From positions 5,084,001 through 5,148,000 of the forward strand of contig NZ_CP010976.1 in NCBI RefSeq assembly GCF_000949425.1: DNA of 64,000 nt, given 5' to 3'. Positions 1 through 64,000 of this stretch are shown one piece after another. The position numbers and the translations under genes were made by a program. The notes under the pieces are model-generated. The model saw nothing but the letters and a program-made list of their open reading frames with translations, ran no database searches and was not told where the DNA came from. Origin of the DNA: Paenibacillus sp. IHBB 10380. GTDB lineage: Bacteria; Bacillota; Bacilli; Paenibacillales; Paenibacillaceae. How positions within the stretch are numbered: the stretch's first letter is position 1; every line of letters begins with the position of its first letter.

Positions 1-1
1 T

Positions 2-1450
2 TCGTATGAACTGACCTTTGCAGAAGTACCGAAACGTAAGATTTCTATTGCAGAACGGATTGAAAAATATCTGCCGAAAACCTTAGAGCAAACTGGTAAT
101 CAGGGCTACAAATTAAGGGATGTGTATGATGGAAAAGTCAGCATGAAAGCCTTTATTGCCCAGCTTAGCGATCAGGATCTGGCGGTGATTGTCAGAGGAG
201 AAGGCATGAGCAGTCCGCTTGTTACACCGGGTACGGCTTCGGCTTTCGGCGGAGTAAGCGACAGCTTGTTAGACTACGGAATTCCGGTTGCTTGTACGGC
301 GGACGGTCCGTCCGGGATTCGGATGGACAGCGGGCAGAAAGCGACACAGGTTGCGATCGGAACCTTGCTTGCGGCTACCTGGAATACGGAACTGGTCGAA
401 GAACTTTATGTCATGGAGGGTCGGGAATTATTAAGCTATAACATTGATGCCTTACTTGGACCTGGTTTGAATATTCGCCGAAGTCCGCTCAACGGACGCA
501 ACTTTGAGTATTTTTCGGAAGATCCGTTAATCTCTGGGGTGTTTGCCGCAGCTTGTACGCGCGGGATTATGAAAGGCGGTTCCAACGCCACGCTGAAGCA
601 TTTCGCCTGCAACAACCAAGAAAAGAATCGCAGCAAAGTCGATGCTGTCGTGTCCGAGCGCGCCCTTCGGGAAATTTATCTGAAAGGTTTTGAAATCGCG
701 GTGAAGCAGGGCGGAGCGAATTCGATTATGACCTCCTACAATCCGATCAACGGACACTGGGCGGCTTCCAACTATGATTTGAACACCACTATTCTTCGTA
801 AGGAGTGGGGATTTAAAGGCATCGTGATGACGGACTGGTGGGCTATTATGAACGACGTGGTTAATGGAGGCCCTGCAGATCGGAAATATACGAACTGGAT
901 GGTCCGTGCGCAAAACGATCTTTATATGGTGGTCATGAATTACGGCGCGGAAATCAATGCGTGGGAAGACAATACCCTAGATTCCCTGGAAAACGGCACC
1001 CTGACCCGAGGAGAACTGCAACGCAGCGCTATCAATATTTGCGAGTTCCTGATGCACGCGCCGGTATTCTCCAGAAAACAGGTGATTGAAGAAGCAGTAG
1101 ATACTTTCAAAGCCAATCCGTCTCTTTCGTCGGAACAAGCGCAAACTTTATCCGAAAATGCACAGGTGAAACCTGCCGCAGCTGGATCGACTTTTGTGAA
1201 AGTGGATCTGGCCGGGGAGTATCGGATTATTGTGCACATCATGTCTCCGGAATCCGAACTGGCGCAAAGTGCTTGTAACGTGACGCTGAACGATCAACCG
1301 ATGACGACCATTCAAACGAATGGTACAGACGGCAGATGGATCAGACAGAAGCTTGTAAAAATCGAATTGGAAGCAGGTCTTTATGAATTGAAGTTGGATT
1401 TCGTCAAACCAGGCTTGCAGATTGACTGGATCGAATTTAAACGAGTTTAA
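2..1450 (+). CDS. GH3-family glycoside hydrolase, 5'-truncated by the window edge
   Basis: The reading frame is open from base 2, so the real start lies outside the window; about 483 C-terminal residues are visible. The catalytic (beta/alpha) barrel of a GH3 beta-glucosidase-type enzyme is recognisable: CTADGPSG, the KHFACNNQE segment, and GIVMTDWW carrying the presumed nucleophile Asp (residue 238 counted from the Met at base 122). The barrel is followed by a roughly 95-residue C-terminal beta-rich domain and nothing else. The GH3 second domain must therefore lie upstream, which is the swapped (permuted) GH3 layout known from some Clostridia and Ruminococcus enzymes. No signal sequence can be judged. 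Substrate is not predictable beyond a beta-glycoside. A rearranged partial copy of this gene lies at 17517-17931. Confidence 0.9.
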   Translation, partial: SYELTFAEVPKRKISIAERIEKYLPKTLEQTGNQGYKLRDVYDGKVSMKAFIAQLSDQDLAVIVRGEGMSSPLVTPGTASAFGGVSDSLLDYGIPVACTADGPSGIRMDSGQKATQVAIGTLLAATWNTELVEELYVMEGRELLSYNIDALLGPGLNIRRSPLNGRNFEYFSEDPLISGVFAAACTRGIMKGGSNATLKHFACNNQEKNRSKVDAVVSERALREIYLKGFEIAVKQGGANSIMTSYNPINGHWAASNYDLNTTILRKEWGFKGIVMTDWWAIMNDVVNGGPADRKYTNWMVRAQNDLYMVVMNYGAEINAWEDNTLDSLENGTLTRGELQRSAINICEFLMHAPVFSRKQVIEEAVDTFKANPSLSSEQAQTLSENAQVKPAAAGSTFVKVDLAGEYRIIVHIMSPESELAQSACNVTLNDQPMTTIQTNGTDGRWIRQKLVKIELEAGLYELKLDFVKPGLQIDWIEFKRV

Positions 1451-1520
1451 ATGTAGAAACGCAAATGAGGTTTTTAAGCTATCAAGTCGTCTCGTTAGCG
1501 ACTGAGTCAACACGCAGCGA

Positions 1521-1564
1521 TGAATTGTGGATTTACTTCTCCACGATTCGCCTCCATTAGAAGA
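1521..1564. repeat. Short dispersed repeat, copy A
   Basis: This segment, just upstream of the GH3 terminator, resembles 9222-9267. Both share GAATTGTGG, a variable loop, CCACG and TTCGCCTCCAT. The TGTGG/CCACG pair can form a small stem. A looser copy is at 39435-39478. All three lie directly before a hairpin terminator. The rest of 1591-1742 shows no gene or other signal to me. Confidence 0.4.
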
Positions 1565-1590
1565 ACCCGCTCAGTGAGCGGGTTCTTTCT
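1562..1590 (+). terminator. Rho-independent terminator after GH3 gene
   Basis: Inverted repeat AGAACCCGCTCA / TGAGCGGGTTCT with a tiny loop, followed by TTTCT. It ends the GH3 transcript. Confidence 0.85.
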
Positions 1591-1742
1591 CATTCAGGGA
1601 CTAGATTGTGGTCCAAATGACTACATAAGCAAATTGTTGATCATTCCCGACTAAGTGACGTTCCTCTCTCTAGCCCTATTGCTGTATGAAAAACCACCGT
1701 GGCAGTCGAATGATAAGCTTCATCTATGATAATCAAAACAAG

Positions 1743-1775
1743 AAAAGGACAATCGCTAGTCTCAGCGATTGCCCT
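1743..1775 (-). terminator. Terminator of the oleate hydratase operon
   Basis: On the minus strand GGGCAATCGCT / AGCGATTGTCC forms a stem followed by TTTTCTTGTTTT. It lies downstream of the 97-residue gene that closes the operon. Confidence 0.75.
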
Positions 1776-1831
1776 TAGGTTATGGTTATATGAATGAATG
1801 ATACTTATTTTAATAAACCTCATTAATGTTC

Positions 1832-2125
1832 TTATGAGGCCCGATTCCCCTCGATTGCAAGCTTGCCGTATTTCGTATCGGCTACAGCCGTCAAGTGATC
1901 GCCTTCAATAGTACCTTTTGCCGTATAAGGAATCTTGGTAATTAACTTCTTGATCTCCCCTGAGAATACAAACGCATTGCCCTCGACCTTCCCGTCCGAA
2001 AAGGCGTTACTGCCTCTTAAAATGTTCAATGATCCGCTAAGCGAGTCACCATCCTGCGTAAAGGTAATTGTTCCTTTTTCCATACCCATTGGGGTTTGCA
2101 TCGTAATGTTATATGTTTCGTTCAT
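1832..2125 (-). CDS. Small beta-rich protein of unknown function (97 aa)
   Basis: The protein has no signal peptide and alternates short beta-strand-like segments with turns (GTITFTQDGDSLSGSL, GKVEGNAFVFSGEI, GTIEGDHLTAVADT). This suggests a small lipocalin-like or beta-barrel fold that may bind a hydrophobic ligand. A strong GGGAGG site precedes the ATG. The gene starts 15 bases after the oleate hydratase stop, so the two are almost certainly cotranscribed. Handling of a fatty acid or flavin product would fit the context, but no biochemical function can be read from the sequence. Confidence 0.75.
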   Translation of the reverse strand: MNETYNITMQTPMGMEKGTITFTQDGDSLSGSLNILRGSNAFSDGKVEGNAFVFSGEIKKLITKIPYTAKGTIEGDHLTAVADTKYGKLAIEGNRAS

Positions 2126-2140
2126 CGCTCGCTTCCTCCC

Positions 2141-3733
2141 TTATCTGTATGAGGTATTCAGTGCTTTCAACAAGGTGCGAACATCATACATGTGAGGTGT
2201 TACCGGGCACACCTTCTTATTCAATCCCATCAAGGTATAAACGGCAATTCTGGCTGCGCGAATCGAATATTCTTCAGTGAACACCATGTCCTCTGGAATC
2301 TCAACGAACTGACTAATCATTGCCAGGTTGGTGGAGCCATCTGGCACCACTTTTGGACGATCGCTCATCGCACGTGGTTGGAACTGGGCATCAATGTATG
2401 GCATCATGCATGGAATAACATTCACGACGCTATCCATGATTTCATCCATATCCTCTTCCATATGCAGATGGTGCAGCAGTTCAAGCAGCATCTCTTTGCC
2501 TGTGCAATCTCGCATTGGCTTCTTGACATAGTCGCCTTCTCTATCGGTGTACAGTCCATATCCCCAGAATATCGTAGTGTCTGCTGGCTGATTTTTGAAA
2601 TGAGGCTGTGCGGCAACGACAATCGACATCAACCAATTGGAATCTTTGAATGTCATTAGAGCACCGTTACCCGGTTTGTTGCGGGAATATTTCTCGATCA
2701 TCTTCAACAGCTTGTCGCCTGTGCAAGTAACCGTGAAGGATGCCCAGTTCGTTTCTTCTGCATTGCCGAAGAATGGAGCTGGATTGCCAAGTCCCTCTTT
2801 CTTGGCTGCGATCTTCGCCCACAGGTTGCCTGACATCGGATTCTCGGGAACCATTTTAGCAGGTGTGTTCAGATCACCTAAGGTTGCATTATCGGTCATA
2901 CAGCCATTGGTCATGATGCACAAATCGCCATTATGAAGTTGAATCATACCCGATTTGCCATCTTGCTCATAATGGATCGCTGTTACCGTGATACCGTCGC
3001 CTTCTTCGAAATCGAGATCTGTCACTGTATATTTCAAGCTGAAATCAACGCCGAAACCATCAAGATACGTCTTGATCGGCAAAATAATCGAATCATATTG
3101 GTTATAAGGAGTGCGTGTAACTCCTTCAAGAGTTTGAATACGAGGAAATTCAAACATCATACGGTTCATATAGCGTCTGAATTCGAACAAGCTGGACCAT
3201 TTTTGGAAGGCGAATGTCGTCTGCCACATATACCAGAAGTTCGTTTCGAAGAAATGTGGCGTTTCCGCAAACCAATCGCAGATCCGCAAATTGTCCAATT
3301 TCTCCTCAGGCGTGATCATTAACCTTCCAAGCGCTAATCGATCGGCCGTATTAAAGCCCATGGACATGACATCTAGAACCTCGCCGTCTTTGTTAATCAA
3401 GCGAGCATTCGCATGTGTGGGATGCGCATGGTCAAAAGCTAGAATCTCATCGCATACGGATACACCTTCTTGTTCGATTGAAGGAATGGAGGATAGCAGC
3501 TCCCATGTATTTTCATAGGTTTCTTCATTTAACATACGACCGCCGCGGCATACGAAGCCATTGGTTGTATCACCCGCACCGTCATTGCTTCCTCCGAGAA
3601 TGTGCATACCTTCTAAAATATGAATGTTTTCACCTGGAAAATTACAATCTCGTACAAGATAGGATGCACCTGCGAGTGAACCTAGACCGCCGCCAATAAA
3701 GTAAACTTGTCTGTTTCCGTATTCTTTTTCCAT
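2141..3733 (-). CDS. ohyA: Oleate hydratase (myosin-cross-reactive antigen family)
   Basis: FAD-dependent hydratase that adds water to the cis-9 double bond of oleate or linoleate, giving 10-hydroxy fatty acids; in Gram-positives this detoxifies host or plant fatty acids. The N-terminal dinucleotide-binding motif GGGLGSLAGASYLVRD, the following GGRMLNEETYE segment (with the family's catalytic Glu) and MWQTTFAFQKW are clear. The 530-residue length fits the shorter branch of the family. An in-frame ATG lies 15 bases upstream at 3748, but GGAGG sits between the two ATGs, with 8 bases to the second. The start is therefore placed at 3733 (MEKEYGNRQ). The TetR gene upstream reads in the same direction and is a likely regulator. 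Confidence 0.93.
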   Translation of the reverse strand: MEKEYGNRQVYFIGGGLGSLAGASYLVRDCNFPGENIHILEGMHILGGSNDGAGDTTNGFVCRGGRMLNEETYENTWELLSSIPSIEQEGVSVCDEILAFDHAHPTHANARLINKDGEVLDVMSMGFNTADRLALGRLMITPEEKLDNLRICDWFAETPHFFETNFWYMWQTTFAFQKWSSLFEFRRYMNRMMFEFPRIQTLEGVTRTPYNQYDSIILPIKTYLDGFGVDFSLKYTVTDLDFEEGDGITVTAIHYEQDGKSGMIQLHNGDLCIMTNGCMTDNATLGDLNTPAKMVPENPMSGNLWAKIAAKKEGLGNPAPFFGNAEETNWASFTVTCTGDKLLKMIEKYSRNKPGNGALMTFKDSNWLMSIVVAAQPHFKNQPADTTIFWGYGLYTDREGDYVKKPMRDCTGKEMLLELLHHLHMEEDMDEIMDSVVNVIPCMMPYIDAQFQPRAMSDRPKVVPDGSTNLAMISQFVEIPEDMVFTEEYSIRAARIAVYTLMGLNKKVCPVTPHMYDVRTLLKALNTSYR

Positions 3734-3815
3734 CGATGTAACCTCCATATGTTAATTTATATTTCTCTGTGGAATCAATATACTGCACCTATGGATCGTT
3801 TACCTTAGACACCAA

Positions 3816-3848
3816 GAGGGCAGTGTATGAAATCCATACACTGCCCTC
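3816..3848 (-). terminator. Strong inverted repeat between tetR and ohyA
   Basis: Perfect 14-base arms GAGGGCAGTGTATG / CATACACTGCCCTC with a 5-base loop. It follows the TetR stop on the minus strand but has no real T-tract, so it may act as an attenuator or operator instead of a simple terminator. Confidence 0.5.
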
Positions 3849-3887
3849 ACATTGTCTAGTTATATAGGGTAAAGTGGAGTCCCCTTG

Positions 3888-4448
3888 TTAGCATCTCTTT
3901 ACGTACTTGTTGATTGCTTTTTCCATATCGCCTTCAATTAGAATGCTTAATCGATCAATAATAATCCATGGATCTTCAGTCATGTCGTTTCGGATCCACT
4001 CCAGCATAATACCGATAAACGCATAGGTGTAAAAATTCGCGATGAAGTTCTTATCTTCCACCCGCACCTGCATATCTGCGCTGACTTCTTCGATGACGGT
4101 CAACAGCAACTCGAATACCGTCTGGTGGAGAAACAGATCCAGATGATCTCGACCCATCGATCGGAACGTGCTCATACAGAATTTCTTGTTATCCAGTACA
4201 TAATGAAATATCTTCAGAAATCCCTGTTGCCAAGTGTCGTATGTACGATAATTAGAGATACTATCCAGTGCTTCTCTCTTATAGATCCAATCCAATAGAT
4301 CATATATATCTTGAAAATGATAATAAAACGTCTGTCGATTCACACCGCAGTCAGCAACAAGATCTTTAACTGTAATTTTATCTAGCGATGATCGTTCCAT
4401 CATTGCTTTAAGAGATGCGGCCAAAGCTTTTTTAGTCATCCCGGACAT
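3888..4448 (-). CDS. TetR/AcrR-family transcriptional regulator
   Basis: The 186-residue protein has an N-terminal TetR helix-turn-helix (residues about 8-50: ITVKDLVADCGVNRQTFYYHF) and a C-terminal all-helical ligand domain of the DhaS-like type. AAAGGAG lies 9 bases before the ATG. It sits immediately upstream of and codirectional with ohyA, so fatty acid-responsive repression of ohyA and itself is the simplest reading. The ligand is not known. Confidence 0.88.
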   Translation of the reverse strand: MSGMTKKALAASLKAMMERSSLDKITVKDLVADCGVNRQTFYYHFQDIYDLLDWIYKREALDSISNYRTYDTWQQGFLKIFHYVLDNKKFCMSTFRSMGRDHLDLFLHQTVFELLLTVIEEVSADMQVRVEDKNFIANFYTYAFIGIMLEWIRNDMTEDPWIIIDRLSILIEGDMEKAINKYVKRC

Positions 4449-4671
4449 ATCGCACAGCTCCTTTCAAGCTATAAAGAGTTATAAACACGATAGTAAACTC
4501 TCGTTTATTATAACTGCGCCGTGCCAAGCGGTACAAGAACCTTAATGTCCGTATCCTTAAGTACTAGTTCCCTTGGGTTACTTAGCATCGTCAGTTATAT
4601 ACACTAGCGAGCGAGCAGGTGATCAAATTCGGGCAAGTCAAAAATAAACCGAGACGAGCACAGGTTAAAAG

Positions 4672-5421
4672 TTAGTCAAGAATATTTCCTCCAAAGATGA
4701 AGCGGTTATTCAACTGCCTCCACGTCAATTCGCCAATATGAACCCCGCCGCTGTTTTTAGAAGGAGAATGAATGATCTTTCCATTCCCCATATAAATACC
4801 TACATGGGTAATTGTCTTTTCGGAAGGCTTTAAATTTTCATAGTCAGATGCGTTGTTTCCTCTATAGCTAGAAAAGAATAACAAATCACCGCGTTGCGCT
4901 TCTTTCAGTGAAGTATAGTTTTTCTTGGAAAAGGCATTAACATATGCAGCTTGACTCCTCGAATCCCACGGCAAATCCATGCCCAATGAAGTCATGAACA
5001 CCCACCGAGTATAATCGGAACAGTCGAACGTAGAAGGCTCAGTTCGGTCAGAACCATACAAGTAAGGGGTTCCTATATAAGATTCAGCGGTTTTTATGAG
5101 GTTCTCCACATAATTCTTATGGCTCGGCTCAATGGAAGGGTTAGGGTGTTGTTCGATGAGTGGAAATCCATTTGGATCTAGTAACACCTTTTGGTTCGGA
5201 TCTGCAGTCAAACTTCGTATGTGGTGGGAATTAGATTGTTGTTCAACACCTAAATCTCCGAAGTACAGATCGGGGTCATTCGTTTGTTCTTCTGAAACAA
5301 TTTTAGTCTTGTGGTTATTAACGGAACGTGGGCGTATTTCATTTTTTGACGAGCATGCAGATATCAGGATAAAGCTGCAGCTTAATCCTAATGTGAGCAC
5401 CTGAACCGATAGCTTTCTCAC
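4672..5421 (-). CDS. NlpC/P60 cell-wall hydrolase lipoprotein
   Basis: The protein begins with a lipoprotein signal (VRKLSVQVLTLGLSCSF, then lipobox ISAC), so it should be anchored outside the membrane. After a low-complexity linker, the C-terminal half is an NlpC/P60 domain. It carries the catalytic Cys in STFDCSDYTRWVF and the His in ITHVGIYMGNGKIIHS, which would make it a D,L-endopeptidase or amidase acting on peptidoglycan stem peptides. The open frame extends to 5559, but the upstream part encodes no plausible signal. GTG at 5421 behind GAGAGG gives a correct lipoprotein N-terminus. The gene diverges from the ROK regulator across a large palindrome. Confidence 0.85.
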   Translation of the reverse strand: MRKLSVQVLTLGLSCSFILISACSSKNEIRPRSVNNHKTKIVSEEQTNDPDLYFGDLGVEQQSNSHHIRSLTADPNQKVLLDPNGFPLIEQHPNPSIEPSHKNYVENLIKTAESYIGTPYLYGSDRTEPSTFDCSDYTRWVFMTSLGMDLPWDSRSQAAYVNAFSKKNYTSLKEAQRGDLLFFSSYRGNNASDYENLKPSEKTITHVGIYMGNGKIIHSPSKNSGGVHIGELTWRQLNNRFIFGGNILD

Positions 5422-5545
5422 GAAATCACGTACCTCTCTAAGGTAATATGATTTTAGAATGTCTATATTTGTTTTCTTTGATTCAAGATGGGGGGAATAA
5501 GTGCTACATTCACATATCATCTTGTCAGTAAGACGTATTCCTGCT

Positions 5546-5593
5546 ATTATCATAGTCACTTATTAAATTCATTTAATAAGTGACTATGATAAT
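5546..5593. promoter_or_regulatory. Perfect 48-bp palindrome, candidate ROK operator
   Basis: Two 23-base arms, ATTATCATAGTCACTTATTAAAT and its exact complement, flank a 2-base centre TC. The right arm ends 12 bases before the ROK regulator ATG. The element lies between the divergent NlpC lipoprotein and ROK/MFS genes. It has no T-tract as a terminator would. Autoregulation by the ROK repressor is likely. Confidence 0.7.
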
Positions 5594-5605
5594 AAGGTGG
5601 GGAGT

Positions 5606-6643
5606 ATGGTGAGTGATATACGACTTACTTCGCAACATACAAAATCGGAAATGATACGTTGCATTCGATCTGCACTATTAGAGCAAGGAAGTGCAACGAA
5701 GGTTGAATTGAGTCATAATTTACAAATTAGTTTTCCAACGATCAGTAAGTTTCTGAAGCAAATGGAGGATAGAGGGGAAGTAACAACCGTTGGTCTTGAT
5801 GAATCAAGCGGGGGAAGAAGGGCGATAAGATATACATATCGTCCAGATTATATGCTGGGCCTAGCTATTTTTTTAGAGAAAAGTGAGACGAACTATACTG
5901 TTTTTAATTGCTTGGGCGAAGTTATTGAGCAAGGTAATACTCATAGTATGCTAGAGCAAGATGTGTTACAGCTAACCACATTTATTGAGAATAAAAGGAA
6001 TACTTATCCTAACATGAATGCTGTGGCCATTGGTGTTCCAGGTGCAGTTAATAACGGTAAAATCTTTCTTATACCAGGGTATGAGAACTATCATAATCTT
6101 GATCTTAAGAAGCATATAGAGGAGCAACTCTCTATCCCGACTGTTGTAGAGAATGACATGAATGCGGCTGTAATCGGCTATATGGCTCAAAGGAAAATAG
6201 GGAACAACATTTCTTTGTTTTATTTGTATTTGGGGCAAAACGGTCCTGGTGCAGGGATTGTTATCAACGGTGAAATTGTGCGGGGGAAAACGTTTTTTTC
6301 AGGAGAAGTCTCATTTGTTCCACAGTATGACGATAGAAATTTCCTACAAGCTTTATCAAGCGGAAATGGTGGAGAGACGAGTATTGAACAAATGGAGAAA
6401 AAAATAGATGCGATCAGCCGATTAGTGGCCTCCATTACCTCTATCTTAAATCCTCATTATATTATTTTTGGTGACGATGAAATAGAAACGATGATGCTTC
6501 ATCAAATTGCTGAGCGAAGTGCCACATATGTTCCGAAAGAACATCTCCCAGAGTTAGCCGCGAGTGACTTGAAGCATGATTATCTAAATGGATTACAACG
6601 TCTTGGATTGAGTTTATTGATTTCACAACAAATAGATGACTAA
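5606..6643 (+). CDS. ROK-family transcriptional repressor
   Basis: 345 residues. An N-terminal winged helix (about residues 12-65, NLQISFPTISKFLKQMEDRG) precedes a ROK sugar-kinase-like domain (AVAIGVPGAVNNGKIFL; VVENDMNAAVIGY). The glycine-rich part of the kinase fold is degenerate and the usual zinc-binding cysteine cluster is absent, so a regulatory, non-enzymatic role is likely. The longer frame starts with GTG at 5597, but GGTGGGG lies just before the ATG at 5606. The gene is followed 21 bases later by an MFS transporter, and an intracellular sugar or sugar phosphate probably relieves repression. Confidence 0.85.
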   Translation: MVSDIRLTSQHTKSEMIRCIRSALLEQGSATKVELSHNLQISFPTISKFLKQMEDRGEVTTVGLDESSGGRRAIRYTYRPDYMLGLAIFLEKSETNYTVFNCLGEVIEQGNTHSMLEQDVLQLTTFIENKRNTYPNMNAVAIGVPGAVNNGKIFLIPGYENYHNLDLKKHIEEQLSIPTVVENDMNAAVIGYMAQRKIGNNISLFYLYLGQNGPGAGIVINGEIVRGKTFFSGEVSFVPQYDDRNFLQALSSGNGGETSIEQMEKKIDAISRLVASITSILNPHYIIFGDDEIETMMLHQIAERSATYVPKEHLPELAASDLKHDYLNGLQRLGLSLLISQQIDD

Positions 6644-6664
6644 CACTAAGGAGTACAGATATCG

Positions 6665-7885
6665 ATGGCAACTTTCTTTTTAATTATTATTTATTTAGCG
6701 TTTATTAGTCTAGGTTTGCCCGATTCATTGCTTGGATCAGCATGGCCTGTGATGAGTTTGGATCTGAATGTTTCATTAGGAACTGCCGGAATTATTTCAA
6801 TGGTTATTGCAGGCAATACGATTGTGTCAAGCTTGTTAAGCGGTACAGTGCTACAACGTTTTGGTACTGGGAAAGTGACACTTGTGAGTTGTATCTTGAC
6901 AGCAGGAGCTTTATTTGGTTTTGCATGGTCTCCTTCACTAATCTGGTTAGTTATTTTTGCGATTCCACTAGGTATAGGTGCGGGGTCTGTAGATGCAGGA
7001 TTAAATAATTATGTTGCTATTCACTACAAAGCACATCATATGAGTTGGCTACACTGTTTTTGGGGAGTAGGCGCTACGCTGGGTCCATTTATTATGGCTG
7101 CGTCTATTTCTGGTGATAATCTTTGGAGACAAGGCTATCTCGTTGTTGCGGGTATTCAAGTGATCCTAGTCATCATTCTATTCGTTACGCTTCCTTTGTG
7201 GGATAGAGTTGCTAAACGTAATCATGACATAAATATTGAGGCTGAAGATGAGTTGATTAATCAAGAGTTAGAGCAACTTTCTGAGAATACAAAGCCATGG
7301 AGAATAAAAGGGGTCAAACTAGCGATGGTAACCTTCTTATTTTACAGTGGAATTGAAGCTAGCATGGGATTATGGGGAAGTAGCTTTCTTGTAAATATAA
7401 AGAATTTACCTGCAGCAACAGCGGCACAATGGGTTTCTTGGTTTTTCATAGGAATTACAGTTGGCCGAATGATTACTGGATTTATCACGTTTAAAGTGAG
7501 TAGTCGAATGCTGATTAGGTACGGCCAGCTTATCGCTTTATTCGGTACGGTATTGCTTGTGTTACCATTCCCACCGATCCTCTCACTTGTTGGATTTACG
7601 ATTGTAGGATTGGGGTTAGCACCCATATTTCCGTGTATGCTACATGAGACGCCTGTGCGATTTGGGAAAAAGAAGGCTCAGTCCATCATGGGCTTTCAAA
7701 TGGCAGCTGCTTATACGGGGAGTACGCTAATACCTCCTTTTCTTGGATTACTTGCAACTAATACAACCATTAGTATCTTTCCGTGGTTTATTATTATGTT
7801 TGCCATTGTGATGCTCTTGTGTACAGAAAAGCTAAATCATTTCTTGAAGAAATTACATGTGGGAATAAGAGAAAGTATTCGTTAA
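6665..7885 (+). CDS. MFS transporter, sugar-type
   Basis: 406 residues with about 12 hydrophobic segments and a central hydrophilic loop (residues about 185-220, rich in acidic residues), as in FucP/YfkF-like major facilitator proteins. The first segment FISLGLPDSLLGSAWPVM and the conserved VDAGLNNYVA/WLHCFWGVGATLGP region match this group. The gene is cotranscribed with the ROK regulator, which suggests uptake or efflux of a sugar. The substrate cannot be assigned. It ends before a region with a possible small peptide gene. Confidence 0.87.
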   Translation: MATFFLIIIYLAFISLGLPDSLLGSAWPVMSLDLNVSLGTAGIISMVIAGNTIVSSLLSGTVLQRFGTGKVTLVSCILTAGALFGFAWSPSLIWLVIFAIPLGIGAGSVDAGLNNYVAIHYKAHHMSWLHCFWGVGATLGPFIMAASISGDNLWRQGYLVVAGIQVILVIILFVTLPLWDRVAKRNHDINIEAEDELINQELEQLSENTKPWRIKGVKLAMVTFLFYSGIEASMGLWGSSFLVNIKNLPAATAAQWVSWFFIGITVGRMITGFITFKVSSRMLIRYGQLIALFGTVLLVLPFPPILSLVGFTIVGLGLAPIFPCMLHETPVRFGKKKAQSIMGFQMAAAYTGSTLIPPFLGLLATNTTISIFPWFIIMFAIVMLLCTEKLNHFLKKLHVGIRESIR

Positions 7886-8111
7886 AGAGTATTAAGGATG
7901 TTTAGTGAGAAAACTATATCGTATCGAGGGAGTTGAATAAAACAGCGGTAGTCCATAAAGCTACCGAGTAAATCGATAAGCTGTTGGAAACGTAGTTTCG
8001 ATGTCAATGGATCTGAGATGAACGACGTAGAATCGCGAAGCGATAAGATTTATAATCTTGAATATTACGGATATGGAGCTAGTATGTACTTTTAAAGGAT
8101 GATGACATCAT

Positions 8112-8201
8112 ATGATTATTAAAAAAGGGCTACTTTTTGGACTAGTTGGTGGGGTTATCTCGATACTTTTGAAATTTTTTTTTGGAGCTTTTAGGATTTG
8201 A
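8112..8201 (+). CDS. Putative 29-residue hydrophobic membrane peptide
   Basis: A short frame encodes MIIKKGLLFGLVGGVISI followed by LLKFFFGAFRI: a lysine-flanked single membrane segment. AAAGGATG lies about 10 bases before the ATG, and a strong terminator follows 24 bases after the stop. Size, charge pattern and its own terminator resemble type I toxins or regulatory micropeptides, but no antisense RNA could be demonstrated and no family is recognised. The 226 bases before it show no other gene. Confidence 0.4.
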   Translation: MIIKKGLLFGLVGGVISILLKFFFGAFRI

Positions 8202-8224
8202 TTCAGACCAGACATTTTTAAGCA

Positions 8225-8263
8225 AAAGCATTTCTTTTGTAATGAGAAATGCTTTTTATTTTT
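8225..8263 (+). terminator. Terminator downstream of the micropeptide
   Basis: Stem AGCATTTCT / AGAAATGCT followed by TTTTTATTTTT. Confidence 0.8.
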
Positions 8264-8378
8264 GTCAAAATTAAAAGGATATTTCAATAACAATAATAAA
8301 AAACAATATAAATTTATTGTGAAACGATAAATCATATGCTAAGATCATGTTGTCATTAAATAAATGAGGTGTTTTTAA

Positions 8379-8864
8379 ATGAATGTTAAACGAGGTTCAA
8401 CCACTTTTTTAAAGGTAATTATTTTTCTGGCTGGGATTGCAGTGCTTGCTTTGTGTATATTTTTAGTGCCCCATATGGCGAATTTTGCAGCAAAATTGTA
8501 TCCAAATATTGCCCCAATGAAATATCTCGTTTTTATCGTGATGTATGGAGCGGCTGTGCCTTTTTACTTTGCTCTCTATCAGGCTTTAAATCTTTTACGG
8601 TATATTGACGAGAACACAGCGTTCTCGGAATTATCTGTAAAGGCGTTAAAGAACATAAAGTGCTGTGCGATTACAATCAGTGGTTTGTATGTATTAGGTT
8701 TGCCACTCTTTCGTTTTATAGCAAAGAAAGTAGACCCTCCTATTGGATTAATGGGACTTATCATCATTTTTGCTTCGTTGATTATCGCCGTTTTTGCTGC
8801 TATCCTACAACGGCTTCTACAAGAAGCGATTAACATAAAATCAGAAAATGGTTTGACGGTCTGA
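8379..8864 (+). CDS. DUF2975 (YoaS-like) membrane protein
   Basis: 161 residues with four membrane segments (around 12-32, 47-68, 95-115, 125-147). The YIDENTAFSELSVKALKNIK loop is typical of DUF2975. The gene overlaps the spacing of a tiny XRE regulator, as in the yoaS-yozG pair of Bacillus. The function of these pairs is unknown; a membrane protein controlled by, or sequestering, its regulator is a common suggestion. Confidence 0.85.
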   Translation: MNVKRGSTTFLKVIIFLAGIAVLALCIFLVPHMANFAAKLYPNIAPMKYLVFIVMYGAAVPFYFALYQALNLLRYIDENTAFSELSVKALKNIKCCAITISGLYVLGLPLFRFIAKKVDPPIGLMGLIIIFASLIIAVFAAILQRLLQEAINIKSENGLTV

Positions 8865-8874
8865 GGTGGAGGAT

Positions 8875-9093
8875 ATGACAATTATCATTAATATTGATGT
8901 GATGTTAGCAAAACGAAAAATGAGCGTAACGGAGCTTTCGGAGAGAGTTGGAATTACTATGGCGAATCTCTCCAATCTGAAAAATGGGAAAGCAAAAGCG
9001 GTTCGTTTTTCAACATTAGAAGCGATATGTAAGACTTTGGATTGTCAGCCAGGTGATATTTTGGAGTACAAAAGCGACGAAGACACTCAATAA
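8875..9093 (+). CDS. Small XRE-family regulator, YozG-like
   Basis: 72 residues, essentially one Cro/CI helix-turn-helix (VTELSERVGITMANLSNLKNG) ending in the typical LDCQPGDILEY. An in-frame GTG exists at 8866, but homologues in this group begin at the MTIIINIDVM position. AGGTGG is placed suitably for ATG 8875. It is translationally coupled to the DUF2975 gene. Confidence 0.87.
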   Translation: MTIIINIDVMLAKRKMSVTELSERVGITMANLSNLKNGKAKAVRFSTLEAICKTLDCQPGDILEYKSDEDTQ

Positions 9094-9221
9094 AAACAGA
9101 TAACTAATTTGTTTAACTAACGGGACAAGATAGTTGATCAAAGTTAAGCTATGGCTAGGTGAAGACCAACAGACCGGATGGATCATGCCACCTCCCCAAA
9201 TATCCTTAACATCACAACTCG

Positions 9222-9267
9222 GGGAATTGTGGTTTTGCATAGCCACGGTTCGCCTCCATAGGAATAA
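9222..9267. repeat. Short dispersed repeat, copy B
   Basis: Near match to 1521-1564 (GAATTGTGG, CCACG, TTCGCCTCCAT), again immediately before a terminator hairpin. The stretch 9094-9221 shows no gene. Confidence 0.4.
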
Positions 9268-9269
9268 AT

Positions 9270-9308
9270 AAAGGAGCTCACTATTACTTACATAGCAGCT
9301 CCTTTATT
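9270..9308 (+). terminator. Terminator after yoaS/yozG-like pair
   Basis: Stem AAAGGAGCT / AGCTCCTTT with an 18-base loop, followed by ATTG. Bases 9309-9558 hold no intact gene. They include GGGGCTGTCCCATAAGT near 9431, which resembles the ends of some insertion sequences but has no partner. Confidence 0.65.
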
Positions 9309-9558
9309 GTAAAATCATAAGGAAAGCACTTCGAAATAGAAGGTGAAGGGAAATGAATCCTCCTCTATATACTCCTGTGCAAGCACATTCTCCAACCCTG
9401 AGCCTGCCAGGTAGGTATTGTGAATGGAAGGGGCTGTCCCATAAGTAGATTAATCTTCTGACGAGACACTCACTTTTCTAAAAAAGAGACTGATGTCCAA
9501 AAAAAGCAGGTCAAGGTAGTTATCCTTGACTTGCTTTTTGGTATTTCTGTTCCATTGC

Positions 9559-10227
9559 GGCTTTCTGTACTCCAATGCAGATGACTTGTTGAGATGGGTA
9601 AAAGCATTGGCTGACCGTACGATAATTAACAAGGAATCGTATCAAAAGATGATAACCCCCAACGACTTTTTGTGGTACATAGGGGCGTCGGTAGGTTATG
9701 GCTGTTTCGTAAATAACGATCCGGTGAATGAGGTGTTTGTAGATGGAAACATCTATGGTTACACCTGTAGCGTTCACAGCTACGTGAATGGTGAGTTTAC
9801 TGTTATCGTACTAAGCAATAATGATGCAGTACCGACAGGCAGAATTGTAAAGGGGATTAAAAGCATACTGTTATCTCAGGAACCAGAAGTCATGGTGAAA
9901 CCGGATATACAAGAGAATATGGATTATGAAAAATACAAATCATTTACCGGAGATTATTGCTTCCCACCGACAGGTTGGAGGTTTACAATCAGCTTCGAAG
10001 GTGGAGGTTTAAATGTAGATCGGCTCTTCATTCAGGAATCAAAACGGAGGAAATATCTATTAAAACTAGTATCTGAAAGTGCTGACCTCGTTGTTTTTGC
10101 ATGCGAGGTTTGCGATAGCACCTTTACATTCCATATAGATTCCATGGGAAAAATACAAAAAGTAATTTATGCTTGGGATAAATTAGAACTACCCTATAAG
10201 CGGAGACTCGATGCATTACCGATGTAG
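9559..10227 (+). pseudogene. 5'-truncated serine beta-lactamase-like (class C/PBP) protein
   Basis: From GFLYSNADDLLRWVKAL onward the product matches the C-terminal half of serine beta-lactamase/PBP-related hydrolases, including YGYTCSVHSYVNGEFTVIVL, which corresponds to the region after the KTG-like box. A C-terminal beta-rich extension of about 110 residues follows. The N-terminal part with the SxxK and YxN motifs is missing. The first codons of the open frame (9526-9558) are unrelated and there is no ribosome binding site. It is probably a deletion remnant. Confidence 0.75.
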
Positions 10228-10290
10228 TGGAATAAGGGCCCAACTTTAGTGGATTAAAATCAGCAAAATGAGGAGCTAAATTCTGATTTT

Positions 10291-10407
10291 TCAGGAGTTT
10301 GTAATATCATTTCCTTGATCGCTAGTTGCCTTCACATAATGCATAGGGTCAAAATCCTGATTAAGCTTTAATGTAATATGATCCTCGACAGACAATTTTA
10401 TGGTGTA
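10291..10407 (-). pseudogene. Fragment of an Ig-like (DUF5011-type) domain
   Basis: The minus-strand frame reads DHITLKLNQDFDPMHYVKAT followed by SDQGNDITNS and a stop. It resembles the start of bacterial Ig-like repeats that carry a FDP...V.A.D...DIT pattern. No start codon context is present. It is likely the relic of a secreted multidomain protein. Confidence 0.35.
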
Positions 10408-10415
10408 CAAAAAGT

Positions 10416-10456
10416 AAAAGCATGATGAACCCAGTTGGGAACATCATGCTTTTTTC
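10416..10456. terminator. Bidirectional terminator
   Basis: Stem AAAAGCATGATG / CATCATGCTTTT with T-runs on both strands. It terminates the M60 peptidase gene on the minus strand. Confidence 0.85.
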
Positions 10457-10472
10457 TTATTCTAATCGTTAA

Positions 10473-12322
10473 TTATTTTAGCAACCACAAAGCAGGAACG
10501 ATAGGTGGTTCCCAGCCAGTTAGTGTGGTGTGAGCTTGACTACATGTATAGATGGAACCGTTGTAGGTAACTAGCGCTCCAACCGCGTAATATGTGTTTG
10601 GTTTCCATTCGGAAACTGCCGGCACGAAAGTCTCCACTGGATTCAACGTTTTTAGCTTTTTATCATACGCAACGACTTGGTACGTATAATTCGTATTTAT
10701 CTCGACACCTTGGTCCACAAATTGATTTGTACTCGTAAAGCCAACTAGTTCACCGTTTCTGTAGATTTCATAGCCTAAGAGGTCATTCTGATAGGCTTGA
10801 TCGATATTCAAGCTTAATGTGTTGGAGTTAGTCGTTATATTCGTTATACCTACTTCTAATGTCGCATTCTTATCTGCTATTCCTGTGCCTGTATAATTGA
10901 CCACCGTATGATTCAGATACCATAGCTTGTCGGAAGCCGGATATTTAACTAATTTCTCCCTTGTTTCAGGGTTTACGTTGAATCCGTGTCTAGCAAAAAA
11001 GCTGCTTAAATCTAAGCCTAGCACCTCGGAAGAGAATTCGACTAAATATTGCTGTTTCGAGTTATCATCATCAATTGTAAGCGTGACTTTCCTTTCTCTA
11101 TATAGGCTGTTTAACTTGTTCCAGTATCCTGGATAAGCCATCTCCAACTGCCAAAACGGTCCTAATCTAGCATCAAATCCCAGTTTGGCCATCTCCACTT
11201 TATTTTCTGCAATGACATATTTATAGAGTTCAGCTTCATAGTTGATCCTGATCGGATTATCCAGTTCCAGAACATGATAGTCTACTGACATCATCATGGA
11301 TATCATGTTATTCGTAATCTCACCGTACTCTCGTTCTTCAACAGCCATGCGATGCCCAATCTCGTGATTCAAGCCCCAGCCTGGATACGACTTGCTGAAA
11401 TCACTCAAAGGAAGATCTGCCTGTTCGCGTTGGATCCCTACATGGTCACCTGCTGCATACATATAACCCCACGGCTGCATCAATCTTATATTTTCCCTGA
11501 TCAGCTTAGGATCGTGGATCTCACTACGGCCATCCAGACCATAGAAGCCAAAGCTCTTTTGCATCCAGAAGTCATAGCCCGTTAATGTATCCATTGGGTT
11601 ATGGCCCTGCGTAATATATTGATTGTACGCATCGGTAGCCGTTCCGGTAAATACGATTCGATCGCTAACCATCTCAACTACGTCTATTAGTTTACGATCT
11701 TTAACATTTGGATGTGCAACTTTGTCTTGGTCTAGACTCTGTTTATATGCTGTTAAGAAAGATTTAAATTGTTCCACATTCGTAGCCTTCGTCATTACAG
11801 GGAATCTCTCTAACCCTTCAAATCTGATGAGAGGCGCCTTCCCCTGCTCTGCAGGAGTGAATGGATTTACGATGTACACTGGGCCGCCTTTGGTGACATC
11901 AATTGAATATAAACTATCCGTGAGGATCTCCGGTACGGTTATCGTATTGTTACCTGGACGTAGTTCCACTTCTTTGAGATAACTGGACCATGAACCCTCT
12001 TGTTGGAAAAAGACTAACGAAGGCACTTTATCGATTGAATCTACATCCACATAAACATTTGCTTGCCAGGCATAGCGACGAACCCCGTTGGCTGTCTATT
12101 CGTACCTAAACCCATTCTTAAATTTTGCCGGGCATGCTTCTCCATATCTCCATGCTGTTCTGCGGTTATGGTCGTTTCTGCGAAGTTCACTGTACTTTCC
12201 ATCACATTGCTCACTACATTCACACTTGGTAATTGTTCCGCCATAACAAGATCTGGGCTAACTGAAACGTTAAATAGTATTGCTGCGGATGCAGATACCA
12301 CGATTGCTAACATTTTTTTCAC
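10473..12322 (-). pseudogene. M60 (enhancin-like) metallopeptidase with FN3 and chitin-binding domain, frameshifted
   Basis: GTG at 12322 behind AGGAGG opens a secreted protein (signal peptide MKKMLAIVVSASAAILFNVS, cleavage probably after VMAEQ or slightly before). After about 87 residues the frame runs into a stop near 12042. The homologous sequence continues in the -1 frame: PGK, then ANVYVDVDSIDKV. This fits loss of one G. The second frame carries the M60 zinc motif HEIGHRM with the downstream Glu in GEITNN, then an FN3 domain and a C-terminal CBM5/12 chitin-binding domain (YYAVGALVTYNGSIYTC). Intact relatives cleave mucins or insect peritrophic-matrix proteins. It is either a recent pseudogene or a one-base sequence error. 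Confidence 0.85.
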
Positions 12323-12865
12323 GTTGACTTCCTCCTATTTTTTAATGACTGCCTACCTGAACACGTGAAAAATCTACCCCAAAGGAGTAGCATAATATAC
12401 TCTTTGGCAACAGGCTGACATAGTTATATAACCTTAGTCCCTGTAGTTTTGTGTCCCTATATTTCTATAGATTTTCCACATTTTTCTATTTGCTTCTATC
12501 AAACAGTAACACGCTAATATACCAATTTTATAAACAGTTGGTAGTATATTCAAAGTAGGCATTGGTACTACTTGACCTTTTTTGGATACTTTAGAACTAG
12601 ATGATCAAAGATGATTCGAATTATCAATAGGGCAAAATGATCCACAGCAAGCACCCGTCCCGTTATCTGCGAGTCGAAACTGCAGTAATTAGTCATCATC
12701 GGCTTTGATGGCCTGACAGAACCTATGTAACTCACAAAACTCGTGACTTTCTGAACAATATAATGGAATTTTCATCTTGAAAGGAAAAAATATATTTGCT
12801 CTGAAATGCGTACCATACGTTATACTGGCTATAAATTTTTTAATTCAAGAAATGAGGGAAGCAAC
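12323..12865. other. Intergenic region, divergent promoters
   Basis: About 540 AT-rich bases between two divergent genes. An imperfect inverted repeat, CCAAAGGAGTA / TACTCTTTGG, lies at about 12372-12408. TTGCTC and TATACT near 12795-12825 could serve the HAD gene but are 19 bases apart. No gene was seen. Confidence 0.4.
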
Positions 12866-13753
12866 ATGAAGATAATCGCAATTGACTTAGATGGTACTCT
12901 GTTATCTGACAACCTAACTATCCAAGAAAGAGACGTAATCGCCTTAAAGAAAGGACAAAAGCAAAATCATATTGTAACAATTGCAACAGGAAGGGCTTTA
13001 TTTGATGCAAAACACATTATGAATAAATATAATTTGAATTGTCCAATCATTGCATCGAACGGAGCTCAAATCTATGTAGATAACAAAAAAATATCCGAAC
13101 ATTTTATAGGTCCAGATGTAACTCAAGCTATCATACAATGGCTAAACAAAGAAAATATCTATTTTCAAGTGTATTTATCTGACAAGATTGTTGTATCAAA
13201 TCAGGGAATTCATCAACTAGAAAAGCAGCTAAATGATATAGTAAGTCAAGATCCCCATTTTAACAAAGATGTGTTTTGTGAATCTATTAAAGCTCAAATC
13301 TATCAATACGGTTTAGAAGAAGTTTCTGGTATAATTAACTCTATTGATTTTGTCATCAAATTTATGATCGTTTCTCCAAGCAGAAGTAAGTTAAAGCAAG
13401 CTAAAGAATATTTTAGTCAAATGGACGGGTGTGTTGTAGCTAGCTCTGGATCATTCAACCTAGAAATTATGAGTGCAGGAGTAAATAAAGGATTAGCACT
13501 ACATAAACTTTGTGAATATTACAAAAAAACTGTAGCAAATGCAATAGTGATTGGTGACAATCTAAATGATATGCCTATGTTTAAAGTAGCAGGAATAGGG
13601 ATAGCCATGGGAAATGCAGATGAAAGGCTTAGTGAGGTGGCTACTTTCAGAACTTTATCGAATAATAATTGTGGTGTGGCTTATGCTTTCGAGCATTATA
13701 TCCAAACGTCTGAGAAGGAAAACGACAACTTGGTTAGGAAAGCGAAATCATGA
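12866..13753 (+). CDS. HAD-superfamily sugar phosphatase, Cof type
   Basis: 295 residues with HAD motif I AIDLDGTLL at the N-terminus, motif II TIATGRA, a C2-type cap domain and motif IV VIGDNLNDMPMFKVAG near residue 230. Such enzymes dephosphorylate small sugar phosphates in the cytosol. The open frame begins at 12806, but the first 20 residues do not fit, and GAGGGAAG precedes the ATG at 12866. It overlaps the following YczE gene by 4 bases, and a LacI regulator and a NagA-like deacetylase follow. An amino-sugar phosphate is therefore a plausible substrate. Confidence 0.9.
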   Translation: MKIIAIDLDGTLLSDNLTIQERDVIALKKGQKQNHIVTIATGRALFDAKHIMNKYNLNCPIIASNGAQIYVDNKKISEHFIGPDVTQAIIQWLNKENIYFQVYLSDKIVVSNQGIHQLEKQLNDIVSQDPHFNKDVFCESIKAQIYQYGLEEVSGIINSIDFVIKFMIVSPSRSKLKQAKEYFSQMDGCVVASSGSFNLEIMSAGVNKGLALHKLCEYYKKTVANAIVIGDNLNDMPMFKVAGIGIAMGNADERLSEVATFRTLSNNNCGVAYAFEHYIQTSEKENDNLVRKAKS

Positions 13754-14397
13754 ACTATTTCTTTCAAAGATGTCTGATTTATATTATTGGATTATTTGTT
13801 TTATCTCTAGGTATTGTTTGTATGATTAAATCCAATGTAGGAATTGCTCCATGGGATGCCTTGAATGTTGCATTATCAAAACGAATCGGACTTTCAATTG
13901 GATCATGGGTTTTCATTGTTGGTGGAATCCTTATTTTTGTAAATAGCCTGATAAAAATGAAGCCTCCTAATATAGCTGGTTTTATTCCTATCTTCATTAT
14001 TGGAGCTTTTTTTGACCTTTTAAACTTAAAGATTCTATCTTTTATAAAAGTAGATATTTTACTTTTTCAATGGAGTTTATTTTTTGTAGGACTATGTATA
14101 CTGGCCTTGGGAATTGCTATTTACTTGCGGGCATCTTTTCCCTCCGTACCAAATGATGAGTTGATGTTAGCTATCACTGCACGAACAGGTTGGGGTATTA
14201 ATGTTACAAAAACTATTGGGGAAACTATAGGTTTTGTACTTGCAATTGTACTCCAAGGTCCGGTTGGATTAGGAACCATTATTGTACTTCTATGTCTTGG
14301 GGTATTCGTAGGTCTGTTTGATCAACTATTACACAAGGTGGGAATGCCACGTTCTATTTACAGTAAGGCGTACAGTCAGGAGAATGTCGATTTATAA
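13750..14397 (+). CDS. YczE/YitT-family membrane protein
   Basis: 215 residues with five to six membrane segments. The N-terminal VCMIKSNVGIAPWDALN and later SFPSVPNDELMLAI motifs are typical of YczE-like proteins. Their transport or regulatory role is unknown. Its ATGA overlap with the HAD phosphatase shows translational coupling. Confidence 0.85.
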   Translation: MNYFFQRCLIYIIGLFVLSLGIVCMIKSNVGIAPWDALNVALSKRIGLSIGSWVFIVGGILIFVNSLIKMKPPNIAGFIPIFIIGAFFDLLNLKILSFIKVDILLFQWSLFFVGLCILALGIAIYLRASFPSVPNDELMLAITARTGWGINVTKTIGETIGFVLAIVLQGPVGLGTIIVLLCLGVFVGLFDQLLHKVGMPRSIYSKAYSQENVDL

Positions 14398-14472
14398 TTT
14401 GAAGAATTTACACAGAAAGAAACATTAATATACAAGGGTTCTTTTACTTAACGTTGTAAGGAGTAATGGTGG

Positions 14473-15447
14473 ATGACTAATATTACAGAGATAGCCAGGA
14501 AAGCAAACGTTTCTCGAACAACGGTATCTAGGGTTCTCAATAATCATCCTTATGTCAAACCTGAAAAACGAAATGCTGTTTTACAAGCCATGAAGGAATT
14601 AAATTACGTCCCGAATTTCAATGCTGTAAACCTATCCAAAGGAAAGACGAATGTAATTGGAGTAATTGTACCTAGAATTAGCCATCCGTTTTTTAGCAAC
14701 TTAATTGAAGGAATAAGTAAAGAGTGTAATAAACATAATTATAGTTTACTCGTGCACCAGACTAATAACGACCCTGAACAAGAACTAGAGTTTTTTAACA
14801 AATTAAAATACAAGCTTGTTGATGGTCTTATTTTGGGATCATGTATAAGTCCTTGCCACATACTCGATGAATTATCTTATTTTGGAAAAGTCGTTTCCTG
14901 CGAAGCTTCTGGAAGTAAACAAATTGCAAATGTATTTATTAATCATAAGTCCGGAATGCAAATGGCTATTAATCACTTAAGAGATCAAGGCCATCAAGCC
15001 ATTGGTCTATGTATAGGAAATCCTAAAAGTGGTGTGGGAATGAGCAGAAAGAAATCATTTTTTCACTATCAAAAGGAATACGGCTTAAAATGGAGAGATA
15101 ATTGGTACTTTGATGAACAGTATACAATTGAGGATGGAATTGAAGTAGCAAAAACACTTTTAGAGCAGCCGTTCCGTCCTATGGCTATGGTTGTAGGAAG
15201 TGATTATGTAGCTGCCGGAATCATCTACGAAGCTAAGAATCAGGGAATACGGATACCTGAAGATTTGGCAGTTATAGGATTTGATAATCAGACAATATCG
15301 AAAGTGGTGGATCTTACAACGATACATCAACCCATTAAAGAGTTGGGTGAGACAGCAGCAAATTTATTATATAATTTAATTAATAATAAAGATGTTCCAA
15401 CCATTAATACATTGGAACTAGAGCTTATTAAAAGAAAGTCAACATAA
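14473..15447 (+). CDS. LacI-family transcriptional regulator
   Basis: 324 residues. The N-terminal LacI helix-turn-helix (ITEIARKANVSRTTVSRVLN) and hinge (YVPNFNAVNLSKGKTNVIGV) are followed by a periplasmic-binding-protein-like effector domain. GGAG precedes the ATG. It lies between the HAD/YczE pair and the convergent NagA-like gene, whose promoter has a matching LacI-style operator at 16858-16871. It probably senses an amino sugar (phosphate). Confidence 0.92.
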   Translation: MTNITEIARKANVSRTTVSRVLNNHPYVKPEKRNAVLQAMKELNYVPNFNAVNLSKGKTNVIGVIVPRISHPFFSNLIEGISKECNKHNYSLLVHQTNNDPEQELEFFNKLKYKLVDGLILGSCISPCHILDELSYFGKVVSCEASGSKQIANVFINHKSGMQMAINHLRDQGHQAIGLCIGNPKSGVGMSRKKSFFHYQKEYGLKWRDNWYFDEQYTIEDGIEVAKTLLEQPFRPMAMVVGSDYVAAGIIYEAKNQGIRIPEDLAVIGFDNQTISKVVDLTTIHQPIKELGETAANLLYNLINNKDVPTINTLELELIKRKST

Positions 15448-15480
15448 GAAAAGACCACATTCAAAATGAGGTCTTTTCTT
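15447..15480. terminator. Bidirectional terminator between lacI-like and nagA-like genes
   Basis: Stem AGAAAAGACC / GGTCTTTTCT serving both convergent genes. Confidence 0.85.
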
Positions 15481-15483
15481 TAC

Positions 15484-16791
15484 TTAAGCTAGAACCAGTT
15501 CTGGCACAGGAGCTTTAAAATGTGTTCTTTTTTTAGTTTCATCTATAAAACTGAATGGTTTCATGGATAGATTCTCAAGTGTATGTAGGTAATTACAAGC
15601 TTGTAATGGAACAAATGAGGTCATATTCCATACATCCTTTTCATTAAAACCGATAGCGCGAATATTATGCATGAGTCGATCAATTGTATAAGAGCCCGCC
15701 GCTACATATCCTTTTCCTTGATACCATAAATTATTCCCTTCAATCTTTTGTAATGACTGACCACACATAGAATCTGTGTCAATACGGTCTGTCATTGCAA
15801 TAATACCCTTAGAGCCAACGATCTCCACAACTCTCCGCGCAACTTCTAAATCTACATGCTCACCATCAAAATTCATACAGATTGTTAACAAACCTTCTTT
15901 AGCAGCTCTCATTAAAGTACCAGGAACTTCTCCAACTACTGAGTTTATATCATCTAGTTTCCATTGGTCCAATCGAGCATTTTTTAATCCTTCTAATCTA
16001 TGCACTCTTTCTTGAGATGTTCTCCAAGTGTGTTTAAAATTATTAGGCATATCATTAAATAAGTGGTCTGTTATTACAGCATCTGATCCAGTATAATTAC
16101 TACGTTTTTGCGCCGTATCTATAACCTTCATAATAAGCTTTGAAGTTTCTTCTGGATATGCCTTTTGGAAATGACCTAACGCAGGCTTAATCCCAGCTTC
16201 TACCAGCGTATCCACAATCCAGTCTAAGCTTGGATGCTCCTCAGTTATATACTTCTTTAGATAGGAGTTTTCAGTCATAGCATCTGGAGAAAGTACAGTA
16301 TAAATGAGACCATATTCACCACAAGATGCAATTTTTTCCCATTCTTCTTTCTTTGGTGCCCAGTTTCCTTTTTCTGGTGTACCTGCAAAACTAGCCAATA
16401 ATGGTCCTTCTAATGATATACCTAAAATATTACGATAGAACCCCTTTTTCTTTTGCTTATGAAAATCTTTCATAAAAGTTACAAATTGATCTAATTGGTT
16501 ATGTGGAAGAAAGATGGAAGGTACACAGAAAATTCCTTCATATTCGGCTAGTGTATTGACTTTTTCAATATTTAATTCATCTAAATTACTAAAATCATAA
16601 TCACCAATTCCATGGCAGTGAAATTCTATTGGGAGGGATGGAACTAAATAAGCACCAGATTTCTTGGAAAACCCTTCTTCGCCTATTTCAAAATGAATCC
16701 ATTCATTGTTATTATAGGAAATATTAGCAAGGCTCATAACCCCGCTTGTTTCAAGATAGGCTGGACTAGTAAATGATGTATTAAACTGCAT
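15484..16791 (-). CDS. N-acetylglucosamine-6-phosphate deacetylase-like amidohydrolase
   Basis: 435 residues of the NagA branch of the amidohydrolase superfamily. The metal and substrate motifs are present in divergent form: PIEFHCHG, GISLEGPLL, PALGHFQ, ITDHLFNDM, ICMNFDGEHVD and IIAMTDRID. The protein is longer and more divergent than housekeeping NagA (about 390 residues), so the substrate may be a related N-acyl amino sugar phosphate. AGGAGG precedes the ATG. The promoter carries TTGACA directly beside a LacI-type operator. Confidence 0.8.
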   Translation of the reverse strand: MQFNTSFTSPAYLETSGVMSLANISYNNNEWIHFEIGEEGFSKKSGAYLVPSLPIEFHCHGIGDYDFSNLDELNIEKVNTLAEYEGIFCVPSIFLPHNQLDQFVTFMKDFHKQKKKGFYRNILGISLEGPLLASFAGTPEKGNWAPKKEEWEKIASCGEYGLIYTVLSPDAMTENSYLKKYITEEHPSLDWIVDTLVEAGIKPALGHFQKAYPEETSKLIMKVIDTAQKRSNYTGSDAVITDHLFNDMPNNFKHTWRTSQERVHRLEGLKNARLDQWKLDDINSVVGEVPGTLMRAAKEGLLTICMNFDGEHVDLEVARRVVEIVGSKGIIAMTDRIDTDSMCGQSLQKIEGNNLWYQGKGYVAAGSYTIDRLMHNIRAIGFNEKDVWNMTSFVPLQACNYLHTLENLSMKPFSFIDETKKRTHFKAPVPELVLA

Positions 16792-16857
16792 AGATGATTC
16801 CTCCTGGAAAATATATTATCTTATTTTTAACATAAGACATATTATCATCCTAAAATA

Positions 16858-16871
16858 TGGAACCGGTACCA
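16858..16871 (-). promoter_or_regulatory. LacI-type operator at the nagA-like promoter
   Basis: TGGAACCGGTACCA is a 14-base near-palindrome with the central CG typical of LacI-family sites (12 of 14 positions symmetric). On the minus strand it directly follows TTGACA. A bound repressor would cover the promoter of the NagA-like gene. The LacI regulator at 14473 is the natural candidate. Confidence 0.55.
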
Positions 16872-16895
16872 TGTCAAATTTTAGGTAATATTTAG

Positions 16896-17069
16896 TTAAC
16901 TACCTATAACATATTTACGCAGAATTATTATTTGCCTTTCTTTTTCCATTAATTCTTTATCAAACTCTATAAGTAGTGTATTGGCTTGGAAAAGTTCCAA
17001 TATTTTTAATTTCAAAGCAAAAGGAGCATTATGTTTTTTCAACCATTCGAATATTTGTAGTTCACTCAT
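16896..17069 (-). CDS. Small hypothetical protein (57 aa)
   Basis: The frame begins MSELQIFEWLKKHNAPFA and ends RKYVIGS. It is lysine-, glutamate- and leucine-rich and predicted helical, resembling a small cytosolic protein or DNA-binding fragment. AAAGGGG lies 11 bases before the ATG. It sits upstream of and codirectional with the NagA-like gene. No family recognised. Confidence 0.4.
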   Translation of the reverse strand: MSELQIFEWLKKHNAPFALKLKILELFQANTLLIEFDKELMEKERQIIILRKYVIGS

Positions 17070-17516
17070 ATCCCAAATAACCCCTTTAAACTATTTATTA
17101 GCTAAAAAATACTAGTAGTAACGCCACTATGCCTATAAAATCTTCATTCGTTCGTGTTACGCCTACTAGTAGTCTTCTTGAGTATATTTTGTGGGAGTGG
17201 TTTCATGTCAATAGTAATAAAAATTTTTTTTCATAATCAAGGATATCCCCCTCAACACTTTTTTCTGCCGGTACCTCTTTCCGTAACAATCAAGTTTTGG
17301 AAAGAAGCAACTCGTACAACGAAACGGTAGATTATCAGTTAAGCTGCTAGCTGGATAGGCAACGTTTTAGGAGGGTTGTAGGCTTCGCCGCGGCGAGCCA
17401 TCCCAACGCATGGAGTAGATTTGAATGATTTCTTGGGCACTCTTATTATTCTCTTATAACCATAGGCCTGCTGTCTGTTCCTAATTGGAGAGTTAAGTGA
17501 CTCCTAACTAATTTCG
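17070..17516. other. Intergenic region without recognisable genes
   Basis: AT-rich sequence with no supportable reading frame. It leads into the rearranged GH3 fragments and may be a junction zone of past recombination. Confidence 0.4.
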
Positions 17517-17645
17517 GTCGATGGTAACCTGCGTCGCTTTCTGCCCGCTGTCCATCCGAATCCCGGACGGGCCGTCCGCCGTACAAGCAACTGGAATTCC
17601 GTAGTCTAACAAGCTGTCGCTTACTCCGCCGAAAGCCGAAGCCGT
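17517..17645 (-). pseudogene. Inverted fragment of the GH3 gene
   Basis: Read on the minus strand, this encodes TASAFGGVSDSLLDYGIPVA followed by CTADGPSGIRMDSGQKAT. It is nearly identical to bases 232-360 of the GH3 gene at the left edge but is inverted relative to the adjacent forward fragment. It has no start and cannot make a functional enzyme. Confidence 0.85.
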
Positions 17646-17931
17646 GGTGAAACCTGCCGCAGCCGGATCGACTTTTGTGAAAGTGGATCTGGCTGGCGAG
17701 TATCGGATTATTGTGCACATCATGTCTCCGGAATCCGAACTGGCGCAAAGTGCTTGCAACGTGACGCTGAACGATCAACAGATGACGACCATTCAAACGA
17801 ATGGTACAGACGGTAGATGGATCAGACAGAAGCTTGTAAAAATCGAATTAGAAGCAGGTCTTTATGAATTGAAGTTGAATTTCGTCAAACCAGGCTTGCA
17901 GATTGACTGGATCGAATTTAAACAAGTTTAA
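17646..17931 (+). pseudogene. C-terminal fragment of a duplicated GH3 gene
   Basis: This matches bases 1165-1450 through the stop codon and about ten bases beyond, with roughly ten substitutions. It encodes only the terminal beta-rich domain (VKPAAAGSTFVKVDLAGEYR to IDWIEFKQV). The upstream junction joins an inverted piece of the same gene. The Met-less frame lacks a ribosome binding site. Confidence 0.85.
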
Positions 17932-17954
17932 ATGTAGAAACGTTAATTTTACGG

Positions 17955-18012
17955 AAAAAGAATCAAACGGTGAGCATGTCAACAATGCCCCACACGTTTG
18001 ATTCTTTTTTTA
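17955..18012 (+). terminator. Terminator after the GH3 fragment
   Basis: Stem AAAAAGAATCAAACG / CGTTTGATTCTTTTT with a 25-base loop and a long T-tract. Confidence 0.75.
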
Positions 18013-18262
18013 TAATTATTTTTCTAAACATAGATTGCCATCCAGCGACAATGGATGTCGTACGCAAGTGGACAGGTCAGGTACAAAACTAGGGACAAAT
18101 ACTTTTACAGATTTCCATTTTCTTTCCAGAAATGATTGGCCATTATTTAAAATGATTTTTTTCTCCTGTTTTGTTTTGGAACCGTGTTTAATGATGCGTT
18201 TATCAAGGGTTTTCAAGAATATAGTGTGGATAGAATTCCGTAGTTCAATTCGATCACTGGCA

Positions 18263-18301
18263 CATAAACTTATATTTTCGTTAATAGAATATGAGTTTAT
18301 G
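18263..18301. promoter_or_regulatory. Inverted repeat at the fic promoter
   Basis: CATAAACTTATATT and AATATGAGTTTATG (13 of 14 complementary) flank 11 bases, directly before TATAAT at 18305-18310. The position suits an operator. The Fic protein itself carries a C-terminal winged helix and might bind here. Confidence 0.45.
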
Positions 18302-18337
18302 GGTTATAATATAAGTTATAGTATTGGAGGTGTATGG

Positions 18338-19396
18338 ATGTCTAGCTATAAAAATAACTATATGCAACGGAATTTTTCATCTATTTTAACGCATGAGGTG
18401 TTCGAGCTCGTAGCGGCGATTTCTGAGTACAAAGGAAAAGAAGGGCTGTATTCGTACCAATCTCCAGAGATCCTAAAGAGACTTCAGGGAGTCGCAACCA
18501 TACAAAGCACGGAATCTTCGAACCGAATTGAAGGTATTGTGGTAAACGGTAAACGACTAAAAAAGCTAATGGCTGAAAGCACTACGCCTCAAAATCGATC
18601 CGAGAATGAACTTGCTGCGTATCGTATGGTACTCTCGCAGATTCATGCTTCTGCGCAAGAGATCCCGATAACCCCTAATTTAATCAAACAGCTTCACGGG
18701 ATGTTATACAAATTCTCTCCCGGTGAAGGTGGACATTTCAAAATAAACGACAATGCGATTACGGAGAGACAACTAGACGGTAAGGAAATCTTACGGTTCT
18801 CACCGACGCCTGCGTTTCAAACTAATGAGGCAATGTCTGATCTGTGTACCTCATTCTCAACAGCTATGGAGAAGAAATATCCGCATCCCTTGATCGCGAT
18901 TGGAGCATTCGTTCTTGATTTTCTTTGCATCCATCCATTTAGGGATGGTAATGGAAGAATGGCTCGTCTGCTTACTCTTCTTAGTTTATATCATGCAGGT
19001 TATGAAGTCGGAAGATTTATTTCGTTGGAGAAAATTATTGAAGATACAAAAGATCGATATTACGCGACCTTGCATCGATCATCGCAAGGGTGGCATGAAG
19101 ATGGGCATCAATTAGTTCCTTGGCTAGAGTATTTTCTTGGGGTCATATTGGCCGCATATAAAGAGTTTGAAAATCGCGCAGGTTTGATTACAGATGGTAG
19201 AGGGCAAAAATCATCTCGAATTAGAGAAATGGTTAAAGGGATGCTAGGTTCCTTCACTGCAGCAGATATTGAAGAACGATGCCCCGATATTGCGCGTCCG
19301 ACAATTAATGCCGCACTTAAGAAAATGAGTGAGGAAGGCATTGTCCTACGGGATGGGATGGGACGTAGTGCAAAGTGGAGAGTGAAATCTCACTAG
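18338..19396 (+). CDS. Fic-domain protein (class II) with C-terminal winged helix
   Basis: 352 residues. Fic proteins attach AMP (or a related nucleotide moiety) to a hydroxyl side chain of a target protein. The active-site motif HPFRDGNGRMAR (His199) is intact. An N-terminal inhibitory motif of the S/TxxxEG form is present as SNRIEG (Ser61-Gly66), so the enzyme belongs to the self-inhibited class II. A C-terminal winged-helix domain (from about residue 285: AADIEERCPDIARPTINAAL) suggests DNA binding. The open frame runs back to 18035, but GGAGG is 7 bases before ATG 18338. No antitoxin gene lies beside it. Confidence 0.9.
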   Translation: MSSYKNNYMQRNFSSILTHEVFELVAAISEYKGKEGLYSYQSPEILKRLQGVATIQSTESSNRIEGIVVNGKRLKKLMAESTTPQNRSENELAAYRMVLSQIHASAQEIPITPNLIKQLHGMLYKFSPGEGGHFKINDNAITERQLDGKEILRFSPTPAFQTNEAMSDLCTSFSTAMEKKYPHPLIAIGAFVLDFLCIHPFRDGNGRMARLLTLLSLYHAGYEVGRFISLEKIIEDTKDRYYATLHRSSQGWHEDGHQLVPWLEYFLGVILAAYKEFENRAGLITDGRGQKSSRIREMVKGMLGSFTAADIEERCPDIARPTINAALKKMSEEGIVLRDGMGRSAKWRVKSH

Positions 19397-19590
19397 ACCA
19401 GAAAAGTGAGGGTGTCAGGTAATGGACGGAATTTTTCAAAAGTAAATCGCCGGCTTGTGGAAATGAGGTTAAAATGAAGATGATTCGTACTAACTCATTT
19501 CCAACCTTATATATAGAAAGAAGTAAGTGAGTTTATACCGTTCGGAGTTCCGAGCGAACACTAGTAAATAACAGGGATGGTGGGATAGTA

Positions 19591-20355
19591 ATGAGTAAAC
19601 CACAAGTAGGAATTCAATTATATTCCGTTCGAGATCGTAGCGAGAAGGATTTTCTGGGGACGATTCGGGAAATTGGAGAAATTGGCTATAAGAATGTACA
19701 GTTAGCCGGATACTACGGTCACTCGGCTAAGGAAGTCCGTCAAGCACTAGTGGATTCCGGTTTGAATGCAACTTCTGCGCATGTCGGTCTTACTGTTAAT
19801 GAAGCATCCGTCTGGGAAAACCTGAAGATATCTGTGGAGTATACTGTTGAGCTTGGTGTGAGGCGTTTTATCGTGCCTTCTTATCCACTTGAAGACAATC
19901 CAACACTAGATGATGTGTACAAAATGGCGGATACCCTCGCAGAAGCAGCTAAGATCGTTAAAGCTGCTGGACTTGAATTCGGATACCATAACCATGCGTT
20001 CGAATTCATGCCGGTTGAGGGTAAGCCAGTTATTGATCACATTCTGGAGAGAGTTCCAGCAGATCAGCTGTTCGCGGAGTTCGACTTAGGATGGGTTAAG
20101 GCAGCAGGTCAAGATCCAGCAGCATACGTGAACAAATATGCAGGGCGTCTTCCCGTCGTTCATGCGAAGGATTTTAAAGCAGATGGCAAGGATACGGAAA
20201 TCGGTAAAGGCACTGTCGACTGGGATTCTACATTAGCGGCTTGCGAAGCGGCTGGTGTGGAGTATGTCATCATTGAGCAAGAGCAATATGATGTATCCTC
20301 GCTAGAAAGTGCGAGGCTCAACTATGCTTGGTTCAAAGAACGTGGTTGGATTTAA
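19591..20355 (+). CDS. Sugar phosphate isomerase/epimerase (xylose isomerase-like TIM barrel)
   Basis: 254 residues matching the AP-endonuclease-2/xylose-isomerase-like fold: VGIQLYSVRD at the first strand, GYHNHAFEF and FDLGWVKAAG for metal-binding residues, and VVHAKDF and VIIEQEQYD toward the end. Such enzymes isomerise or epimerise sugars or inositol derivatives in the cytosol. The exact substrate is not predictable. It is flanked by unrelated genes and seems to be a single-gene unit; GGTGGG precedes the ATG. Confidence 0.88.
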   Translation: MSKPQVGIQLYSVRDRSEKDFLGTIREIGEIGYKNVQLAGYYGHSAKEVRQALVDSGLNATSAHVGLTVNEASVWENLKISVEYTVELGVRRFIVPSYPLEDNPTLDDVYKMADTLAEAAKIVKAAGLEFGYHNHAFEFMPVEGKPVIDHILERVPADQLFAEFDLGWVKAAGQDPAAYVNKYAGRLPVVHAKDFKADGKDTEIGKGTVDWDSTLAACEAAGVEYVIIEQEQYDVSSLESARLNYAWFKERGWI

Positions 20356-20447
20356 ATATAGCCCACAAGAAGAGGCCCGGACGATGATGTTCTGGTCCCT
20401 TATACATAGTAGCGATATCCAATAATATATGAAGCGAGTGATAATAA

Positions 20448-21647
20448 ATGGAAATTAGACAACTAACGGTAGATGAATTCGAGGAAAGGATGGCCTTATC
20501 GCAATTCGCTTTCCAAAATCGACTATCACCGGACGATATGGAAAACCAGAGGCTAGAATTCCGTCCGGATCAGGAGTGGGGTGTGTTTGACGAGCAGGGT
20601 AAGCTACTGTCCTCGTTATTGCTTTTCCCCCTAGAAGTTTGGATTCAAGAACGGAAGTTTGCCATGGGTGGAATTGGGGGAGTAGCGACATGGCCGGAAA
20701 CGAGAAGGCAAGGTTGCGTAAGTAAGCTTCTTGAGCATTCGCTTGAAACGATGCGTAAGAATGGACAGACGGTCAGTATGTTGCACCCATTCTCCATTCC
20801 CTTTTATCGTAAATTCGGTTGGGAAATGACAGTTGAGGTGAAGAAGTACACGATTAAAACTGGCCAACTTCCTCATCGGGTAGATGTATCGGGACGTGTT
20901 GAGCGGATGCCTAAGCCAGACATAGACATCCTTGATTTGGTGTATACACAATATGCTTCACGCTATACAGGAACGCTTATTAGGACGGCGGACTGGTGGG
21001 AGCAAAAGATTCTGTATAAGCCGGGGATTGTAGCGGTTTATACGACTGACACGGGTAAGGTAGAAGGTTACGTGTTCTATGAGGTAGCAAATGGCAAGCT
21101 GACGATTCATGAGTTAGTAAGTATTAATGAGACGGCTCGGCTGGCTCTGTGGACCTATATAGGTAATCATGACTCCATGATCGATGAAGTTATCCTGATG
21201 GCTCCTATGGATGACTCGCTACCATTCTTACTTCCTGATCCTAGAATTAAGCAGGAGGTTTTTTCATACTTCATGTCGCGGATCGTAGATGTGGAAGCTT
21301 TCGTGAGCCAATATGCATGGCTACCAAGGGAGCGGGAGGAAGAAGTGATAATTACGCTAACTGATGACCATGCACCTTGGAATAATGGCGTATTTAAGCT
21401 GGTGTGGAGTAAAGAAGGTGTGGCTCGGCTTGATCGAGTTGAAATGGCGAAAGTGGATAAGGAAAGTGGCGAAATGGAAGTATGCGGGATAACCTGTGAT
21501 ATTCAAGCGCTAACTGTGATGTTACTTGGAACTCGCAAGCCTTCTTGGTTATGTGAAGTGGGACGAATGAGTGGATCTAAAGAGAGTGTAGCGCTGTTAG
21601 AACAGAGGATTCCGATTCGTATGACACACTTGATGGATTTCTTTTAG
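20448..21647 (+). CDS. Eis-like GNAT acetyltransferase
   Basis: 399 residues with the three-part architecture of Eis (enhanced intracellular survival) proteins. An N-terminal GNAT domain (GGIGGVATWPETRRQGCVSKLL is the acetyl-CoA loop region; only part quoted here is diagnostic: RRQGCVSKLL) is followed by a second GNAT-like domain and a C-terminal SCP2-like domain ending in the typical terminal carboxylate. Relatives acetylate amines, including aminoglycosides. The natural substrate here is unknown. Confidence 0.88.
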   Translation: MEIRQLTVDEFEERMALSQFAFQNRLSPDDMENQRLEFRPDQEWGVFDEQGKLLSSLLLFPLEVWIQERKFAMGGIGGVATWPETRRQGCVSKLLEHSLETMRKNGQTVSMLHPFSIPFYRKFGWEMTVEVKKYTIKTGQLPHRVDVSGRVERMPKPDIDILDLVYTQYASRYTGTLIRTADWWEQKILYKPGIVAVYTTDTGKVEGYVFYEVANGKLTIHELVSINETARLALWTYIGNHDSMIDEVILMAPMDDSLPFLLPDPRIKQEVFSYFMSRIVDVEAFVSQYAWLPREREEEVIITLTDDHAPWNNGVFKLVWSKEGVARLDRVEMAKVDKESGEMEVCGITCDIQALTVMLLGTRKPSWLCEVGRMSGSKESVALLEQRIPIRMTHLMDFF

Positions 21648-21727
21648 GTGAAATGGAGGTACGGAGAAAACCGGGACCGCTATGGATGAATACCTTGATG
21701 TCAGCTTCCTGAGGTTCTCGTCGGACT

Positions 21728-21783
21728 AACGAAGAAAAAGCTTGTCACTGAAACGAGGTGGCGAGCTCTTTCTTCGTTTTTGT
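21728..21783 (+). terminator. Terminator after eis-like gene
   Basis: Stem AACGAAGAAAAAGCT / AGCTCTTTCTTCGTT followed by TTTG. The remaining sequence to 22026 shows no gene. Confidence 0.75.
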
Positions 21784-22026
21784 GTTACACGGCATTGATG
21801 ACGGGGAGATTATCTCAAATTTTACGCGGAGTTAAAGCTTGTCTTGCCCCTAATCGTTAGTAGGTATCGAAGGAGAAACTTGTGGAAGTTAATGTGAGTA
21901 TATAGTATTCTAAATGAATAGGTAAATATAACCATGTCTATTTTCCTTGTTTTATCCTGTATTTACTTGGATCTAGTTCTTTAGTTCGTTAAGAGAATAA
22001 CTATTTTGTCGAAAGAGGTGTACGTA

Positions 22027-24387
22027 GTGAGGCGTTTAATGGTAGTTTTATCTGCAATAATGCTAGTTTTAACAGGGTGTTCTGGGAGTTCGGGGTCTGA
22101 ATCTGGGCAAACAGACGTTGCTTTATCTGAAAATGGACCTAAGCTGTCCGAAACAAGTAGTGTAACAGTACTAGATATTAAGAAGAAGTACGGCACTGAA
22201 GCGGACAAGTCCTTAATGCCGATGTACAATGTAGCAAGAGACGAGGTTTTTACTTTCAAATTCAAGAGTGAGTTTGTCAGTGTTATCGCTGATGATATTA
22301 TTTCAGTACATACCGATGTAAAAGCCCTTAAACAGAGTAAGCTATTTACTTTCACAGACTTTATAAGTTTTTCCAATTCAAATACGATTCAGATAAAGCC
22401 GATTGATAGTGTTTTAACCTCCTCTGATACCAAGGAAGGTGGATGGGGTAATGCTCCGATCTACTATATTAGAATCAACTATGATCTTGACGCACCTGAA
22501 CCTACAAAACTTGAAAGGCCTATTATCGTTCCTTTCACGATCAAATCAGATTTGCCTAATCCAACATTAAGATACGAGATCAATAATAGTGGAGAATTCA
22601 AGTTGGTTTGGGATAAAGTAGAAGGAGCGACATCGTACAGAGTTTATAATAGAAAAATAATGGGACGTATTGGAGAGGCAGAAAACCTACCTTTAAACGG
22701 ACCTGAAGAGGGTTATGGTGGACTGTTTCAGTCTCCACATCTTGAAAGGGAAGTGAAAGAAACTGAGTTGTCTTATTTCCTTTCTAGCTTTGATCCAGAA
22801 GAACCAGATCCAGATGATTATTACAAAACCCATCAAAACTTAGGGGTTAATGGAGAATATTATGTAACCGCGGTAAATGAGGATAAGGAGTCTAACTTCA
22901 GTAATGTGGTAAGCACGACCAGCTTATCCACACGAATTCCTGAAAACTTTGAGGGAGATATCGGCTTTAATAGTTATAATACTTTCTCCCAATTACCTAA
23001 GAGGGCTAGTGTGGAATTTGTCAATGGTTCCTTGTCTTCACGAAATATTATTTACGATACAGACAATATTAAGATTCAAGAATCCAATAAAACCCCAGTT
23101 TATTATACGGTAGAAGGAACAACTTTCAAGGGGCTTGTCAACGTAAAGGACATCACTGAAGCTGATATCCAACAATTAAAAGATAGTCAAATGTCAGAAA
23201 CGAGCACGGGGTATATAGAACCTAAGAATACTACAGATTATGTCCCTTCTCCAGATGTGCCTACTGTCATCCAACAAGAGGAAGTTTCTGAAACTCAAGA
23301 AGGACCCTCTAACAATGTAACAGATACTCAGAAACAGAATACCGAGAAGAAGGTAGAAGAGGGTAACAAGGAAACGGTATCTGCACCTGAATTAATTAAA
23401 GATGTAGAAGTAAATGCTGATTCTGCTCTTGAAGAGTATTTGGCTTTGAAAATGATGAATGCTGAGCAGGAGATTTCCTTAAGGGCTTTCCCTGAGGCTC
23501 AGAATTTTGAGACATTATCGGATGTATTGCAAAAATCCATGTATCAAAACCCGCTTGTTCTTGGGGTAAAGGGATTTGGTTACGATTACGATTCCTTGAA
23601 TCTGACAATTAAGTATGATGACACAGCTGAATCCATTAAGAAGAAACAAGAAGAGATCATTGCCGAGGCTAAAAAAATTGTTTCTTCCACGATCAAATCA
23701 GATATGTCGGTAGAGCAGAAGCATAAAGCTATTTATGATTATCTGAACGAAAACACGAAGTATGACGGTGAAGCTTTAGCAAGTGCGGAAGCGAGCGGAT
23801 TCCAAGAAGTAGACCCTAAGTTCAATGATTCTTTCAATACTTACGGGATTATGGTCAAGAAAGTCGGGGTATGTGCCTCTTATGCTTCCGTTTATAAGAT
23901 TTTGAGCGACCTAGCGGGTTTAGAAAGTGTAGTCGTTACGGGAGATATGAGTGGCGTTCCACATGCTTGGAATAAGGTGAAACTGGATAACGGTTGGGTG
24001 AATGTGGACTCTACGAATAATGCTACCAATAGCGGCATTCCTTATCTCTTGTTTAACTCTAGTGATGAAACAGCTAAATCTCTTAATTTCACAGTGAGTA
24101 AAGAGTTTTGGATAGATAGTCAGATCTCACAATTTGATGCGAAAGATGGCTCTAAGGATTATTACAAAGCAAATGATTTGGAAGCCACATCTTCTAGTGA
24201 ATTAGGGGCAAAATTATTAGAAAAGGTAAAAGAGGGAAATACTTTCATCGTGGTTCGTCTTGCAGGTCGAATTGATGAAGCAGTCTTAATAGAGGAAGCG
24301 CAAAAAGCCTTGAGTGTCCTACCTGAGGATAAGTTAAAGAATGCTCAAATGGGTAGTTTAAGCAGTTATATTATGGTTAAATATTAG
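22027..24387 (+). CDS. Large lipoprotein with transglutaminase-like domain
   Basis: 786 residues. Lipoprotein signal VRRLMVVLSAIMLVLTGC, so membrane-anchored and extracellular. The N-terminal 350 residues are beta-rich with an FN3-like segment (GEFKLVWDKVEGATSYRVYN). A long acidic, Q/T/E-rich linker follows (about 395-455). The C-terminal part has a transglutaminase-core fold with Cys in KVGVCASYASVYKIL, His in VPHAWNKVKLDNGW and Asp in VNVDSTN. Relatives act as proteases or crosslinkers at the cell surface. The frame opens with TTG at 22006, but AAAGAGGTG lies 6 bases before GTG 22027, which gives a short normal signal peptide. It appears monocistronic. Confidence 0.85.
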   Translation: MRRLMVVLSAIMLVLTGCSGSSGSESGQTDVALSENGPKLSETSSVTVLDIKKKYGTEADKSLMPMYNVARDEVFTFKFKSEFVSVIADDIISVHTDVKALKQSKLFTFTDFISFSNSNTIQIKPIDSVLTSSDTKEGGWGNAPIYYIRINYDLDAPEPTKLERPIIVPFTIKSDLPNPTLRYEINNSGEFKLVWDKVEGATSYRVYNRKIMGRIGEAENLPLNGPEEGYGGLFQSPHLEREVKETELSYFLSSFDPEEPDPDDYYKTHQNLGVNGEYYVTAVNEDKESNFSNVVSTTSLSTRIPENFEGDIGFNSYNTFSQLPKRASVEFVNGSLSSRNIIYDTDNIKIQESNKTPVYYTVEGTTFKGLVNVKDITEADIQQLKDSQMSETSTGYIEPKNTTDYVPSPDVPTVIQQEEVSETQEGPSNNVTDTQKQNTEKKVEEGNKETVSAPELIKDVEVNADSALEEYLALKMMNAEQEISLRAFPEAQNFETLSDVLQKSMYQNPLVLGVKGFGYDYDSLNLTIKYDDTAESIKKKQEEIIAEAKKIVSSTIKSDMSVEQKHKAIYDYLNENTKYDGEALASAEASGFQEVDPKFNDSFNTYGIMVKKVGVCASYASVYKILSDLAGLESVVVTGDMSGVPHAWNKVKLDNGWVNVDSTNNATNSGIPYLLFNSSDETAKSLNFTVSKEFWIDSQISQFDAKDGSKDYYKANDLEATSSSELGAKLLEKVKEGNTFIVVRLAGRIDEAVLIEEAQKALSVLPEDKLKNAQMGSLSSYIMVKY

Positions 24388-24400
24388 GCTTATAATGATA

Positions 24401-24438
24401 AGACTCTTTCGACTTCGGTCGAGAGAGTTTTTTATTTT
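24401..24438 (+). terminator. Terminator after transglutaminase-like gene
   Basis: Stem ACTCTTTCGAC / GTCGAGAGAGT with a TTCG tetraloop, followed by TTTTTTATTTT. Confidence 0.9.
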
Positions 24439-24556
24439 GACAACAGAAAGAGTTGGGAGAAATCGATTATGCTGTGAGTGGAGAGAACAATATTGAAACA
24501 GCTATTAACCCTCGACTATGATACATTGTATAAAACGTTAGAAAAGAGGCGGAAAC

Positions 24557-25642
24557 ATGTCAGTTATAGATGTTTGGCAAGGTGATGTTAACCAAGCAAT
24601 CTGCGCATTTACGTTTGATGACGGACCCTCCCAACTTCCACTTGAGTTGTGGCTTGATGTTCTGGAGCAGGAAGGAGTCGTGGGTACCTTTTTCTTCACA
24701 GGAGAGTGGATGGATAGATACCCGGACAAAGCGAGAGAAATACTTTCCCAGGGTCATGTCCTTGCCCCTCATACATATCATCATCGCCGGATGGAAGAAG
24801 TACCAAAGTCCGTATTTTTGGAGCAGCTAAAGCTGACTGAGTTGGCTTATCAGGAGGCGACGGGCCTTCCTTGCCCAAGCTTTATGCGTTTTCCTTATTG
24901 TTCGTACCGGGAGGAAAATCTAGATTGGTTGGCCGAGTGGGGGTATCTGGATATCGAAGGGATCGATTCCGGAGATTGGGCAGGCAGATCTGCGGAGGAT
25001 ATTGTTGCTAAGGTCGAGCCTATTCTTGATAAAGGTGCGATTGTGGTCATGCATAGCAATGATATTGCGAAAGGCTCTCCTGATGCTTTAAGATCGCTTA
25101 TCCGGATAGCCAAACAAAGAGGGCTGAGAGGCGTAGGTATACCCGAAATACTAGAGTCCGTTGGATTAGAAGTGGGTTACAGGCCTTGGAAAATTACGGT
25201 CGAGGTTCCTACTAAGCTGGAAAATTCCACAGAAGGTTGGGTTCCCTTGAATAACAGCCAGGAACTTGCAGCCCAGTCGATAGAATGGAGCATTCCACAA
25301 TATACACTGCAATTCACTTCCGAGAGCGAATGGCTTGAGCATCTAGAGAATCCTCTTCGTGAGTTTGGCGTTACGGAGAATCGACAGCTGTTTTCCGTCA
25401 AGGAGTTTAGTGGCTCCTATTGGGGTTATGTACGCGTCGGCGTCACGAAAGATACGCTTGTATTATTGGATTATGCTGTAAAGGAAGCACATGCGGATAC
25501 ATTGGTGTACCTACTTCGTTGGGCTGCAGAAACTGCGTCTGGACTAGGACTAACCCGAATTGAGGCAAGACGGGATATTCGCAAGCTGAACGAGATGTGC
25601 AGACAGCTAGGCTGGCAATCGGAGATTAAGGAAGATCAATAA
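24557..25642 (+). CDS. Polysaccharide deacetylase (CE4) fused to a GNAT-like domain
   Basis: 361 residues. The N-terminal part (1-205) is a NodB/CE4 deacetylase with motif 1 TFDDGPS and metal-binding HTYHH. The later motifs are unusual: RFPYCS replaces RxPxG, while DSGDW and IVVMHS remain. No signal peptide is seen, so the protein is probably cytosolic, unlike most CE4 enzymes. The C-terminal 130 residues resemble a short GNAT fold (LLRWAAETASGLGLTRIEAR and the LGW ending). The combination suggests deacetylation and N-acylation of one small amino-sugar or amine substrate. GAGGCGG precedes the ATG. Confidence 0.8.
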   Translation: MSVIDVWQGDVNQAICAFTFDDGPSQLPLELWLDVLEQEGVVGTFFFTGEWMDRYPDKAREILSQGHVLAPHTYHHRRMEEVPKSVFLEQLKLTELAYQEATGLPCPSFMRFPYCSYREENLDWLAEWGYLDIEGIDSGDWAGRSAEDIVAKVEPILDKGAIVVMHSNDIAKGSPDALRSLIRIAKQRGLRGVGIPEILESVGLEVGYRPWKITVEVPTKLENSTEGWVPLNNSQELAAQSIEWSIPQYTLQFTSESEWLEHLENPLREFGVTENRQLFSVKEFSGSYWGYVRVGVTKDTLVLLDYAVKEAHADTLVYLLRWAAETASGLGLTRIEARRDIRKLNEMCRQLGWQSEIKEDQ

Positions 25643-25675
25643 TGAGTAAATAAAGGGGTTGCCGGTTTAATGGCA

Positions 25676-25723
25676 GCCCCTGACCCGTCTGGAGCGGGGA
25701 AAACGACTTTAATGAAAATTTGG
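25676..25723 (+). pseudogene. Fragment of an ABC transporter ATPase (Walker A)
   Basis: PDPSGAGKTTLMKI is a Walker A box with its flanks, in frame after an ATG that belongs to a hairpin (GGGGTTGCC / GGCAGCCCC, 25654-25679). The rest of the ATPase is absent; the sequence runs straight into the 3' end of the convergent histidine kinase. It looks like a deletion relic of an ABC transporter once paired with the two-component system. Confidence 0.6.
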
Positions 25724-25761
25724 TTAATGCGGTTATACCCGATTCGATTACTGTTGAACGG

Positions 25762-27129
25762 CTACGTGGGCGATGCCGCAGGAAATCCAATCGAGATCAC
25801 CGCACCGCCTTCCTTACGGTTGCCCGCCGTGATAAGACCTCCGCAGCGCTCGATGATCGCACGGGATATGGCCAGCCCGAGTCCGGACTCACCGTCTTTT
25901 CCTTTTACAAACCGGTGGAACAGATAAGGAAGCAGGTCTTCTGATATTCCGGCACCATCATCGCTAACTGATATTTCAATGCGGCCATTCTTGATCGTAG
26001 CATCAATATGGATCTGTTGATTTGCATACCGGGTTGCATTAGAGACCACATTAAGTAGTGCCTGTAACAGCTTATCCCTGTCGGCACGGATCGTAAGTGG
26101 TTCATGCTCGTCGTATGACGTATGCAGGGTCAGCCCTCTCTTCATCAAAAGAGGGTTCATACGTTCAATGGTTTCTATCAGCAGGTCCTTCAGACAAACC
26201 TCCGTGGTTTTGAATATATCTTCCTCACTGTCCAGCTTCGCAAGCAGCGTCATCTCCGTAACGAGTTTCTTCAACCGGCCGCTCTCACTCATAATAATAT
26301 CGAGGCCCTTCGGGACATTTTCACCTTCGAAAATGCCGTCTCTGATCCCTTCGGCGTAACCTGAGATGGACATTAAGGGTGTCTTTAATTCATGGGAAGC
26401 ATTTTGAAAAAATTGCTTCTGCACATGGTTAAACCGTCTCAATTCACCAGCCATCTCATATACCGATTGCGCGACGGACCCAATTTCCCCTCCGGCCTTG
26501 ATCAACTTAACGTCTGAAAAGTGTCGATCCTTCACCTTTTTAAGCTCATCCCGCAGCCTCATCAAAGGTTGAATTAGCTTTTTCGTGATAAATAGACTCA
26601 ACAGGAACATAAGCACCCCTGCCACACAGAAAACGATGAGTAGTCTTCTAAGCAGCGCTTGTTCGATGGCTTCAACCTTGCTCATAGGAGTAAGGAGAGT
26701 CAACGTTCCTAGAGGCGTTGCATTAACTTCAGTAATAAACCGTTTATCCGTCCCGTTCCAAATGTTTTGTAGATTCGAGGCTTCGCTTGCCGTAGTGCCC
26801 ATGACTATTTCGATGCGATCCATAGGCACAGATGTGGACACAACGTTTCCTGTCTCATCGGTAAGAATGGCCTCAACACCTGCAGTTGCAGGAGATATGA
26901 TTGCGGGTAACATGGTGAATGGATCCCCGATGACCATATTTTCCGCGCTTTCCTGACTTAACGAGGCTGTCATTGCAACACTCATTGTTTTCAAATCTTC
27001 CTTCTGTACTCCGATAAAATGATCTAACAGCACATGATGGATCACGACAGCCGTGACGGAAAGCACTAACACCAGCGCTATGCCAAAGGCTAAATTAATC
27101 TGATGTACCAGCTTCATCCGTCTGCTCAT
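25762..27129 (-). CDS. Membrane sensor histidine kinase (OmpR-system type)
   Basis: 455 residues: membrane segment 1 (about 9-33), an extracellular sensor region of about 130 residues, membrane segment 2 (about 162-185) followed by a HAMP region, HisKA with QNASHELKTPLMSISGYAEG (phospho-accepting His), then HATPase motifs NVVSNATRYA, VSDDGAGIS and GESGLGLAISRAI. It overlaps its response regulator by 35 bases, and a later Met at 27117 is an alternative start. The signal is unknown. The secreted-protein gene opposite the regulator and the lost ABC ATPase downstream suggest an envelope-stress role. Confidence 0.93.
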   Translation of the reverse strand: MSRRMKLVHQINLAFGIALVLVLSVTAVVIHHVLLDHFIGVQKEDLKTMSVAMTASLSQESAENMVIGDPFTMLPAIISPATAGVEAILTDETGNVVSTSVPMDRIEIVMGTTASEASNLQNIWNGTDKRFITEVNATPLGTLTLLTPMSKVEAIEQALLRRLLIVFCVAGVLMFLLSLFITKKLIQPLMRLRDELKKVKDRHFSDVKLIKAGGEIGSVAQSVYEMAGELRRFNHVQKQFFQNASHELKTPLMSISGYAEGIRDGIFEGENVPKGLDIIMSESGRLKKLVTEMTLLAKLDSEEDIFKTTEVCLKDLLIETIERMNPLLMKRGLTLHTSYDEHEPLTIRADRDKLLQALLNVVSNATRYANQQIHIDATIKNGRIEISVSDDGAGISEDLLPYLFHRFVKGKDGESGLGLAISRAIIERCGGLITAGNRKEGGAVISIGFPAASPT

Positions 27130-27835
27130 CCCCCTCTGTTCTCATGCGATAGCCATGTCCCCATACCGCTTCAATCGGTACATGTTCTAACTTTTTACGC
27201 ATCCTCTTAATCAAATGATCGACGGCGCGGTCGCTTCCAAAATAATCGTCTCCCCAGACGAATGTCAGCAACTCGTCTCTCGTAAAGGCGCGGTTCGGTG
27301 AATCGGCGAATACCCTCAGCATTGTGAATTCTTTGCTGGTCAGGTCTACTTCTTCTTCACACCAGAACACGCGTCTTTCCTCCAGCAACAGCTGAAGCCG
27401 GCCGATTTCAATGCGGGCGGGCGTAGTTGGGATGCTTACCCCTTCTACTACCGGGTTGCTCATTTTATACCACCGTTGGAGCTGCCGTTTAATGCGGGCT
27501 ACTAGCTCTCGGGGGCTAAACGGCTTGACCAGATAATCATCGCTTCCAAGTTCCAGACCTAATATTTTATCAACTTCATTATCCCTTGCAGAAATCATAA
27601 TGATCGGCACCTCTGCCTCATTCCGGATTCGCCTGCAAAATTCGTACCCGTCCATGCCGGGAAGCATGATGTCGAGCACCCACATGTCCGGTGGGCTTGT
27701 CTGCCACAAAGTCCATGCTTCCTCTGCACTACTAAGTCCGATGGTTCGGTAATTTTCCTTTTGCAAGTAAGCTTCCACAAGATTGCGTATATGCTGATCA
27801 TCGTCCACTACGGCAATGAGATAGTTATTATTCAT
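27095..27835 (-). CDS. OmpR/PhoB-family response regulator
   Basis: 246 residues. Receiver domain with acidic pocket VVDDDQ, phospho-acceptor Asp in VLDIMLPGMDG, Ser in IMISARD and Lys in YLVKPFSP. The C-terminal winged helix (VDLTSKEFTMLRVFADSPN to GHGYRM) is of the OmpR type. It is first in the operon with the kinase and diverges from the secreted protein at 27996, whose promoter is a likely target. Confidence 0.95.
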   Translation of the reverse strand: MNNNYLIAVVDDDQHIRNLVEAYLQKENYRTIGLSSAEEAWTLWQTSPPDMWVLDIMLPGMDGYEFCRRIRNEAEVPIIMISARDNEVDKILGLELGSDDYLVKPFSPRELVARIKRQLQRWYKMSNPVVEGVSIPTTPARIEIGRLQLLLEERRVFWCEEEVDLTSKEFTMLRVFADSPNRAFTRDELLTFVWGDDYFGSDRAVDHLIKRMRKKLEHVPIEAVWGHGYRMRTEGDEQTDEAGTSD

Positions 27836-27995
27836 TTATGTTACCTCCAGATTATTTCTCTCATAAGTATACCAAGCCGCAGAGGAGTATAGAGAGCTGC
27901 CATCATTTTTCCACAAATCAACCAATATTTTGCCACACCTTTTTTGTAAGCTTGGACTTGTAAGATCATTTGAAACAACGAGGAGTGTTGTATTC

Positions 27996-28601
27996 ATGAA
28001 TCATCAGTTGATATTTAAAAAGTTAGCTCTATCCGCCCTGCTAGTGTCCGCAATTGCCGCACCAACTGTAACGAACGCAGCTAGTGAGCCTAAGACAGTG
28101 AGCCCAGAAGCATTGTCCAAAGTCGTCACTACTCCAGCAGCCAATGTATTAACTACTACTTTTATTATGAGTAGCTGGGCTAACCCTCTGGAACTGGTTA
28201 CAACCTATTCACCCAATAGCCTGGAAGACTGGCAGAAGACACTAGAGCAATACAAGAAGGTAGCTGAAGAAACCAACAATATGCCATTTTTCATCGAAAT
28301 GGATAAGGCTAACATTGAGCTTGATCAGGCCTTTGAGATAAATATCGACGATGCGATGGATGTAGAAAGTACGATTGCCACGTCGATCATAGCGGTAGAA
28401 GGAGATGTGATTATTTCCGGTATTGCGAGTGAAACCGGTGTATTGGGACATTTCAGCGAAGCTGATCAAGCCTTTTTTAAAGCCCAAATCGCTCTAAATG
28501 ACGCATCTAAATCCAAAGATGCGATTGCGATCAAGGAAGCTTTAGCTGAGCTACTGGTACAGTACAAGCAGCAAATCGCGGATTTCGAAACAGCAAAGTA
28601 A
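27996..28601 (+). CDS. Secreted protein of unknown function (201 aa)
   Basis: A Sec signal peptide (MNHQLIFKKLALSALLVSAI, cleavage likely at TNAAS) is followed by a mostly helical mature region with a central segment TIATSIIAVEGDVIISGIAS and a KDAIAIKEALAELLVQYKQQ helix. No catalytic motif recognised. GAGGAG lies 10 bases before this ATG; the open frame extends upstream to 27930 without merit. It is transcribed divergently from the response regulator. Confidence 0.75.
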   Translation: MNHQLIFKKLALSALLVSAIAAPTVTNAASEPKTVSPEALSKVVTTPAANVLTTTFIMSSWANPLELVTTYSPNSLEDWQKTLEQYKKVAEETNNMPFFIEMDKANIELDQAFEINIDDAMDVESTIATSIIAVEGDVIISGIASETGVLGHFSEADQAFFKAQIALNDASKSKDAIAIKEALAELLVQYKQQIADFETAK

Positions 28602-28655
28602 TGAAATAGATAGAGATAAGAGTTTGCAAGAACAACATTCAAGGAGATATTAAAA

Positions 28656-28707
28656 ATAAGACAATCCCTGCTTCAGCCGTCCGGCTGGGAAGGGATTGTT
28701 TTATTTT
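28656..28707 (+). terminator. Terminator after secreted-protein gene
   Basis: Stem AATAAGACAATCCCT / AGGGATTGTTTTATT with an inner CAGCC/GGCTG stem. Beyond it, to 28960, I see only promoter-like AT-rich sequence. Confidence 0.85.
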
Positions 28708-28960
28708 CGTATGGTGTTTAAATCCACGGATGAAACAATGGGACACCGTTGGCACTTGAAGTTCCCTGTGGACGAATGCGAAAGTGACATACTATTTACA
28801 TAATTGGTATTAATGTATAAAATATCCATAACAACAAAGTTTACTAACTGAAAGTGAGAGAACTGTCCTGTTGTAAGGCGGGACATCGTGCATGTCTCTT
28901 TTTCAGTAAATAGTTGCTATGCATATTATGGTTAAAATAATGACTTTGGAGGTGGAGTAC

Positions 28961-30184
28961 TTGGCGCGTGTATTAGTTGTTATGACACCTGCAGAGGGAC
29001 ATGTTAATCCGTCGTTGGGGTTAATCAAGCAGCTGGTAGAGAACGGCGAGGAAATAGTCTATGTGTGCACAGAAGAATATCGTACGAAAATTGAACAGAC
29101 AGGAGCACAATTAAGAACCTATACCTTCTTTAAAGATCCTGATTTAAAGCCGATAGAATTTAACCATCCTTATCAATTTGCGCATAGGATGGTTAGCAGT
29201 ATTATTCAGCGGATTATCCCGGAGGTTCTGAGAGTTATCGAGAATGAATCATATGATTATTTGATTTTTGACTCTTTAATGGGATGGGGAGGCCAAATCA
29301 TTGCTGGAAGGCTGGGCATACCAGCGGTATGCTCTATCAGTTCCTTTGTTTTTGTGGAGCCTCTGGGATCAGGCTATGAATTAGAGGTGAGCAATGAAGA
29401 GGTTAGGGAGCTCTATGAGACTACAATGAAATTGACGCAGCAATTAGCTGCTCGTTTCGATGTGGAAGCTCCTGCTATGGAGGACATTACTGGGCATCCA
29501 GGGCAATTAAAGCTCGTATATACAAGCCGTTATTTTCAACCATTAGCGGAAAGGCTGGACGATAGCTTTATTTTTTCTGGCCCTTCTATTGTGCCTCGCA
29601 ATGATGCGCCAACTTTCTCATATGAACGGCTTCATACTTCGTATAAACAGACAGTTTACATTTCAATGGGAACCATTTTAAATAGAGACATTGATTTTTA
29701 TAAGCTTTGCTTTACAGCATTTCATGATTTGCCTGTACAATTTATATTGTCTTCAGGGAAACAAACAAATATAGAGCCATTGGTTGATTATATCCCTGAC
29801 AATTTTATAGTAAGGCCATATCTTCCGCAACTGGAAGTGCTGCAACATGTAGATGCATTTCTTACACATGCTGGCATGAACAGTACAAGTGAAGCCTTGT
29901 ATTACAATGTGCCGCTGGTGATGCTTCCATTGACCTCGGATCAGCCTCTTGTGGCAAGGCGGGTGCAGGAGCTTGGTGCGGGTGTTATCGTTGATAAAGA
30001 CAACCTCACTCCCGAGGCGTTGAGAACTGCTTTATTAGAGGTATTGAACAATGCATCCTATAAGCAGCAAGCTTGCGTGATTGGCGAAACTTTACGTCAG
30101 GCTGGTGGCTACAAGCAGGCTGCTGCTGCCATCATGAACTTTTTTGCCGATTGTAGATTGTCAGCAATCCCTTCACTAGACTGA
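28961..30184 (+). CDS. MGT-type glycosyltransferase (GT1, YjiC-like)
   Basis: 407 residues with the GT-B fold of macrolide/flavonoid glucosyltransferases. The N-terminal acceptor domain starts ARVLVVMTPAEGHVNPSLG. The C-terminal donor signature THAGMNSTSEALYYNVPLVM with PLTSDQPLVARRV binds a UDP-sugar. It probably glycosylates a small hydrophobic compound for detoxification. TTG is chosen as start because GGAGGTGGAG precedes it; the frame extends to 28919. It is monocistronic. Confidence 0.9.
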   Translation: MARVLVVMTPAEGHVNPSLGLIKQLVENGEEIVYVCTEEYRTKIEQTGAQLRTYTFFKDPDLKPIEFNHPYQFAHRMVSSIIQRIIPEVLRVIENESYDYLIFDSLMGWGGQIIAGRLGIPAVCSISSFVFVEPLGSGYELEVSNEEVRELYETTMKLTQQLAARFDVEAPAMEDITGHPGQLKLVYTSRYFQPLAERLDDSFIFSGPSIVPRNDAPTFSYERLHTSYKQTVYISMGTILNRDIDFYKLCFTAFHDLPVQFILSSGKQTNIEPLVDYIPDNFIVRPYLPQLEVLQHVDAFLTHAGMNSTSEALYYNVPLVMLPLTSDQPLVARRVQELGAGVIVDKDNLTPEALRTALLEVLNNASYKQQACVIGETLRQAGGYKQAAAAIMNFFADCRLSAIPSLD

Positions 30185-30397
30185 TAGACTGAAAGTGTTT
30201 ATGAGCCTGGGCGTTATATGTAAATATTCCCTTATGGTAGACAAAGAAATCTGTGAAGAAGGACTTGCTTTGTTTACCTGAAGGGATTTTGTAGATCATT
30301 ATCACAAAAGATTTAACAGACTCGAACATTACTCTCTTTTACTAGCTACGATTATGATTAACGATCCCGATCAATACATGCTACCGGTGGAAATGCG

Positions 30398-30438
30398 GTG
30401 ACCTCTAATTTATTTAGAAGTCATCTTTTCTTTTTTTT
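30398..30438 (+). terminator. Terminator-like hairpin downstream of glycosyltransferase
   Basis: GTGACCTCTAAAT-type stem (GTGACCTCTAAT / ATTTAGAAGTCATC, imperfect) followed by TTTTCTTTTTTTT. The stretch 30185-30397 shows no supportable gene. Confidence 0.65.
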
Positions 30439-30470
30439 ACATTTCTCAAGCTTGGCGGGACTAGAGCATC

Positions 30471-30503
30471 CAAATAAAGGCTCACCACTTGAGCCTTTAT
30501 TTG
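30471..30503. terminator. Perfect hairpin, bidirectional terminator
   Basis: CAAATAAAGGCTCA / TGAGCCTTTATTTG with a 5-base loop, placed between the convergent glycosyltransferase and oxidoreductase genes. Confidence 0.7.
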
Positions 30504-30569
30504 GATACGTATAGAAACAACTATGAATCGAGGTCACTAGCGGAGGCTTACAGTGGCTTGGTCTTTAGC

Positions 30570-31550
30570 TCAATCTATTCTGACCCCTATATTACCGAAT
30601 TGCTCTCCCTGTTGCAGTCGTTGAAAGGCTTGAATCGTATCTTGTAAAGGATACACTCTGTCAATGATAGGGCGGAGCGAGTGGCGTTCCATAAATTGAA
30701 GCATAGCAGTAAACTCTTCACTGCTTCCCATTGAGGTGCCGATGATACTGATTTGGGGGAAAAATATGGATCGTATCGGGATCTCCATTCGATCTCCCGA
30801 GCTTGCTCCAAACGTAACGATACGGCCATTCGGCTTAATGATCTCAAAGTAGTGTTGAAACGTTGCAGGCCCGATACTGTCAAGGATGAGGTCCACGGTG
30901 TCACCGTTCATACTGTTCTTCCAATCGCTATGACTGTCAAATGCATAGTCAGCACCATGTGCGAGTGCAGCTTGTCTCTTCGTTTCACTGCGCGATGTGA
31001 CGCTGACTCGTGCACCCGCCGCTGAAGCCATAAGCATGGCATAAGTCGCTACACCGCCACCAATACCAGGAATAAGGACATGTTCACCTCGCTGTAAGCA
31101 GCCTCTCGTGAACAGAGCCCGATAGGCTGTCAAGGCGGACAAGGGCAGCACGCCCGCTTCTTCCCAAGATAGGTAAGCTGGCTTGCTGACGGCATTTTGC
31201 GCAGGTACGATGATAGACTCGGCGAATGTACCATCTGAAGGACCGCCTACAATGGCTGGAACGTATGGAACATTGTCGGCGGATTCCCATCCGATACACG
31301 GATTAATGATGACATCTGAACCTACTGTAAGGTTGGATACGCCTTCACCTATTGCTTCAATCCTGCCCGCGCCATCCGAACCGAGAATCAAAGGGGCATC
31401 CTGTTCTGTTCTATCTGCCATGAGGAACAAGTCTCGATGGTTCAACCCTGCAGCTTTCAGCCTCACTTTTACTTCGCCGTAGCTCGGCTGTTTGTCAATA
31501 ACGTGTTCATATGTCAGGCCCTTCAAGCCGGCATGTACGATTGCTTTCAT
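30570..31550 (-). CDS. Zinc-free MDR-family oxidoreductase (quinone oxidoreductase/YogA-like)
   Basis: 326 residues of the medium-chain dehydrogenase/reductase superfamily. GroES-like N-domain ([35 protein letters not shown]) and a Rossmann domain with [20 protein letters not shown] for NAD(P)H binding. The structural-zinc cysteine cluster is missing, as in YogA-like proteins. GGAGG precedes the ATG at 31550; the upstream extension to 31649 overlaps the promoter region. It diverges from a LysR regulator, which probably controls it. Confidence 0.9.
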
Positions 31551-31679
31551 CCTAATTCCTCCCGTAATTCGTATTTCGATGAATCTATATTGAATTGTAC
31601 ATAGTGGGGATCTTCCAGTAAAATGAACAAAACCGAATGTGAGTATCATAAATGATCATACCAAGCAGGTGATTTAGAA

Positions 31680-32546
31680 ATGGAAAGCGGAGATTTGAGA
31701 ATATTTCAAGCCGTAGCGCGCGAGGGTAGCATAACGAAGGCCGCGCAAATGTTGAATTATGTACAGTCTAATGTGACTACCCGAATTCAGTATCTTGAGA
31801 CTCAGTTGAAGATACCCCTTTTTCGGCGATCCAATCGGGGGATGACGCTAACTCCGGCTGGCGTGAACCTGCTGGAATATGCGGATAAAATACTGACTTT
31901 GATGGACGAGGCTGTGAAATCTACACAATACTCGGACCATCCTGCAGGTCCTCTCCGGATAGGTTCCATCGAGACGACAGCGGTCATTCATTTGACCCCT
32001 CTATTGACCGAGTATCACTCACGATATCCCGATGTTAATTTATCCCTCATTACGGGTGTGACACATGGTCTCTTACAAAAGGTGTTGGATTACGAACTAG
32101 ATGGAGCCTTTGTCTATGGACCCATTGACTATCCAGATATAGAATACGTTGCGGCTTTCGAAGAGGAGTTGGTGCTGATCTCGGAACCGGGGAAGAGCGA
32201 TATACGCGAATTGCTTACGAAACCGATGTTGTTTTTCGACGTTGGATGCACACATCGCAGAAGAGCTGAGAGCTTCTTAAGCGAAAGCGGGCTGACCTCC
32301 TATAAAATTATGGAATTTGGAACACTAGAAGTGATTCTAGGTGGGGTTTCCGCTGGGCTCGGCGTGTCTATGCTACCACGATCTTCGATTGCCAAGGCGG
32401 AAGAAGCAGGAATAATCACTTCCCACCGTCTGCCTGAAAAGTACCGGGATTTGCAGGTATGGTTTGTACATCGGCGGGACTCGATTTACTCTAGTGCGTT
32501 ATTAAGATTACTCCAATGGATTGAACAGGAGGGTACGGTGTTTTGA
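31680..32546 (+). CDS. LysR-family transcriptional regulator
   Basis: 288 residues. N-terminal LysR helix-turn-helix (EGSITKAAQMLNYVQSNVTT, LETQLKIPLFRRSNRGMTLT) and a C-terminal type 2 periplasmic-binding-like effector domain, close to the CzcR/YofA group. It is divergent from the oxidoreductase with a 129-base shared promoter region, the classical LysR arrangement. Confidence 0.93.
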   Translation: MESGDLRIFQAVAREGSITKAAQMLNYVQSNVTTRIQYLETQLKIPLFRRSNRGMTLTPAGVNLLEYADKILTLMDEAVKSTQYSDHPAGPLRIGSIETTAVIHLTPLLTEYHSRYPDVNLSLITGVTHGLLQKVLDYELDGAFVYGPIDYPDIEYVAAFEEELVLISEPGKSDIRELLTKPMLFFDVGCTHRRRAESFLSESGLTSYKIMEFGTLEVILGGVSAGLGVSMLPRSSIAKAEEAGIITSHRLPEKYRDLQVWFVHRRDSIYSSALLRLLQWIEQEGTVF

Positions 32547-32718
32547 AGTCGTACGTTTCTCAAGCTTTCCCCTGATCGCAGTTATCGCAGAGAGACTTTT
32601 GTGATGGCTGCTTTTTCTGTTGTGTTCTGGACTTCCAGCGGGAGTCATGCGGATGTATACCCTGTGCGATGAATATGTTACCATATAATCCTAAGTGGAA
32701 TATATACATATTAAGGTT

Positions 32719-32738
32719 TATAATTGAAAGCGTTTACT
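32719..32738 (+). promoter_or_regulatory. Promoter -10 box and cre-like site before the YesM-type kinase
   Basis: TATAAT (32719-32724) is directly followed by TGAAAGCGTTTACT, which fits the CcpA cre consensus TGWAANCGNTNWCA except for the last base. This position allows carbon catabolite repression. The -35 region is weak. Confidence 0.6.
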
Positions 32739-32787
32739 TTGGTGAATATCCAGATTCCGCTATGTGTAACTAGAGCGAGGTGTGAGC

Positions 32788-34557
32788 ATGAAAAAATGGC
32801 TAGGGAGATCCCTTAAGCACAAATTATCGCTGTTAATCATTATCACCACACTTGTTCCTTTGCTGTTTCTGGGATTCTTCTCTTATAACATAGCGGCAGG
32901 TCTGACAGAAGAGAAGGCAAAAATTTCAGGGATGAACACGCTACGCCAGCTTGAGGCCTATTTGGCTACGATGGTCAAAGATGTGGAGAACATGTCTTTA
33001 TTCCTAATCGGACATCATGGCGTACAGAATTATCTGAAATCACCTGAAGGTGATTTCGTCCAGCAAACATCTATTATTAGCTTCTTAACAAATCTGGCCT
33101 TTTCCAAAGATTATATTGCGAATATCATTATTGAACCGTTAGGTGCCAAACCGCCCATTTCTCATAAATCATTAGTGGGGTCTGATTTCATTGATATAAC
33201 GCAGTCCATCCCCAATTATTATGAAAAAGAATCTAAATGGTGGTCCAGCGTCCATCAGCAATGGACTTTCGAAGGAGTGCGTAAGGTCATTACGTTCGCC
33301 AGACCGATTCGCAGCACAGATAAATACAGACTTATCGGGAGAGAGCAGATCAATCTTGATCAATCCGTGATCTCGGAACAAATCAGGCAATCCGTTTTGG
33401 AGAAAAGTGGGTTTATTCTGCTCCTTGATGAGAAGAATCGGATTCTCGCGGGCCCTTCCAACTGGGAGACGAACCTTCCACTTTCAAATTATTATCCAGA
33501 TATCGGTCCTTTTGAAGGCGTGAGCGGATCTATGGATTATGGGGAAGGTGCCGAAAAGAAAACCATTCTCTATAAAATCATGTCCAGCGGGAACTGGAAG
33601 TTGGTTGGTATCATTCCTTCCGAAGAGTATCGTTCGCAAAACCGTTACTTTCTTATTTTGACGGCGGTAGCTGTCTCCGTTGCGATTTTATTCGTTATTA
33701 TTTTCGTTCTCTTTCTAATCCAGAAAATTACGAATCCGTTGTCTGCATTAACCAAATTCCTCAAGAATTGGAGTCCGGAAGAGCCTGTGCCTGCGATTCC
33801 TGTGAAGTCGATAGATGAAGTGGGTCAGCTTATTGTCAGTTATAACAAGCTAAGCTCCCGTATTGTCCAACTAACTGACGAAGTCAAATGGAATGAATCA
33901 CTCAAAAAGGAAGCAGATATGCAGGCGCTACAAATTCAGATGAATCCGCATTTTCTGTACAATACCTTATCCTCCGTTCATTGGCTGGCACTTATGAATG
34001 GTGATGCTAAAATTGCTCAAATGGTGGGATCATTAAGCGACTTTTTGAGATTTAGTCTAAATAATGGTCAAGAATATTGTTCTATTGAGCAAGAGATTAG
34101 CCATGTCCAAAATTATGTAAGCATTCAATCCATTCGATATCCAGATAAATTTGTATTTCAGGTGAATGTGGATGCAGCTATACAGGAACAGTTGATGTTG
34201 AAGCTTCTACTACAGCCATTGGTTGAAAATGCGATGCTACACGGCATATTGAAACGTGATGGACACGGCTGTATTACAATCGATGCCAAGTGCGATGAAC
34301 AAGGTATCCATTTTACCGTAGCAGACGATGGTATCGGGATTGTGCCTGAGCGATTGAATTGGCTTCACACAAAGTTGTCGGAGCATCCAGCTCATGAGAA
34401 GGAACGTCCCACTAAAGGGGGTTATGGGCTGCGTAACGTTCATAATCGACTGCTGCTTCATTATGGCAAGGAAGCAGGGCTTCGCGTTGAGGGGACTGAA
34501 GGAGAGGGAACCCGGGTCATGTTTACTATTCCCATCTTACGGGATACGGACAGCTAG
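32788..34557 (+). CDS. YesM-type sensor histidine kinase
   Basis: 589 residues: membrane segment near the N-terminus (LLIIITTLVPLLFLGFFSYN region), a Cache-like extracellular sensor of about 260 residues, membrane segment 2 (about 287-312), HAMP, then the His_kinase domain with IQMNPHFLYNTLSSVHWLAL (phospho-His) and a C-terminal HATPase (LLQPLVENAMLHGI, TVADDGIGI). An in-frame GTG lies 6 bases upstream; ATG 32788 has the better distance to GCGAGG. It senses a sugar, probably through the binding protein encoded downstream, and signals to the adjacent AraC-type regulator. Confidence 0.92.
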   Translation: MKKWLGRSLKHKLSLLIIITTLVPLLFLGFFSYNIAAGLTEEKAKISGMNTLRQLEAYLATMVKDVENMSLFLIGHHGVQNYLKSPEGDFVQQTSIISFLTNLAFSKDYIANIIIEPLGAKPPISHKSLVGSDFIDITQSIPNYYEKESKWWSSVHQQWTFEGVRKVITFARPIRSTDKYRLIGREQINLDQSVISEQIRQSVLEKSGFILLLDEKNRILAGPSNWETNLPLSNYYPDIGPFEGVSGSMDYGEGAEKKTILYKIMSSGNWKLVGIIPSEEYRSQNRYFLILTAVAVSVAILFVIIFVLFLIQKITNPLSALTKFLKNWSPEEPVPAIPVKSIDEVGQLIVSYNKLSSRIVQLTDEVKWNESLKKEADMQALQIQMNPHFLYNTLSSVHWLALMNGDAKIAQMVGSLSDFLRFSLNNGQEYCSIEQEISHVQNYVSIQSIRYPDKFVFQVNVDAAIQEQLMLKLLLQPLVENAMLHGILKRDGHGCITIDAKCDEQGIHFTVADDGIGIVPERLNWLHTKLSEHPAHEKERPTKGGYGLRNVHNRLLLHYGKEAGLRVEGTEGEGTRVMFTIPILRDTDS

Positions 34558-34593
34558 CAGCATACAAGGAATGTGGCGAAGGAGACGATGAGA

Positions 34594-36141
34594 GTGAAAG
34601 TGCTAATTGTTGACGATGAAGTGATTATTCGCACCGGATTAAGTACAGTAATCAATTGGGAAGCTAGCGGATTCACTGTACTTGAGCCGGCCGGCTCGGC
34701 TGAAGAGGCCCTACTGCGTATTCCTACCGAACGTCCGGAAATTATCTTTACGGACATTCGGATGACCGGAAAAAGTGGCCTGGAGATGGCTCATGAAGTG
34801 AAAAAGGAATATCCCGACATAGAAATGATCGTTATCTCTGGTTTTGATGAGTTTGTATATGCGCAACAAGCATTACGGGAAGGGGTCAGCGATTATTTGC
34901 TCAAAACAAGTCGCCCCGATGAGATTATTCAAGCTGCTCTAAGAGCAAAGCAACGACTCGAACGGCGAAGACATGAGAATGAACAGGGTAAGGCGAAGGA
35001 AACCGTAGTGAACCGAAGCTTTCTAAGAGAATTGTTTACTTCTGCTTCCTGTCTAAAGGAAGAGACAGTAACGGAACTATGGAACAGGTACCCAGAGCTA
35101 CGTCTGAACAAAGGTAAACAGTTACTACAGATCTGGATCATCTCAATAGAAGATGAGGACTTAGAAGAGGTCCGTAATCTTGATGTGCTGCATAGCGCAC
35201 TTGGTGAAATGTTAACAGGACTTTTGCCGTGCGAGTGGCTACCATGGAATCAATCCTTATTGTTACTGGTTAAAATAAAAGCCGATAATAATGGCTGGGA
35301 CCCGGTAGAGTGGGCGATTCGAAAAGCGGAGCAAGTACTCCAATGCCAGCTATTTGCAGCTTGCGGTCGGAGTATAGAAGATGTATATCAGCTACGGCAA
35401 GCTATGGACACCGCTGTAGAGGCCAGCTCCTATGCTTGGCTGCTAGATCATGAGCGGAGTGTTCGCTATGAAGAAATTGGAGACCGCAAAGGGCTCCGAA
35501 GGGTCTGTACGATAGAAGAAGAGACTGCAATTACCTCTTTATTGCGAGCGGGTAGTAAGGAAGAATTACGGAAACGGATTGGGAATATATTAGAGCGAAG
35601 CAAGCAGGATGATCAGGCGACGCCTGGTTCGGTTCAGGCTTACTTGAACTCTTTGCTTATTGCTGGCTACCGATGGTTGGAACGCGCCGCGACTTCAATC
35701 GGGTGTTCAAATTTGCTACCTCATGGAGAGGAAGTCGATAAGTTAGAATTGGCACAAAGGCCAGAGCAGACACTTATTTATCATTTTGAATTGATGATGA
35801 ATCAGTACGGTCTTATGGCTTCAGCTACAAGTCCGGTCCAGCGTGCTCTTGCCTATATTCACGATCACTTAGATCAAAGCCTATCCCTGAGTCAAGTAGC
35901 CAAACATGTACATATGAACACGAACTATTTCAGCGAAGTATTCAAACGGGAAACCGGGCAGAATTATATTGAATTTGTTACACAGGCCAAGCTACGTAAA
36001 GCGATGTCCATGTTAAGTGAGACACCCGCTAAAATCAGCGAAGTAGCCAATCAAATCGGATATGAGGATATCAAGCACTTTAATCGTTTATTCAAAAAAT
36101 TCACAGGTCAGACCCCTTCGGAGTATCGGGGTAAGAGCTGA
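34594..36141 (+). CDS. YesN-type response regulator, AraC family
   Basis: 515 residues. The receiver domain begins VKVLIVDDEVIIRTG, with Asp in IIFTDIRMTGKSG and a KTSRP segment at the Lys position. A linker of about 280 residues follows. The C-terminal AraC double helix-turn-helix (LSLSQVAKHVHMNTNYFSEV; ISEVANQIGYEDIKHFNRLF) ends the protein. The longest frame starts at GTG 34573 and an ATG lies at 34588, but AAGGAG is 9 bases before GTG 34594, giving the usual VKVLIVDDE start. A direct repeat before the next gene is its likely binding site. Confidence 0.92.
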   Translation: MKVLIVDDEVIIRTGLSTVINWEASGFTVLEPAGSAEEALLRIPTERPEIIFTDIRMTGKSGLEMAHEVKKEYPDIEMIVISGFDEFVYAQQALREGVSDYLLKTSRPDEIIQAALRAKQRLERRRHENEQGKAKETVVNRSFLRELFTSASCLKEETVTELWNRYPELRLNKGKQLLQIWIISIEDEDLEEVRNLDVLHSALGEMLTGLLPCEWLPWNQSLLLLVKIKADNNGWDPVEWAIRKAEQVLQCQLFAACGRSIEDVYQLRQAMDTAVEASSYAWLLDHERSVRYEEIGDRKGLRRVCTIEEETAITSLLRAGSKEELRKRIGNILERSKQDDQATPGSVQAYLNSLLIAGYRWLERAATSIGCSNLLPHGEEVDKLELAQRPEQTLIYHFELMMNQYGLMASATSPVQRALAYIHDHLDQSLSLSQVAKHVHMNTNYFSEVFKRETGQNYIEFVTQAKLRKAMSMLSETPAKISEVANQIGYEDIKHFNRLFKKFTGQTPSEYRGKS

Positions 36142-36146
36142 GAATT

Positions 36147-36203
36147 ATCCCCCTATCAACTGAATTATATCCCCTATGTATCCGCTTTCATTATCTTTAT
36201 AAT
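36147..36203 (+). promoter_or_regulatory. Direct repeat and promoter of the sugar ABC operon
   Basis: ATCCCCCTAT (36147-36156) and ATCCCCTAT (36169-36177) repeat at a 21-22 base interval, two helical turns. The second copy overlaps the -35 region of a promoter with TATAAT at 36198-36203. This is the geometry of an AraC-type activator that contacts RNA polymerase. Confidence 0.6.
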
Positions 36204-36278
36204 TAGGGTATTCATCGTTATAGGATGAACTAAGGTTAGTTAATTGGTTCGCTCTATATGACTTAAGGGGGATTGACT

Positions 36279-37601
36279 ATGAGATCAATACGGAAAATGA
36301 GTCTTATGCTATTGATTATGGCGTTTATCCTTGCAGCTTGTGGGGACAGCGGCAACAACAAAGCTGCAGAAGTCACCAAAAAGGATGAGAAAGTAAAGCT
36401 GACCATATGGCATAACTTTGCCGGAGATGACTTGCGTGCCAAAGCGGTGAGAGGACTTATTGAGAAGTATGCTTTGGACAATCCGCAGGTTGAACTCGAT
36501 GCACAAGCAATTCCGCCAGATGGCTATCGTCAACGCTTAAGCACGGTTGCGGCTGGTAATGAACTGCCTGATATATTTTTCGTTTATGCGGGAAGTCAGT
36601 CGGCTGAATTACATAAAGCCGGATTATTGCAACCGATTACAGAAGTTATTGAAAAGAATCCGGAGTGGAAGGACAATTTCATGCCGGGCGCGTTTGATGC
36701 CTTCACATTTGAGCAAGACAAGATTTACTCAGCTCCTATAAGTATGTCAGCAACATCAATTCTCTACTATAACACGTCCATATTTGAGAAATATAAGGTT
36801 AAGGTCCCAACAACATGGGATGAAATGTTGACAGCCATTAAGGTTTTTAACGAAAATAAAATCACTCCGATTGCACTAGGCAATAAAGCACCATGGGTGG
36901 CGCAATCGACAATAATCGGTTCGCTTGCAGATCGTGTAACCGGGACAGAATGGTTTAAGAATGCATCTGCTCAAAAGGGTGCGAAATTCACAGATCCTGA
37001 ATTCATTCAATCACTAGGTTACTTTAAGCAGCTTGTCGATAATAAGGCGTTCCAAGAGGGTGCCAACAGTATAGACAATACGCAAGCAGAGCAATATTTC
37101 ATTCAAGGGGAGGCGGCTATGATGATTAGCGGCGCCTGGACGCTAACCAACTTAGCAGCATCAGCAAGTGAAGAACAGATGAAGGTCATTGATGTCACTG
37201 TACTTCCATCTATTCCAGGAGGTAAAGGAGATTCGAACACCATTTCCGGTGGAGCCGGCGGCGGTATGGCATTGAGCAAACGTACAGAAGGTGCAGCTAA
37301 AGATGCAGCTCTCGATCTCATTTATGCTATGAGTGGTCCGGAAGCTCAGAAGGCCATTGCAGAGAGTAATTCCATGGTAATGTACGATATGGAGATTGAT
37401 CAATCCAAGGTAAGCTCGCTTTATTATAAAGCGTTCAATTTGGTCAAGAAGACAAATATCACACCGGTCTACGATGCATATCTGTCTGCGGAAGCAGCAG
37501 AAGTGATCAATAACGGACTCCAAGAAATTATGACAGGTGGCACTCCAGAAAGTGTTGCGAAGAAACTTCAGGACGCACAGGCAAGATCCGTTACCCCATA
37601 A
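36279..37601 (+). CDS. Sugar ABC transporter solute-binding lipoprotein (family 1)
   Basis: 440 residues with a lipoprotein signal (lipobox LAAC at about residue 21) and a family 1 extracellular binding fold: LTIWHNFAGDD, ELPDIFFVYAGSQSAELHKA, YYNTSIFEKYKVKVPTTWDE and an AAMMISGAWTL segment are typical of CUT1 oligosaccharide binders. AGGGGG precedes the ATG. It works with the two permeases that follow; the ATPase is not encoded here and is probably a shared MsmX-type protein. The sugar is unknown. Confidence 0.92.
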   Translation: MRSIRKMSLMLLIMAFILAACGDSGNNKAAEVTKKDEKVKLTIWHNFAGDDLRAKAVRGLIEKYALDNPQVELDAQAIPPDGYRQRLSTVAAGNELPDIFFVYAGSQSAELHKAGLLQPITEVIEKNPEWKDNFMPGAFDAFTFEQDKIYSAPISMSATSILYYNTSIFEKYKVKVPTTWDEMLTAIKVFNENKITPIALGNKAPWVAQSTIIGSLADRVTGTEWFKNASAQKGAKFTDPEFIQSLGYFKQLVDNKAFQEGANSIDNTQAEQYFIQGEAAMMISGAWTLTNLAASASEEQMKVIDVTVLPSIPGGKGDSNTISGGAGGGMALSKRTEGAAKDAALDLIYAMSGPEAQKAIAESNSMVMYDMEIDQSKVSSLYYKAFNLVKKTNITPVYDAYLSAEAAEVINNGLQEIMTGGTPESVAKKLQDAQARSVTP

Positions 37602-37640
37602 TAAGGCTATCCTGAGTCGACATAAGGAGGGAGACTTACC

Positions 37641-38516
37641 ATGCCTACGGCTATAAAAAGTAAAGGATTTATTGCACTAGCCCTGCTTCCGGCACTGCTA
37701 CTGTTTGTGGTCTTTGTCATCATTCCAATTTTCTGGTCCGCTTACTATGGAATGTTTGAGTGGAAAGGAATCGGAGCAGCTAAATTTATTGGTTTCGGTA
37801 ACTACGTTGAGATTGTGCAGGATGAAATTTTCTGGAGAGCACTTAAGAATAACATGATTCTGGTCGTATCAGCGATTATAGGACAGATTCCAGTTGCGCT
37901 CATCTTAGCGTTGCTTCTAATTAAGAACTCTTTCTTCAGTCGGTTTATTCGTTCTGCGGTATTCATGCCTATGGTGCTCTCAACCGTTGTTGTGGGACTT
38001 ATCTGGGGGTACATCTACCATCCGCAATTCGGACTGGTCAATACCATCTTGGAGGCAGTTGGGCTTGGATCTTGGACCCGAGCTTGGCTCTCCGATATCA
38101 ATGTGAATATGTTCGCTATCACGATTCCGATTAACTGGAGTAATATCGGCCCATATATGATCATCTTTATCGCAGCATTGCAGAATATATCGCCAGAAAT
38201 TGATGATGCCGCTAATATCGATGGAGCACAGAGAGGCAAGAAGTTGTTTTACGTAACGCTGCCCATGATCTGGAGCACCGTGGTTGTCACCCTTGTACTT
38301 TGTATTTCGGGAAGCTTGAAGGCGTTTGATCATGTCATGGTGATGACGCATGGAGGACCGGCGCAATCGACAGAGCTACTCGCCACTTACATGTACAACA
38401 ATACGTTCCGTGTTTATCGTTATGGGTACGGTTCTGCCGTGTCCACCATCATCATGATCATTAGCGCGTTACTGATCGGGATTAATTATATCCTGACCAG
38501 AAGAAAAGCGGAATAA
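37641..38516 (+). CDS. Sugar ABC transporter permease (MalF/UgpA-like)
   Basis: 291 residues with six membrane segments and the inner-membrane EAA loop (DDAANIDGAQRGKKLFYVTL) that contacts the ATPase. AAGGAGGG precedes the ATG, 39 bases after the binding-protein gene. Confidence 0.93.
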   Translation: MPTAIKSKGFIALALLPALLLFVVFVIIPIFWSAYYGMFEWKGIGAAKFIGFGNYVEIVQDEIFWRALKNNMILVVSAIIGQIPVALILALLLIKNSFFSRFIRSAVFMPMVLSTVVVGLIWGYIYHPQFGLVNTILEAVGLGSWTRAWLSDINVNMFAITIPINWSNIGPYMIIFIAALQNISPEIDDAANIDGAQRGKKLFYVTLPMIWSTVVVTLVLCISGSLKAFDHVMVMTHGGPAQSTELLATYMYNNTFRVYRYGYGSAVSTIIMIISALLIGINYILTRRKAE

Positions 38517-38534
38517 CGAGAAGGAGGAAGGGGT

Positions 38535-39416
38535 GTGGAATTAAAAACAATTAGTACGATGAAGACTAACGTAGATTCCCCTAGTAAAAAACTTGTAGGA
38601 AAAGGATTATCGGTACTCGGAAAGCTGATTTTACTCGGATATGCCGTTTTTACGCTGTATCCTCTATATTGGTTGTTTATTAGTGCATTTAAGACGAACG
38701 AGGATTTCTTCCAACGCCCTTATGCCTTACCACACGAATGGATGAAAGAAAATATTATTCGTGCGTGGGATCTTGGGAATATGGGTAGAGCGATGTATAA
38801 TTCTACGTTAGTGACGTTAAGTTCAGTCATACTCACGCTTATCCTTGGTCTTCTCGCAGGTTACGTGCTTTCACGATTCAACTTTCGGTTTAAGAAGGTG
38901 GTCGTGACCTTATTCCTGGCGGGTCTGCTTATTCCGATTCATAGTACGCTTGTGCCGTTATTTCTTATGATGAAAGAGATCGGATTGTTGGATACGTACG
39001 GGGCACTGATTTTACCGTATACGGCGTTTGAACTTCCAATCGCGATTTTCTTGGCCATGGGTTACATGGCCTCGATTCCGAGGGAGATTGAGGAAGCAGC
39101 CATGATCGATGGCAACGGTTGGTGGGGGATTTTTGGCCGGATTATCTTCCCGCTATGCACTCCAATCATCGCAACCATTTCCATTTTAGCGTTTCTGCGT
39201 TTCTGGAATGATTTTTCTTTTGCTCTTGTATTCATTAACTCGCAAGCGCTAAAGACGTTGCCACTTAGTCTGGCATTATTCTCAGACGGATTTGGGACCG
39301 ATTACAGCTTGACGATGGGGGCGATGGCTATTGCTGTCATACCGACAATTCTCGTATATCTGATTCTTCAAGATCAAATTATGAAGGGTATGGTGGCAGG
39401 CTCGATTAAAGGCTAG
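38535..39416 (+). CDS. Sugar ABC transporter permease (MalG/UgpE-like)
   Basis: 293 residues, six membrane segments, with the EAA loop IEEAAMIDGNGWWGIFGRII and the terminal MKGMVAGSIKG typical of CUT1 MalG-type proteins. GTG start behind AAGGAGGAAGGGG. It is the last gene of the operon. Confidence 0.93.
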   Translation: MELKTISTMKTNVDSPSKKLVGKGLSVLGKLILLGYAVFTLYPLYWLFISAFKTNEDFFQRPYALPHEWMKENIIRAWDLGNMGRAMYNSTLVTLSSVILTLILGLLAGYVLSRFNFRFKKVVVTLFLAGLLIPIHSTLVPLFLMMKEIGLLDTYGALILPYTAFELPIAIFLAMGYMASIPREIEEAAMIDGNGWWGIFGRIIFPLCTPIIATISILAFLRFWNDFSFALVFINSQALKTLPLSLALFSDGFGTDYSLTMGAMAIAVIPTILVYLILQDQIMKGMVAGSIKG

Positions 39417-39434
39417 ATAGGAGCAGTCTGCTTC

Positions 39435-39478
39435 TTGAGCTGTGGAGAATTACCAAGCCACGGCTCGTTCCCCTCCTT
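39435..39478. repeat. Short dispersed repeat, copy C (divergent)
   Basis: GAGCTGTGG, a loop, then CCACGGCTCG and CCCCTCC: the same stem-and-tail pattern as 1521-1564 and 9222-9267, again directly before a terminator. Similarity is weaker than between copies A and B. Confidence 0.3.
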
Positions 39479-39487
39479 CATGCGGTT

Positions 39488-39524
39488 AACGAAAAAGGGG
39501 CCTTTCAAGGTACCCTTTTTCGTG
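39488..39524 (+). terminator. Terminator of the sugar ABC operon
   Basis: Stem ACGAAAAAGGG / CCCTTTTTCGT with a 13-base loop. Confidence 0.8.
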
Positions 39525-39692
39525 TTGTATCCGTGAAATGAGAAGAAATTGCTGTGGAATTCGGATAGGGATAGTCTATGTAAAATATGATAAGTAGTAT
39601 AGACAAATGAAATACAGTTTATTACAATGAAAGAAAGTTTATGGTCATATGTAAGGTGCTGTCAAGTCTACTCTCGGGGAGAGGGAATGTTT

Positions 39693-40673
39693 ATGGGGAA
39701 TGCCATTGAAGTCCGTCATTTGGTGAAAAATTTTGAGTATTACAAGAAAGAAATTGGAATGAGGCAATCTCTCAAAAACCTATTTTTCCGCAAAAAATTA
39801 GTGAAAGAAGCGGTTAATGATGTGTCGTTTTCCATTGCAGAAGGCGAAATGGTTGGTTTTCTCGGCCCAAATGGAGCGGGGAAGAGCACTACTCTGAAAA
39901 TGTTATCTGGCATCCTACACCCAACTTCAGGAAGTGCAAGCGTTTTTGGATATACTCCATGGGAGCGTAAGAAACAATTTAAACAGCTATTTTCAATTGT
40001 TATGGGGCAGAAAAGCCAGCTTTGGCCTGATTTGCCGGCGGGAGAGTCTATTTTCTTGAATAAGTGTATTTACCAAGTATCTGACGAGGATTATCATCGA
40101 ACACTTGATGAGTTATCCGGACTGTTGGATGTAAAGGAATTACTGGGTGTGCAAGTACGTAGACTCTCCTTTGGAGAACGGATGAAGATGGAATTGATTG
40201 CGTCCTTGATTCACAGGCCCAAGCTGATGTTCCTAGATGAGCCGACTATTGGATTAGATATTATCTCCCAACGAGCCGTCCGTAATTTTCTGAAATATTA
40301 TAATGAACAATATCATGCTACGGTCATATTAACGAGTCACTATATGAAGGATATTGAGGATCTTTGTCCGAGGGCCATCCTGATTAACGCAGGTACCATT
40401 GTATACGATGGTGAACTCAAAAAGATTAATGCATATCATGATGAGAGAAAATTGATCAAGCTTCACTTTTCGGAACAGATTTCATTGGAACCACTGAAAG
40501 CATTCGGAGAAGTGAAAGAGTTTGACGGTTACTATGCTGTAATCGAGGTGGGAAAAGAAGAAGTCCGAATATGCTTGCAGCAATTTTTGTACAGGTTTCC
40601 TGTTGTGGATTTCACGATTGAAGATCTGACGATTGAAGATGGAATTGCCGAACTCTATAGAGGTAGCGCATGA
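39693..40673 (+). CDS. ABC-2-type exporter ATPase
   Basis: 326 residues. Walker A LGPNGAGKSTTLKML, signature RLSFGERMKMELIASL, Walker B LMFLDEPTIGLD and the H-loop LTSHYMKDIE are intact. A basic insertion before Walker A (KNLFFRKKLVKEAVNDVSF) is typical of ATPases paired with DUF990-type permeases. The longest frame starts at 39627; GAGAGGG is 7 bases before ATG 39693. The two following permease genes overlap or abut it, making a complete exporter for the biosynthetic genes downstream. Confidence 0.93.
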   Translation: MGNAIEVRHLVKNFEYYKKEIGMRQSLKNLFFRKKLVKEAVNDVSFSIAEGEMVGFLGPNGAGKSTTLKMLSGILHPTSGSASVFGYTPWERKKQFKQLFSIVMGQKSQLWPDLPAGESIFLNKCIYQVSDEDYHRTLDELSGLLDVKELLGVQVRRLSFGERMKMELIASLIHRPKLMFLDEPTIGLDIISQRAVRNFLKYYNEQYHATVILTSHYMKDIEDLCPRAILINAGTIVYDGELKKINAYHDERKLIKLHFSEQISLEPLKAFGEVKEFDGYYAVIEVGKEEVRICLQQFLYRFPVVDFTIEDLTIEDGIAELYRGSA

Positions 40674-41476
40674 CTAGGAATAAATATGTTGTTGCTTTTC
40701 GTATTGGCTTTCAAAGCTCACTGGAGTATCGATTTAATTTCTTTCTCTCACTGCTAAGTGCTGTCTTTCCGATGATTGTGCAATATTATATGTGGACAGC
40801 GGTATATGCAAGTGCTGGGGAGAATGCCGTATTCGGATATTCTTATCGTGAAATGATTATGTACACCATTCTAGCTGCTGTTGTTTCCAAGCTCGTCATT
40901 ACGAATATTGAACACTCTATTGCTGAAGATATTAAGAGCGGAGGGTTGAACAAATATATTATCCAGCCGATCTATTACTTTGGTTTTCGAATCAGCTCGT
41001 ATATTGGACAACGTCTCATTTATTTCACCATCTCTCTGTTCATCATCCTTGCTTTAACCTACGCATTAAATACTTTCTATAACCTTCACACTGAAGAAGA
41101 ACGAGTGATCATCTTTTGCCTTTCCTTAATCCTGTCTATTGTTCTTAGCTTTTTGATTTCATACGCAATTTGTGCCTGTGCTTTCTGGTTATCCGAGATA
41201 TCCTACTTCTTCGTAGTTACTAGCTTACTGGTTAATATTATGAGTGGCGGAATATTTCCATTGGAAATTTTCGGAGAGGGGCTGCAACGGTTATTTCGGT
41301 TAATGCCCTTTCATTATATGATTTACTTTCCTGTGAATATATTGAATGGCAAAATATCCGGGGAGTTGATCTGGCAGGGAATTATCGGACAGGGTGTGTG
41401 GATTGCTCTGCTGCTGCTACTCTGTCATTTTGTCTGGAAGTGGGGGATGAAAAGGTATTTAGGGCTAGGAGGCTGA
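40670..41476 (+). CDS. ABC-2-type permease 1 (DUF990-like)
   Basis: 268 residues with six membrane segments and the N-terminal FRIGFQSSLEYRFNFFLSLL pattern of the ABC2_membrane_6 family. It overlaps the ATPase stop (ATGA) and is followed 3 bases later by the second permease, so both halves of the channel are encoded. Confidence 0.9.
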   Translation: MTRNKYVVAFRIGFQSSLEYRFNFFLSLLSAVFPMIVQYYMWTAVYASAGENAVFGYSYREMIMYTILAAVVSKLVITNIEHSIAEDIKSGGLNKYIIQPIYYFGFRISSYIGQRLIYFTISLFIILALTYALNTFYNLHTEEERVIIFCLSLILSIVLSFLISYAICACAFWLSEISYFFVVTSLLVNIMSGGIFPLEIFGEGLQRLFRLMPFHYMIYFPVNILNGKISGELIWQGIIGQGVWIALLLLLCHFVWKWGMKRYLGLGG

Positions 41477-41479
41477 CCA

Positions 41480-42289
41480 TTGAACTTTGTCATCGAACTG
41501 CGAAGACATTTGTATATCCTTGCATTATTCGCGAAAAACTCTATCATTTCGCAGATGGAATACCGGGTTAATTTTATTACAGGAATATTCGTGGAAGCGG
41601 CTTTCCTTATGGCTAAGCTGCTGTATGTGATGGTCGTGTACAAAACCAATGTACATATTGATGGTTTGACGCCAGATACGATCCTGATGTTTATGGGGAC
41701 TCATATTCTGCTCACAGGCATTTATATGGGATTGTTCTACAACAATTTTCAACGATTAACCGAATATGTTCGCAACGGAATGCTCGATTTAATGATAGTC
41801 AAGCCCATCTCGTTGCAATTTCTGGTCTCAGTAAGGCACATCGAGGTGGGCATGCCGATCCCGAATATCATTGCAGGGTCGGTCATGGTCGCAATAGGCT
41901 GGAGTGCTTCTGATATTCCGTTTACCTTTCTCAATGTGGCTTTATTTATTACCTTTATGTTCATAGCTACGATCATGACGTACTGTATCATGATTATCCC
42001 TTCTCTGCTGTCGTTTTGGTTCCTAAATACATCGGCAGCCAGCGAGATTTCTTATTCGGTATGGGACGCCAACAATATGCCGCATTTGATCTACAACAAA
42101 TGGATTCAGCGTATTGGGACATTTATTATTCCGGTGTTTATCATTACAAACTTCGCACCTCTAGTTGTCCTCCATAAACTAACCAAGATTGAAATCGTTT
42201 GGGGTATTCTGGCACCCATTGTATTTTTCTTGCTGATTCGGGTTTTGTGGAAGCGGGCATTGAAGGTGTATAGTAGTTCAAATCTGTAA
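41480..42289 (+). CDS. ABC-2-type permease 2 (DUF990-like)
   Basis: 269 residues, about six membrane segments, again with an early SQMEYRVNFITGIFVEAAFL segment typical of this family. TTG start behind TAGGAGG. It forms a heterodimeric channel with the preceding permease. Confidence 0.9.
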   Translation: MNFVIELRRHLYILALFAKNSIISQMEYRVNFITGIFVEAAFLMAKLLYVMVVYKTNVHIDGLTPDTILMFMGTHILLTGIYMGLFYNNFQRLTEYVRNGMLDLMIVKPISLQFLVSVRHIEVGMPIPNIIAGSVMVAIGWSASDIPFTFLNVALFITFMFIATIMTYCIMIIPSLLSFWFLNTSAASEISYSVWDANNMPHLIYNKWIQRIGTFIIPVFIITNFAPLVVLHKLTKIEIVWGILAPIVFFLLIRVLWKRALKVYSSSNL

Positions 42290-42337
42290 TCTGTCATGAC
42301 ATATGTATTAACTAGAATGAGATGAGGAGATAAGTAT

Positions 42338-43618
42338 ATGGAAGACAGCGGTATTCACTTGGAACCATTTCGCAGGGCGAGATCTGGACGCGTTCTATGG
42401 CATGCGAACATCAATGAAGATCAACACTGGAATGAGACTGCACTATTCCCTTCATTTGCGAATCCGCAGCAGCTAACGTTAATTGAACAGCAGGAACAGC
42501 AACTACTTTGGATTGCCGAGCCGCAGGATATAGTTTGGCTTCGGCATCCGCCCGACCCACAATTTTTGGAATATATAAAGAGTTACCGGGATAAGTTACC
42601 GCAAATCTGTGTTACATCAGATGCCGGTCAGGCGGCTGTATGTACGGCGGGGTTATCGCCTGAGACATTTACCTTCATGCCTTTTATGTTGACCTCAGAC
42701 AATGTCGCACTAGCTGAACAATATGAATGGGGTTTGATCGATTCCAATGCGGAATTAGTGAAGCACATGAACAGCAAATATGTCACAAGAAGACTGGCCG
42801 AAGAAAACGGATTTCGCGTGACACAGGGCAGATTTTGCAGTAATCCGCAAGAGCTGATTGAAGCGTACAGTGAAATACGGGCTACTGGATTTACCAAGGC
42901 TGTACTCAAGCAGGCATACGGATCTTCCGGCAGGGGTCTGACGATGATCGAGAATGAGGATAAATTCAGGCAATTGTCTTCATATATTCGTAAGCGGACA
43001 ACCTGCTTTGAATTGTTACTGGAAGCTTGGCACCCAATCAAGCACTCTTTAAACGCACAGCTATGGATTGAGCCCGATTCCGTTCATCTGCTTGCGGTTA
43101 CCGAACAGAGAATAAATAATTACGGAGTATACATTGGCACGAATTATACACCGCATTATGACGCCGCTGTAATGGAAGAATATCGTGCGGAAATGCTGCG
43201 GTTGGGAGCTGTACTTAGGCAACGTGGTTATGCAGGAATTGCTGGGATAGACTCTATCGTTGATGATAAAAATAATCTATATCCGGTTATTGAAATTAAC
43301 GGAAGATTTACACAGGTTACCTACTTGCTACCCTTTATTGAAACGTTACTTCCATCCTATAAATATGTAGAAAGCCGCTATATTCATATGGAGACAAGTG
43401 ATAAGTTCTCCTTTGACGAGATCAAATCCAGATTTGAAGCTGAGCTTCAACCTGATCTGGAACATCAATTTACCATCTACACATTCGCCTTCTATAATCA
43501 ACCACACACGAACCTATATCGCATCTTTATTCTATTTTACGGAAACGAAGCCGCCAAACTGAACGATATGCTGTATAAGTTTGAGCGTTTCACCATGATG
43601 CAAACTTCCTCTTTGTAA
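42338..43618 (+). CDS. ATP-grasp ligase, candidate aminoacyl-carrier-protein ligase
   Basis: 426 residues. An N-terminal pre-ATP-grasp domain (about 1-135) is followed by an ATP-grasp fold: KAVLKQAYGSSGRGLTMI (Lys187, Lys191 and the glycine loop), ELLLEAW, and the metal-binding AGIDSI and VIEINGRFTQ (Asp305, Glu319, Asn321). ATP-grasp enzymes form an acyl phosphate and pass it to an amine or thiol. Because a free carrier protein and a BtrH-like transferase are nearby, loading of an amino acid onto that carrier, as BtrJ does in butirosin synthesis, is an attractive hypothesis. Peptide or amide ligation is the alternative. AGGAG precedes the ATG. Confidence 0.85.
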   Translation: MEDSGIHLEPFRRARSGRVLWHANINEDQHWNETALFPSFANPQQLTLIEQQEQQLLWIAEPQDIVWLRHPPDPQFLEYIKSYRDKLPQICVTSDAGQAAVCTAGLSPETFTFMPFMLTSDNVALAEQYEWGLIDSNAELVKHMNSKYVTRRLAEENGFRVTQGRFCSNPQELIEAYSEIRATGFTKAVLKQAYGSSGRGLTMIENEDKFRQLSSYIRKRTTCFELLLEAWHPIKHSLNAQLWIEPDSVHLLAVTEQRINNYGVYIGTNYTPHYDAAVMEEYRAEMLRLGAVLRQRGYAGIAGIDSIVDDKNNLYPVIEINGRFTQVTYLLPFIETLLPSYKYVESRYIHMETSDKFSFDEIKSRFEAELQPDLEHQFTIYTFAFYNQPHTNLYRIFILFYGNEAAKLNDMLYKFERFTMMQTSSL

Positions 43619-43765
43619 GTTAATGAAACTTATGCCCCTCACACTCACTTTTCAAGTCATCCTAGAATAGTTCCTTATAGCTACATAGATTGTACTAAAA
43701 TTTGCGCTCCCAAGGGTTCGTCTTTAGTTCAATCTATATCCAACCCCAATTTAATAAGGAGGGAA

Positions 43766-44878
43766 ATGCTCTTGACGGAGACCGTAACACTTCTCAGCGC
43801 AGGAAATTCACTAGGGGTATATATACCGGCAAAGATTTTACAATTACAGCTCCGTGATCAAGGCGTACCCGCTGACATCTGTATGTTGGAGCATTTGTAC
43901 GATCGTCAGACACTGGAGAAAATCCCAAGTTACCGCAAGGCCTTCCATGACAGCTTCGCTGTTGCCAAGATGGGTTACAAATTGGCCAAAGACAGCCGTA
44001 ACAGTTTCGACGAGAATAACGTAGCCTCGCTTCTACAGCAATGGAAGCAAGGTGGCAGAAGGAGGTTTCTTGCTCTTACGGGGTTCTGGATTCCGATTTT
44101 GGAACGCTATCGGGAAATGATGGATTCAGTCAACTTAGACATCCGTCTAATTCGTCTGGATGCAAGCGATACGCCTTCATTCGCAGTATATGGGGAGGCA
44201 TGTGACCAGTTCAACAACGTATGGTTATATTCGGCCGGTGAGAATCGGATACTCCAAACCATTATGGTTAGCGAGGAGGAGCCAGTTCCATTTCAGGAAA
44301 GGGAGAGCCGCTATCTGATTCACGGTGGCGGCTGGGGAATCGGTACATATAAGGACAAAATTACTGAACTGACGGCCAGCGGTATTGCACTTAATATCAT
44401 CGCTTATTACAACGAGGATATTAAACCTGAGACTTATGATTCTCATAAGTCTGCGTCTCACCGATATTTTATGCTGGATCCGTCATGGAGCCCTTGGCAG
44501 CGTAATGCTGTCAACGAATTTGATTTTCCACCGTTTGCAGAAGTTAGTCAGGGGGAGGAATGCATATTTGAAAGCGGCGGCAGTTATCCAAAGGCGTTCG
44601 AGGTAATGCGGCATAGTTTAGGTATTATAAGCAAGCCAGGGGGCGCGACATTGCTAGATTCACTGGCCTCTGCAACGCCTTTAATATTTCTGGAACCCTT
44701 CGGAGATCACGAACGGTCGAATGCGCAGCTGTGGGAATCGCTTGGATTAGGTATAAGTTATGATGCTTGGAAAGAACAAGATTACGCAGTGAACGTACTA
44801 GAGGACATCCATCGCAACCTTCTGAACGCAAAGCATAAGACCTGCAATTTGATTAGTACGATCACGAGGGGGAGGTGA
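43766..44878 (+). CDS. GT-B-fold glycosyltransferase-like protein
   Basis: 370 residues. The N-terminus (TLLSAGNSLGVYIPAKILQL) and the C-terminal donor-site-like segment GIISKPGGATLLDSLASATP with FLEPFGDHERSNAQLW match the layout of UDP-glycosyltransferases such as MurG/UGT. The classic HCGxxS histidine is replaced by SKPGGAT, as in GT28-like proteins. It would add a sugar to the pathway product or an intermediate. ATG 43766 is only 3 bases from GGAGG, while TTG at 43772 has 9 bases and may be the true start. The 147 bases before it contain a possible relic of an oxidoreductase 3' end. Confidence 0.75.
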   Translation: MLLTETVTLLSAGNSLGVYIPAKILQLQLRDQGVPADICMLEHLYDRQTLEKIPSYRKAFHDSFAVAKMGYKLAKDSRNSFDENNVASLLQQWKQGGRRRFLALTGFWIPILERYREMMDSVNLDIRLIRLDASDTPSFAVYGEACDQFNNVWLYSAGENRILQTIMVSEEEPVPFQERESRYLIHGGGWGIGTYKDKITELTASGIALNIIAYYNEDIKPETYDSHKSASHRYFMLDPSWSPWQRNAVNEFDFPPFAEVSQGEECIFESGGSYPKAFEVMRHSLGIISKPGGATLLDSLASATPLIFLEPFGDHERSNAQLWESLGLGISYDAWKEQDYAVNVLEDIHRNLLNAKHKTCNLISTITRGR

Positions 44879-44947
44879 TAGATACTGGCGTACAACCTCA
44901 AAGTAAAAGCGCTTTAACATGCAGTGCAAATAAAAGGAGGAATTTAA

Positions 44948-45253
44948 ATGATTCAATCCATTATGAATATTTTATGTGATATTAAGGAATCCCCAGAGAT
45001 GATGTCAACGTTAAATCCGCAGACGAATATTATTCAGGATGTTGGTTTGGATTCATTGCAAATGATCAATTTTGTGTTGGCGATTGAAGACTTCTTTGAT
45101 CTGGAGATAGATTATGAGACTTTCGACTACGAGCATATGAGCACGATAGAGACTTTCGTCTCTTTTTTAGAGAAAGAGAAAGCACCGTCAGCTAACGGAG
45201 CAAGTAGAGAAGTCATGAATGAATCATCCAATTTATCAAAGATAGGAGGATAG
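44948..45253 (+). CDS. Stand-alone acyl/peptidyl carrier protein
   Basis: 101 residues with a four-helix carrier fold and the phosphopantetheine site DVGLDSLQMINFV (Ser36). The sequence between helices II and III (LEIDYETFDYEHMSTIETFV) is typical of D-alanyl or amino-acid carrier proteins. A 20-residue polar tail follows. It sits between the glycosyltransferase and the radical SAM gene and would carry the building block as a thioester. No NRPS or PKS gene accompanies it. Confidence 0.92.
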   Translation: MIQSIMNILCDIKESPEMMSTLNPQTNIIQDVGLDSLQMINFVLAIEDFFDLEIDYETFDYEHMSTIETFVSFLEKEKAPSANGASREVMNESSNLSKIGG

Positions 45254-45256
45254 CCC

Positions 45257-46429
45257 ATGCAACCAAAAACGGAAATTAAATTTGACCGAAGTACGTTTCA
45301 AAATGTGAAGCGGACGATTCAGAACATGTCTATGACGAGCAGAGAACAAAGGCACGATCCGACGTTCGCATTGGATATTCCTGATGATGTCGGCATCAAG
45401 CTGAACAATGGCTGTAATCTGCGCTGCAAGCATTGCTTTGAATGGGCGAATGATGGCTTTCATCACGATATGGCTAAAGATATTAAAAATCAAGAGATTG
45501 AGTTGTCCTTACTTGAAAGTATCCTTGAACAAACTCGTGAGCGAAAATCAAGGTTGTTTATATGGGGCGGTGAACCGCTATTTTACAGTAAATTTGATGA
45601 ATTTGCTGACTTGCTAGCCAAGGATCCACGCAATACGACAATCTGCACCAATGCGCTACTTATCGAGCAAAAGCTGGATTCCATTCTGAAAATTTCAGAG
45701 GATATGACACTGCTGATCAGCCTCGATGGGTTCGAGGTGGAGAATGACGCCATTCGCGGAAAAGGTACTTTCAAGAAGGTTATTTACATGGTGAACATGT
45801 TGCTGGAATTGCAGCGGACAGGTGAATATAAGGGCAGAATTTCTATCGGTCTGACCATTAGTGATTCAATGGTAACGAGGCTGTACGAGTTTATGGAGTA
45901 TTTCGAGAATCTTGGTGTGGATAGCGTATATTTCGTATTCCCTTGGTATATTACTGACGATGTTGCCGTAAAGATGGACGGTTACTATGAAGAACGCTTT
46001 TCTTGGCTTGAAGCGGCTCAGCAGCAACAGCGTTATAGCTGGCATTCCTTTTCATTCCGTGTTTCCGAAGAGAATATAGAGCCGCTAATTGCTGAAATTG
46101 ACCGGATCAATAAGCGGGTATGGCAGAACAGAATCCGTTTTCAACCTGCATTGGAATTAGATGAGGTAAGAGATTTTGTTCTAGGCGCAGAAAAACCGGC
46201 GATGAAGCGCGGTCAATGTTTGTCCATTGCGAACCGGCTGGATGTTATGCCCGATGGACAAGTAAATCCATGCAAGTTCTTCCCTGAGTTTACATTAGGT
46301 GATCTGAACGATACCGATCTGAAGGAAGTTTTCCATAGTGAAAATTTCCGAAAGCATAGGGAAGTGCTGGGAGAAGGATTAACGCCAATCTGTTCAAGAT
46401 GTGTGCTGTTATATAACTATGGCCGTTAA
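45257..46429 (+). CDS. Radical SAM/SPASM-domain enzyme
   Basis: 390 residues. The CxxxCxxC cluster motif NGCNLRCKHC (Cys53, 57, 60) binds the [4Fe-4S] cluster, GGEPLF is the SAM-binding GGE motif, and a SPASM-like tail holds GQCLSIANRLDVMPDGQVNP with further Cys in NPCKFFPE and ICSRC. SPASM enzymes typically modify peptides or carrier-bound amino acids. It begins 3 bases after the carrier protein gene, so the carrier-bound unit may be its substrate. The N-terminal 45 residues before the motif are unusual and may contact the carrier. Confidence 0.9.
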   Translation: MQPKTEIKFDRSTFQNVKRTIQNMSMTSREQRHDPTFALDIPDDVGIKLNNGCNLRCKHCFEWANDGFHHDMAKDIKNQEIELSLLESILEQTRERKSRLFIWGGEPLFYSKFDEFADLLAKDPRNTTICTNALLIEQKLDSILKISEDMTLLISLDGFEVENDAIRGKGTFKKVIYMVNMLLELQRTGEYKGRISIGLTISDSMVTRLYEFMEYFENLGVDSVYFVFPWYITDDVAVKMDGYYEERFSWLEAAQQQQRYSWHSFSFRVSEENIEPLIAEIDRINKRVWQNRIRFQPALELDEVRDFVLGAEKPAMKRGQCLSIANRLDVMPDGQVNPCKFFPEFTLGDLNDTDLKEVFHSENFRKHREVLGEGLTPICSRCVLLYNYGR

Positions 46430-46503
46430 CGAATACAAAAGATACAACGTTTGAAGTAACCGAACTGTGATCCTGATTGTAGACGGTTTGAATAGTTAAG
46501 CCG

Positions 46504-46548
46504 CAAAAAAAGATGACTTCTGAAATTTATCAGGAGTCATCTTTTTTT
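46504..46548. terminator. Bidirectional terminator between radical SAM and BtrH-like genes
   Basis: Stem AAAAAAGATGACTTCTGA / TCAGGAGTCATCTTTTTTT, near perfect. Confidence 0.9.
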
Positions 46549-46580
46549 AATGTCCACGGGTACACCAACATGAAGATTGC

Positions 46581-47570
46581 TTATTTCAGGACTAATCTAC
46601 CGGATGTGAGCGAAGGGATAGATAAGCTAGGATCAAAGGCGTCACTCGTTAATATTTGAAAGCACTCGATTTCCTTATGCTTAAGCTCATCACATAGTTT
46701 GGACAGTTTTTTTCGATTGATCTTGCCTCTAAAAGTAGCTTTGGTAAAAGCATTCTTCATCCGTTCTGCGATTTGACTGCATTCATCCAAGCGGCGCACC
46801 ATTTCCTCAGAGGCATTAACAAATTCCAAAAACCGGCTGAAAAGATATCGGGAACCAGATATCAGGCTTAAAGTGTGTTCCAGTTTTTTATAGAAGGCGC
46901 GTGGATCTGCCGGTTCTTGATAAATCATATGGTGAATGTGGTCGTATATCCGAAAGTCGTCAACCAGGCTTTGACGCCATGCTGCAAACTTTTGCTGAAG
47001 AGCTTTTTGCATCTCCTGGAAATTCCATGGATCGAGGTGAACAGTGGTCACAATTCGAGTCCACTCCCGGTCACCCATGAAGATTGCATTCTTAATGCAG
47101 CTGCTATCCACGTAATCGCAATACTTTGGATAATTGTCTTGCAGGAGATAGAGAGTTTTATCTTCGGTTATTTGACAATCTTTGAGAAGTACGGAATGCA
47201 GGGAGCCCTCAATAAGATAATCTTTGCCAAAGATCCAGTGCGGCAAATAATCAAGATTGGCCCAAATATACACAAATTGATTCTCTCCTAGCCTCTCTTG
47301 CAGCAAGAGATCTAATTCTTCTTTGGTCTCTATGTAATGCTCCTCCATATGAATATTCAAAAGCATGATGTCCTCACGAGTGATGGAGTAGCCATCATAC
47401 GCCCAGCGATCTTTGTTTTGCACAAACAAATGATCATAGAACAATTGCGTACTCTCATATGAATTATAGAACAGCAGTTCAACGGGGATATTTTGTTCAT
47501 GAAAGAGAAGAATGAGCTGGGTTTTGCGACATTCGTAAAAATATTGGACATAGGTCATGAGTTCGGACAC
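46581..47570 (-). CDS. BtrH-like putative cysteine acyltransferase
   Basis: 329 residues with no strong family match by eye, but with the pattern of the BtrH N-terminal fold (papain/C39-like): an early Cys in FYECRKTQLILLFH (Cys14) followed by a FYNSYEST segment, a DLDYLPH-like strand (ANLDYLPHW), His125 in GSLHSVLLK and Asp145 in YLLQDNYP. In butirosin biosynthesis BtrH moves an acyl group from carrier protein to an amino group. The gene converges on the carrier-protein operon from its own promoter. The C-terminal half is helical and of unknown role. The assignment rests on motif order, not on an alignment. Confidence 0.55.
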   Translation of the reverse strand: MSELMTYVQYFYECRKTQLILLFHEQNIPVELLFYNSYESTQLFYDHLFVQNKDRWAYDGYSITREDIMLLNIHMEEHYIETKEELDLLLQERLGENQFVYIWANLDYLPHWIFGKDYLIEGSLHSVLLKDCQITEDKTLYLLQDNYPKYCDYVDSSCIKNAIFMGDREWTRIVTTVHLDPWNFQEMQKALQQKFAAWRQSLVDDFRIYDHIHHMIYQEPADPRAFYKKLEHTLSLISGSRYLFSRFLEFVNASEEMVRRLDECSQIAERMKNAFTKATFRGKINRKKLSKLCDELKHKEIECFQILTSDAFDPSLSIPSLTSGRLVLK

Positions 47571-47615
47571 ATATACACCCCTTTTAAACCAAAATTGGAA
47601 ATAAAATATACTATT

Positions 47616-47644
47616 ACTATAATCCCATAGACCGAACTCATCAA
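47616..47644 (-). promoter_or_regulatory. Promoter of the BtrH-like gene
   Basis: On the minus strand TTGATG (47639-47644), 17 bases, TATAGT (47616-47621), then AAAGGGG before the GTG start. Confidence 0.6.
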
Positions 47645-47657
47645 GGCTCTTGTGTGT

Positions 47658-47711
47658 AAAAAAAGGATAGAGTATTCAGAAAATATCTGATACTCTATCC
47701 ATTCTTTTTTT
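47658..47711. terminator. Terminator downstream of the HAD phosphatase gene
   Basis: GGATAGAGTATTCAGA / TCTGATACTCTATCC stem with A- and T-runs on both sides; terminates the minus-strand HAD gene ahead of the BtrH-like promoter. Confidence 0.9.
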
Positions 47712-47720
47712 GTGTTCTTC

Positions 47721-48338
47721 TCAAAGTAACTTAATTAAATCTTGTGGTTTTTCAAACTTATATCTAGTCTGTATATGTTCATGATTCTTACATCCCCATA
47801 GAGCTAAACCGAAATCTACTCCAGCATCTCTTGCACATTCATAATCGTAAATGGTATCTCCAATATAAATAGATGTCGCAGGATCAGCACCAGAGATCTC
47901 CAAAAATTTTAGTATGGGTTCAGGGTTGGGTTTGTGTTTCTCCGTGTCATTTGCACAGACCGTATGTGTTAAATACCTCATCAGACCAAATGGAACAAAA
48001 TCACTGATTAATTCTTCGGTTGTCTTCGAAGTGACTATACCTTGGACGATATTCCTACGCTTAAGAGTATCCAATACATCGGAAATTCCATTGAATACCT
48101 CAATTGAACTAAAGAAGTCTTTCATGAAGTAATTCCAACGCTCATTACCTTTATGGATGTCTTTGATTCCTAGCTGTGGTAATGCTGTAGATCCTGGGAT
48201 TCCAAGTACAAAAGTAAGGTCTTGTATTTCAGTAACTCTGCCATAATCTGTTTTTAGCATTTTTTGTAGGGAACCTAAAACGGCTCTCTCTGTATCTATT
48301 AACGTGCCATCAACATCAAAAATAACGGTATTATACAT
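47721..48338 (-). CDS. HAD-family phosphatase (PpaX/phosphoglycolate phosphatase-like)
   Basis: 205 residues: motif I IFDVDGTLIDTE, motif II GIVTSKT, Lys in EKHKPNPEPIL and motif IV SIYIGDTIYDYECARDAG. A small helical cap (C1) lies between motifs I and II. Such enzymes hydrolyse small phosphates or pyrophosphate in the cytosol. AGGAGG precedes the ATG. It is separated by a terminator from the BtrH-like gene, so a role in that pathway is uncertain. Confidence 0.9.
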   Translation of the reverse strand: MYNTVIFDVDGTLIDTERAVLGSLQKMLKTDYGRVTEIQDLTFVLGIPGSTALPQLGIKDIHKGNERWNYFMKDFFSSIEVFNGISDVLDTLKRRNIVQGIVTSKTTEELISDFVPFGLMRYLTHTVCANDTEKHKPNPEPILKFLEISGADPATSIYIGDTIYDYECARDAGVDFGLALWGCKNHEHIQTRYKFEKPQDLIKLL

Positions 48339-48482
48339 AAAAATTCATCCTCCTATAGTGTTAATCTGTTTAGATTATGATAGATGTTGAAATGCATTTC
48401 AGGTCAACACTTAAATTGATAAACGATGACTGATGTGATAGGAGTTTTATTTTCTGTCTTGATTTATTTACTTCATCCCCAT

Positions 48483-48668
48483 TCACATATACTGCGAATG
48501 GTCCGTATACTCGCAAGAAACTAAGGATCGGTAATTAGTAAAAGGTATGATAGACTCCCAACTATTTGATCTAGAAGTTATGATGATGCCATCAAGCAAT
48601 TTATTCTTTAGCATGGAGAGATATTCTAGCTCGCCTTCTCCCCAAATCAAATCTATCGGTTCGTCTAT
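48483..48668 (-). pseudogene. Decayed LacI-family regulator fragment
   Basis: The minus strand reads IDEPIDLIWGEGELEYLHAK, a stop, then after a one-base shift KLLDGIIITSRSNSWESIIP and LVSCEYTDHSQ. This matches the ligand-binding core of LacI regulators (compare LEFFNKLKYKLVDGLILGS in the gene at 14473). Both ends are missing. The remainder of 48339-48482 shows no gene. Confidence 0.6.
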
Positions 48669-49232
48669 TTATAACTTATTATAGCTCATTACTCAATTCC
48701 TTATAAAATTCTACGGTTTATTGTCAGTCTCATTCTGATAGCCTACGAAATTTATTTCCAAAAGTTGCTAGATTGCAACTATAAGACTATAGACCAATTT
48801 ACAACATTTAATTAAAATAACTATAAGTTCCATCCCATATGTGACAGTTTATTGAACTATTTACAAGAAGAGAGGTGACTCGAGCGCGTATCCTACCATG
48901 ATGTCAGATGAAGGAAAGATAAATCCATCCCCTCCTCGATTTATGTAAGCGTGATCAACTAACTCCCCGCTTTGTTAGGTTGCTTCTAAATCCACGCAGT
49001 TTCCTTAACCAACACGAATATACCGCTCTGATCTCCGTTTGAACAACCTCATTATTTCTGTCGACTTGCTTCGAGATACTTCTTTGCATGCTGCATATTC
49101 AATATACGCCTCTACGAGACTGTCTGTAATCTACCTCTTTTTGTATTCTGGGATGATATCTATTTCTATTGAATGGAAGGTGCACTTGGTAGGATTAAGA
49201 AACGGTAAGAAAAAATTGTAGGAGGCGATGAT
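48669..49232. other. Non-coding region upstream of chitinase
   Basis: AT-rich sequence without a convincing gene; short open frames here lack ribosome binding sites and family resemblance. It must contain the chitinase promoter, which I could not fix. Confidence 0.4.
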
Positions 49233-50975
49233 ATGAGGAAAGATTTATTTGGAAGAGTAAAAGGATTCAGGAGGACGCTTTCGCTAGTAATTATGATAGC
49301 TGTATTTGTTGGATTATTGCCATCCATGGCTTCTGCTGCTGATCGGGGTGCGTGGGCGCCTAATGTATCTTATGCATTAAATGATACAGTGACGTATGGT
49401 GGAAACACGTATAAGGATATTCAGCCCCACACGTCTTTGACAGGCTGGGAGCCACCTAATGCGCCTGCTCTTTGGCAACAAATTCAGGGGGGAGGAGATA
49501 CTCAAGCACCTTCCGCTCCTTCTAATCTACAAGCAACGGGCACTACAACATCCAGTATAACATTGGATTGGAATGCTTCGACGGATAATGTTGGAGTAAC
49601 TGGTTACAATGTCTATCGAGGTTCCACGTTGGTGGGTGGCGTCTCGGGAAGTGCTCTCTCCTATATGGATACAGGACTTAGTGCTAACACGACCTATACG
49701 TATAAAGTGAATGCTAAGGATGCAGCAGGAAACGTATCTGCTTACAGCAATCAAATTAGTGCGATCACTAATGCTGCTACTGGTGGAGATACCCAAGCAC
49801 CGACGGTTCCAACGAATGTTACTGTAAGCGCAACCACTTCATCCAGTGTTTCATTGTCTTGGAATGCATCCTCGGATAATGTAGGAGTTACAGGGTATAA
49901 CGTATACCAAGGCACGACGTTAGCGTCCACAGTAACGGGTACAACGGCTACGGTATCAGGTCTCGCAGCTAGCACGGCGTATTCCTTTACAGTTGTAGCT
50001 AAAGATGCCGCAGGTAATGTCTCCGCTGGAAGTGCAGCGGTAAGTGCAACAACTGGTACAGGTGGAGACGGTGGTCAATTACCGAAACACATGCTGACAG
50101 GATATTGGCATAACTTTGTTAATGGTTCTTCCAATATTAAGTTAAGCGATGTATCAAGCCAATACGATATTATTGTTCTATCTTTTGCCGATATGGACCC
50201 AACGAAACCTGGTGGAGTCACCTTCAATGTTGATTCTTCATTATCCACTGCCCTTGGCGGGTATACCAATGCTAATCTGATTAGCGATATCCAGGCTAAG
50301 CGTGCACAAGGTAAGAAAGTTATTATATCTATTGGAGGAGAGCACGGCAATATTAATCTGGGTAGTGCATCACCGAATGTATCCAATTTCGTGACCAGCA
50401 TGTCTGGTCTGATTACTCAGTATGGACTAGATGGTATGGACATCGACCTAGAGAACGGCATGAACGTAGCAAACTTGACGACAGCAGTTCGTCAGATACA
50501 GCAACAGGTGGGCTCCGGCTTCATCCTGACTATGGCTCCGCAAACGATCGATATGCAGAATCAAAATACATCCTATATGCAGCTCTACAATAACTTGAAG
50601 GACATCACAACCGTTATGAATGTTCAGTATTACAATTCAGGTTGTATGTTGGGCCGTGATGGACAGTGTTATACCCAAGGCACAATTAATTTCCTGACAG
50701 CTCTTTCCGATTTGACACTACAGTGGGTTACGCCTTCGCAATTAGGAATTGGTGTTCCAGCCGTACCTTCAGCAGCTGGAGGAGGTTATGTTGCTCCTAG
50801 TGTTGTTAACAATGCATTGAACTGCTTGGCGACTGGCAATGGTTGTGGAAGTTATAAACCTGTAGCTAAATACCCGGATATCCGTGGTGCGATGACGTGG
50901 TCCATTAACTGGGATAAAACCACCAATTTTAATTTTGCTAATACGGTTAAACCTTTCTTAGTGACTTTGCCTTAG
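49233..50975 (+). CDS. Secreted GH18 chitinase with CBM5/12 and two FN3 domains
   Basis: 580 residues. Signal peptide to about residue 36 (LLPSMASAA). CBM5/12 chitin-binding domain (about 38-86, with the TSLTGWEPPNAPALW ending), two FN3 domains (about 94-180, 188-275), then a GH18 barrel from about 285. The catalytic DxxDxDxE is DGMDIDLE (400-407, Glu407 the acid). YISIGGEHG-type and MNVQYYNS strands are also recognisable. It hydrolyses chitin outside the cell. AGGAGG precedes the ATG, and the gene is monocistronic. Its CBM resembles that of the broken M60 peptidase. Confidence 0.95.
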   Translation: MRKDLFGRVKGFRRTLSLVIMIAVFVGLLPSMASAADRGAWAPNVSYALNDTVTYGGNTYKDIQPHTSLTGWEPPNAPALWQQIQGGGDTQAPSAPSNLQATGTTTSSITLDWNASTDNVGVTGYNVYRGSTLVGGVSGSALSYMDTGLSANTTYTYKVNAKDAAGNVSAYSNQISAITNAATGGDTQAPTVPTNVTVSATTSSSVSLSWNASSDNVGVTGYNVYQGTTLASTVTGTTATVSGLAASTAYSFTVVAKDAAGNVSAGSAAVSATTGTGGDGGQLPKHMLTGYWHNFVNGSSNIKLSDVSSQYDIIVLSFADMDPTKPGGVTFNVDSSLSTALGGYTNANLISDIQAKRAQGKKVIISIGGEHGNINLGSASPNVSNFVTSMSGLITQYGLDGMDIDLENGMNVANLTTAVRQIQQQVGSGFILTMAPQTIDMQNQNTSYMQLYNNLKDITTVMNVQYYNSGCMLGRDGQCYTQGTINFLTALSDLTLQWVTPSQLGIGVPAVPSAAGGGYVAPSVVNNALNCLATGNGCGSYKPVAKYPDIRGAMTWSINWDKTTNFNFANTVKPFLVTLP

Positions 50976-50988
50976 AATAGCTGAGCAG

Positions 50989-51019
50989 AACCCCCGACCA
51001 CTCAGGTTGGGGGTTTTTG
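50989..51019 (+). terminator. Terminator after chitinase
   Basis: AACCCCCGACC / GGTTGGGGGTT stem followed by TTTG. Confidence 0.85.
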
Positions 51020-51077
51020 TGAAGTATTAGAACATATCCATTCAAATGATGGACTGGTGTAATCAGGAATAGCTCTT

Positions 51078-51107
51078 TTGACAATGATAATTAATATCAT
51101 CTAAAAT
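51078..51107 (+). promoter_or_regulatory. Promoter with Fur box in the spacer
   Basis: TTGACA (51078-51083) and TAAAAT (51102-51107) are 18 bases apart. The spacer holds TGATAATTAATATCA (51085-51099), which matches the 7-1-7 Fur core TGATAATNATTATCA at nearly all positions. Iron-dependent repression of the next gene is expected. Confidence 0.75.
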
Positions 51108-51181
51108 AGAAATGAGATGATCTATACCTGTCAGATCCCATTCTTTACCATTTAAGCTAAATTGTATAGGAGGCGTTAACT

Positions 51182-51514
51182 TTGTTTATACAGAATAGAA
51201 CGATGTTAGTGGAAAAAGGTAATAGTGATAAGGTGATTGCACGTTTTAGCCAGGAAAGCCCGATTGATAGCATGGAAGGATTAATTGATATTAGCGTTAT
51301 GGTCAATAACAAGAGTAAAGAAAATGAAGAGGTTATTGTGGTAGTCCGCTGGGAGTCGCGTGAGGATTGGAAAAACTGGGAGAAAAGTGATGCGCATCTG
51401 CAGGGGCACCGTGACAGTAGAGGCCAGGGGTCACCTTCATTTATCCTCAGCACTTCAGTACATATGTACGACTCACAGATCGTCAAGCGTGGCAAAGCTT
51501 TCGCTAATCGGTAG
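51182..51514 (+). CDS. ABM-domain monooxygenase, heme-degrading HmoA/IsdG-like
   Basis: 110 residues with a single antibiotic-biosynthesis-monooxygenase fold: NRTMLVEKGNSDKVIARF at the start, then VVRWESREDWKNWEKSDAHL and a terminal hydrophobic strand. The WESxxxWxxWxxSDxHxxxH pattern is typical of HmoA/IsdG-like proteins that open heme to release iron. TTG start 8 bases after GGAGG. The Fur box at its promoter supports a role in iron acquisition. Confidence 0.85.
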   Translation: MFIQNRTMLVEKGNSDKVIARFSQESPIDSMEGLIDISVMVNNKSKENEEVIVVVRWESREDWKNWEKSDAHLQGHRDSRGQGSPSFILSTSVHMYDSQIVKRGKAFANR

Positions 51515-51571
51515 CGCTAATGGATTTTGTGGATTAGATGAAATAATTGCTCACCTACGGAGGGACAAGAG

Positions 51572-52252
51572 ATGAACAATCAGAACAACATAGAAGATAG
51601 CACCGGATCACTGTCTTTTTCGCAGAAGGGCGTTCAAACCGCAACATTCGGTATGGGTTGTTTCTGGAGTCCTGAGTCCTTATTCGGTCATTTGCGAGGC
51701 GTTGTTAGAACACGTGTGGGATATGCCGGGGGGACCTCTTTAAATCCTACTTATCATCAGATAGGCGACCATACCGAAACGATTGAAATTGATTTTGATC
51801 CGGAAATAATTACTTTAGAGGAAATTTTAGACGTATTCTGGAGCAACCACAATCCGATAAATATCAATGATTATAAAGGACGGCAATATAGGTCTCTGCT
51901 GCTATATCATGATGACTTTCAACAAGAAATAATACATCATGTCATAAAGAAAAGACAGGAGCAGAAAAAGGGAGCGCCTGCAACCGAGATTGCTCCTTAT
52001 TCTGTATTTACTGTTGCCGAAGATAGGCACCAAAAATATTATCTGAAAAGATATCCGAACGCGATTGAGAAGCTAACAATTCTTTACCCTTCTCAAGAGG
52101 ATTTGGTAAGCTCGACCCTAGCCGCCCGCTTGAACGGATTGGCAAAAGGATATATCAACTTGGAGCATATTACGAATGAAATGGGTGAATGGACGATAAG
52201 CTCAAGTCATCGAGAAATGATGATTGACCTTATAAAACAAATTCGGTGGTAA
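51572..52252 (+). CDS. msrA: Peptide-methionine (S)-S-oxide reductase
   Basis: 226 residues. The active-site motif GMGCFWSPE with the nucleophilic Cys is present, and VGYAGGT, the TETIEIDFDP strand and DVFWSNHNP are typical of MsrA. It reduces methionine-S-sulfoxide in proteins in the cytosol. A C-terminal extension of about 40 residues beyond the usual core is present, without an MsrB domain. GGAGGG precedes the ATG, 57 bases after the heme monooxygenase-like gene, so both may share the iron-regulated promoter. Confidence 0.93.
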   Translation: MNNQNNIEDSTGSLSFSQKGVQTATFGMGCFWSPESLFGHLRGVVRTRVGYAGGTSLNPTYHQIGDHTETIEIDFDPEIITLEEILDVFWSNHNPININDYKGRQYRSLLLYHDDFQQEIIHHVIKKRQEQKKGAPATEIAPYSVFTVAEDRHQKYYLKRYPNAIEKLTILYPSQEDLVSSTLAARLNGLAKGYINLEHITNEMGEWTISSSHREMMIDLIKQIRW

Positions 52253-52285
52253 GGTTCTATTATCTTTTGTATTTCTACCTGCCCT

Positions 52286-53101
52286 TTACGTTTTCCTTCC
52301 TATATATAATAGGTGAGATGAAACTCCCAAAGTGGAAGGTTCCTTAGCTGTTTTAATGAGTAAATCAATAAACTTCGTGTACTCTTCTTCATCCTGTTCT
52401 GCCCAATACTGCTGTTGCTCATGGGTTAATAGTGCACCAATATGGGTAGAACCAATCAAATCCATAGTTTCAAATCCGTTACTCTCCATAAAAGGTTGTA
52501 TTTCTCCAACATCAAAGTAGTAAGCTCCCGTGAATCTTCCTTTATCACTATGATTGAAAATCCCATCATCATAAAATTGGTTTATTGATTCCATGGTGTC
52601 ATTAGGTTTCCACAATTGTGGATTCTGCAAAGACGTAAGTAACATTCTAATACGTGTTTGAAAAGCAACAAAAACAATCCCATTCTTTTTGGTTACACGG
52701 TAGAGTTCCTTTACGGCCTTCATCCGTTCGTCTTCTTGTTGTAAATGATATAAGGGACCTAACATCAATGAAGCATCGAATGTTTCGTCTTGTATACCCT
52801 TTAAGTTCATAGCATCTAAAACATGAAATCCATTAAAATTATCCATCAAATCTAAATGAGATGCTTTTTCCCTAGCAATTTCAACTAATTTTGGGGTAAT
52901 GTCGGAAAGGGTTACATGATATCCGAGTTTGGCTAACTCCACTGAATATTTCCCGGGTCCAGCGCCATTGTCAAGAACGGAACCCGAAGGAGGCAAATGC
53001 TGTTTCATGAAGTGCCAATTAATAGTGAATTCTAATGGTTCTCTATCTAACCGTCCCCACTCATCAAAACTGGAATAATAATGAATGATTTCATCTTTCA
53101 T
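52286..53101 (-). CDS. SAM-dependent methyltransferase under T-box control
   Basis: 271 residues, class I methyltransferase fold: motif I VLDNGAGPGKYSVELAKLGY, the acidic residue after strand 2 (VTLSDITPKLVEIA), DASLMLGPLYHL (motif IV) and a downstream insertion. The methyl acceptor is unknown. AGGAAGG precedes the ATG. The upstream 350 bases form a T-box leader with its own promoter, an unusual control for a lone methyltransferase. The family usually includes UbiE/YjhP-like small-molecule enzymes. Confidence 0.88.
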   Translation of the reverse strand: MKDEIIHYYSSFDEWGRLDREPLEFTINWHFMKQHLPPSGSVLDNGAGPGKYSVELAKLGYHVTLSDITPKLVEIAREKASHLDLMDNFNGFHVLDAMNLKGIQDETFDASLMLGPLYHLQQEDERMKAVKELYRVTKKNGIVFVAFQTRIRMLLTSLQNPQLWKPNDTMESINQFYDDGIFNHSDKGRFTGAYYFDVGEIQPFMESNGFETMDLIGSTHIGALLTHEQQQYWAEQDEEEYTKFIDLLIKTAKEPSTLGVSSHLLYIGRKT

Positions 53102-53154
53102 TTCAGAACACCTTCCTCATTGAATTTTGTAACGTGGCATGCTTGGGTAACGCA

Positions 53155-53424
53155 AAAAACCTATCGCCTACAAAGAGGCGATAGGTTTGACCTTCGCGGT
53201 ACCACTCTTCTTGATTCGTTAGTTCAGTAAAGGAATAACGAACACTTTAAGAACCCAATGACGTGGGTTAACCGTTAAGACCTAATCGTTTCAGTCTTAC
53301 CGCTCATGGGTGAGTTGGGGAAATTATTGACTGTCTTGCACCAAATGACAGCTCTCTGCACAATAATGATTCCTTATTACTCCCAATCATTGCGTTTATT
53401 ATGATGAAATTGGAATTATTGCCC
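53155..53424 (-). promoter_or_regulatory. T-box riboswitch leader
   Basis: Read on the minus strand: Stem I with AGTA, AGAGAGC and TTGGTG loop elements; a specifier loop reading CCAACTCA between GGAA/TTTCC and GGG/CCC helices, which suggests codon CTC (Leu); the T-box bulge in AAGAGTGGTACCGCGAAGG (53191-53209); and a terminator AACCTATCGCCT / AGGCGATAGGTT with a T-run ending about 53155. Uncharged cognate tRNA would pair with the bulge and allow transcription into the methyltransferase gene. The specifier assignment is my manual folding. Confidence 0.88.
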
Positions 53425-53453
53425 AGTATATAATTTCCGTGTCATTCTGTCAA
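53425..53453 (-). promoter_or_regulatory. Promoter of the T-box transcript
   Basis: TTGACA (53448-53453), 17 bases, TATACT (53425-53430) on the minus strand, just upstream of Stem I. Confidence 0.8.
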
Positions 53454-53549
53454 TTATTTTTAGGTACCCCTCGCCTCCAAATGAATGATGCAGATTTGTT
53501 ACACTCATCATCCAAACCCTAACTCATCTGAAAAAATCATTGATCGCGC

Positions 53550-54101
53550 TCAGATTAAATCCTGCTTGTGTTCTGATTCTCTGTACACGGTTATGAGTAG
53601 AGTTGCTGGTTCTTCCCCTATATTTTTCACCAGATGGGGTGTACAAGCATTCCAACTAAATGAATCGCCCTCTTCGAATTCAGCAGCATCTTCTCCCTGC
53701 TCGGCGTATATTTTCCCTTTGATGACAACATGTACTTCTTCTCCTTCATGAGCATGCGGAACCTCACCTGTGGAGGCTCCAGGGGGGATCTCCACTAGCA
53801 TCATCCTTACATTTTTGGTTGAACTCAAGTGCTCCACCTTTAAATGCTCAGTGCCGCTTCTTGTGATCATGCGTTCTTCTTTTCGCACGATATTCATGCG
53901 ATCCTCTTTTTGTAGCAGTAAATAAGCTAAGGGTACTTTCAACGTATTTGCAATACTCTCCAGCGTCGCTATAGAAGGTGATGTTTTATTGGTTTCAACT
54001 TGGCTCATAAATCCTTGGGATAATCCTGTTGCATCGCATATTTGGGCGATGGTCATACGTTTTCGTTTCCTTATTGCTCGTATCGTGGAGCCAATGTCCA
54101 T
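53550..54101 (-). CDS. XRE-family regulator with cupin domain
   Basis: 183 residues. N-terminal helix-turn-helix (MTIAQICDATGLSQGFMSQV) and a C-terminal cupin_2 barrel with metal-ligand-like His residues in VPHAHEGEEVHVVIKG and CTPHLVKN. Such regulators sense small molecules. It is divergent from the DoxX/hydrolase operon across an AT-rich region with inverted repeats and probably controls both. Confidence 0.92.
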   Translation of the reverse strand: MDIGSTIRAIRKRKRMTIAQICDATGLSQGFMSQVETNKTSPSIATLESIANTLKVPLAYLLLQKEDRMNIVRKEERMITRSGTEHLKVEHLSSTKNVRMMLVEIPPGASTGEVPHAHEGEEVHVVIKGKIYAEQGEDAAEFEEGDSFSWNACTPHLVKNIGEEPATLLITVYRESEHKQDLI

Positions 54102-54163
54102 TCGTTTTCACCCCTAAAAATATTAGTAATATAAAGTATAGTTTTATATTAACAATTATTTTG

Positions 54164-54192
54164 TTGACATACCAGTGCAATCTACGTAAAAT
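54164..54192 (+). promoter_or_regulatory. Promoter of the doxX operon
   Basis: TTGACA (54164-54169), 17 bases, TAAAAT (54187-54192). It lies between TATTAGTAATATAAAG (54121-54136) and its near-complement ending ATTACTAATATA (about 54205-54230), plausible operator halves for the XRE-cupin regulator. Confidence 0.65.
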
Positions 54193-54329
54193 TACGTATA
54201 CAAACTTTATATTATTATTACTAATATATTGCTGGCGGATATATTATTAACGAATAGGGGGACATAATAGAATTATTAGCTTTCTAAGCAGAGTAAATAC
54301 AATTCATGAATAAGGTGGAGGAATAAATA

Positions 54330-54734
54330 ATGACAAGAATAAATGTGGTATCAACGATTATGCGTGTCGTAATCGGAATATTATTTCTAGCTCACGGCAT
54401 TAGCAAATTGCAAATGGGTTTAGGAAATGTAGCGGCTTGGTTTGGTTCTATGGGCATCCCTGAATTTGTGGCCTATATGGTGGCATCGCTCGAACTGGTT
54501 GGAGGGATCTTGCTTATTATCGGTCTCTTTACTCGGTACGTATCGGCTATTTTTACGGTCATGCTCATCGGAGCGATTGTTACAACGAAACTTTCTCTAG
54601 GGCTGCTTGGAAACGGGCAAATGGCAGGATACGAATTGGATTTGGTTTTCATGTTGGTGACAATTTACTTGACTGTTGCGGGTCCTACACCTTTGTCTAT
54701 GGATCAAGCGTTCCTTAGAAAACGTAGCGCATAA
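54330..54734 (+). CDS. DoxX-family membrane protein
   Basis: 134 residues with four membrane segments and the DoxX signature MRVVIGILFLAHGISKLQMG and ASLELVGGILLIIGLFTR. DoxX proteins are linked to redox or thiol stress and often sit with hydrolases or glyoxalases. GGTGGAGG precedes the ATG; the hydrolase follows 23 bases later. Confidence 0.92.
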   Translation: MTRINVVSTIMRVVIGILFLAHGISKLQMGLGNVAAWFGSMGIPEFVAYMVASLELVGGILLIIGLFTRYVSAIFTVMLIGAIVTTKLSLGLLGNGQMAGYELDLVFMLVTIYLTVAGPTPLSMDQAFLRKRSA

Positions 54735-54757
54735 TATACAGACGGAGGAGACTTTCA

Positions 54758-55405
54758 ATGAAGACGTCTTACCCATATGACATTCATCTGCCATCGAATC
54801 TCGATCCGGACATGAAATATCCGACAATCTTCACACTTCACGGAAAAGGGTCCAATGAGAAGGATATGTTTGGTTTGGTGGAGTCATTGATGGACCATTG
54901 TATTATTGTAAGCATTAGAGGCAATCTTACAGTAGGTGAGGGATACCAATACTACGAATTGAAAAGCTTGGGAAATCCTATTCGGGAAATGTTTGATCAA
55001 GCCATTCGTGAGTTGGAAGCATTCATTCTTTATGTATCAGAGAAGTATCCGATTGACTCAACTAAACGTTACTTGCTTGGCTTCAGTCAAGGTGCGATTT
55101 TGTCGATGTCACTGGCGCTTACGATGGGGAATCAAATGAAGGGAATCATGGCGTTGAACGGGTATGTCCCGGAATTCGTGAAGACGGAGTATCCCTTGCA
55201 AAGCGTGCAGGAAGTATCTTTGTTTATCTCGCATGGGGAATTCGATTCGGTATTCCCTATTCGTATTGGACATGAAACAGCAGCCTATTTTCGAAGCTTA
55301 ACGCCACACATGACTTTCAAAACATACCCGATCGATCATGGTGTATCTGTGGAGAATCAACGGGATCTTTTAGAGTGGATTAAACTGGATAGTGGGATAG
55401 TGTGA
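54758..55405 (+). CDS. Alpha/beta hydrolase (phospholipase/carboxylesterase family)
   Basis: 215 residues. Oxyanion region TLHGKGSNEKD, nucleophile elbow GFSQGA, Asp in GEFDSVFP and His in IDHGVSV complete a catalytic triad. It is a cytosolic esterase of the YpfH/YtpA-like group with an unknown ester substrate, cotranscribed with doxX. Confidence 0.9.
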   Translation: MKTSYPYDIHLPSNLDPDMKYPTIFTLHGKGSNEKDMFGLVESLMDHCIIVSIRGNLTVGEGYQYYELKSLGNPIREMFDQAIRELEAFILYVSEKYPIDSTKRYLLGFSQGAILSMSLALTMGNQMKGIMALNGYVPEFVKTEYPLQSVQEVSLFISHGEFDSVFPIRIGHETAAYFRSLTPHMTFKTYPIDHGVSVENQRDLLEWIKLDSGIV

Positions 55406-55497
55406 GAATACCTACTCTGTAATATTAAAGAGAGAAGAAGTCCATTATGACCAATAATAATAAATATCTGGATATAATGTTAAATATTTTATGAATT

Positions 55498-55547
55498 GAT
55501 GAGCAACGCAAAGTGGTAACTACGCTTTGTATTACTCATCTTTTTTA
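55498..55547 (+). terminator. Terminator after the doxX operon
   Basis: GATGAGCAACGCAAAG pairs with the complementary segment ending ACTCATC, followed by TTTTTTATG. Confidence 0.7.
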
Positions 55548-55698
55548 TGTTTAACATTGTGTCATAAACGAGTATGCGACAAATAAATCATAGTGAGTAT
55601 AGTTTTGCATTTGGTAATATACTTCCATAAACGCTGATGTGTTGGGGCGAGAACGTAGATTTCCAAAGGATTGTAATTTACATAAAATTTCAGGTTGC

Positions 55699-56289
55699 TT
55701 AAATATGCCTATAACCGGATTTGTGACCGTAAAGCATTTGAGCACGAACACAGTCTATTGGTATATCCACAGGTATCTCTAGGAAATATTCAATCTGCCA
55801 TATCTGAGTTTTTTGAGCCTGACGGCTCGTTGGCTTGTCCCAAGGTGGGTAAACGCGTATTGCTCGTTTACCCCCTTTACCTTTATTGGATACTATATCC
55901 TGATCACACAGAACAGATTTTGGAAATATAAACTGACCAAAGTTATTACCTTTGCGTGTGCTAATAACGAAGAAATCGACTGGATCTGATACGTCATATG
56001 GTTGGATCGGTCCATCCCCAATTCTCTCCCATAAAGTCACAAATTGCCCGACTTTTGTAGGTGTGATTTTTGCGACACGAAATCTAATGGAGAGAGCATT
56101 CAAGTTAAAAACATACGAACCATATTCAGCGTTTTGTGGTTCTAAAAGTGGTCGAGAGTAATCAAACCTGCACGGGTTATAAACAAGATCCTTCGTGGCA
56201 AGTAGGTCACTATGAATGGTGTCAGAGGAAGTCCAACAATTTTGATCGCTAGGACATACTTCTGAAAAGTCTCGATTTTTTTCATCCAT
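55699..56289 (-). CDS. mepB: MepB-family protein
   Basis: 196 residues matching the MepB family: FRVAKITPTKVGQFVTLWER, the DFFVIS strand, FGQFIFPKSVL, and GKRAIRVYPPWDKPTS with QAQKTQIWQ. MepB lies in the mepRAB multidrug locus of Staphylococcus, but its biochemical role is unknown. GGAGG lies 10 bases before the ATG, which follows directly on the stop of a small broken gene. The N-terminal 25 residues are longer than in most relatives. Confidence 0.85.
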   Translation of the reverse strand: MDEKNRDFSEVCPSDQNCWTSSDTIHSDLLATKDLVYNPCRFDYSRPLLEPQNAEYGSYVFNLNALSIRFRVAKITPTKVGQFVTLWERIGDGPIQPYDVSDPVDFFVISTRKGNNFGQFIFPKSVLCDQDIVSNKGKGGKRAIRVYPPWDKPTSRQAQKTQIWQIEYFLEIPVDIPIDCVRAQMLYGHKSGYRHI

Positions 56290-56513
56290 CTATTCAAATC
56301 CTCCATGTGAGTCCATGTTAGTGATTCTTTTCTTGAAGAACCTAATACGGGTATCATTTCTTTCACTTCTACCAATAAGGTATCCCTTGCTGGTGTCAGA
56401 ATTATCGTTTGTATAACGATCATCTAAATCCAATTTAATATTCCCATTACGATAACCCATAAAAAATTGAAATGCAAAAAAGAAAATGATCGGAATAATA
56501 CAATTGCTTCCAT
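56290..56513 (-). pseudogene. Frameshifted small membrane protein upstream of mepB
   Basis: ATG 56513 behind AGAGGGG starts MEAIV but soon stops in that frame. A one-base shift restores IIPIIFFFAFQFFMGYRNGN and then DLDDRYTNDNSDTSKGYLIG up to a TAG that abuts the mepB ATG. The product would be a roughly 73-residue protein with one membrane segment and a charged tail. The frame change is either a mutation or a sequence error. Confidence 0.5.
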
Positions 56514-56676
56514 GAAGATTCCCCTCTAATTATAATGAATTTCCAAAGAAGATAGGATTACCTCTAATTGCTTTTATTACTTTCGTTATCATTTCTTATT
56601 AAGGACAGGAAAGCCAATTCTTCTTGATGATCTATACCGCAATTAGATGAATATTCGTCATTCATATGCCAAACAA

Positions 56677-56758
56677 ACATTATAACGTTATATTTACTAT
56701 GTTAATTTTTCGTGTTATATTATCTCTATCGAATCATAAACATTATAATGATATAACT
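56677..56758 (+). promoter_or_regulatory. Candidate GntR operators and promoter of the dga-type operon
   Basis: ACATTATAACGTTATATTT (56677-56695, containing the perfect palindrome TATAACGTTATA) and ACATTATAATGATATAACT (56740-56758) are similar. The second contains the -10 box TATAAT (56744-56749). Repression by the operon's GntR protein is likely. The other bases in 56514-56816 hold nothing I can name. Confidence 0.55.
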
Positions 56759-56816
56759 ACTGAATATTTGATTGTAGATGGTGTTTTAAATACAGTATGA
56801 AAAAAGGTGAATTAGC

Positions 56817-57917
56817 ATGAAGGATCGATTTGTATTACGTAATGTAAAGCACGTAAATGAAGAGACAATCGATATCGTAATAGAAAACGGCACAATCGTA
56901 GAGATAGTCAAGGCTGGAATGGGTCAAGGAGATCATATATTAGATCATTCCGGTGTGTACGTATCTAGTGGATGGATTGATTTACATGTTCATGCGTTTC
57001 CGGGTTTTGATCCTTATGGTGATGAAATTGACGAAATTGGCATCAAACTTGGGGTAACCACTATCGTTGATGCTGGAAGTTGTGGTGCAGATCGGTTTGG
57101 GGAGTTAGTTGCAAGTAGAGATCATGCCAAAACGAATGTTTTTGCATTTTTGAACATTTCACGTATTGGATTACAACGAACGGATGAATTATCCAATATG
57201 GAGTGGATTGATCATGAGCAGGTAGTAGAGACTTGTAACTGTTATCCAGATGTGATTGTAGGATTAAAGGTACGTATTAGTAAAAGTGTCGTTGGCGATC
57301 AAGGTATCGAACCTTTACGTGCTGCACGAACACTGTCACAACTAACATCGTTACCCATCATGGTACACATCGGCTCTGGACCTCCGAGTATTGAAGAAGT
57401 TATTCCTCTCTTGGAACACAAAGATATCATTACACATTACCTCAATGGGAAAGAGAATAATCTCTTTGATGATGAAGGTAAACCGCTTCAAGTGCTTATG
57501 GATGCCATTGAACGCGGGGTTCATCTTGATGTGGGTCATGGTACGGCAAGTTTTTCTTTTAAGGCTGCTGAAGCTGCCAAACGAAATCGTATTAATCTAG
57601 ATACCATTAGTACAGACATCTACCGCGGAAATCGATTGAATGGTCCTGTATATAGTATGGCTAATGTGCTTTCGAAATTTCTGTATTTGGGATACTCGCT
57701 GGATGAGGTGATTTCAGCGGTCACGAGCCATGCTGCACAATGGCTAAGTAAGCCCGAGCTTGGTCGAATACAGGTTGGAGATATTGCGAACTTAACCTTA
57801 TTTAGAGTTGAAGATGAGCCTATTACACTCATAGATTCCGAAGGAGAGAAGCGTGTAGCTTCAAGTAGTATTAAGACGAAAGGAGTGGTTGTAAATGGCG
57901 AATTCATTGAATGTTAA
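56817..57917 (+). CDS. Amidohydrolase/deacetylase-family metallohydrolase (EF_0837-like)
   Basis: 366 residues, TIM-barrel amidohydrolase with metal ligands WIDLHVHAFPG, DAGSCGADRF, KVRIS (Lys region), PIMVHIGSGPP, ITHYLNG and LDVGHGTASF. Members of this group are almost always next to DgaE/DgaF genes and may deacetylate an N-acetyl-amino sugar acid or open a lactam. First gene of a five-gene operon, overlapping the DgaE gene by 23 bases. AAAGGTG precedes the ATG. Confidence 0.9.
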   Translation: MKDRFVLRNVKHVNEETIDIVIENGTIVEIVKAGMGQGDHILDHSGVYVSSGWIDLHVHAFPGFDPYGDEIDEIGIKLGVTTIVDAGSCGADRFGELVASRDHAKTNVFAFLNISRIGLQRTDELSNMEWIDHEQVVETCNCYPDVIVGLKVRISKSVVGDQGIEPLRAARTLSQLTSLPIMVHIGSGPPSIEEVIPLLEHKDIITHYLNGKENNLFDDEGKPLQVLMDAIERGVHLDVGHGTASFSFKAAEAAKRNRINLDTISTDIYRGNRLNGPVYSMANVLSKFLYLGYSLDEVISAVTSHAAQWLSKPELGRIQVGDIANLTLFRVEDEPITLIDSEGEKRVASSSIKTKGVVVNGEFIEC

Positions 57918-58998
57918 ATATGGACTTAAACGCGTGATTAATGCAAGTGGAAGAATGAGTATTCTGGGAGTATCCGCTCCGACAGATACCGTAATGGAAG
58001 CCATGAAACAAGGTGGACAACAATACGTAGAGATTGCAGATTTAGTTGATAAGGCCGGTGATTACGTAGCACGTATCCTCGGCTCAGAGGCGGCTGTTAT
58101 TGTTAATTCGGCATCTAGTGGTATTGCGCTTTCTGTTGCTGCAATAGTCACGCAAGGGAATCGTCGAAAAAGTGAACGTCTGCATCAAGAAGTCATTCCA
58201 AAGAATGAGGTGATTATGCTTAAAGGCCACAATGTACAATATGGCGCTCCCGTTGAAACGATGATTTACTTAGGTGGCGGAAAGCTTGTTGAAGTCGGCT
58301 ATGCCAATGAAGGGAAAGCAGAACACATCGAAGATGCTATTTCAGACCATACGGCAGCGATCCTATACGTTAAATCGCATCACTGTGTTCAAAAAAACAT
58401 GATTTCCGTAGAAGAAGCGTGGGAAATAGCACAGCGTAATGGCGTACCGCTCATCGTTGATGCTGCTGCAGAAGAGGATATTCAGAAGTACGTGAAATAC
58501 TCAGACCTTGCCATTTACAGTGGTTCTAAAGCCATTGAAGGTCCTACTTCTGGCATCGTGGGAGGGAAGCTTAAATATATTGAATGGGTAAAAGTACAAT
58601 TACATTGTATTGGTCGTAGTATGAAGGTTGGCAAGGAAACCTCCTTTGGGTTACTGCAAGCACTTGACGAATATGGCGTCAAAGAAGATACAAGTGAACA
58701 AGAAAAAGAATCGTTACAGGTGTTGATGTCTTTGAATGAAATTGAAGGTGTTCGTGTGACCATCGTACAAGATGAAGCAGGTCGAGCGATATACCGTGCA
58801 CGAATCCAAATTGATTCAGAGCACACAAATACAACAGCCAAAGATGTCGTGGCTCAACTACAAGATGGTGAAATCGCCATCTATACACGCGATTATGGCG
58901 TGAAACAAGGGTATTTCGATATCGATCCACGTCCACTTTTAAATGATGATATCCAAGTCATTCAATCTACAATACGTATATTAATAGGGGGAAAATAA
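57895..58998 (+). CDS. dgaE: DgaE-family PLP-dependent ammonia-lyase
   Basis: 367 residues of the SelA-related PLP family: INASGRMSILGVSAP at the start, PLIVDAAAEED for the cofactor Asp, and the Schiff-base Lys in YSGSKAIEGPTSG. In Salmonella, DgaE removes ammonia and water from D-glucosaminate-6-phosphate to give 2-keto-3-deoxygluconate-6-phosphate. Here no PTS genes accompany it, so the exact substrate (phosphorylated or not) is uncertain. AAAGGAGTGG precedes the ATG inside the preceding gene. Confidence 0.9.
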   Translation: MANSLNVKYGLKRVINASGRMSILGVSAPTDTVMEAMKQGGQQYVEIADLVDKAGDYVARILGSEAAVIVNSASSGIALSVAAIVTQGNRRKSERLHQEVIPKNEVIMLKGHNVQYGAPVETMIYLGGGKLVEVGYANEGKAEHIEDAISDHTAAILYVKSHHCVQKNMISVEEAWEIAQRNGVPLIVDAAAEEDIQKYVKYSDLAIYSGSKAIEGPTSGIVGGKLKYIEWVKVQLHCIGRSMKVGKETSFGLLQALDEYGVKEDTSEQEKESLQVLMSLNEIEGVRVTIVQDEAGRAIYRARIQIDSEHTNTTAKDVVAQLQDGEIAIYTRDYGVKQGYFDIDPRPLLNDDIQVIQSTIRILIGGK

Positions 58999-58999
58999 G

Positions 59000-59755
59000 A
59001 TGTCCAACATGACAAAAAGATTATATAAAGGCCGCGCAGCATTAAACGTACTAGCCAATAGTGTAGAGAATGCCAAAGAGATATTTGATGCAGCAGAAGG
59101 ATACGTTCTCGCTGGCGTACTTTCCAAAGACTATCCAACGGTAGAAGCAGCCGTTACTGCAATGAAGGAATACGGCAAAGAAATTGATGACGCTGTATCC
59201 ATCGGCCTAGGTGCCGGCGACAATCGTCAAGCCTCTGTAGTAGCAGAGATAGTGAGACATTATCCAGGGACTCATATTAATCAGGTATTTCCTGCCGTCG
59301 GAGCTACACGTGCAAATCTGGGTAGTAAAGATAGCTGGATTAACAGCTTAGTATCTCCAACGGGACAAGTCGGATATGTGAATATTTCAACAGGTCCTAT
59401 CAGCGCTGCACAAGATGAACTTGCTATCGTACCTATTAAATCAGCGATCGCACTTGTACGAGACATGGGGGGAAATGCATTGAAATTCTTCTCTATGAAT
59501 GGATTAGCTTGTGAAGATGAATTACGTGCAGTTGCACAAGCCTGTGGTGAAGAAGGGTTTGCATTAGAACCAACGGGTGGAATTGATAAAGAGAATTTCG
59601 AGCCGATTTTACGTATTGCTCTAGAAGCCAAAGTGCCTCAAGTAATCCCTCATCTGTATTCTTCTATTATTGACAGTGAAACAGGAGACACAATTATCGC
59701 TGATGTACGTGAACTGTTAGAAACGATGAAGAGATTGGTGAAACAATATGGCTAA
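59000..59755 (+). CDS. dgaF: DgaF-family 2-keto-3-deoxy-6-phosphogluconate aldolase
   Basis: 251 residues. LYKGRAALNVLANSVENAKE at the N-terminus, GLGAGDNRQ and FPAVGATRA motifs, and LEPTGGIDKENF near the end match the DgaF (EF_0839) family. It would split 2-keto-3-deoxy-6-phosphogluconate into pyruvate and glyceraldehyde-3-phosphate. It starts 1 base after dgaE and overlaps the kinase by 8 bases. Confidence 0.92.
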   Translation: MSNMTKRLYKGRAALNVLANSVENAKEIFDAAEGYVLAGVLSKDYPTVEAAVTAMKEYGKEIDDAVSIGLGAGDNRQASVVAEIVRHYPGTHINQVFPAVGATRANLGSKDSWINSLVSPTGQVGYVNISTGPISAAQDELAIVPIKSAIALVRDMGGNALKFFSMNGLACEDELRAVAQACGEEGFALEPTGGIDKENFEPILRIALEAKVPQVIPHLYSSIIDSETGDTIIADVRELLETMKRLVKQYG

Positions 59756-60764
59756 ACATATAGCAGCATTTGGAGAAGTGATGATGCGCTTGCAAGTTCC
59801 AGGATATGAACTATTATCCCAAGCAAGTACATTAAACTATTCCTTCTCAGGTACGGGAGTGAATGTAGCTGCGGCTCTTAGTCATTTCGGGCATACAGGA
59901 TACCTCGTGTCTACATTACCGGCTAACCCGGTAGGTGATGCTGCCATATCGTATCTTCAAAAGCTTGGTATTACAGCTAACTATATTAGTCGAGGTGGAA
60001 AGTATGTTGGAATGTACTTTCTAGAAAATGGATTTGGGGCAAGGGCTAGCCGCGTTACCTATTCCAATCGATTAGAAAGTAGTTTTAACACGGCAGTTGA
60101 AGAAACGTATGATTTTGAACAAATTGCAAAGAACATAGATGTTGTACACTTTTGTGGAATTACTCTTGCGATGAATGATGCTGTTCGTCATCAAATGAAA
60201 TCTTTTGCAAAAGCAGTCAAAAATAATGGAGGTACCGTTGTCTTCGATTGCAACTACCGTCCATCGCATTGGGGTGACCAGGGATATGCGATGGCGAAAC
60301 CACATTACGAAGACATGCTGCATCTAGCAGATATCGTCATGATGAACGAAAAAGATGCCTTGTTGACCCTTGGTATGACAACCGAGAAGGAACAACCTGA
60401 GGATCAGTTAATGGATCTTATGGAGAAAGTTGCTAAGCAATACCATATCTCAGTATTAGCGGGTACGCATCGTTCCATCCATAATGATAATACCCATTCA
60501 TTGCGTGGTTATATGTATAAGAACGACACCTTTACCTTCTCACAAACACTCACGTTTTCTGTCTATGATAGAATAGGTGCAGGCGATGCCTATACGAGTG
60601 GTATCGTACATGGTGTTCTGCAAGGATTCTCAGCAGAACAGACAGTCTCGTTTGCCACAACTGCAGGCATGCTTGCGCATACGATTGTTGGAGATACCCC
60701 AATGTCAACAGAGAATGATGTTCTCCGAGCGATGACGGCCTCATTGGGTGATGTAGAAAGGTAG
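59748..60764 (+). CDS. PfkB-family sugar kinase (KDG kinase-like)
   Basis: 338 residues: N-terminal AAFGEVMMRLQVPG, GTGVNVAAALSHFG, VFDCNYRPSHW and the C-terminal PfkB signature YDRIGAGDAYTSGIVHG with catalytic Asp. It phosphorylates 2-keto-3-deoxygluconate, or the amino sugar acid before DgaE acts. Its presence without a PTS suggests that an unphosphorylated substrate enters this pathway. Confidence 0.92.
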   Translation: MAKHIAAFGEVMMRLQVPGYELLSQASTLNYSFSGTGVNVAAALSHFGHTGYLVSTLPANPVGDAAISYLQKLGITANYISRGGKYVGMYFLENGFGARASRVTYSNRLESSFNTAVEETYDFEQIAKNIDVVHFCGITLAMNDAVRHQMKSFAKAVKNNGGTVVFDCNYRPSHWGDQGYAMAKPHYEDMLHLADIVMMNEKDALLTLGMTTEKEQPEDQLMDLMEKVAKQYHISVLAGTHRSIHNDNTHSLRGYMYKNDTFTFSQTLTFSVYDRIGAGDAYTSGIVHGVLQGFSAEQTVSFATTAGMLAHTIVGDTPMSTENDVLRAMTASLGDVER

Positions 60765-60775
60765 TGATTGTGACC

Positions 60776-61489
60776 ATGAGTGTATCTGGGAAAAATGGAC
60801 CGTTATATTTACAAATAAAGAAGATTTTAAAAGACCGAATTCTACATGGTGTATATCCCATTGAGACCAATATACCTTCAGAAACACTTTTGGAAAGTGA
60901 ATTTCAAGTTAGTAAAATTACAGTCCGCAATGCCATTAAAGAACTGGTTCAAGAAGGATATCTTGAGAAGAAGAGCGGCAAAGGGACCAAAGTGATTCGG
61001 AATACTTCGTTCTCCAAGCTTTCTAAGGGGAAGCGATTTACAGAGGTTTTAGTAGAAGAGAAGCACAAAATACTTAAACAATTATTACAAACAGAAATTG
61101 TGACTAATCAAGAGGGGACAGAACCGTATCGATGGTTTGGAGAGCATTGTCTTCGGATCGAACGTCTTTACTATCTTGATGATGTGCCATACATCCATTA
61201 CACGCATTATTTATCAGAGGGTATGAAGGCTACGAATACATCCGATTTGAGCTTACAATCACTTTATGAATGGATTGGAGAACAAGGGATTAACTTAGGG
61301 AAATTTCGAGATGAATTTGCTGTAGGTATTGCCCCTTCGCATGTAGAAGACATTCTAAGTATCAATAAAGGTACACCTTTATTAAAGAGATTACGTTATT
61401 CCTACGATGATACAGGTAATCTGATTGAATACAGTGAAGGGTACTATAACACGGAAATGCAGCATTATATTGTGAATTATGATGTATAA
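60776..61489 (+). CDS. GntR-family regulator (HutC/UTRA type)
   Basis: About 237 residues: a GntR winged helix (NIPSETLLESEFQVSKITVR) and a C-terminal UTRA effector domain (HCLRIERLYYLDDVPYIHYT, IEYSEGYYN). In-frame GTGs occur at 60764 and 60770; ATG 60776 is used here but the start is uncertain. It closes the dga-type operon and likely binds the repeats at 56677-56758. Confidence 0.9.
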   Translation: MSVSGKNGPLYLQIKKILKDRILHGVYPIETNIPSETLLESEFQVSKITVRNAIKELVQEGYLEKKSGKGTKVIRNTSFSKLSKGKRFTEVLVEEKHKILKQLLQTEIVTNQEGTEPYRWFGEHCLRIERLYYLDDVPYIHYTHYLSEGMKATNTSDLSLQSLYEWIGEQGINLGKFRDEFAVGIAPSHVEDILSINKGTPLLKRLRYSYDDTGNLIEYSEGYYNTEMQHYIVNYDV

Positions 61490-61525
61490 ATACCTCAGGA
61501 GGACTTAAAGTCCACTGGATACAAT

Positions 61526-61567
61526 AATAAGACTAAGGCGTGAAAGACGCACTTAGTCTTATTTTGT
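61526..61567. terminator. Terminator of the dga-type operon
   Basis: AATAAGACTAAG / CTTAGTCTTATT stem, T-run on the plus strand; may also serve the convergent RNase J gene. Confidence 0.85.
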
Positions 61568-61581
61568 TTGTATCGTATTCG

Positions 61582-63255
61582 TTAGACTTGAATAATGATG
61601 GGGAGAATGATGGGTCTTCTTTTAGTAAGACTATATAAGTAATTCCCAACCGATTCTTTGATGGTTTGTTTATACATGCCCCATTGGATTATATTGTCTT
61701 CTTGTAATTGATTGATGGTTTTCACTGTAATTCGACTTACTTCATCTATTAACGCCTCTGATTCACGGACGTACACGAACCCACGAGAAATAACATCAGG
61801 TTCAGATAAAATCTTACCCTCCATTTTACTCAGTGTGATCACTATGATAAGAATACCATCTTCAGATAAAAGCTTACGATCACGTAGGACGATCGTACCT
61901 ACATCCCCGATTCCTAGCCCGTCAACAAGAGTATTCCCATTCGTTATTTTTCGAGTCTGACGCGCTTGTTGGTCTTTAATATCGACTACATCGCCATTGT
62001 TTACAATGAAGATGTTATCCTTCGCTACGCCCATAGCCTCAGCTAACAACCGATGCTGATGAAGCATTCGAAATTCACCATGTATCGGAATAAAGTATTG
62101 TGGCTTCATAAATGCGAGCATTAATTTCATCTCTTCTTGACTAGCATGACCGGATACATGCATGCCCGTTACCGATCCTGATCCATAAATAACGTTGGCT
62201 TTTAGTTGAAACAGATTATCTACGATGCGGGATACATTTCGTTCATTACCAGGGATAGATGTAGCTGCTAGAATCACCGTATCACCAGCCAGAATTTCTA
62301 CTTGTCTGTGATTGGAACTGGCTAAACGAGATAAGGCCGCCATCGGCTCTCCCTGACTCCCAGTACAAAGTATAACCACCTCGTGGGGAGCAAAATTGTT
62401 GACTTCGCTTACCTCAATTAACATGGATTCAGGAATGTTCAAATAACCTAGGTCATGAGCAATGCCGACCACATTAACCATACTTCTCCCTAATAAGGCG
62501 ACCTTCCGATTGGTTTTTTCGGCAGCATCGATGACCTGCTGTAGACGGTGGACATTGGAAGCGAAGGTAGAAATGAAAATTTTCTGCTGAGCTTTGATAA
62601 ACGCATCTTCAATGTGTGCACCTACGAGACGTTCAGAGGGGGTAAAACCGGGACGTTCTGCATTGGTGCTCTCGGACAAAAGAGCCAAGACTCCCTTCTT
62701 ACCGATGTCAGCCATTCTAAATAGATCCGGATGTTGTTCATTCACAGGTGTTAAATCGAATTTGAAGTCTCCTGTATGTACAATAGTACCTTCTGGGGTA
62801 TCAAAAACGATACCTACACAATCAGGGATACTATGGTTAGTTCGGAAGAAACTTAAGCGTATTGCGCCTAACGTGACATTAGATTCAGCATCGATTGTAA
62901 TCATATCTGTACTACCTAGAAGACCATGTTCTTTGAGTTTGATTTCAATTAAACCCAACGTTAATCGTGTACCATAGATAGGTATATTCAATTGTTTCAG
63001 AATATAAGGAATTCCCCCAATGTGATCTTCATGTCCATGAGTAACAATTAAGGCTCTGACTTTGTCCTGATTCTCCAGTAAATAAGAAATATCAGGGATA
63101 ATTAAATCAATTCCTAGCATGCTTTCGTCGGGAAATTTGGAGCCACAGTCAATGACAATGATATCATCACCGTATTGAAGCACATACATGTTTTTACCAA
63201 TTTCATTCACGCCACCTAAGGCGACAATCGATAGCGTATTTCCTTTTGTAATCAA
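61582..63255 (-). CDS. Ribonuclease J
   Basis: 557 residues of the metallo-beta-lactamase/beta-CASP family. THGHEDHIGGIP and IVHTGDFKFD bind the catalytic zinc; LCTGSQGEP, GSGSVTGMHVSGHAS and IPIHGEFRM are beta-CASP motifs. It combines 5'-3' exonuclease and endonuclease activity in mRNA decay and rRNA maturation. The frame extends to 63327, but GGAGG is 8 bases before TTG 63255, which gives the usual short N-terminus before LSIVALGGVNEIGKNMY. It looks like a paralogue distinct from canonical RnjA and RnjB. Confidence 0.93.
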   Translation of the reverse strand: MITKGNTLSIVALGGVNEIGKNMYVLQYGDDIIVIDCGSKFPDESMLGIDLIIPDISYLLENQDKVRALIVTHGHEDHIGGIPYILKQLNIPIYGTRLTLGLIEIKLKEHGLLGSTDMITIDAESNVTLGAIRLSFFRTNHSIPDCVGIVFDTPEGTIVHTGDFKFDLTPVNEQHPDLFRMADIGKKGVLALLSESTNAERPGFTPSERLVGAHIEDAFIKAQQKIFISTFASNVHRLQQVIDAAEKTNRKVALLGRSMVNVVGIAHDLGYLNIPESMLIEVSEVNNFAPHEVVILCTGSQGEPMAALSRLASSNHRQVEILAGDTVILAATSIPGNERNVSRIVDNLFQLKANVIYGSGSVTGMHVSGHASQEEMKLMLAFMKPQYFIPIHGEFRMLHQHRLLAEAMGVAKDNIFIVNNGDVVDIKDQQARQTRKITNGNTLVDGLGIGDVGTIVLRDRKLLSEDGILIIVITLSKMEGKILSEPDVISRGFVYVRESEALIDEVSRITVKTINQLQEDNIIQWGMYKQTIKESVGNYLYSLTKRRPIILPIIIQV

Positions 63256-63379
63256 GCTGGACACCTCCATTTGAAAATATGGAAGTAGTATCCCCTGATT
63301 AAGTATCTTTATGAGAAACATACACATCGGTAAAATTATACCCCTTAACTAAGAGCAGATGCCCTCAAAGGTGTTATGT

Positions 63380-63413
63380 ATAAAGGACCTTCAGGTAAAC
63401 CTGACGGTCCTTC
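63380..63413 (-). terminator. Terminator of the repeat-protein gene
   Basis: AAGGACCGTCAGGT / ACCTGAAGGTCCTT stem (one mismatch) on the minus strand. Confidence 0.7.
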
Positions 63414-63434
63414 TCTATTTTTTACATGGGAATC

Positions 63435-64000
63435 CTAAGATTCTTTTTGTTTTTTGTCTTTACTGCCTATGTTTATGCCGAGTTGGCCATCATGATTGCC
63501 AATATTTCCTCCGACTTTAAAGCTTATTGCATGACTGCCACCGAACTGAGCCTTGGCATGCGCACCAAGACCATGGTCCCCACCGATTTGAGCTCCAGTA
63601 GTAACCGCCGTACCCTGGCCGCCACCCATTTGGGCTTTTGCATGAACGCCAAGGCCGTGATCTCCGCCGATCTGAGCTTTGGTCTTTAAGGCTGCTCCTT
63701 GATCGCCGCCCAAGTGAGCAGTGGCATGAACGCCAAGTCCATGGTCTCCACCCAGGTTAGCTCCTGTACTCAATTCTGCACCCTGGCCGCCAACCTGGCC
63801 ATTTATATGAGCCCCAATGCCGTGATTCCCTCCGAGTTGGGCTTCCGTGTTAAGCGCAATTCCTTGGCTGAGACTCAGGTGGCCGTTGGCGTGAGCATCG
63901 ATACCGTACTTACCCCCAAGCTGACCACCGGTGTCAAAGTTTAAACCCTTACTAGCATTTAGTCCTGCCTTTCCGTGAACGCCAAGGCCATATTTTTCTT
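63435..64000 (-). CDS. Glycine-rich 14-residue tandem-repeat protein, 5' end outside the window
   Basis: The frame is open to the window edge; at least 188 C-terminal residues are visible. The protein is built of about ten 14-residue repeats. They alternate between IGGDHGLGVHAKAQ-like and MGGGQGTAVTTGAQ-like units, so the super-repeat is 28 residues. It ends in NIGNHDGQLGINIGSKDKKQ and ES. There are no Cys and few aromatic residues. The regular alternation of His-rich and Thr-rich strands suggests a beta-solenoid or a spore/cell-surface structural protein. No family recognised. Confidence 0.75.
   Translation of the reverse strand, partial: EKYGLGVHGKAGLNASKGLNFDTGGQLGGKYGIDAHANGHLSLSQGIALNTEAQLGGNHGIGAHINGQVGGQGAELSTGANLGGDHGLGVHATAHLGGDQGAALKTKAQIGGDHGLGVHAKAQMGGGQGTAVTTGAQIGGDHGLGAHAKAQFGGSHAISFKVGGNIGNHDGQLGINIGSKDKKQKES

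Follow-up and report, generated by a model that had tools for sequence, protein, structure and literature searches.

The window analysed here is a stretch of 64,000 nucleotides from Paenibacillus sp. IHBB 10380 (contig NZ_CP010976.1, positions 5,084,001 to 5,148,000), and all coordinates below refer to it. Positions 39693–47570 hold the gene content described in the earlier note: seven codirectional genes and a gene for a 329-residue protein that is convergent to this operon. The features are as follows.

39693..40673, + strand: ATPase of an ABC exporter (ABC_tran, 93.5 bits; 84% identity in locus L034 and 89% in L054)
40670..41476, + strand: first permease of the ABC exporter (ABC2_membrane_6, 76.3 bits)
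41480..42289, + strand: second permease of the ABC exporter (ABC2_membrane_6, 134.0 bits)
42338..43618, + strand: BtrJ-type ATP-grasp protein, predicted to activate an acid and load the carrier protein (ATP-grasp_3, 33.0 bits)
43766..44878, + strand: protein of predicted GT-B glycosyltransferase fold, without a Pfam family
44948..45253, + strand: free acyl carrier protein (ACP) with the motif GLDSLQM (PP-binding, 31.1 bits)
45257..46429, + strand: radical SAM protein with a twitch/SPASM-type C-terminal domain, rSAM-A (Radical_SAM, 64.0 bits; SPASM, 41.8 bits)
46504..46548: imperfect inverted repeat with A/T runs between the convergent genes, read by eye, a possible bidirectional terminator
46581..47570, − strand: cysteine acyltransferase of BtrH/CcbD/CtaG fold, 329 residues, predicted off-loading amide synthase

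The inverted repeat was absent from the output of the scan for terminator-type sites, and shuffled sequence gave promoter-like and terminator-like sites at least as often. With the exception of the carrier protein, none of the eight proteins contains a domain of a nonribosomal peptide synthetase (NRPS) or polyketide synthase, in agreement with the earlier description of the locus. The genome encodes two phosphopantetheinyl transferases (PF01648), which counts in favor of a carrier-protein pathway. Elsewhere in the genome, a single open reading frame combines a KR domain, a carrier domain and then a BtrH_N domain, and this was also counted in favor of the carrier-protein reading.

The ATP-grasp protein had been likened to BtrJ of butirosin synthesis, and this assignment holds: it falls in the same clade as the ATP-grasp protein of the butirosin-type locus L045, with which it shares 37% identity (values of 97 in a 12-row set and 99 in a 14-row set, from quick trees that carried long-branch warnings). 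Identity to five further ATP-grasp proteins from outside the cassette described below is 39–41%. Residues Lys147, Lys191, Glu229, Asp305, Glu319, Asn321 and Arg323, which we take to be involved in ATP binding, are invariant in all ten aligned sequences. Among 20 regions from a first scan anchored on this protein, the GT-B gene and this radical SAM gene were both found in nine (L034–L038, L046, L050, L052 and L053), and the pair was absent from the region in the other 11; the ATP-grasp family is thus wider than the cassette.

The 329-residue protein and the BtrH of L045 are homologs (24% identity; tblastn 1e-20), and the latter passes the BtrH_N model with 35.3 bits against a cut-off of 29.7. 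The likeness to BtrH claimed earlier therefore stands as homology, as fold and as the Cys/His/Asp set, and not as membership of the Pfam family BtrH_N: the protein has no Pfam match and was not among the results of a genome-wide search for PF14399. Its predicted structure (pLDDT 83.5) matches CtaG, CcbD and the AziU2–U3 complex in a fold search, and the Cys/His/acid catalytic residues Cys14, His125 and Asp145 are invariant in all seven aligned relatives. Because of this fold, these residues and this homology, we infer that the protein is an off-loading cysteine amide synthase that would transfer an acyl group from the ACP to an amine.

The rSAM-A protein contains the CxxxCxxC motif and the C-terminal cluster cysteines that place it in the SPASM/twitch group. 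In profile comparisons its C-terminal part matches BtrN (7.8e-9) and its core matches 5wgg (2.5e-11), presumably the structure of CteB. SPASM enzymes raise the question of whether the locus matures a ribosomal peptide, with rSAM-A modifying a precursor and the remaining genes as accessories. Many of the best 25 NCBIfam models for rSAM-A are indeed peptide maturases, but all score far under their cut-offs and none of the 25 reaches it, and the constant partners of the enzyme are an ACP and an ATP-grasp protein. Nine open reading frames of at least 15 residues in the gaps between genes were compared with five related loci; the best E-value was 0.003, for a frame that overlaps the start of the 329-residue protein gene, and the next was 0.059. 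No convincingly conserved small frame, and hence no precursor gene, was found in these gaps, as the earlier note had proposed, and we consider peptide maturation very improbable. For the product of 43766..44878, a GT-B fold of the MurG/UGT type is predicted over the full length, and no Pfam domain was found in any of the 120 homologs listed out of 480.

The genes are linked well beyond this genome. Gene presence was scored with purpose-built profiles within 9–9.5 kb, with one ATP-grasp profile that merged both types of the enzyme; counts of ABC ATPases and condensation proteins include some unrelated or weak matches (e.g. L064, L108 and L078). In the radical SAM scan of 80 loci, 24 more distant proteins (E 3e-29 or weaker; L109–L114 and L116–L133) were set aside, and L035, L037, L051 and L052 were dropped as lying on the same contigs as L057, L056, L092 and L074. 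The resulting 63 rSAM-anchored loci, in which near-identical loci (L036/L038/L057 and L069/L070) were kept for counting and thinned for trees, contain the ACP in 60 cases, ATP-grasp in 59 and GT-B in 62. The reverse search used GT-B; of the 295 genomes of the family that were sampled, 95 have this gene, the genome of the window included. Sixty of these 95 genomes, hand-picked and not random, gave 60 loci with ATP-grasp in 60, ACP in 59 (57 at stricter scores), rSAM-A in 58 and a BtrH-like protein in 56 (54 at stricter scores). Fifteen of these loci repeat loci of the rSAM-anchored set; the 45 new ones, at the stricter scores, have ATP-grasp in 45, ACP in 43, rSAM-A in 43 and a BtrH-like protein in 40. 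Linkage conserved in both search directions rules out chance adjacency and bears out the expected co-occurrence in related genomes. ACP, ATP-grasp, GT-B and radical SAM proteins thus form a recurrent cassette, and a combination that was unfamiliar in the earlier note is a family rather than a singleton. Distances also co-vary over 52 loci (r 0.87 for rSAM and GT-B, 0.83 for rSAM and ACP; none of 500 shuffles as high), which shows shared inheritance and not function.

The core is not strictly fixed, since a locus from a metagenome-assembled genome of a close relative (L055, rSAM 81% identical) has no ATP-grasp, GT-B or ABC ATPase gene in its 21 kb. Locus L099 contains only rSAM and GT-B, L076 and L102 have no ATP-grasp, and L180 and L205 have GT-B and no copy of this radical SAM protein. 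The final acyltransferase varies, being BtrH-like, KAS III-like or of condensation type, and a recognized off-loader is missing in 8 of the 63 rSAM-anchored loci. On the rSAM tree (rows thinned from 119 to 84) the off-loader type changes at least six times, as expected of alternative off-loaders; this count treats BtrH-like proteins of several subgroups as one type, leaves out rows with two types or none, ignores weak condensation calls outside Actinobacteria and does not distinguish gain from loss. In the subclade of the window, the activating enzyme has been swapped for one of BtrJ type. Both trees came from quick searches without bootstrap, with treekit warnings on long branches and odd composition. 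Activating and off-loading enzymes are thus exchanged beside a steadier core of ACP, GT-B and rSAM.

The copy in the window, like that of P. pini, also does not include a second radical SAM gene and a Gfo/Idh/MocA oxidoreductase gene that are found in close relatives. A genome search with the second radical SAM protein returned only rSAM-A (23%) and two partial matches (26–30%), with no ortholog, and a search with the oxidoreductase gave only generic matches (22–33%), which argues against relocation of these genes masking their loss. The pathway may therefore be shortened or decayed.

The analysis thus shows the gene content, intact motifs, a predicted GT-B fold, strongly conserved linkage and the homology of the ATP-grasp and the 329-residue protein to butirosin-type enzymes. 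These genes probably use a free carrier protein as the platform on which a small molecule for export is made. The earlier note had outlined such a scheme, and we give about even odds to an NRPS-free thiotemplated pathway of the following form. The BtrJ-type ATP-grasp would load the ACP with a carboxylic acid that it has activated, probably an amino acid; the twitch-type radical SAM enzyme would oxidize, epimerize or otherwise remodel the carrier-bound unit; before or after this, the GT-B protein would add a sugar from a nucleotide donor; the 329-residue enzyme would receive the completed acyl group on Cys14 and pass it to an amine acceptor in the manner of CcbD; and the ABC exporter would release the product.

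The GT-B and rSAM proteins may instead both act on the acceptor. A glycoside would then be made and oxidized by the GT-B protein and a BtrN-like radical SAM enzyme, and its amine acylated by the BtrH-fold enzyme, in butirosin or lincosamide style. We hold this to be less likely than the scheme above: as matches to the rSAM core, 5wgg and SkfB rank ahead of BtrN by E-value, ACP distances track those of rSAM and GT-B closely, and in L046 an oxidoreductase and the ACP occupy one open frame. A different fate for the product, export or transfer of the acyl unit to a surface polymer or glycolipid, would fit the ABC-2 permeases in 42 of the 60 GT-B loci (40 at the stricter score) and an MBOAT O-acyltransferase gene downstream in four related loci (L036, L038, L056 and L057). 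However, MBOAT occurs in only four of 63 loci, an annotated Streptomyces locus has MFS transporters, and the patchy distribution (95/295) fits a secondary metabolite, so that decoration of the envelope seems improbable. For the carrier-protein pathway, a more specific proposal, to which we lean slightly less than to the general scheme, is that a core of ACP, GT-B and rSAM carries out glycosylation and radical modification of an (amino)acyl unit while this is bound to the free carrier, and that the machine diversifies through swapped ATP-grasp and off-loading enzymes (BtrH-like, KAS III-like or condensation type), which would constitute a new class of assembly.

Among the closest known systems, the butirosin side-chain pathway (BtrI/BtrJ/BtrK/BtrO/BtrH/BtrG) shares the free ACP, the BtrJ-type ATP-grasp and the BtrH-type transferase; butirosin synthesis has its own twitch-type radical SAM protein as well (BtrN), along with a glycosyltransferase. 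In contrast, the ACP, GT-B and 390-residue rSAM proteins of the window belong to another conserved cassette. Partners corresponding to BtrK, BtrO, BtrG and DOI synthase are seen in L045, which has a PLP decarboxylase, a luciferase-like monooxygenase, a GGACT protein and a DOI-synthase-like protein; none is among the eight proteins here. Because the decarboxylase, monooxygenase and GGACT partners are absent from these eight, glutamate cannot be assumed to be the loaded acid. In closthioamide synthesis (CtaD/CtaE/CtaG), the predicted role of the ATP-grasp CtaD is likewise to load a free carrier protein, and the peptidyl transferase CtaG has the same fold as the 329-residue protein (roles as predicted in PMC6772006); no CtaC-like protein was recognized among the eight proteins, which include radical SAM and GT-B proteins instead. 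In the lincosamide pathway, CcbD/LmbD is a carrier-dependent cysteine amide synthase, again of the same fold, with CcbD joining a carrier-bound amino acid to an amino sugar, and a glycosyltransferase is likewise present, the S-glycosyltransferase LmbT (PMC12945683); activation there is by an adenylation domain, whereas the window has an ATP-grasp and, in addition, a radical SAM protein.

The cassette would represent a new form of NRPS-free thiotemplated biosynthesis, and no paper describing it was found among those listed by searches of open PMC text. Annotation is poor for two of its four core proteins, the GT-B protein and the core-type ATP-grasp; the latter lies below every Pfam and NCBIfam cut-off in the one example tried. 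The cassette offers a way into uncharacterized metabolites destined for export, into radical SAM chemistry that may take place on carrier-bound substrates and into the evolutionary swapping of off-loading enzymes. About one third of the sampled genomes of the family carry GT-B, and nearly every such locus examined carries the cassette. Many relatives of Paenibacillus and some distant bacteria also have this core, in most cases with no function named. In a scan of the phylum, 4 of 398 genomes contained GT-B; three belong to the same family (one being that of the window) and one lies outside it. A plasmid search with GT-B returned two Streptomyces records, one annotated and one without annotation.

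The arrangement described in the earlier note is present at 39693–47570 of the window: seven genes run in one direction, and an eighth converges on them. Pfam matches above the curated cut-off were obtained for the ABC-2 exporter (one ATPase and two permeases), the ATP-grasp enzyme, the ACP, which carries a GLDSLQM motif, and the radical SAM/SPASM protein (rSAM); there was none over cut-off for the GT-like (GT-B) protein or for the 329-residue product of the convergent gene (46581–47570, minus strand), a predicted BtrH-fold cysteine acyltransferase. In the NCBIfam models listed, the ATP-grasp, GT-B, ACP, 329-residue and rSAM proteins all fall below cut-off (rSAM: best 25 of 79). A HAD-type phosphatase gene (47721–48338) adjoins the gene for the 329-residue protein on the same strand. 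The rSAM shares its CxxxCxxC motif and its four C-terminal cysteines with nine orthologues. Profile comparison with PDB entries matches its core to 5wgg and SkfB; the only entries whose best match falls in the C-terminal domain are those of BtrN.

A search of genome contigs with the rSAM as anchor gave 80 loci, 56 of which (L054–L108 and L115) were taken as the family; 55 of these match at E 1e-102 or better, the exception being L108 (1e-33), a contig-end fragment in which the rSAM is interrupted, and the other 24 loci match at 3e-29 or weaker. Members of the family occur in Paenibacillus, Thermoflavimicrobium, Clostridium, Streptomyces, Streptantibioticus, Micromonospora, Kibdelosporangium, Kribbella, Rhodococcus and Sphingobacterium, and in metagenome-assembled genomes (MAGs) that bear the labels Chlorobiaceae, Nostoc, Lachnospiraceae and Clostridia. 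Adding the window itself and six loci of the first scan gave a scored set of 63. ACP (60/63), ATP-grasp (59/63) and GT-B (62/63) form the core, accompanied by an oxidoreductase in 36 and a second rSAM in 21, corrected to 20 since the L102 score represents one rSAM gene in two pieces. Predicted off-loading enzymes are BtrH-like in 36 loci, KAS III-like in 10 and condensation-type in 12 (one weak score, L078), with none recognised in 8. Three loci were scored without ACP; L065 yields one by tblastn, and that of L046 is in frame with the oxidoreductase, a single 496-residue open frame (12812–14299) that reflects either fusion or translational coupling. ATP-grasp is absent from L055, L076, L099 and L102. 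The ORF after the L102 rSAM resembles, by eye, an AMP-forming ligase, perhaps an alternative activating enzyme. In the MAG-derived locus L055, a near relative of the window's with 81% rSAM identity, no ATP-grasp, GT-B or ABC ATPase was seen, either through genuine loss or through an assembly fault; its permeases, both rSAMs, oxidoreductase, ACP and KAS III-like protein are present (5716–13164).

The off-loader type requires at least six changes on the rSAM tree (84 rows). Within the seven-row clade of the window, it is BtrH-like in the window, L034, L046 and L054 (Paenibacillus pini), and KAS III-like in L036, L055 and L056. After the rSAM of L036, L038, L056 and L057 come genes for a KAS III-like protein, an unknown ~350-residue protein and an MBOAT O-acyltransferase (15542–19122 in L036); no BtrH-like gene was found there. 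Judged from sequence, the ATP-grasp has also been exchanged in the window lineage. Between the window and seven sister loci, identities are 54–68% for rSAM, 39–46% for GT-B, 39–52% for ACP and 16–18% for ATP-grasp; the window ATP-grasp is 37% identical to the butirosin-type enzyme and 39–41% to five others outside the cassette. In a quick tree that carried long-branch warnings, it clusters with these enzymes, and a branch of 1.21 (support 100) sets it apart from the usual cassette type. The two types are distantly homologous (hhalign probability 99.8, 401 columns), and five of the 63 loci (L053, L071, L072, L074 and L101) encode two ATP-grasps, one per clade.

Because the first set had been selected by rSAM, the test was repeated from the GT-B side. 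GT-B was found in 95 of 295 sampled Paenibacillaceae genomes, and loci from 60 of these contain ATP-grasp (60/60), ACP (59/60), rSAM (58/60), BtrH-like protein (56/60) and permeases (42/60). Fifteen have a GT-B identical to one already in the rSAM-anchored set; the 45 new loci, under stricter scores, retain ATP-grasp in 45, ACP in 43, rSAM in 43, BtrH-like protein in 40 and permeases in 29. L180 and L205 have GT-B and ATP-grasp without rSAM, together with a BtrK-like decarboxylase and weakly scoring ACP and BtrH-like proteins, and may represent a variant pathway.

A second rSAM and a Gfo/Idh/MocA oxidoreductase are present in L034, L036, L046, L055 and L056; neither was found in the window or P. 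pini loci, and a search of the window organism's genome gave no orthologue of the second rSAM. Since P. pini has the same compact form, inheritance of an already reduced locus is a likelier explanation than a recent accident.

A free carrier, an ATP-grasp enzyme and a BtrH-fold transferase together define an already known kind of pathway, of which butirosin biosynthesis is an example. The closthioamide pathway has the same three components, with predicted roles (PMC6772006), and CcbD/LmbD act in like manner in lincosamide biosynthesis (PMC12945683). Among the open PMC papers listed, none was found to describe an ACP/GT-B/twitch-rSAM core whose activating and off-loading enzymes can be exchanged. 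In the proposed mechanism, the ATP-grasp would load the carrier protein, rSAM and GT-B would modify the bound unit, and the BtrH-fold enzyme would off-load the product to an amine before export; what the analysis shows is gene content, motifs, homology, linkage and predicted folds, and we infer every reaction. In the chief rival reading, rSAM and GT-B would modify the acceptor sugar rather than the carrier-bound unit.

Three other loci of the window organism's genome give BtrH_N matches. At ~88 kb, a single ORF (L002, 139–2238) has KR, carrier and BtrH_N domains, and the next ORF carries a condensation domain; the BtrH-type domain apparently works within a PKS/NRPS line. At ~1.35 Mb, a complete BtrH_N + DUF4872 protein (L001, 1465–2445) has a PadR-like regulator and an FGE-sulfatase-domain protein as neighbours in the 3.4 kb examined. 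At ~4.17 Mb, a 332-residue protein (L003, 934–1932; BtrH_N 21.8 bits, below the cut-off of 29.7) adjoins an MFS transporter. A plasmid-borne actinobacterial version of the cassette is found in Streptomyces sp. BB1-1-1 (L147, 10279–17459; plasmid NZ_CP134205.1), with rfbA and rfbB close by, in the following order:
radical SAM
ACP
hypothetical protein (position of the core ATP-grasp)
Gfo/Idh/MocA
APH-type phosphotransferase
hypothetical protein (GT-B)
condensation-domain protein
deoC
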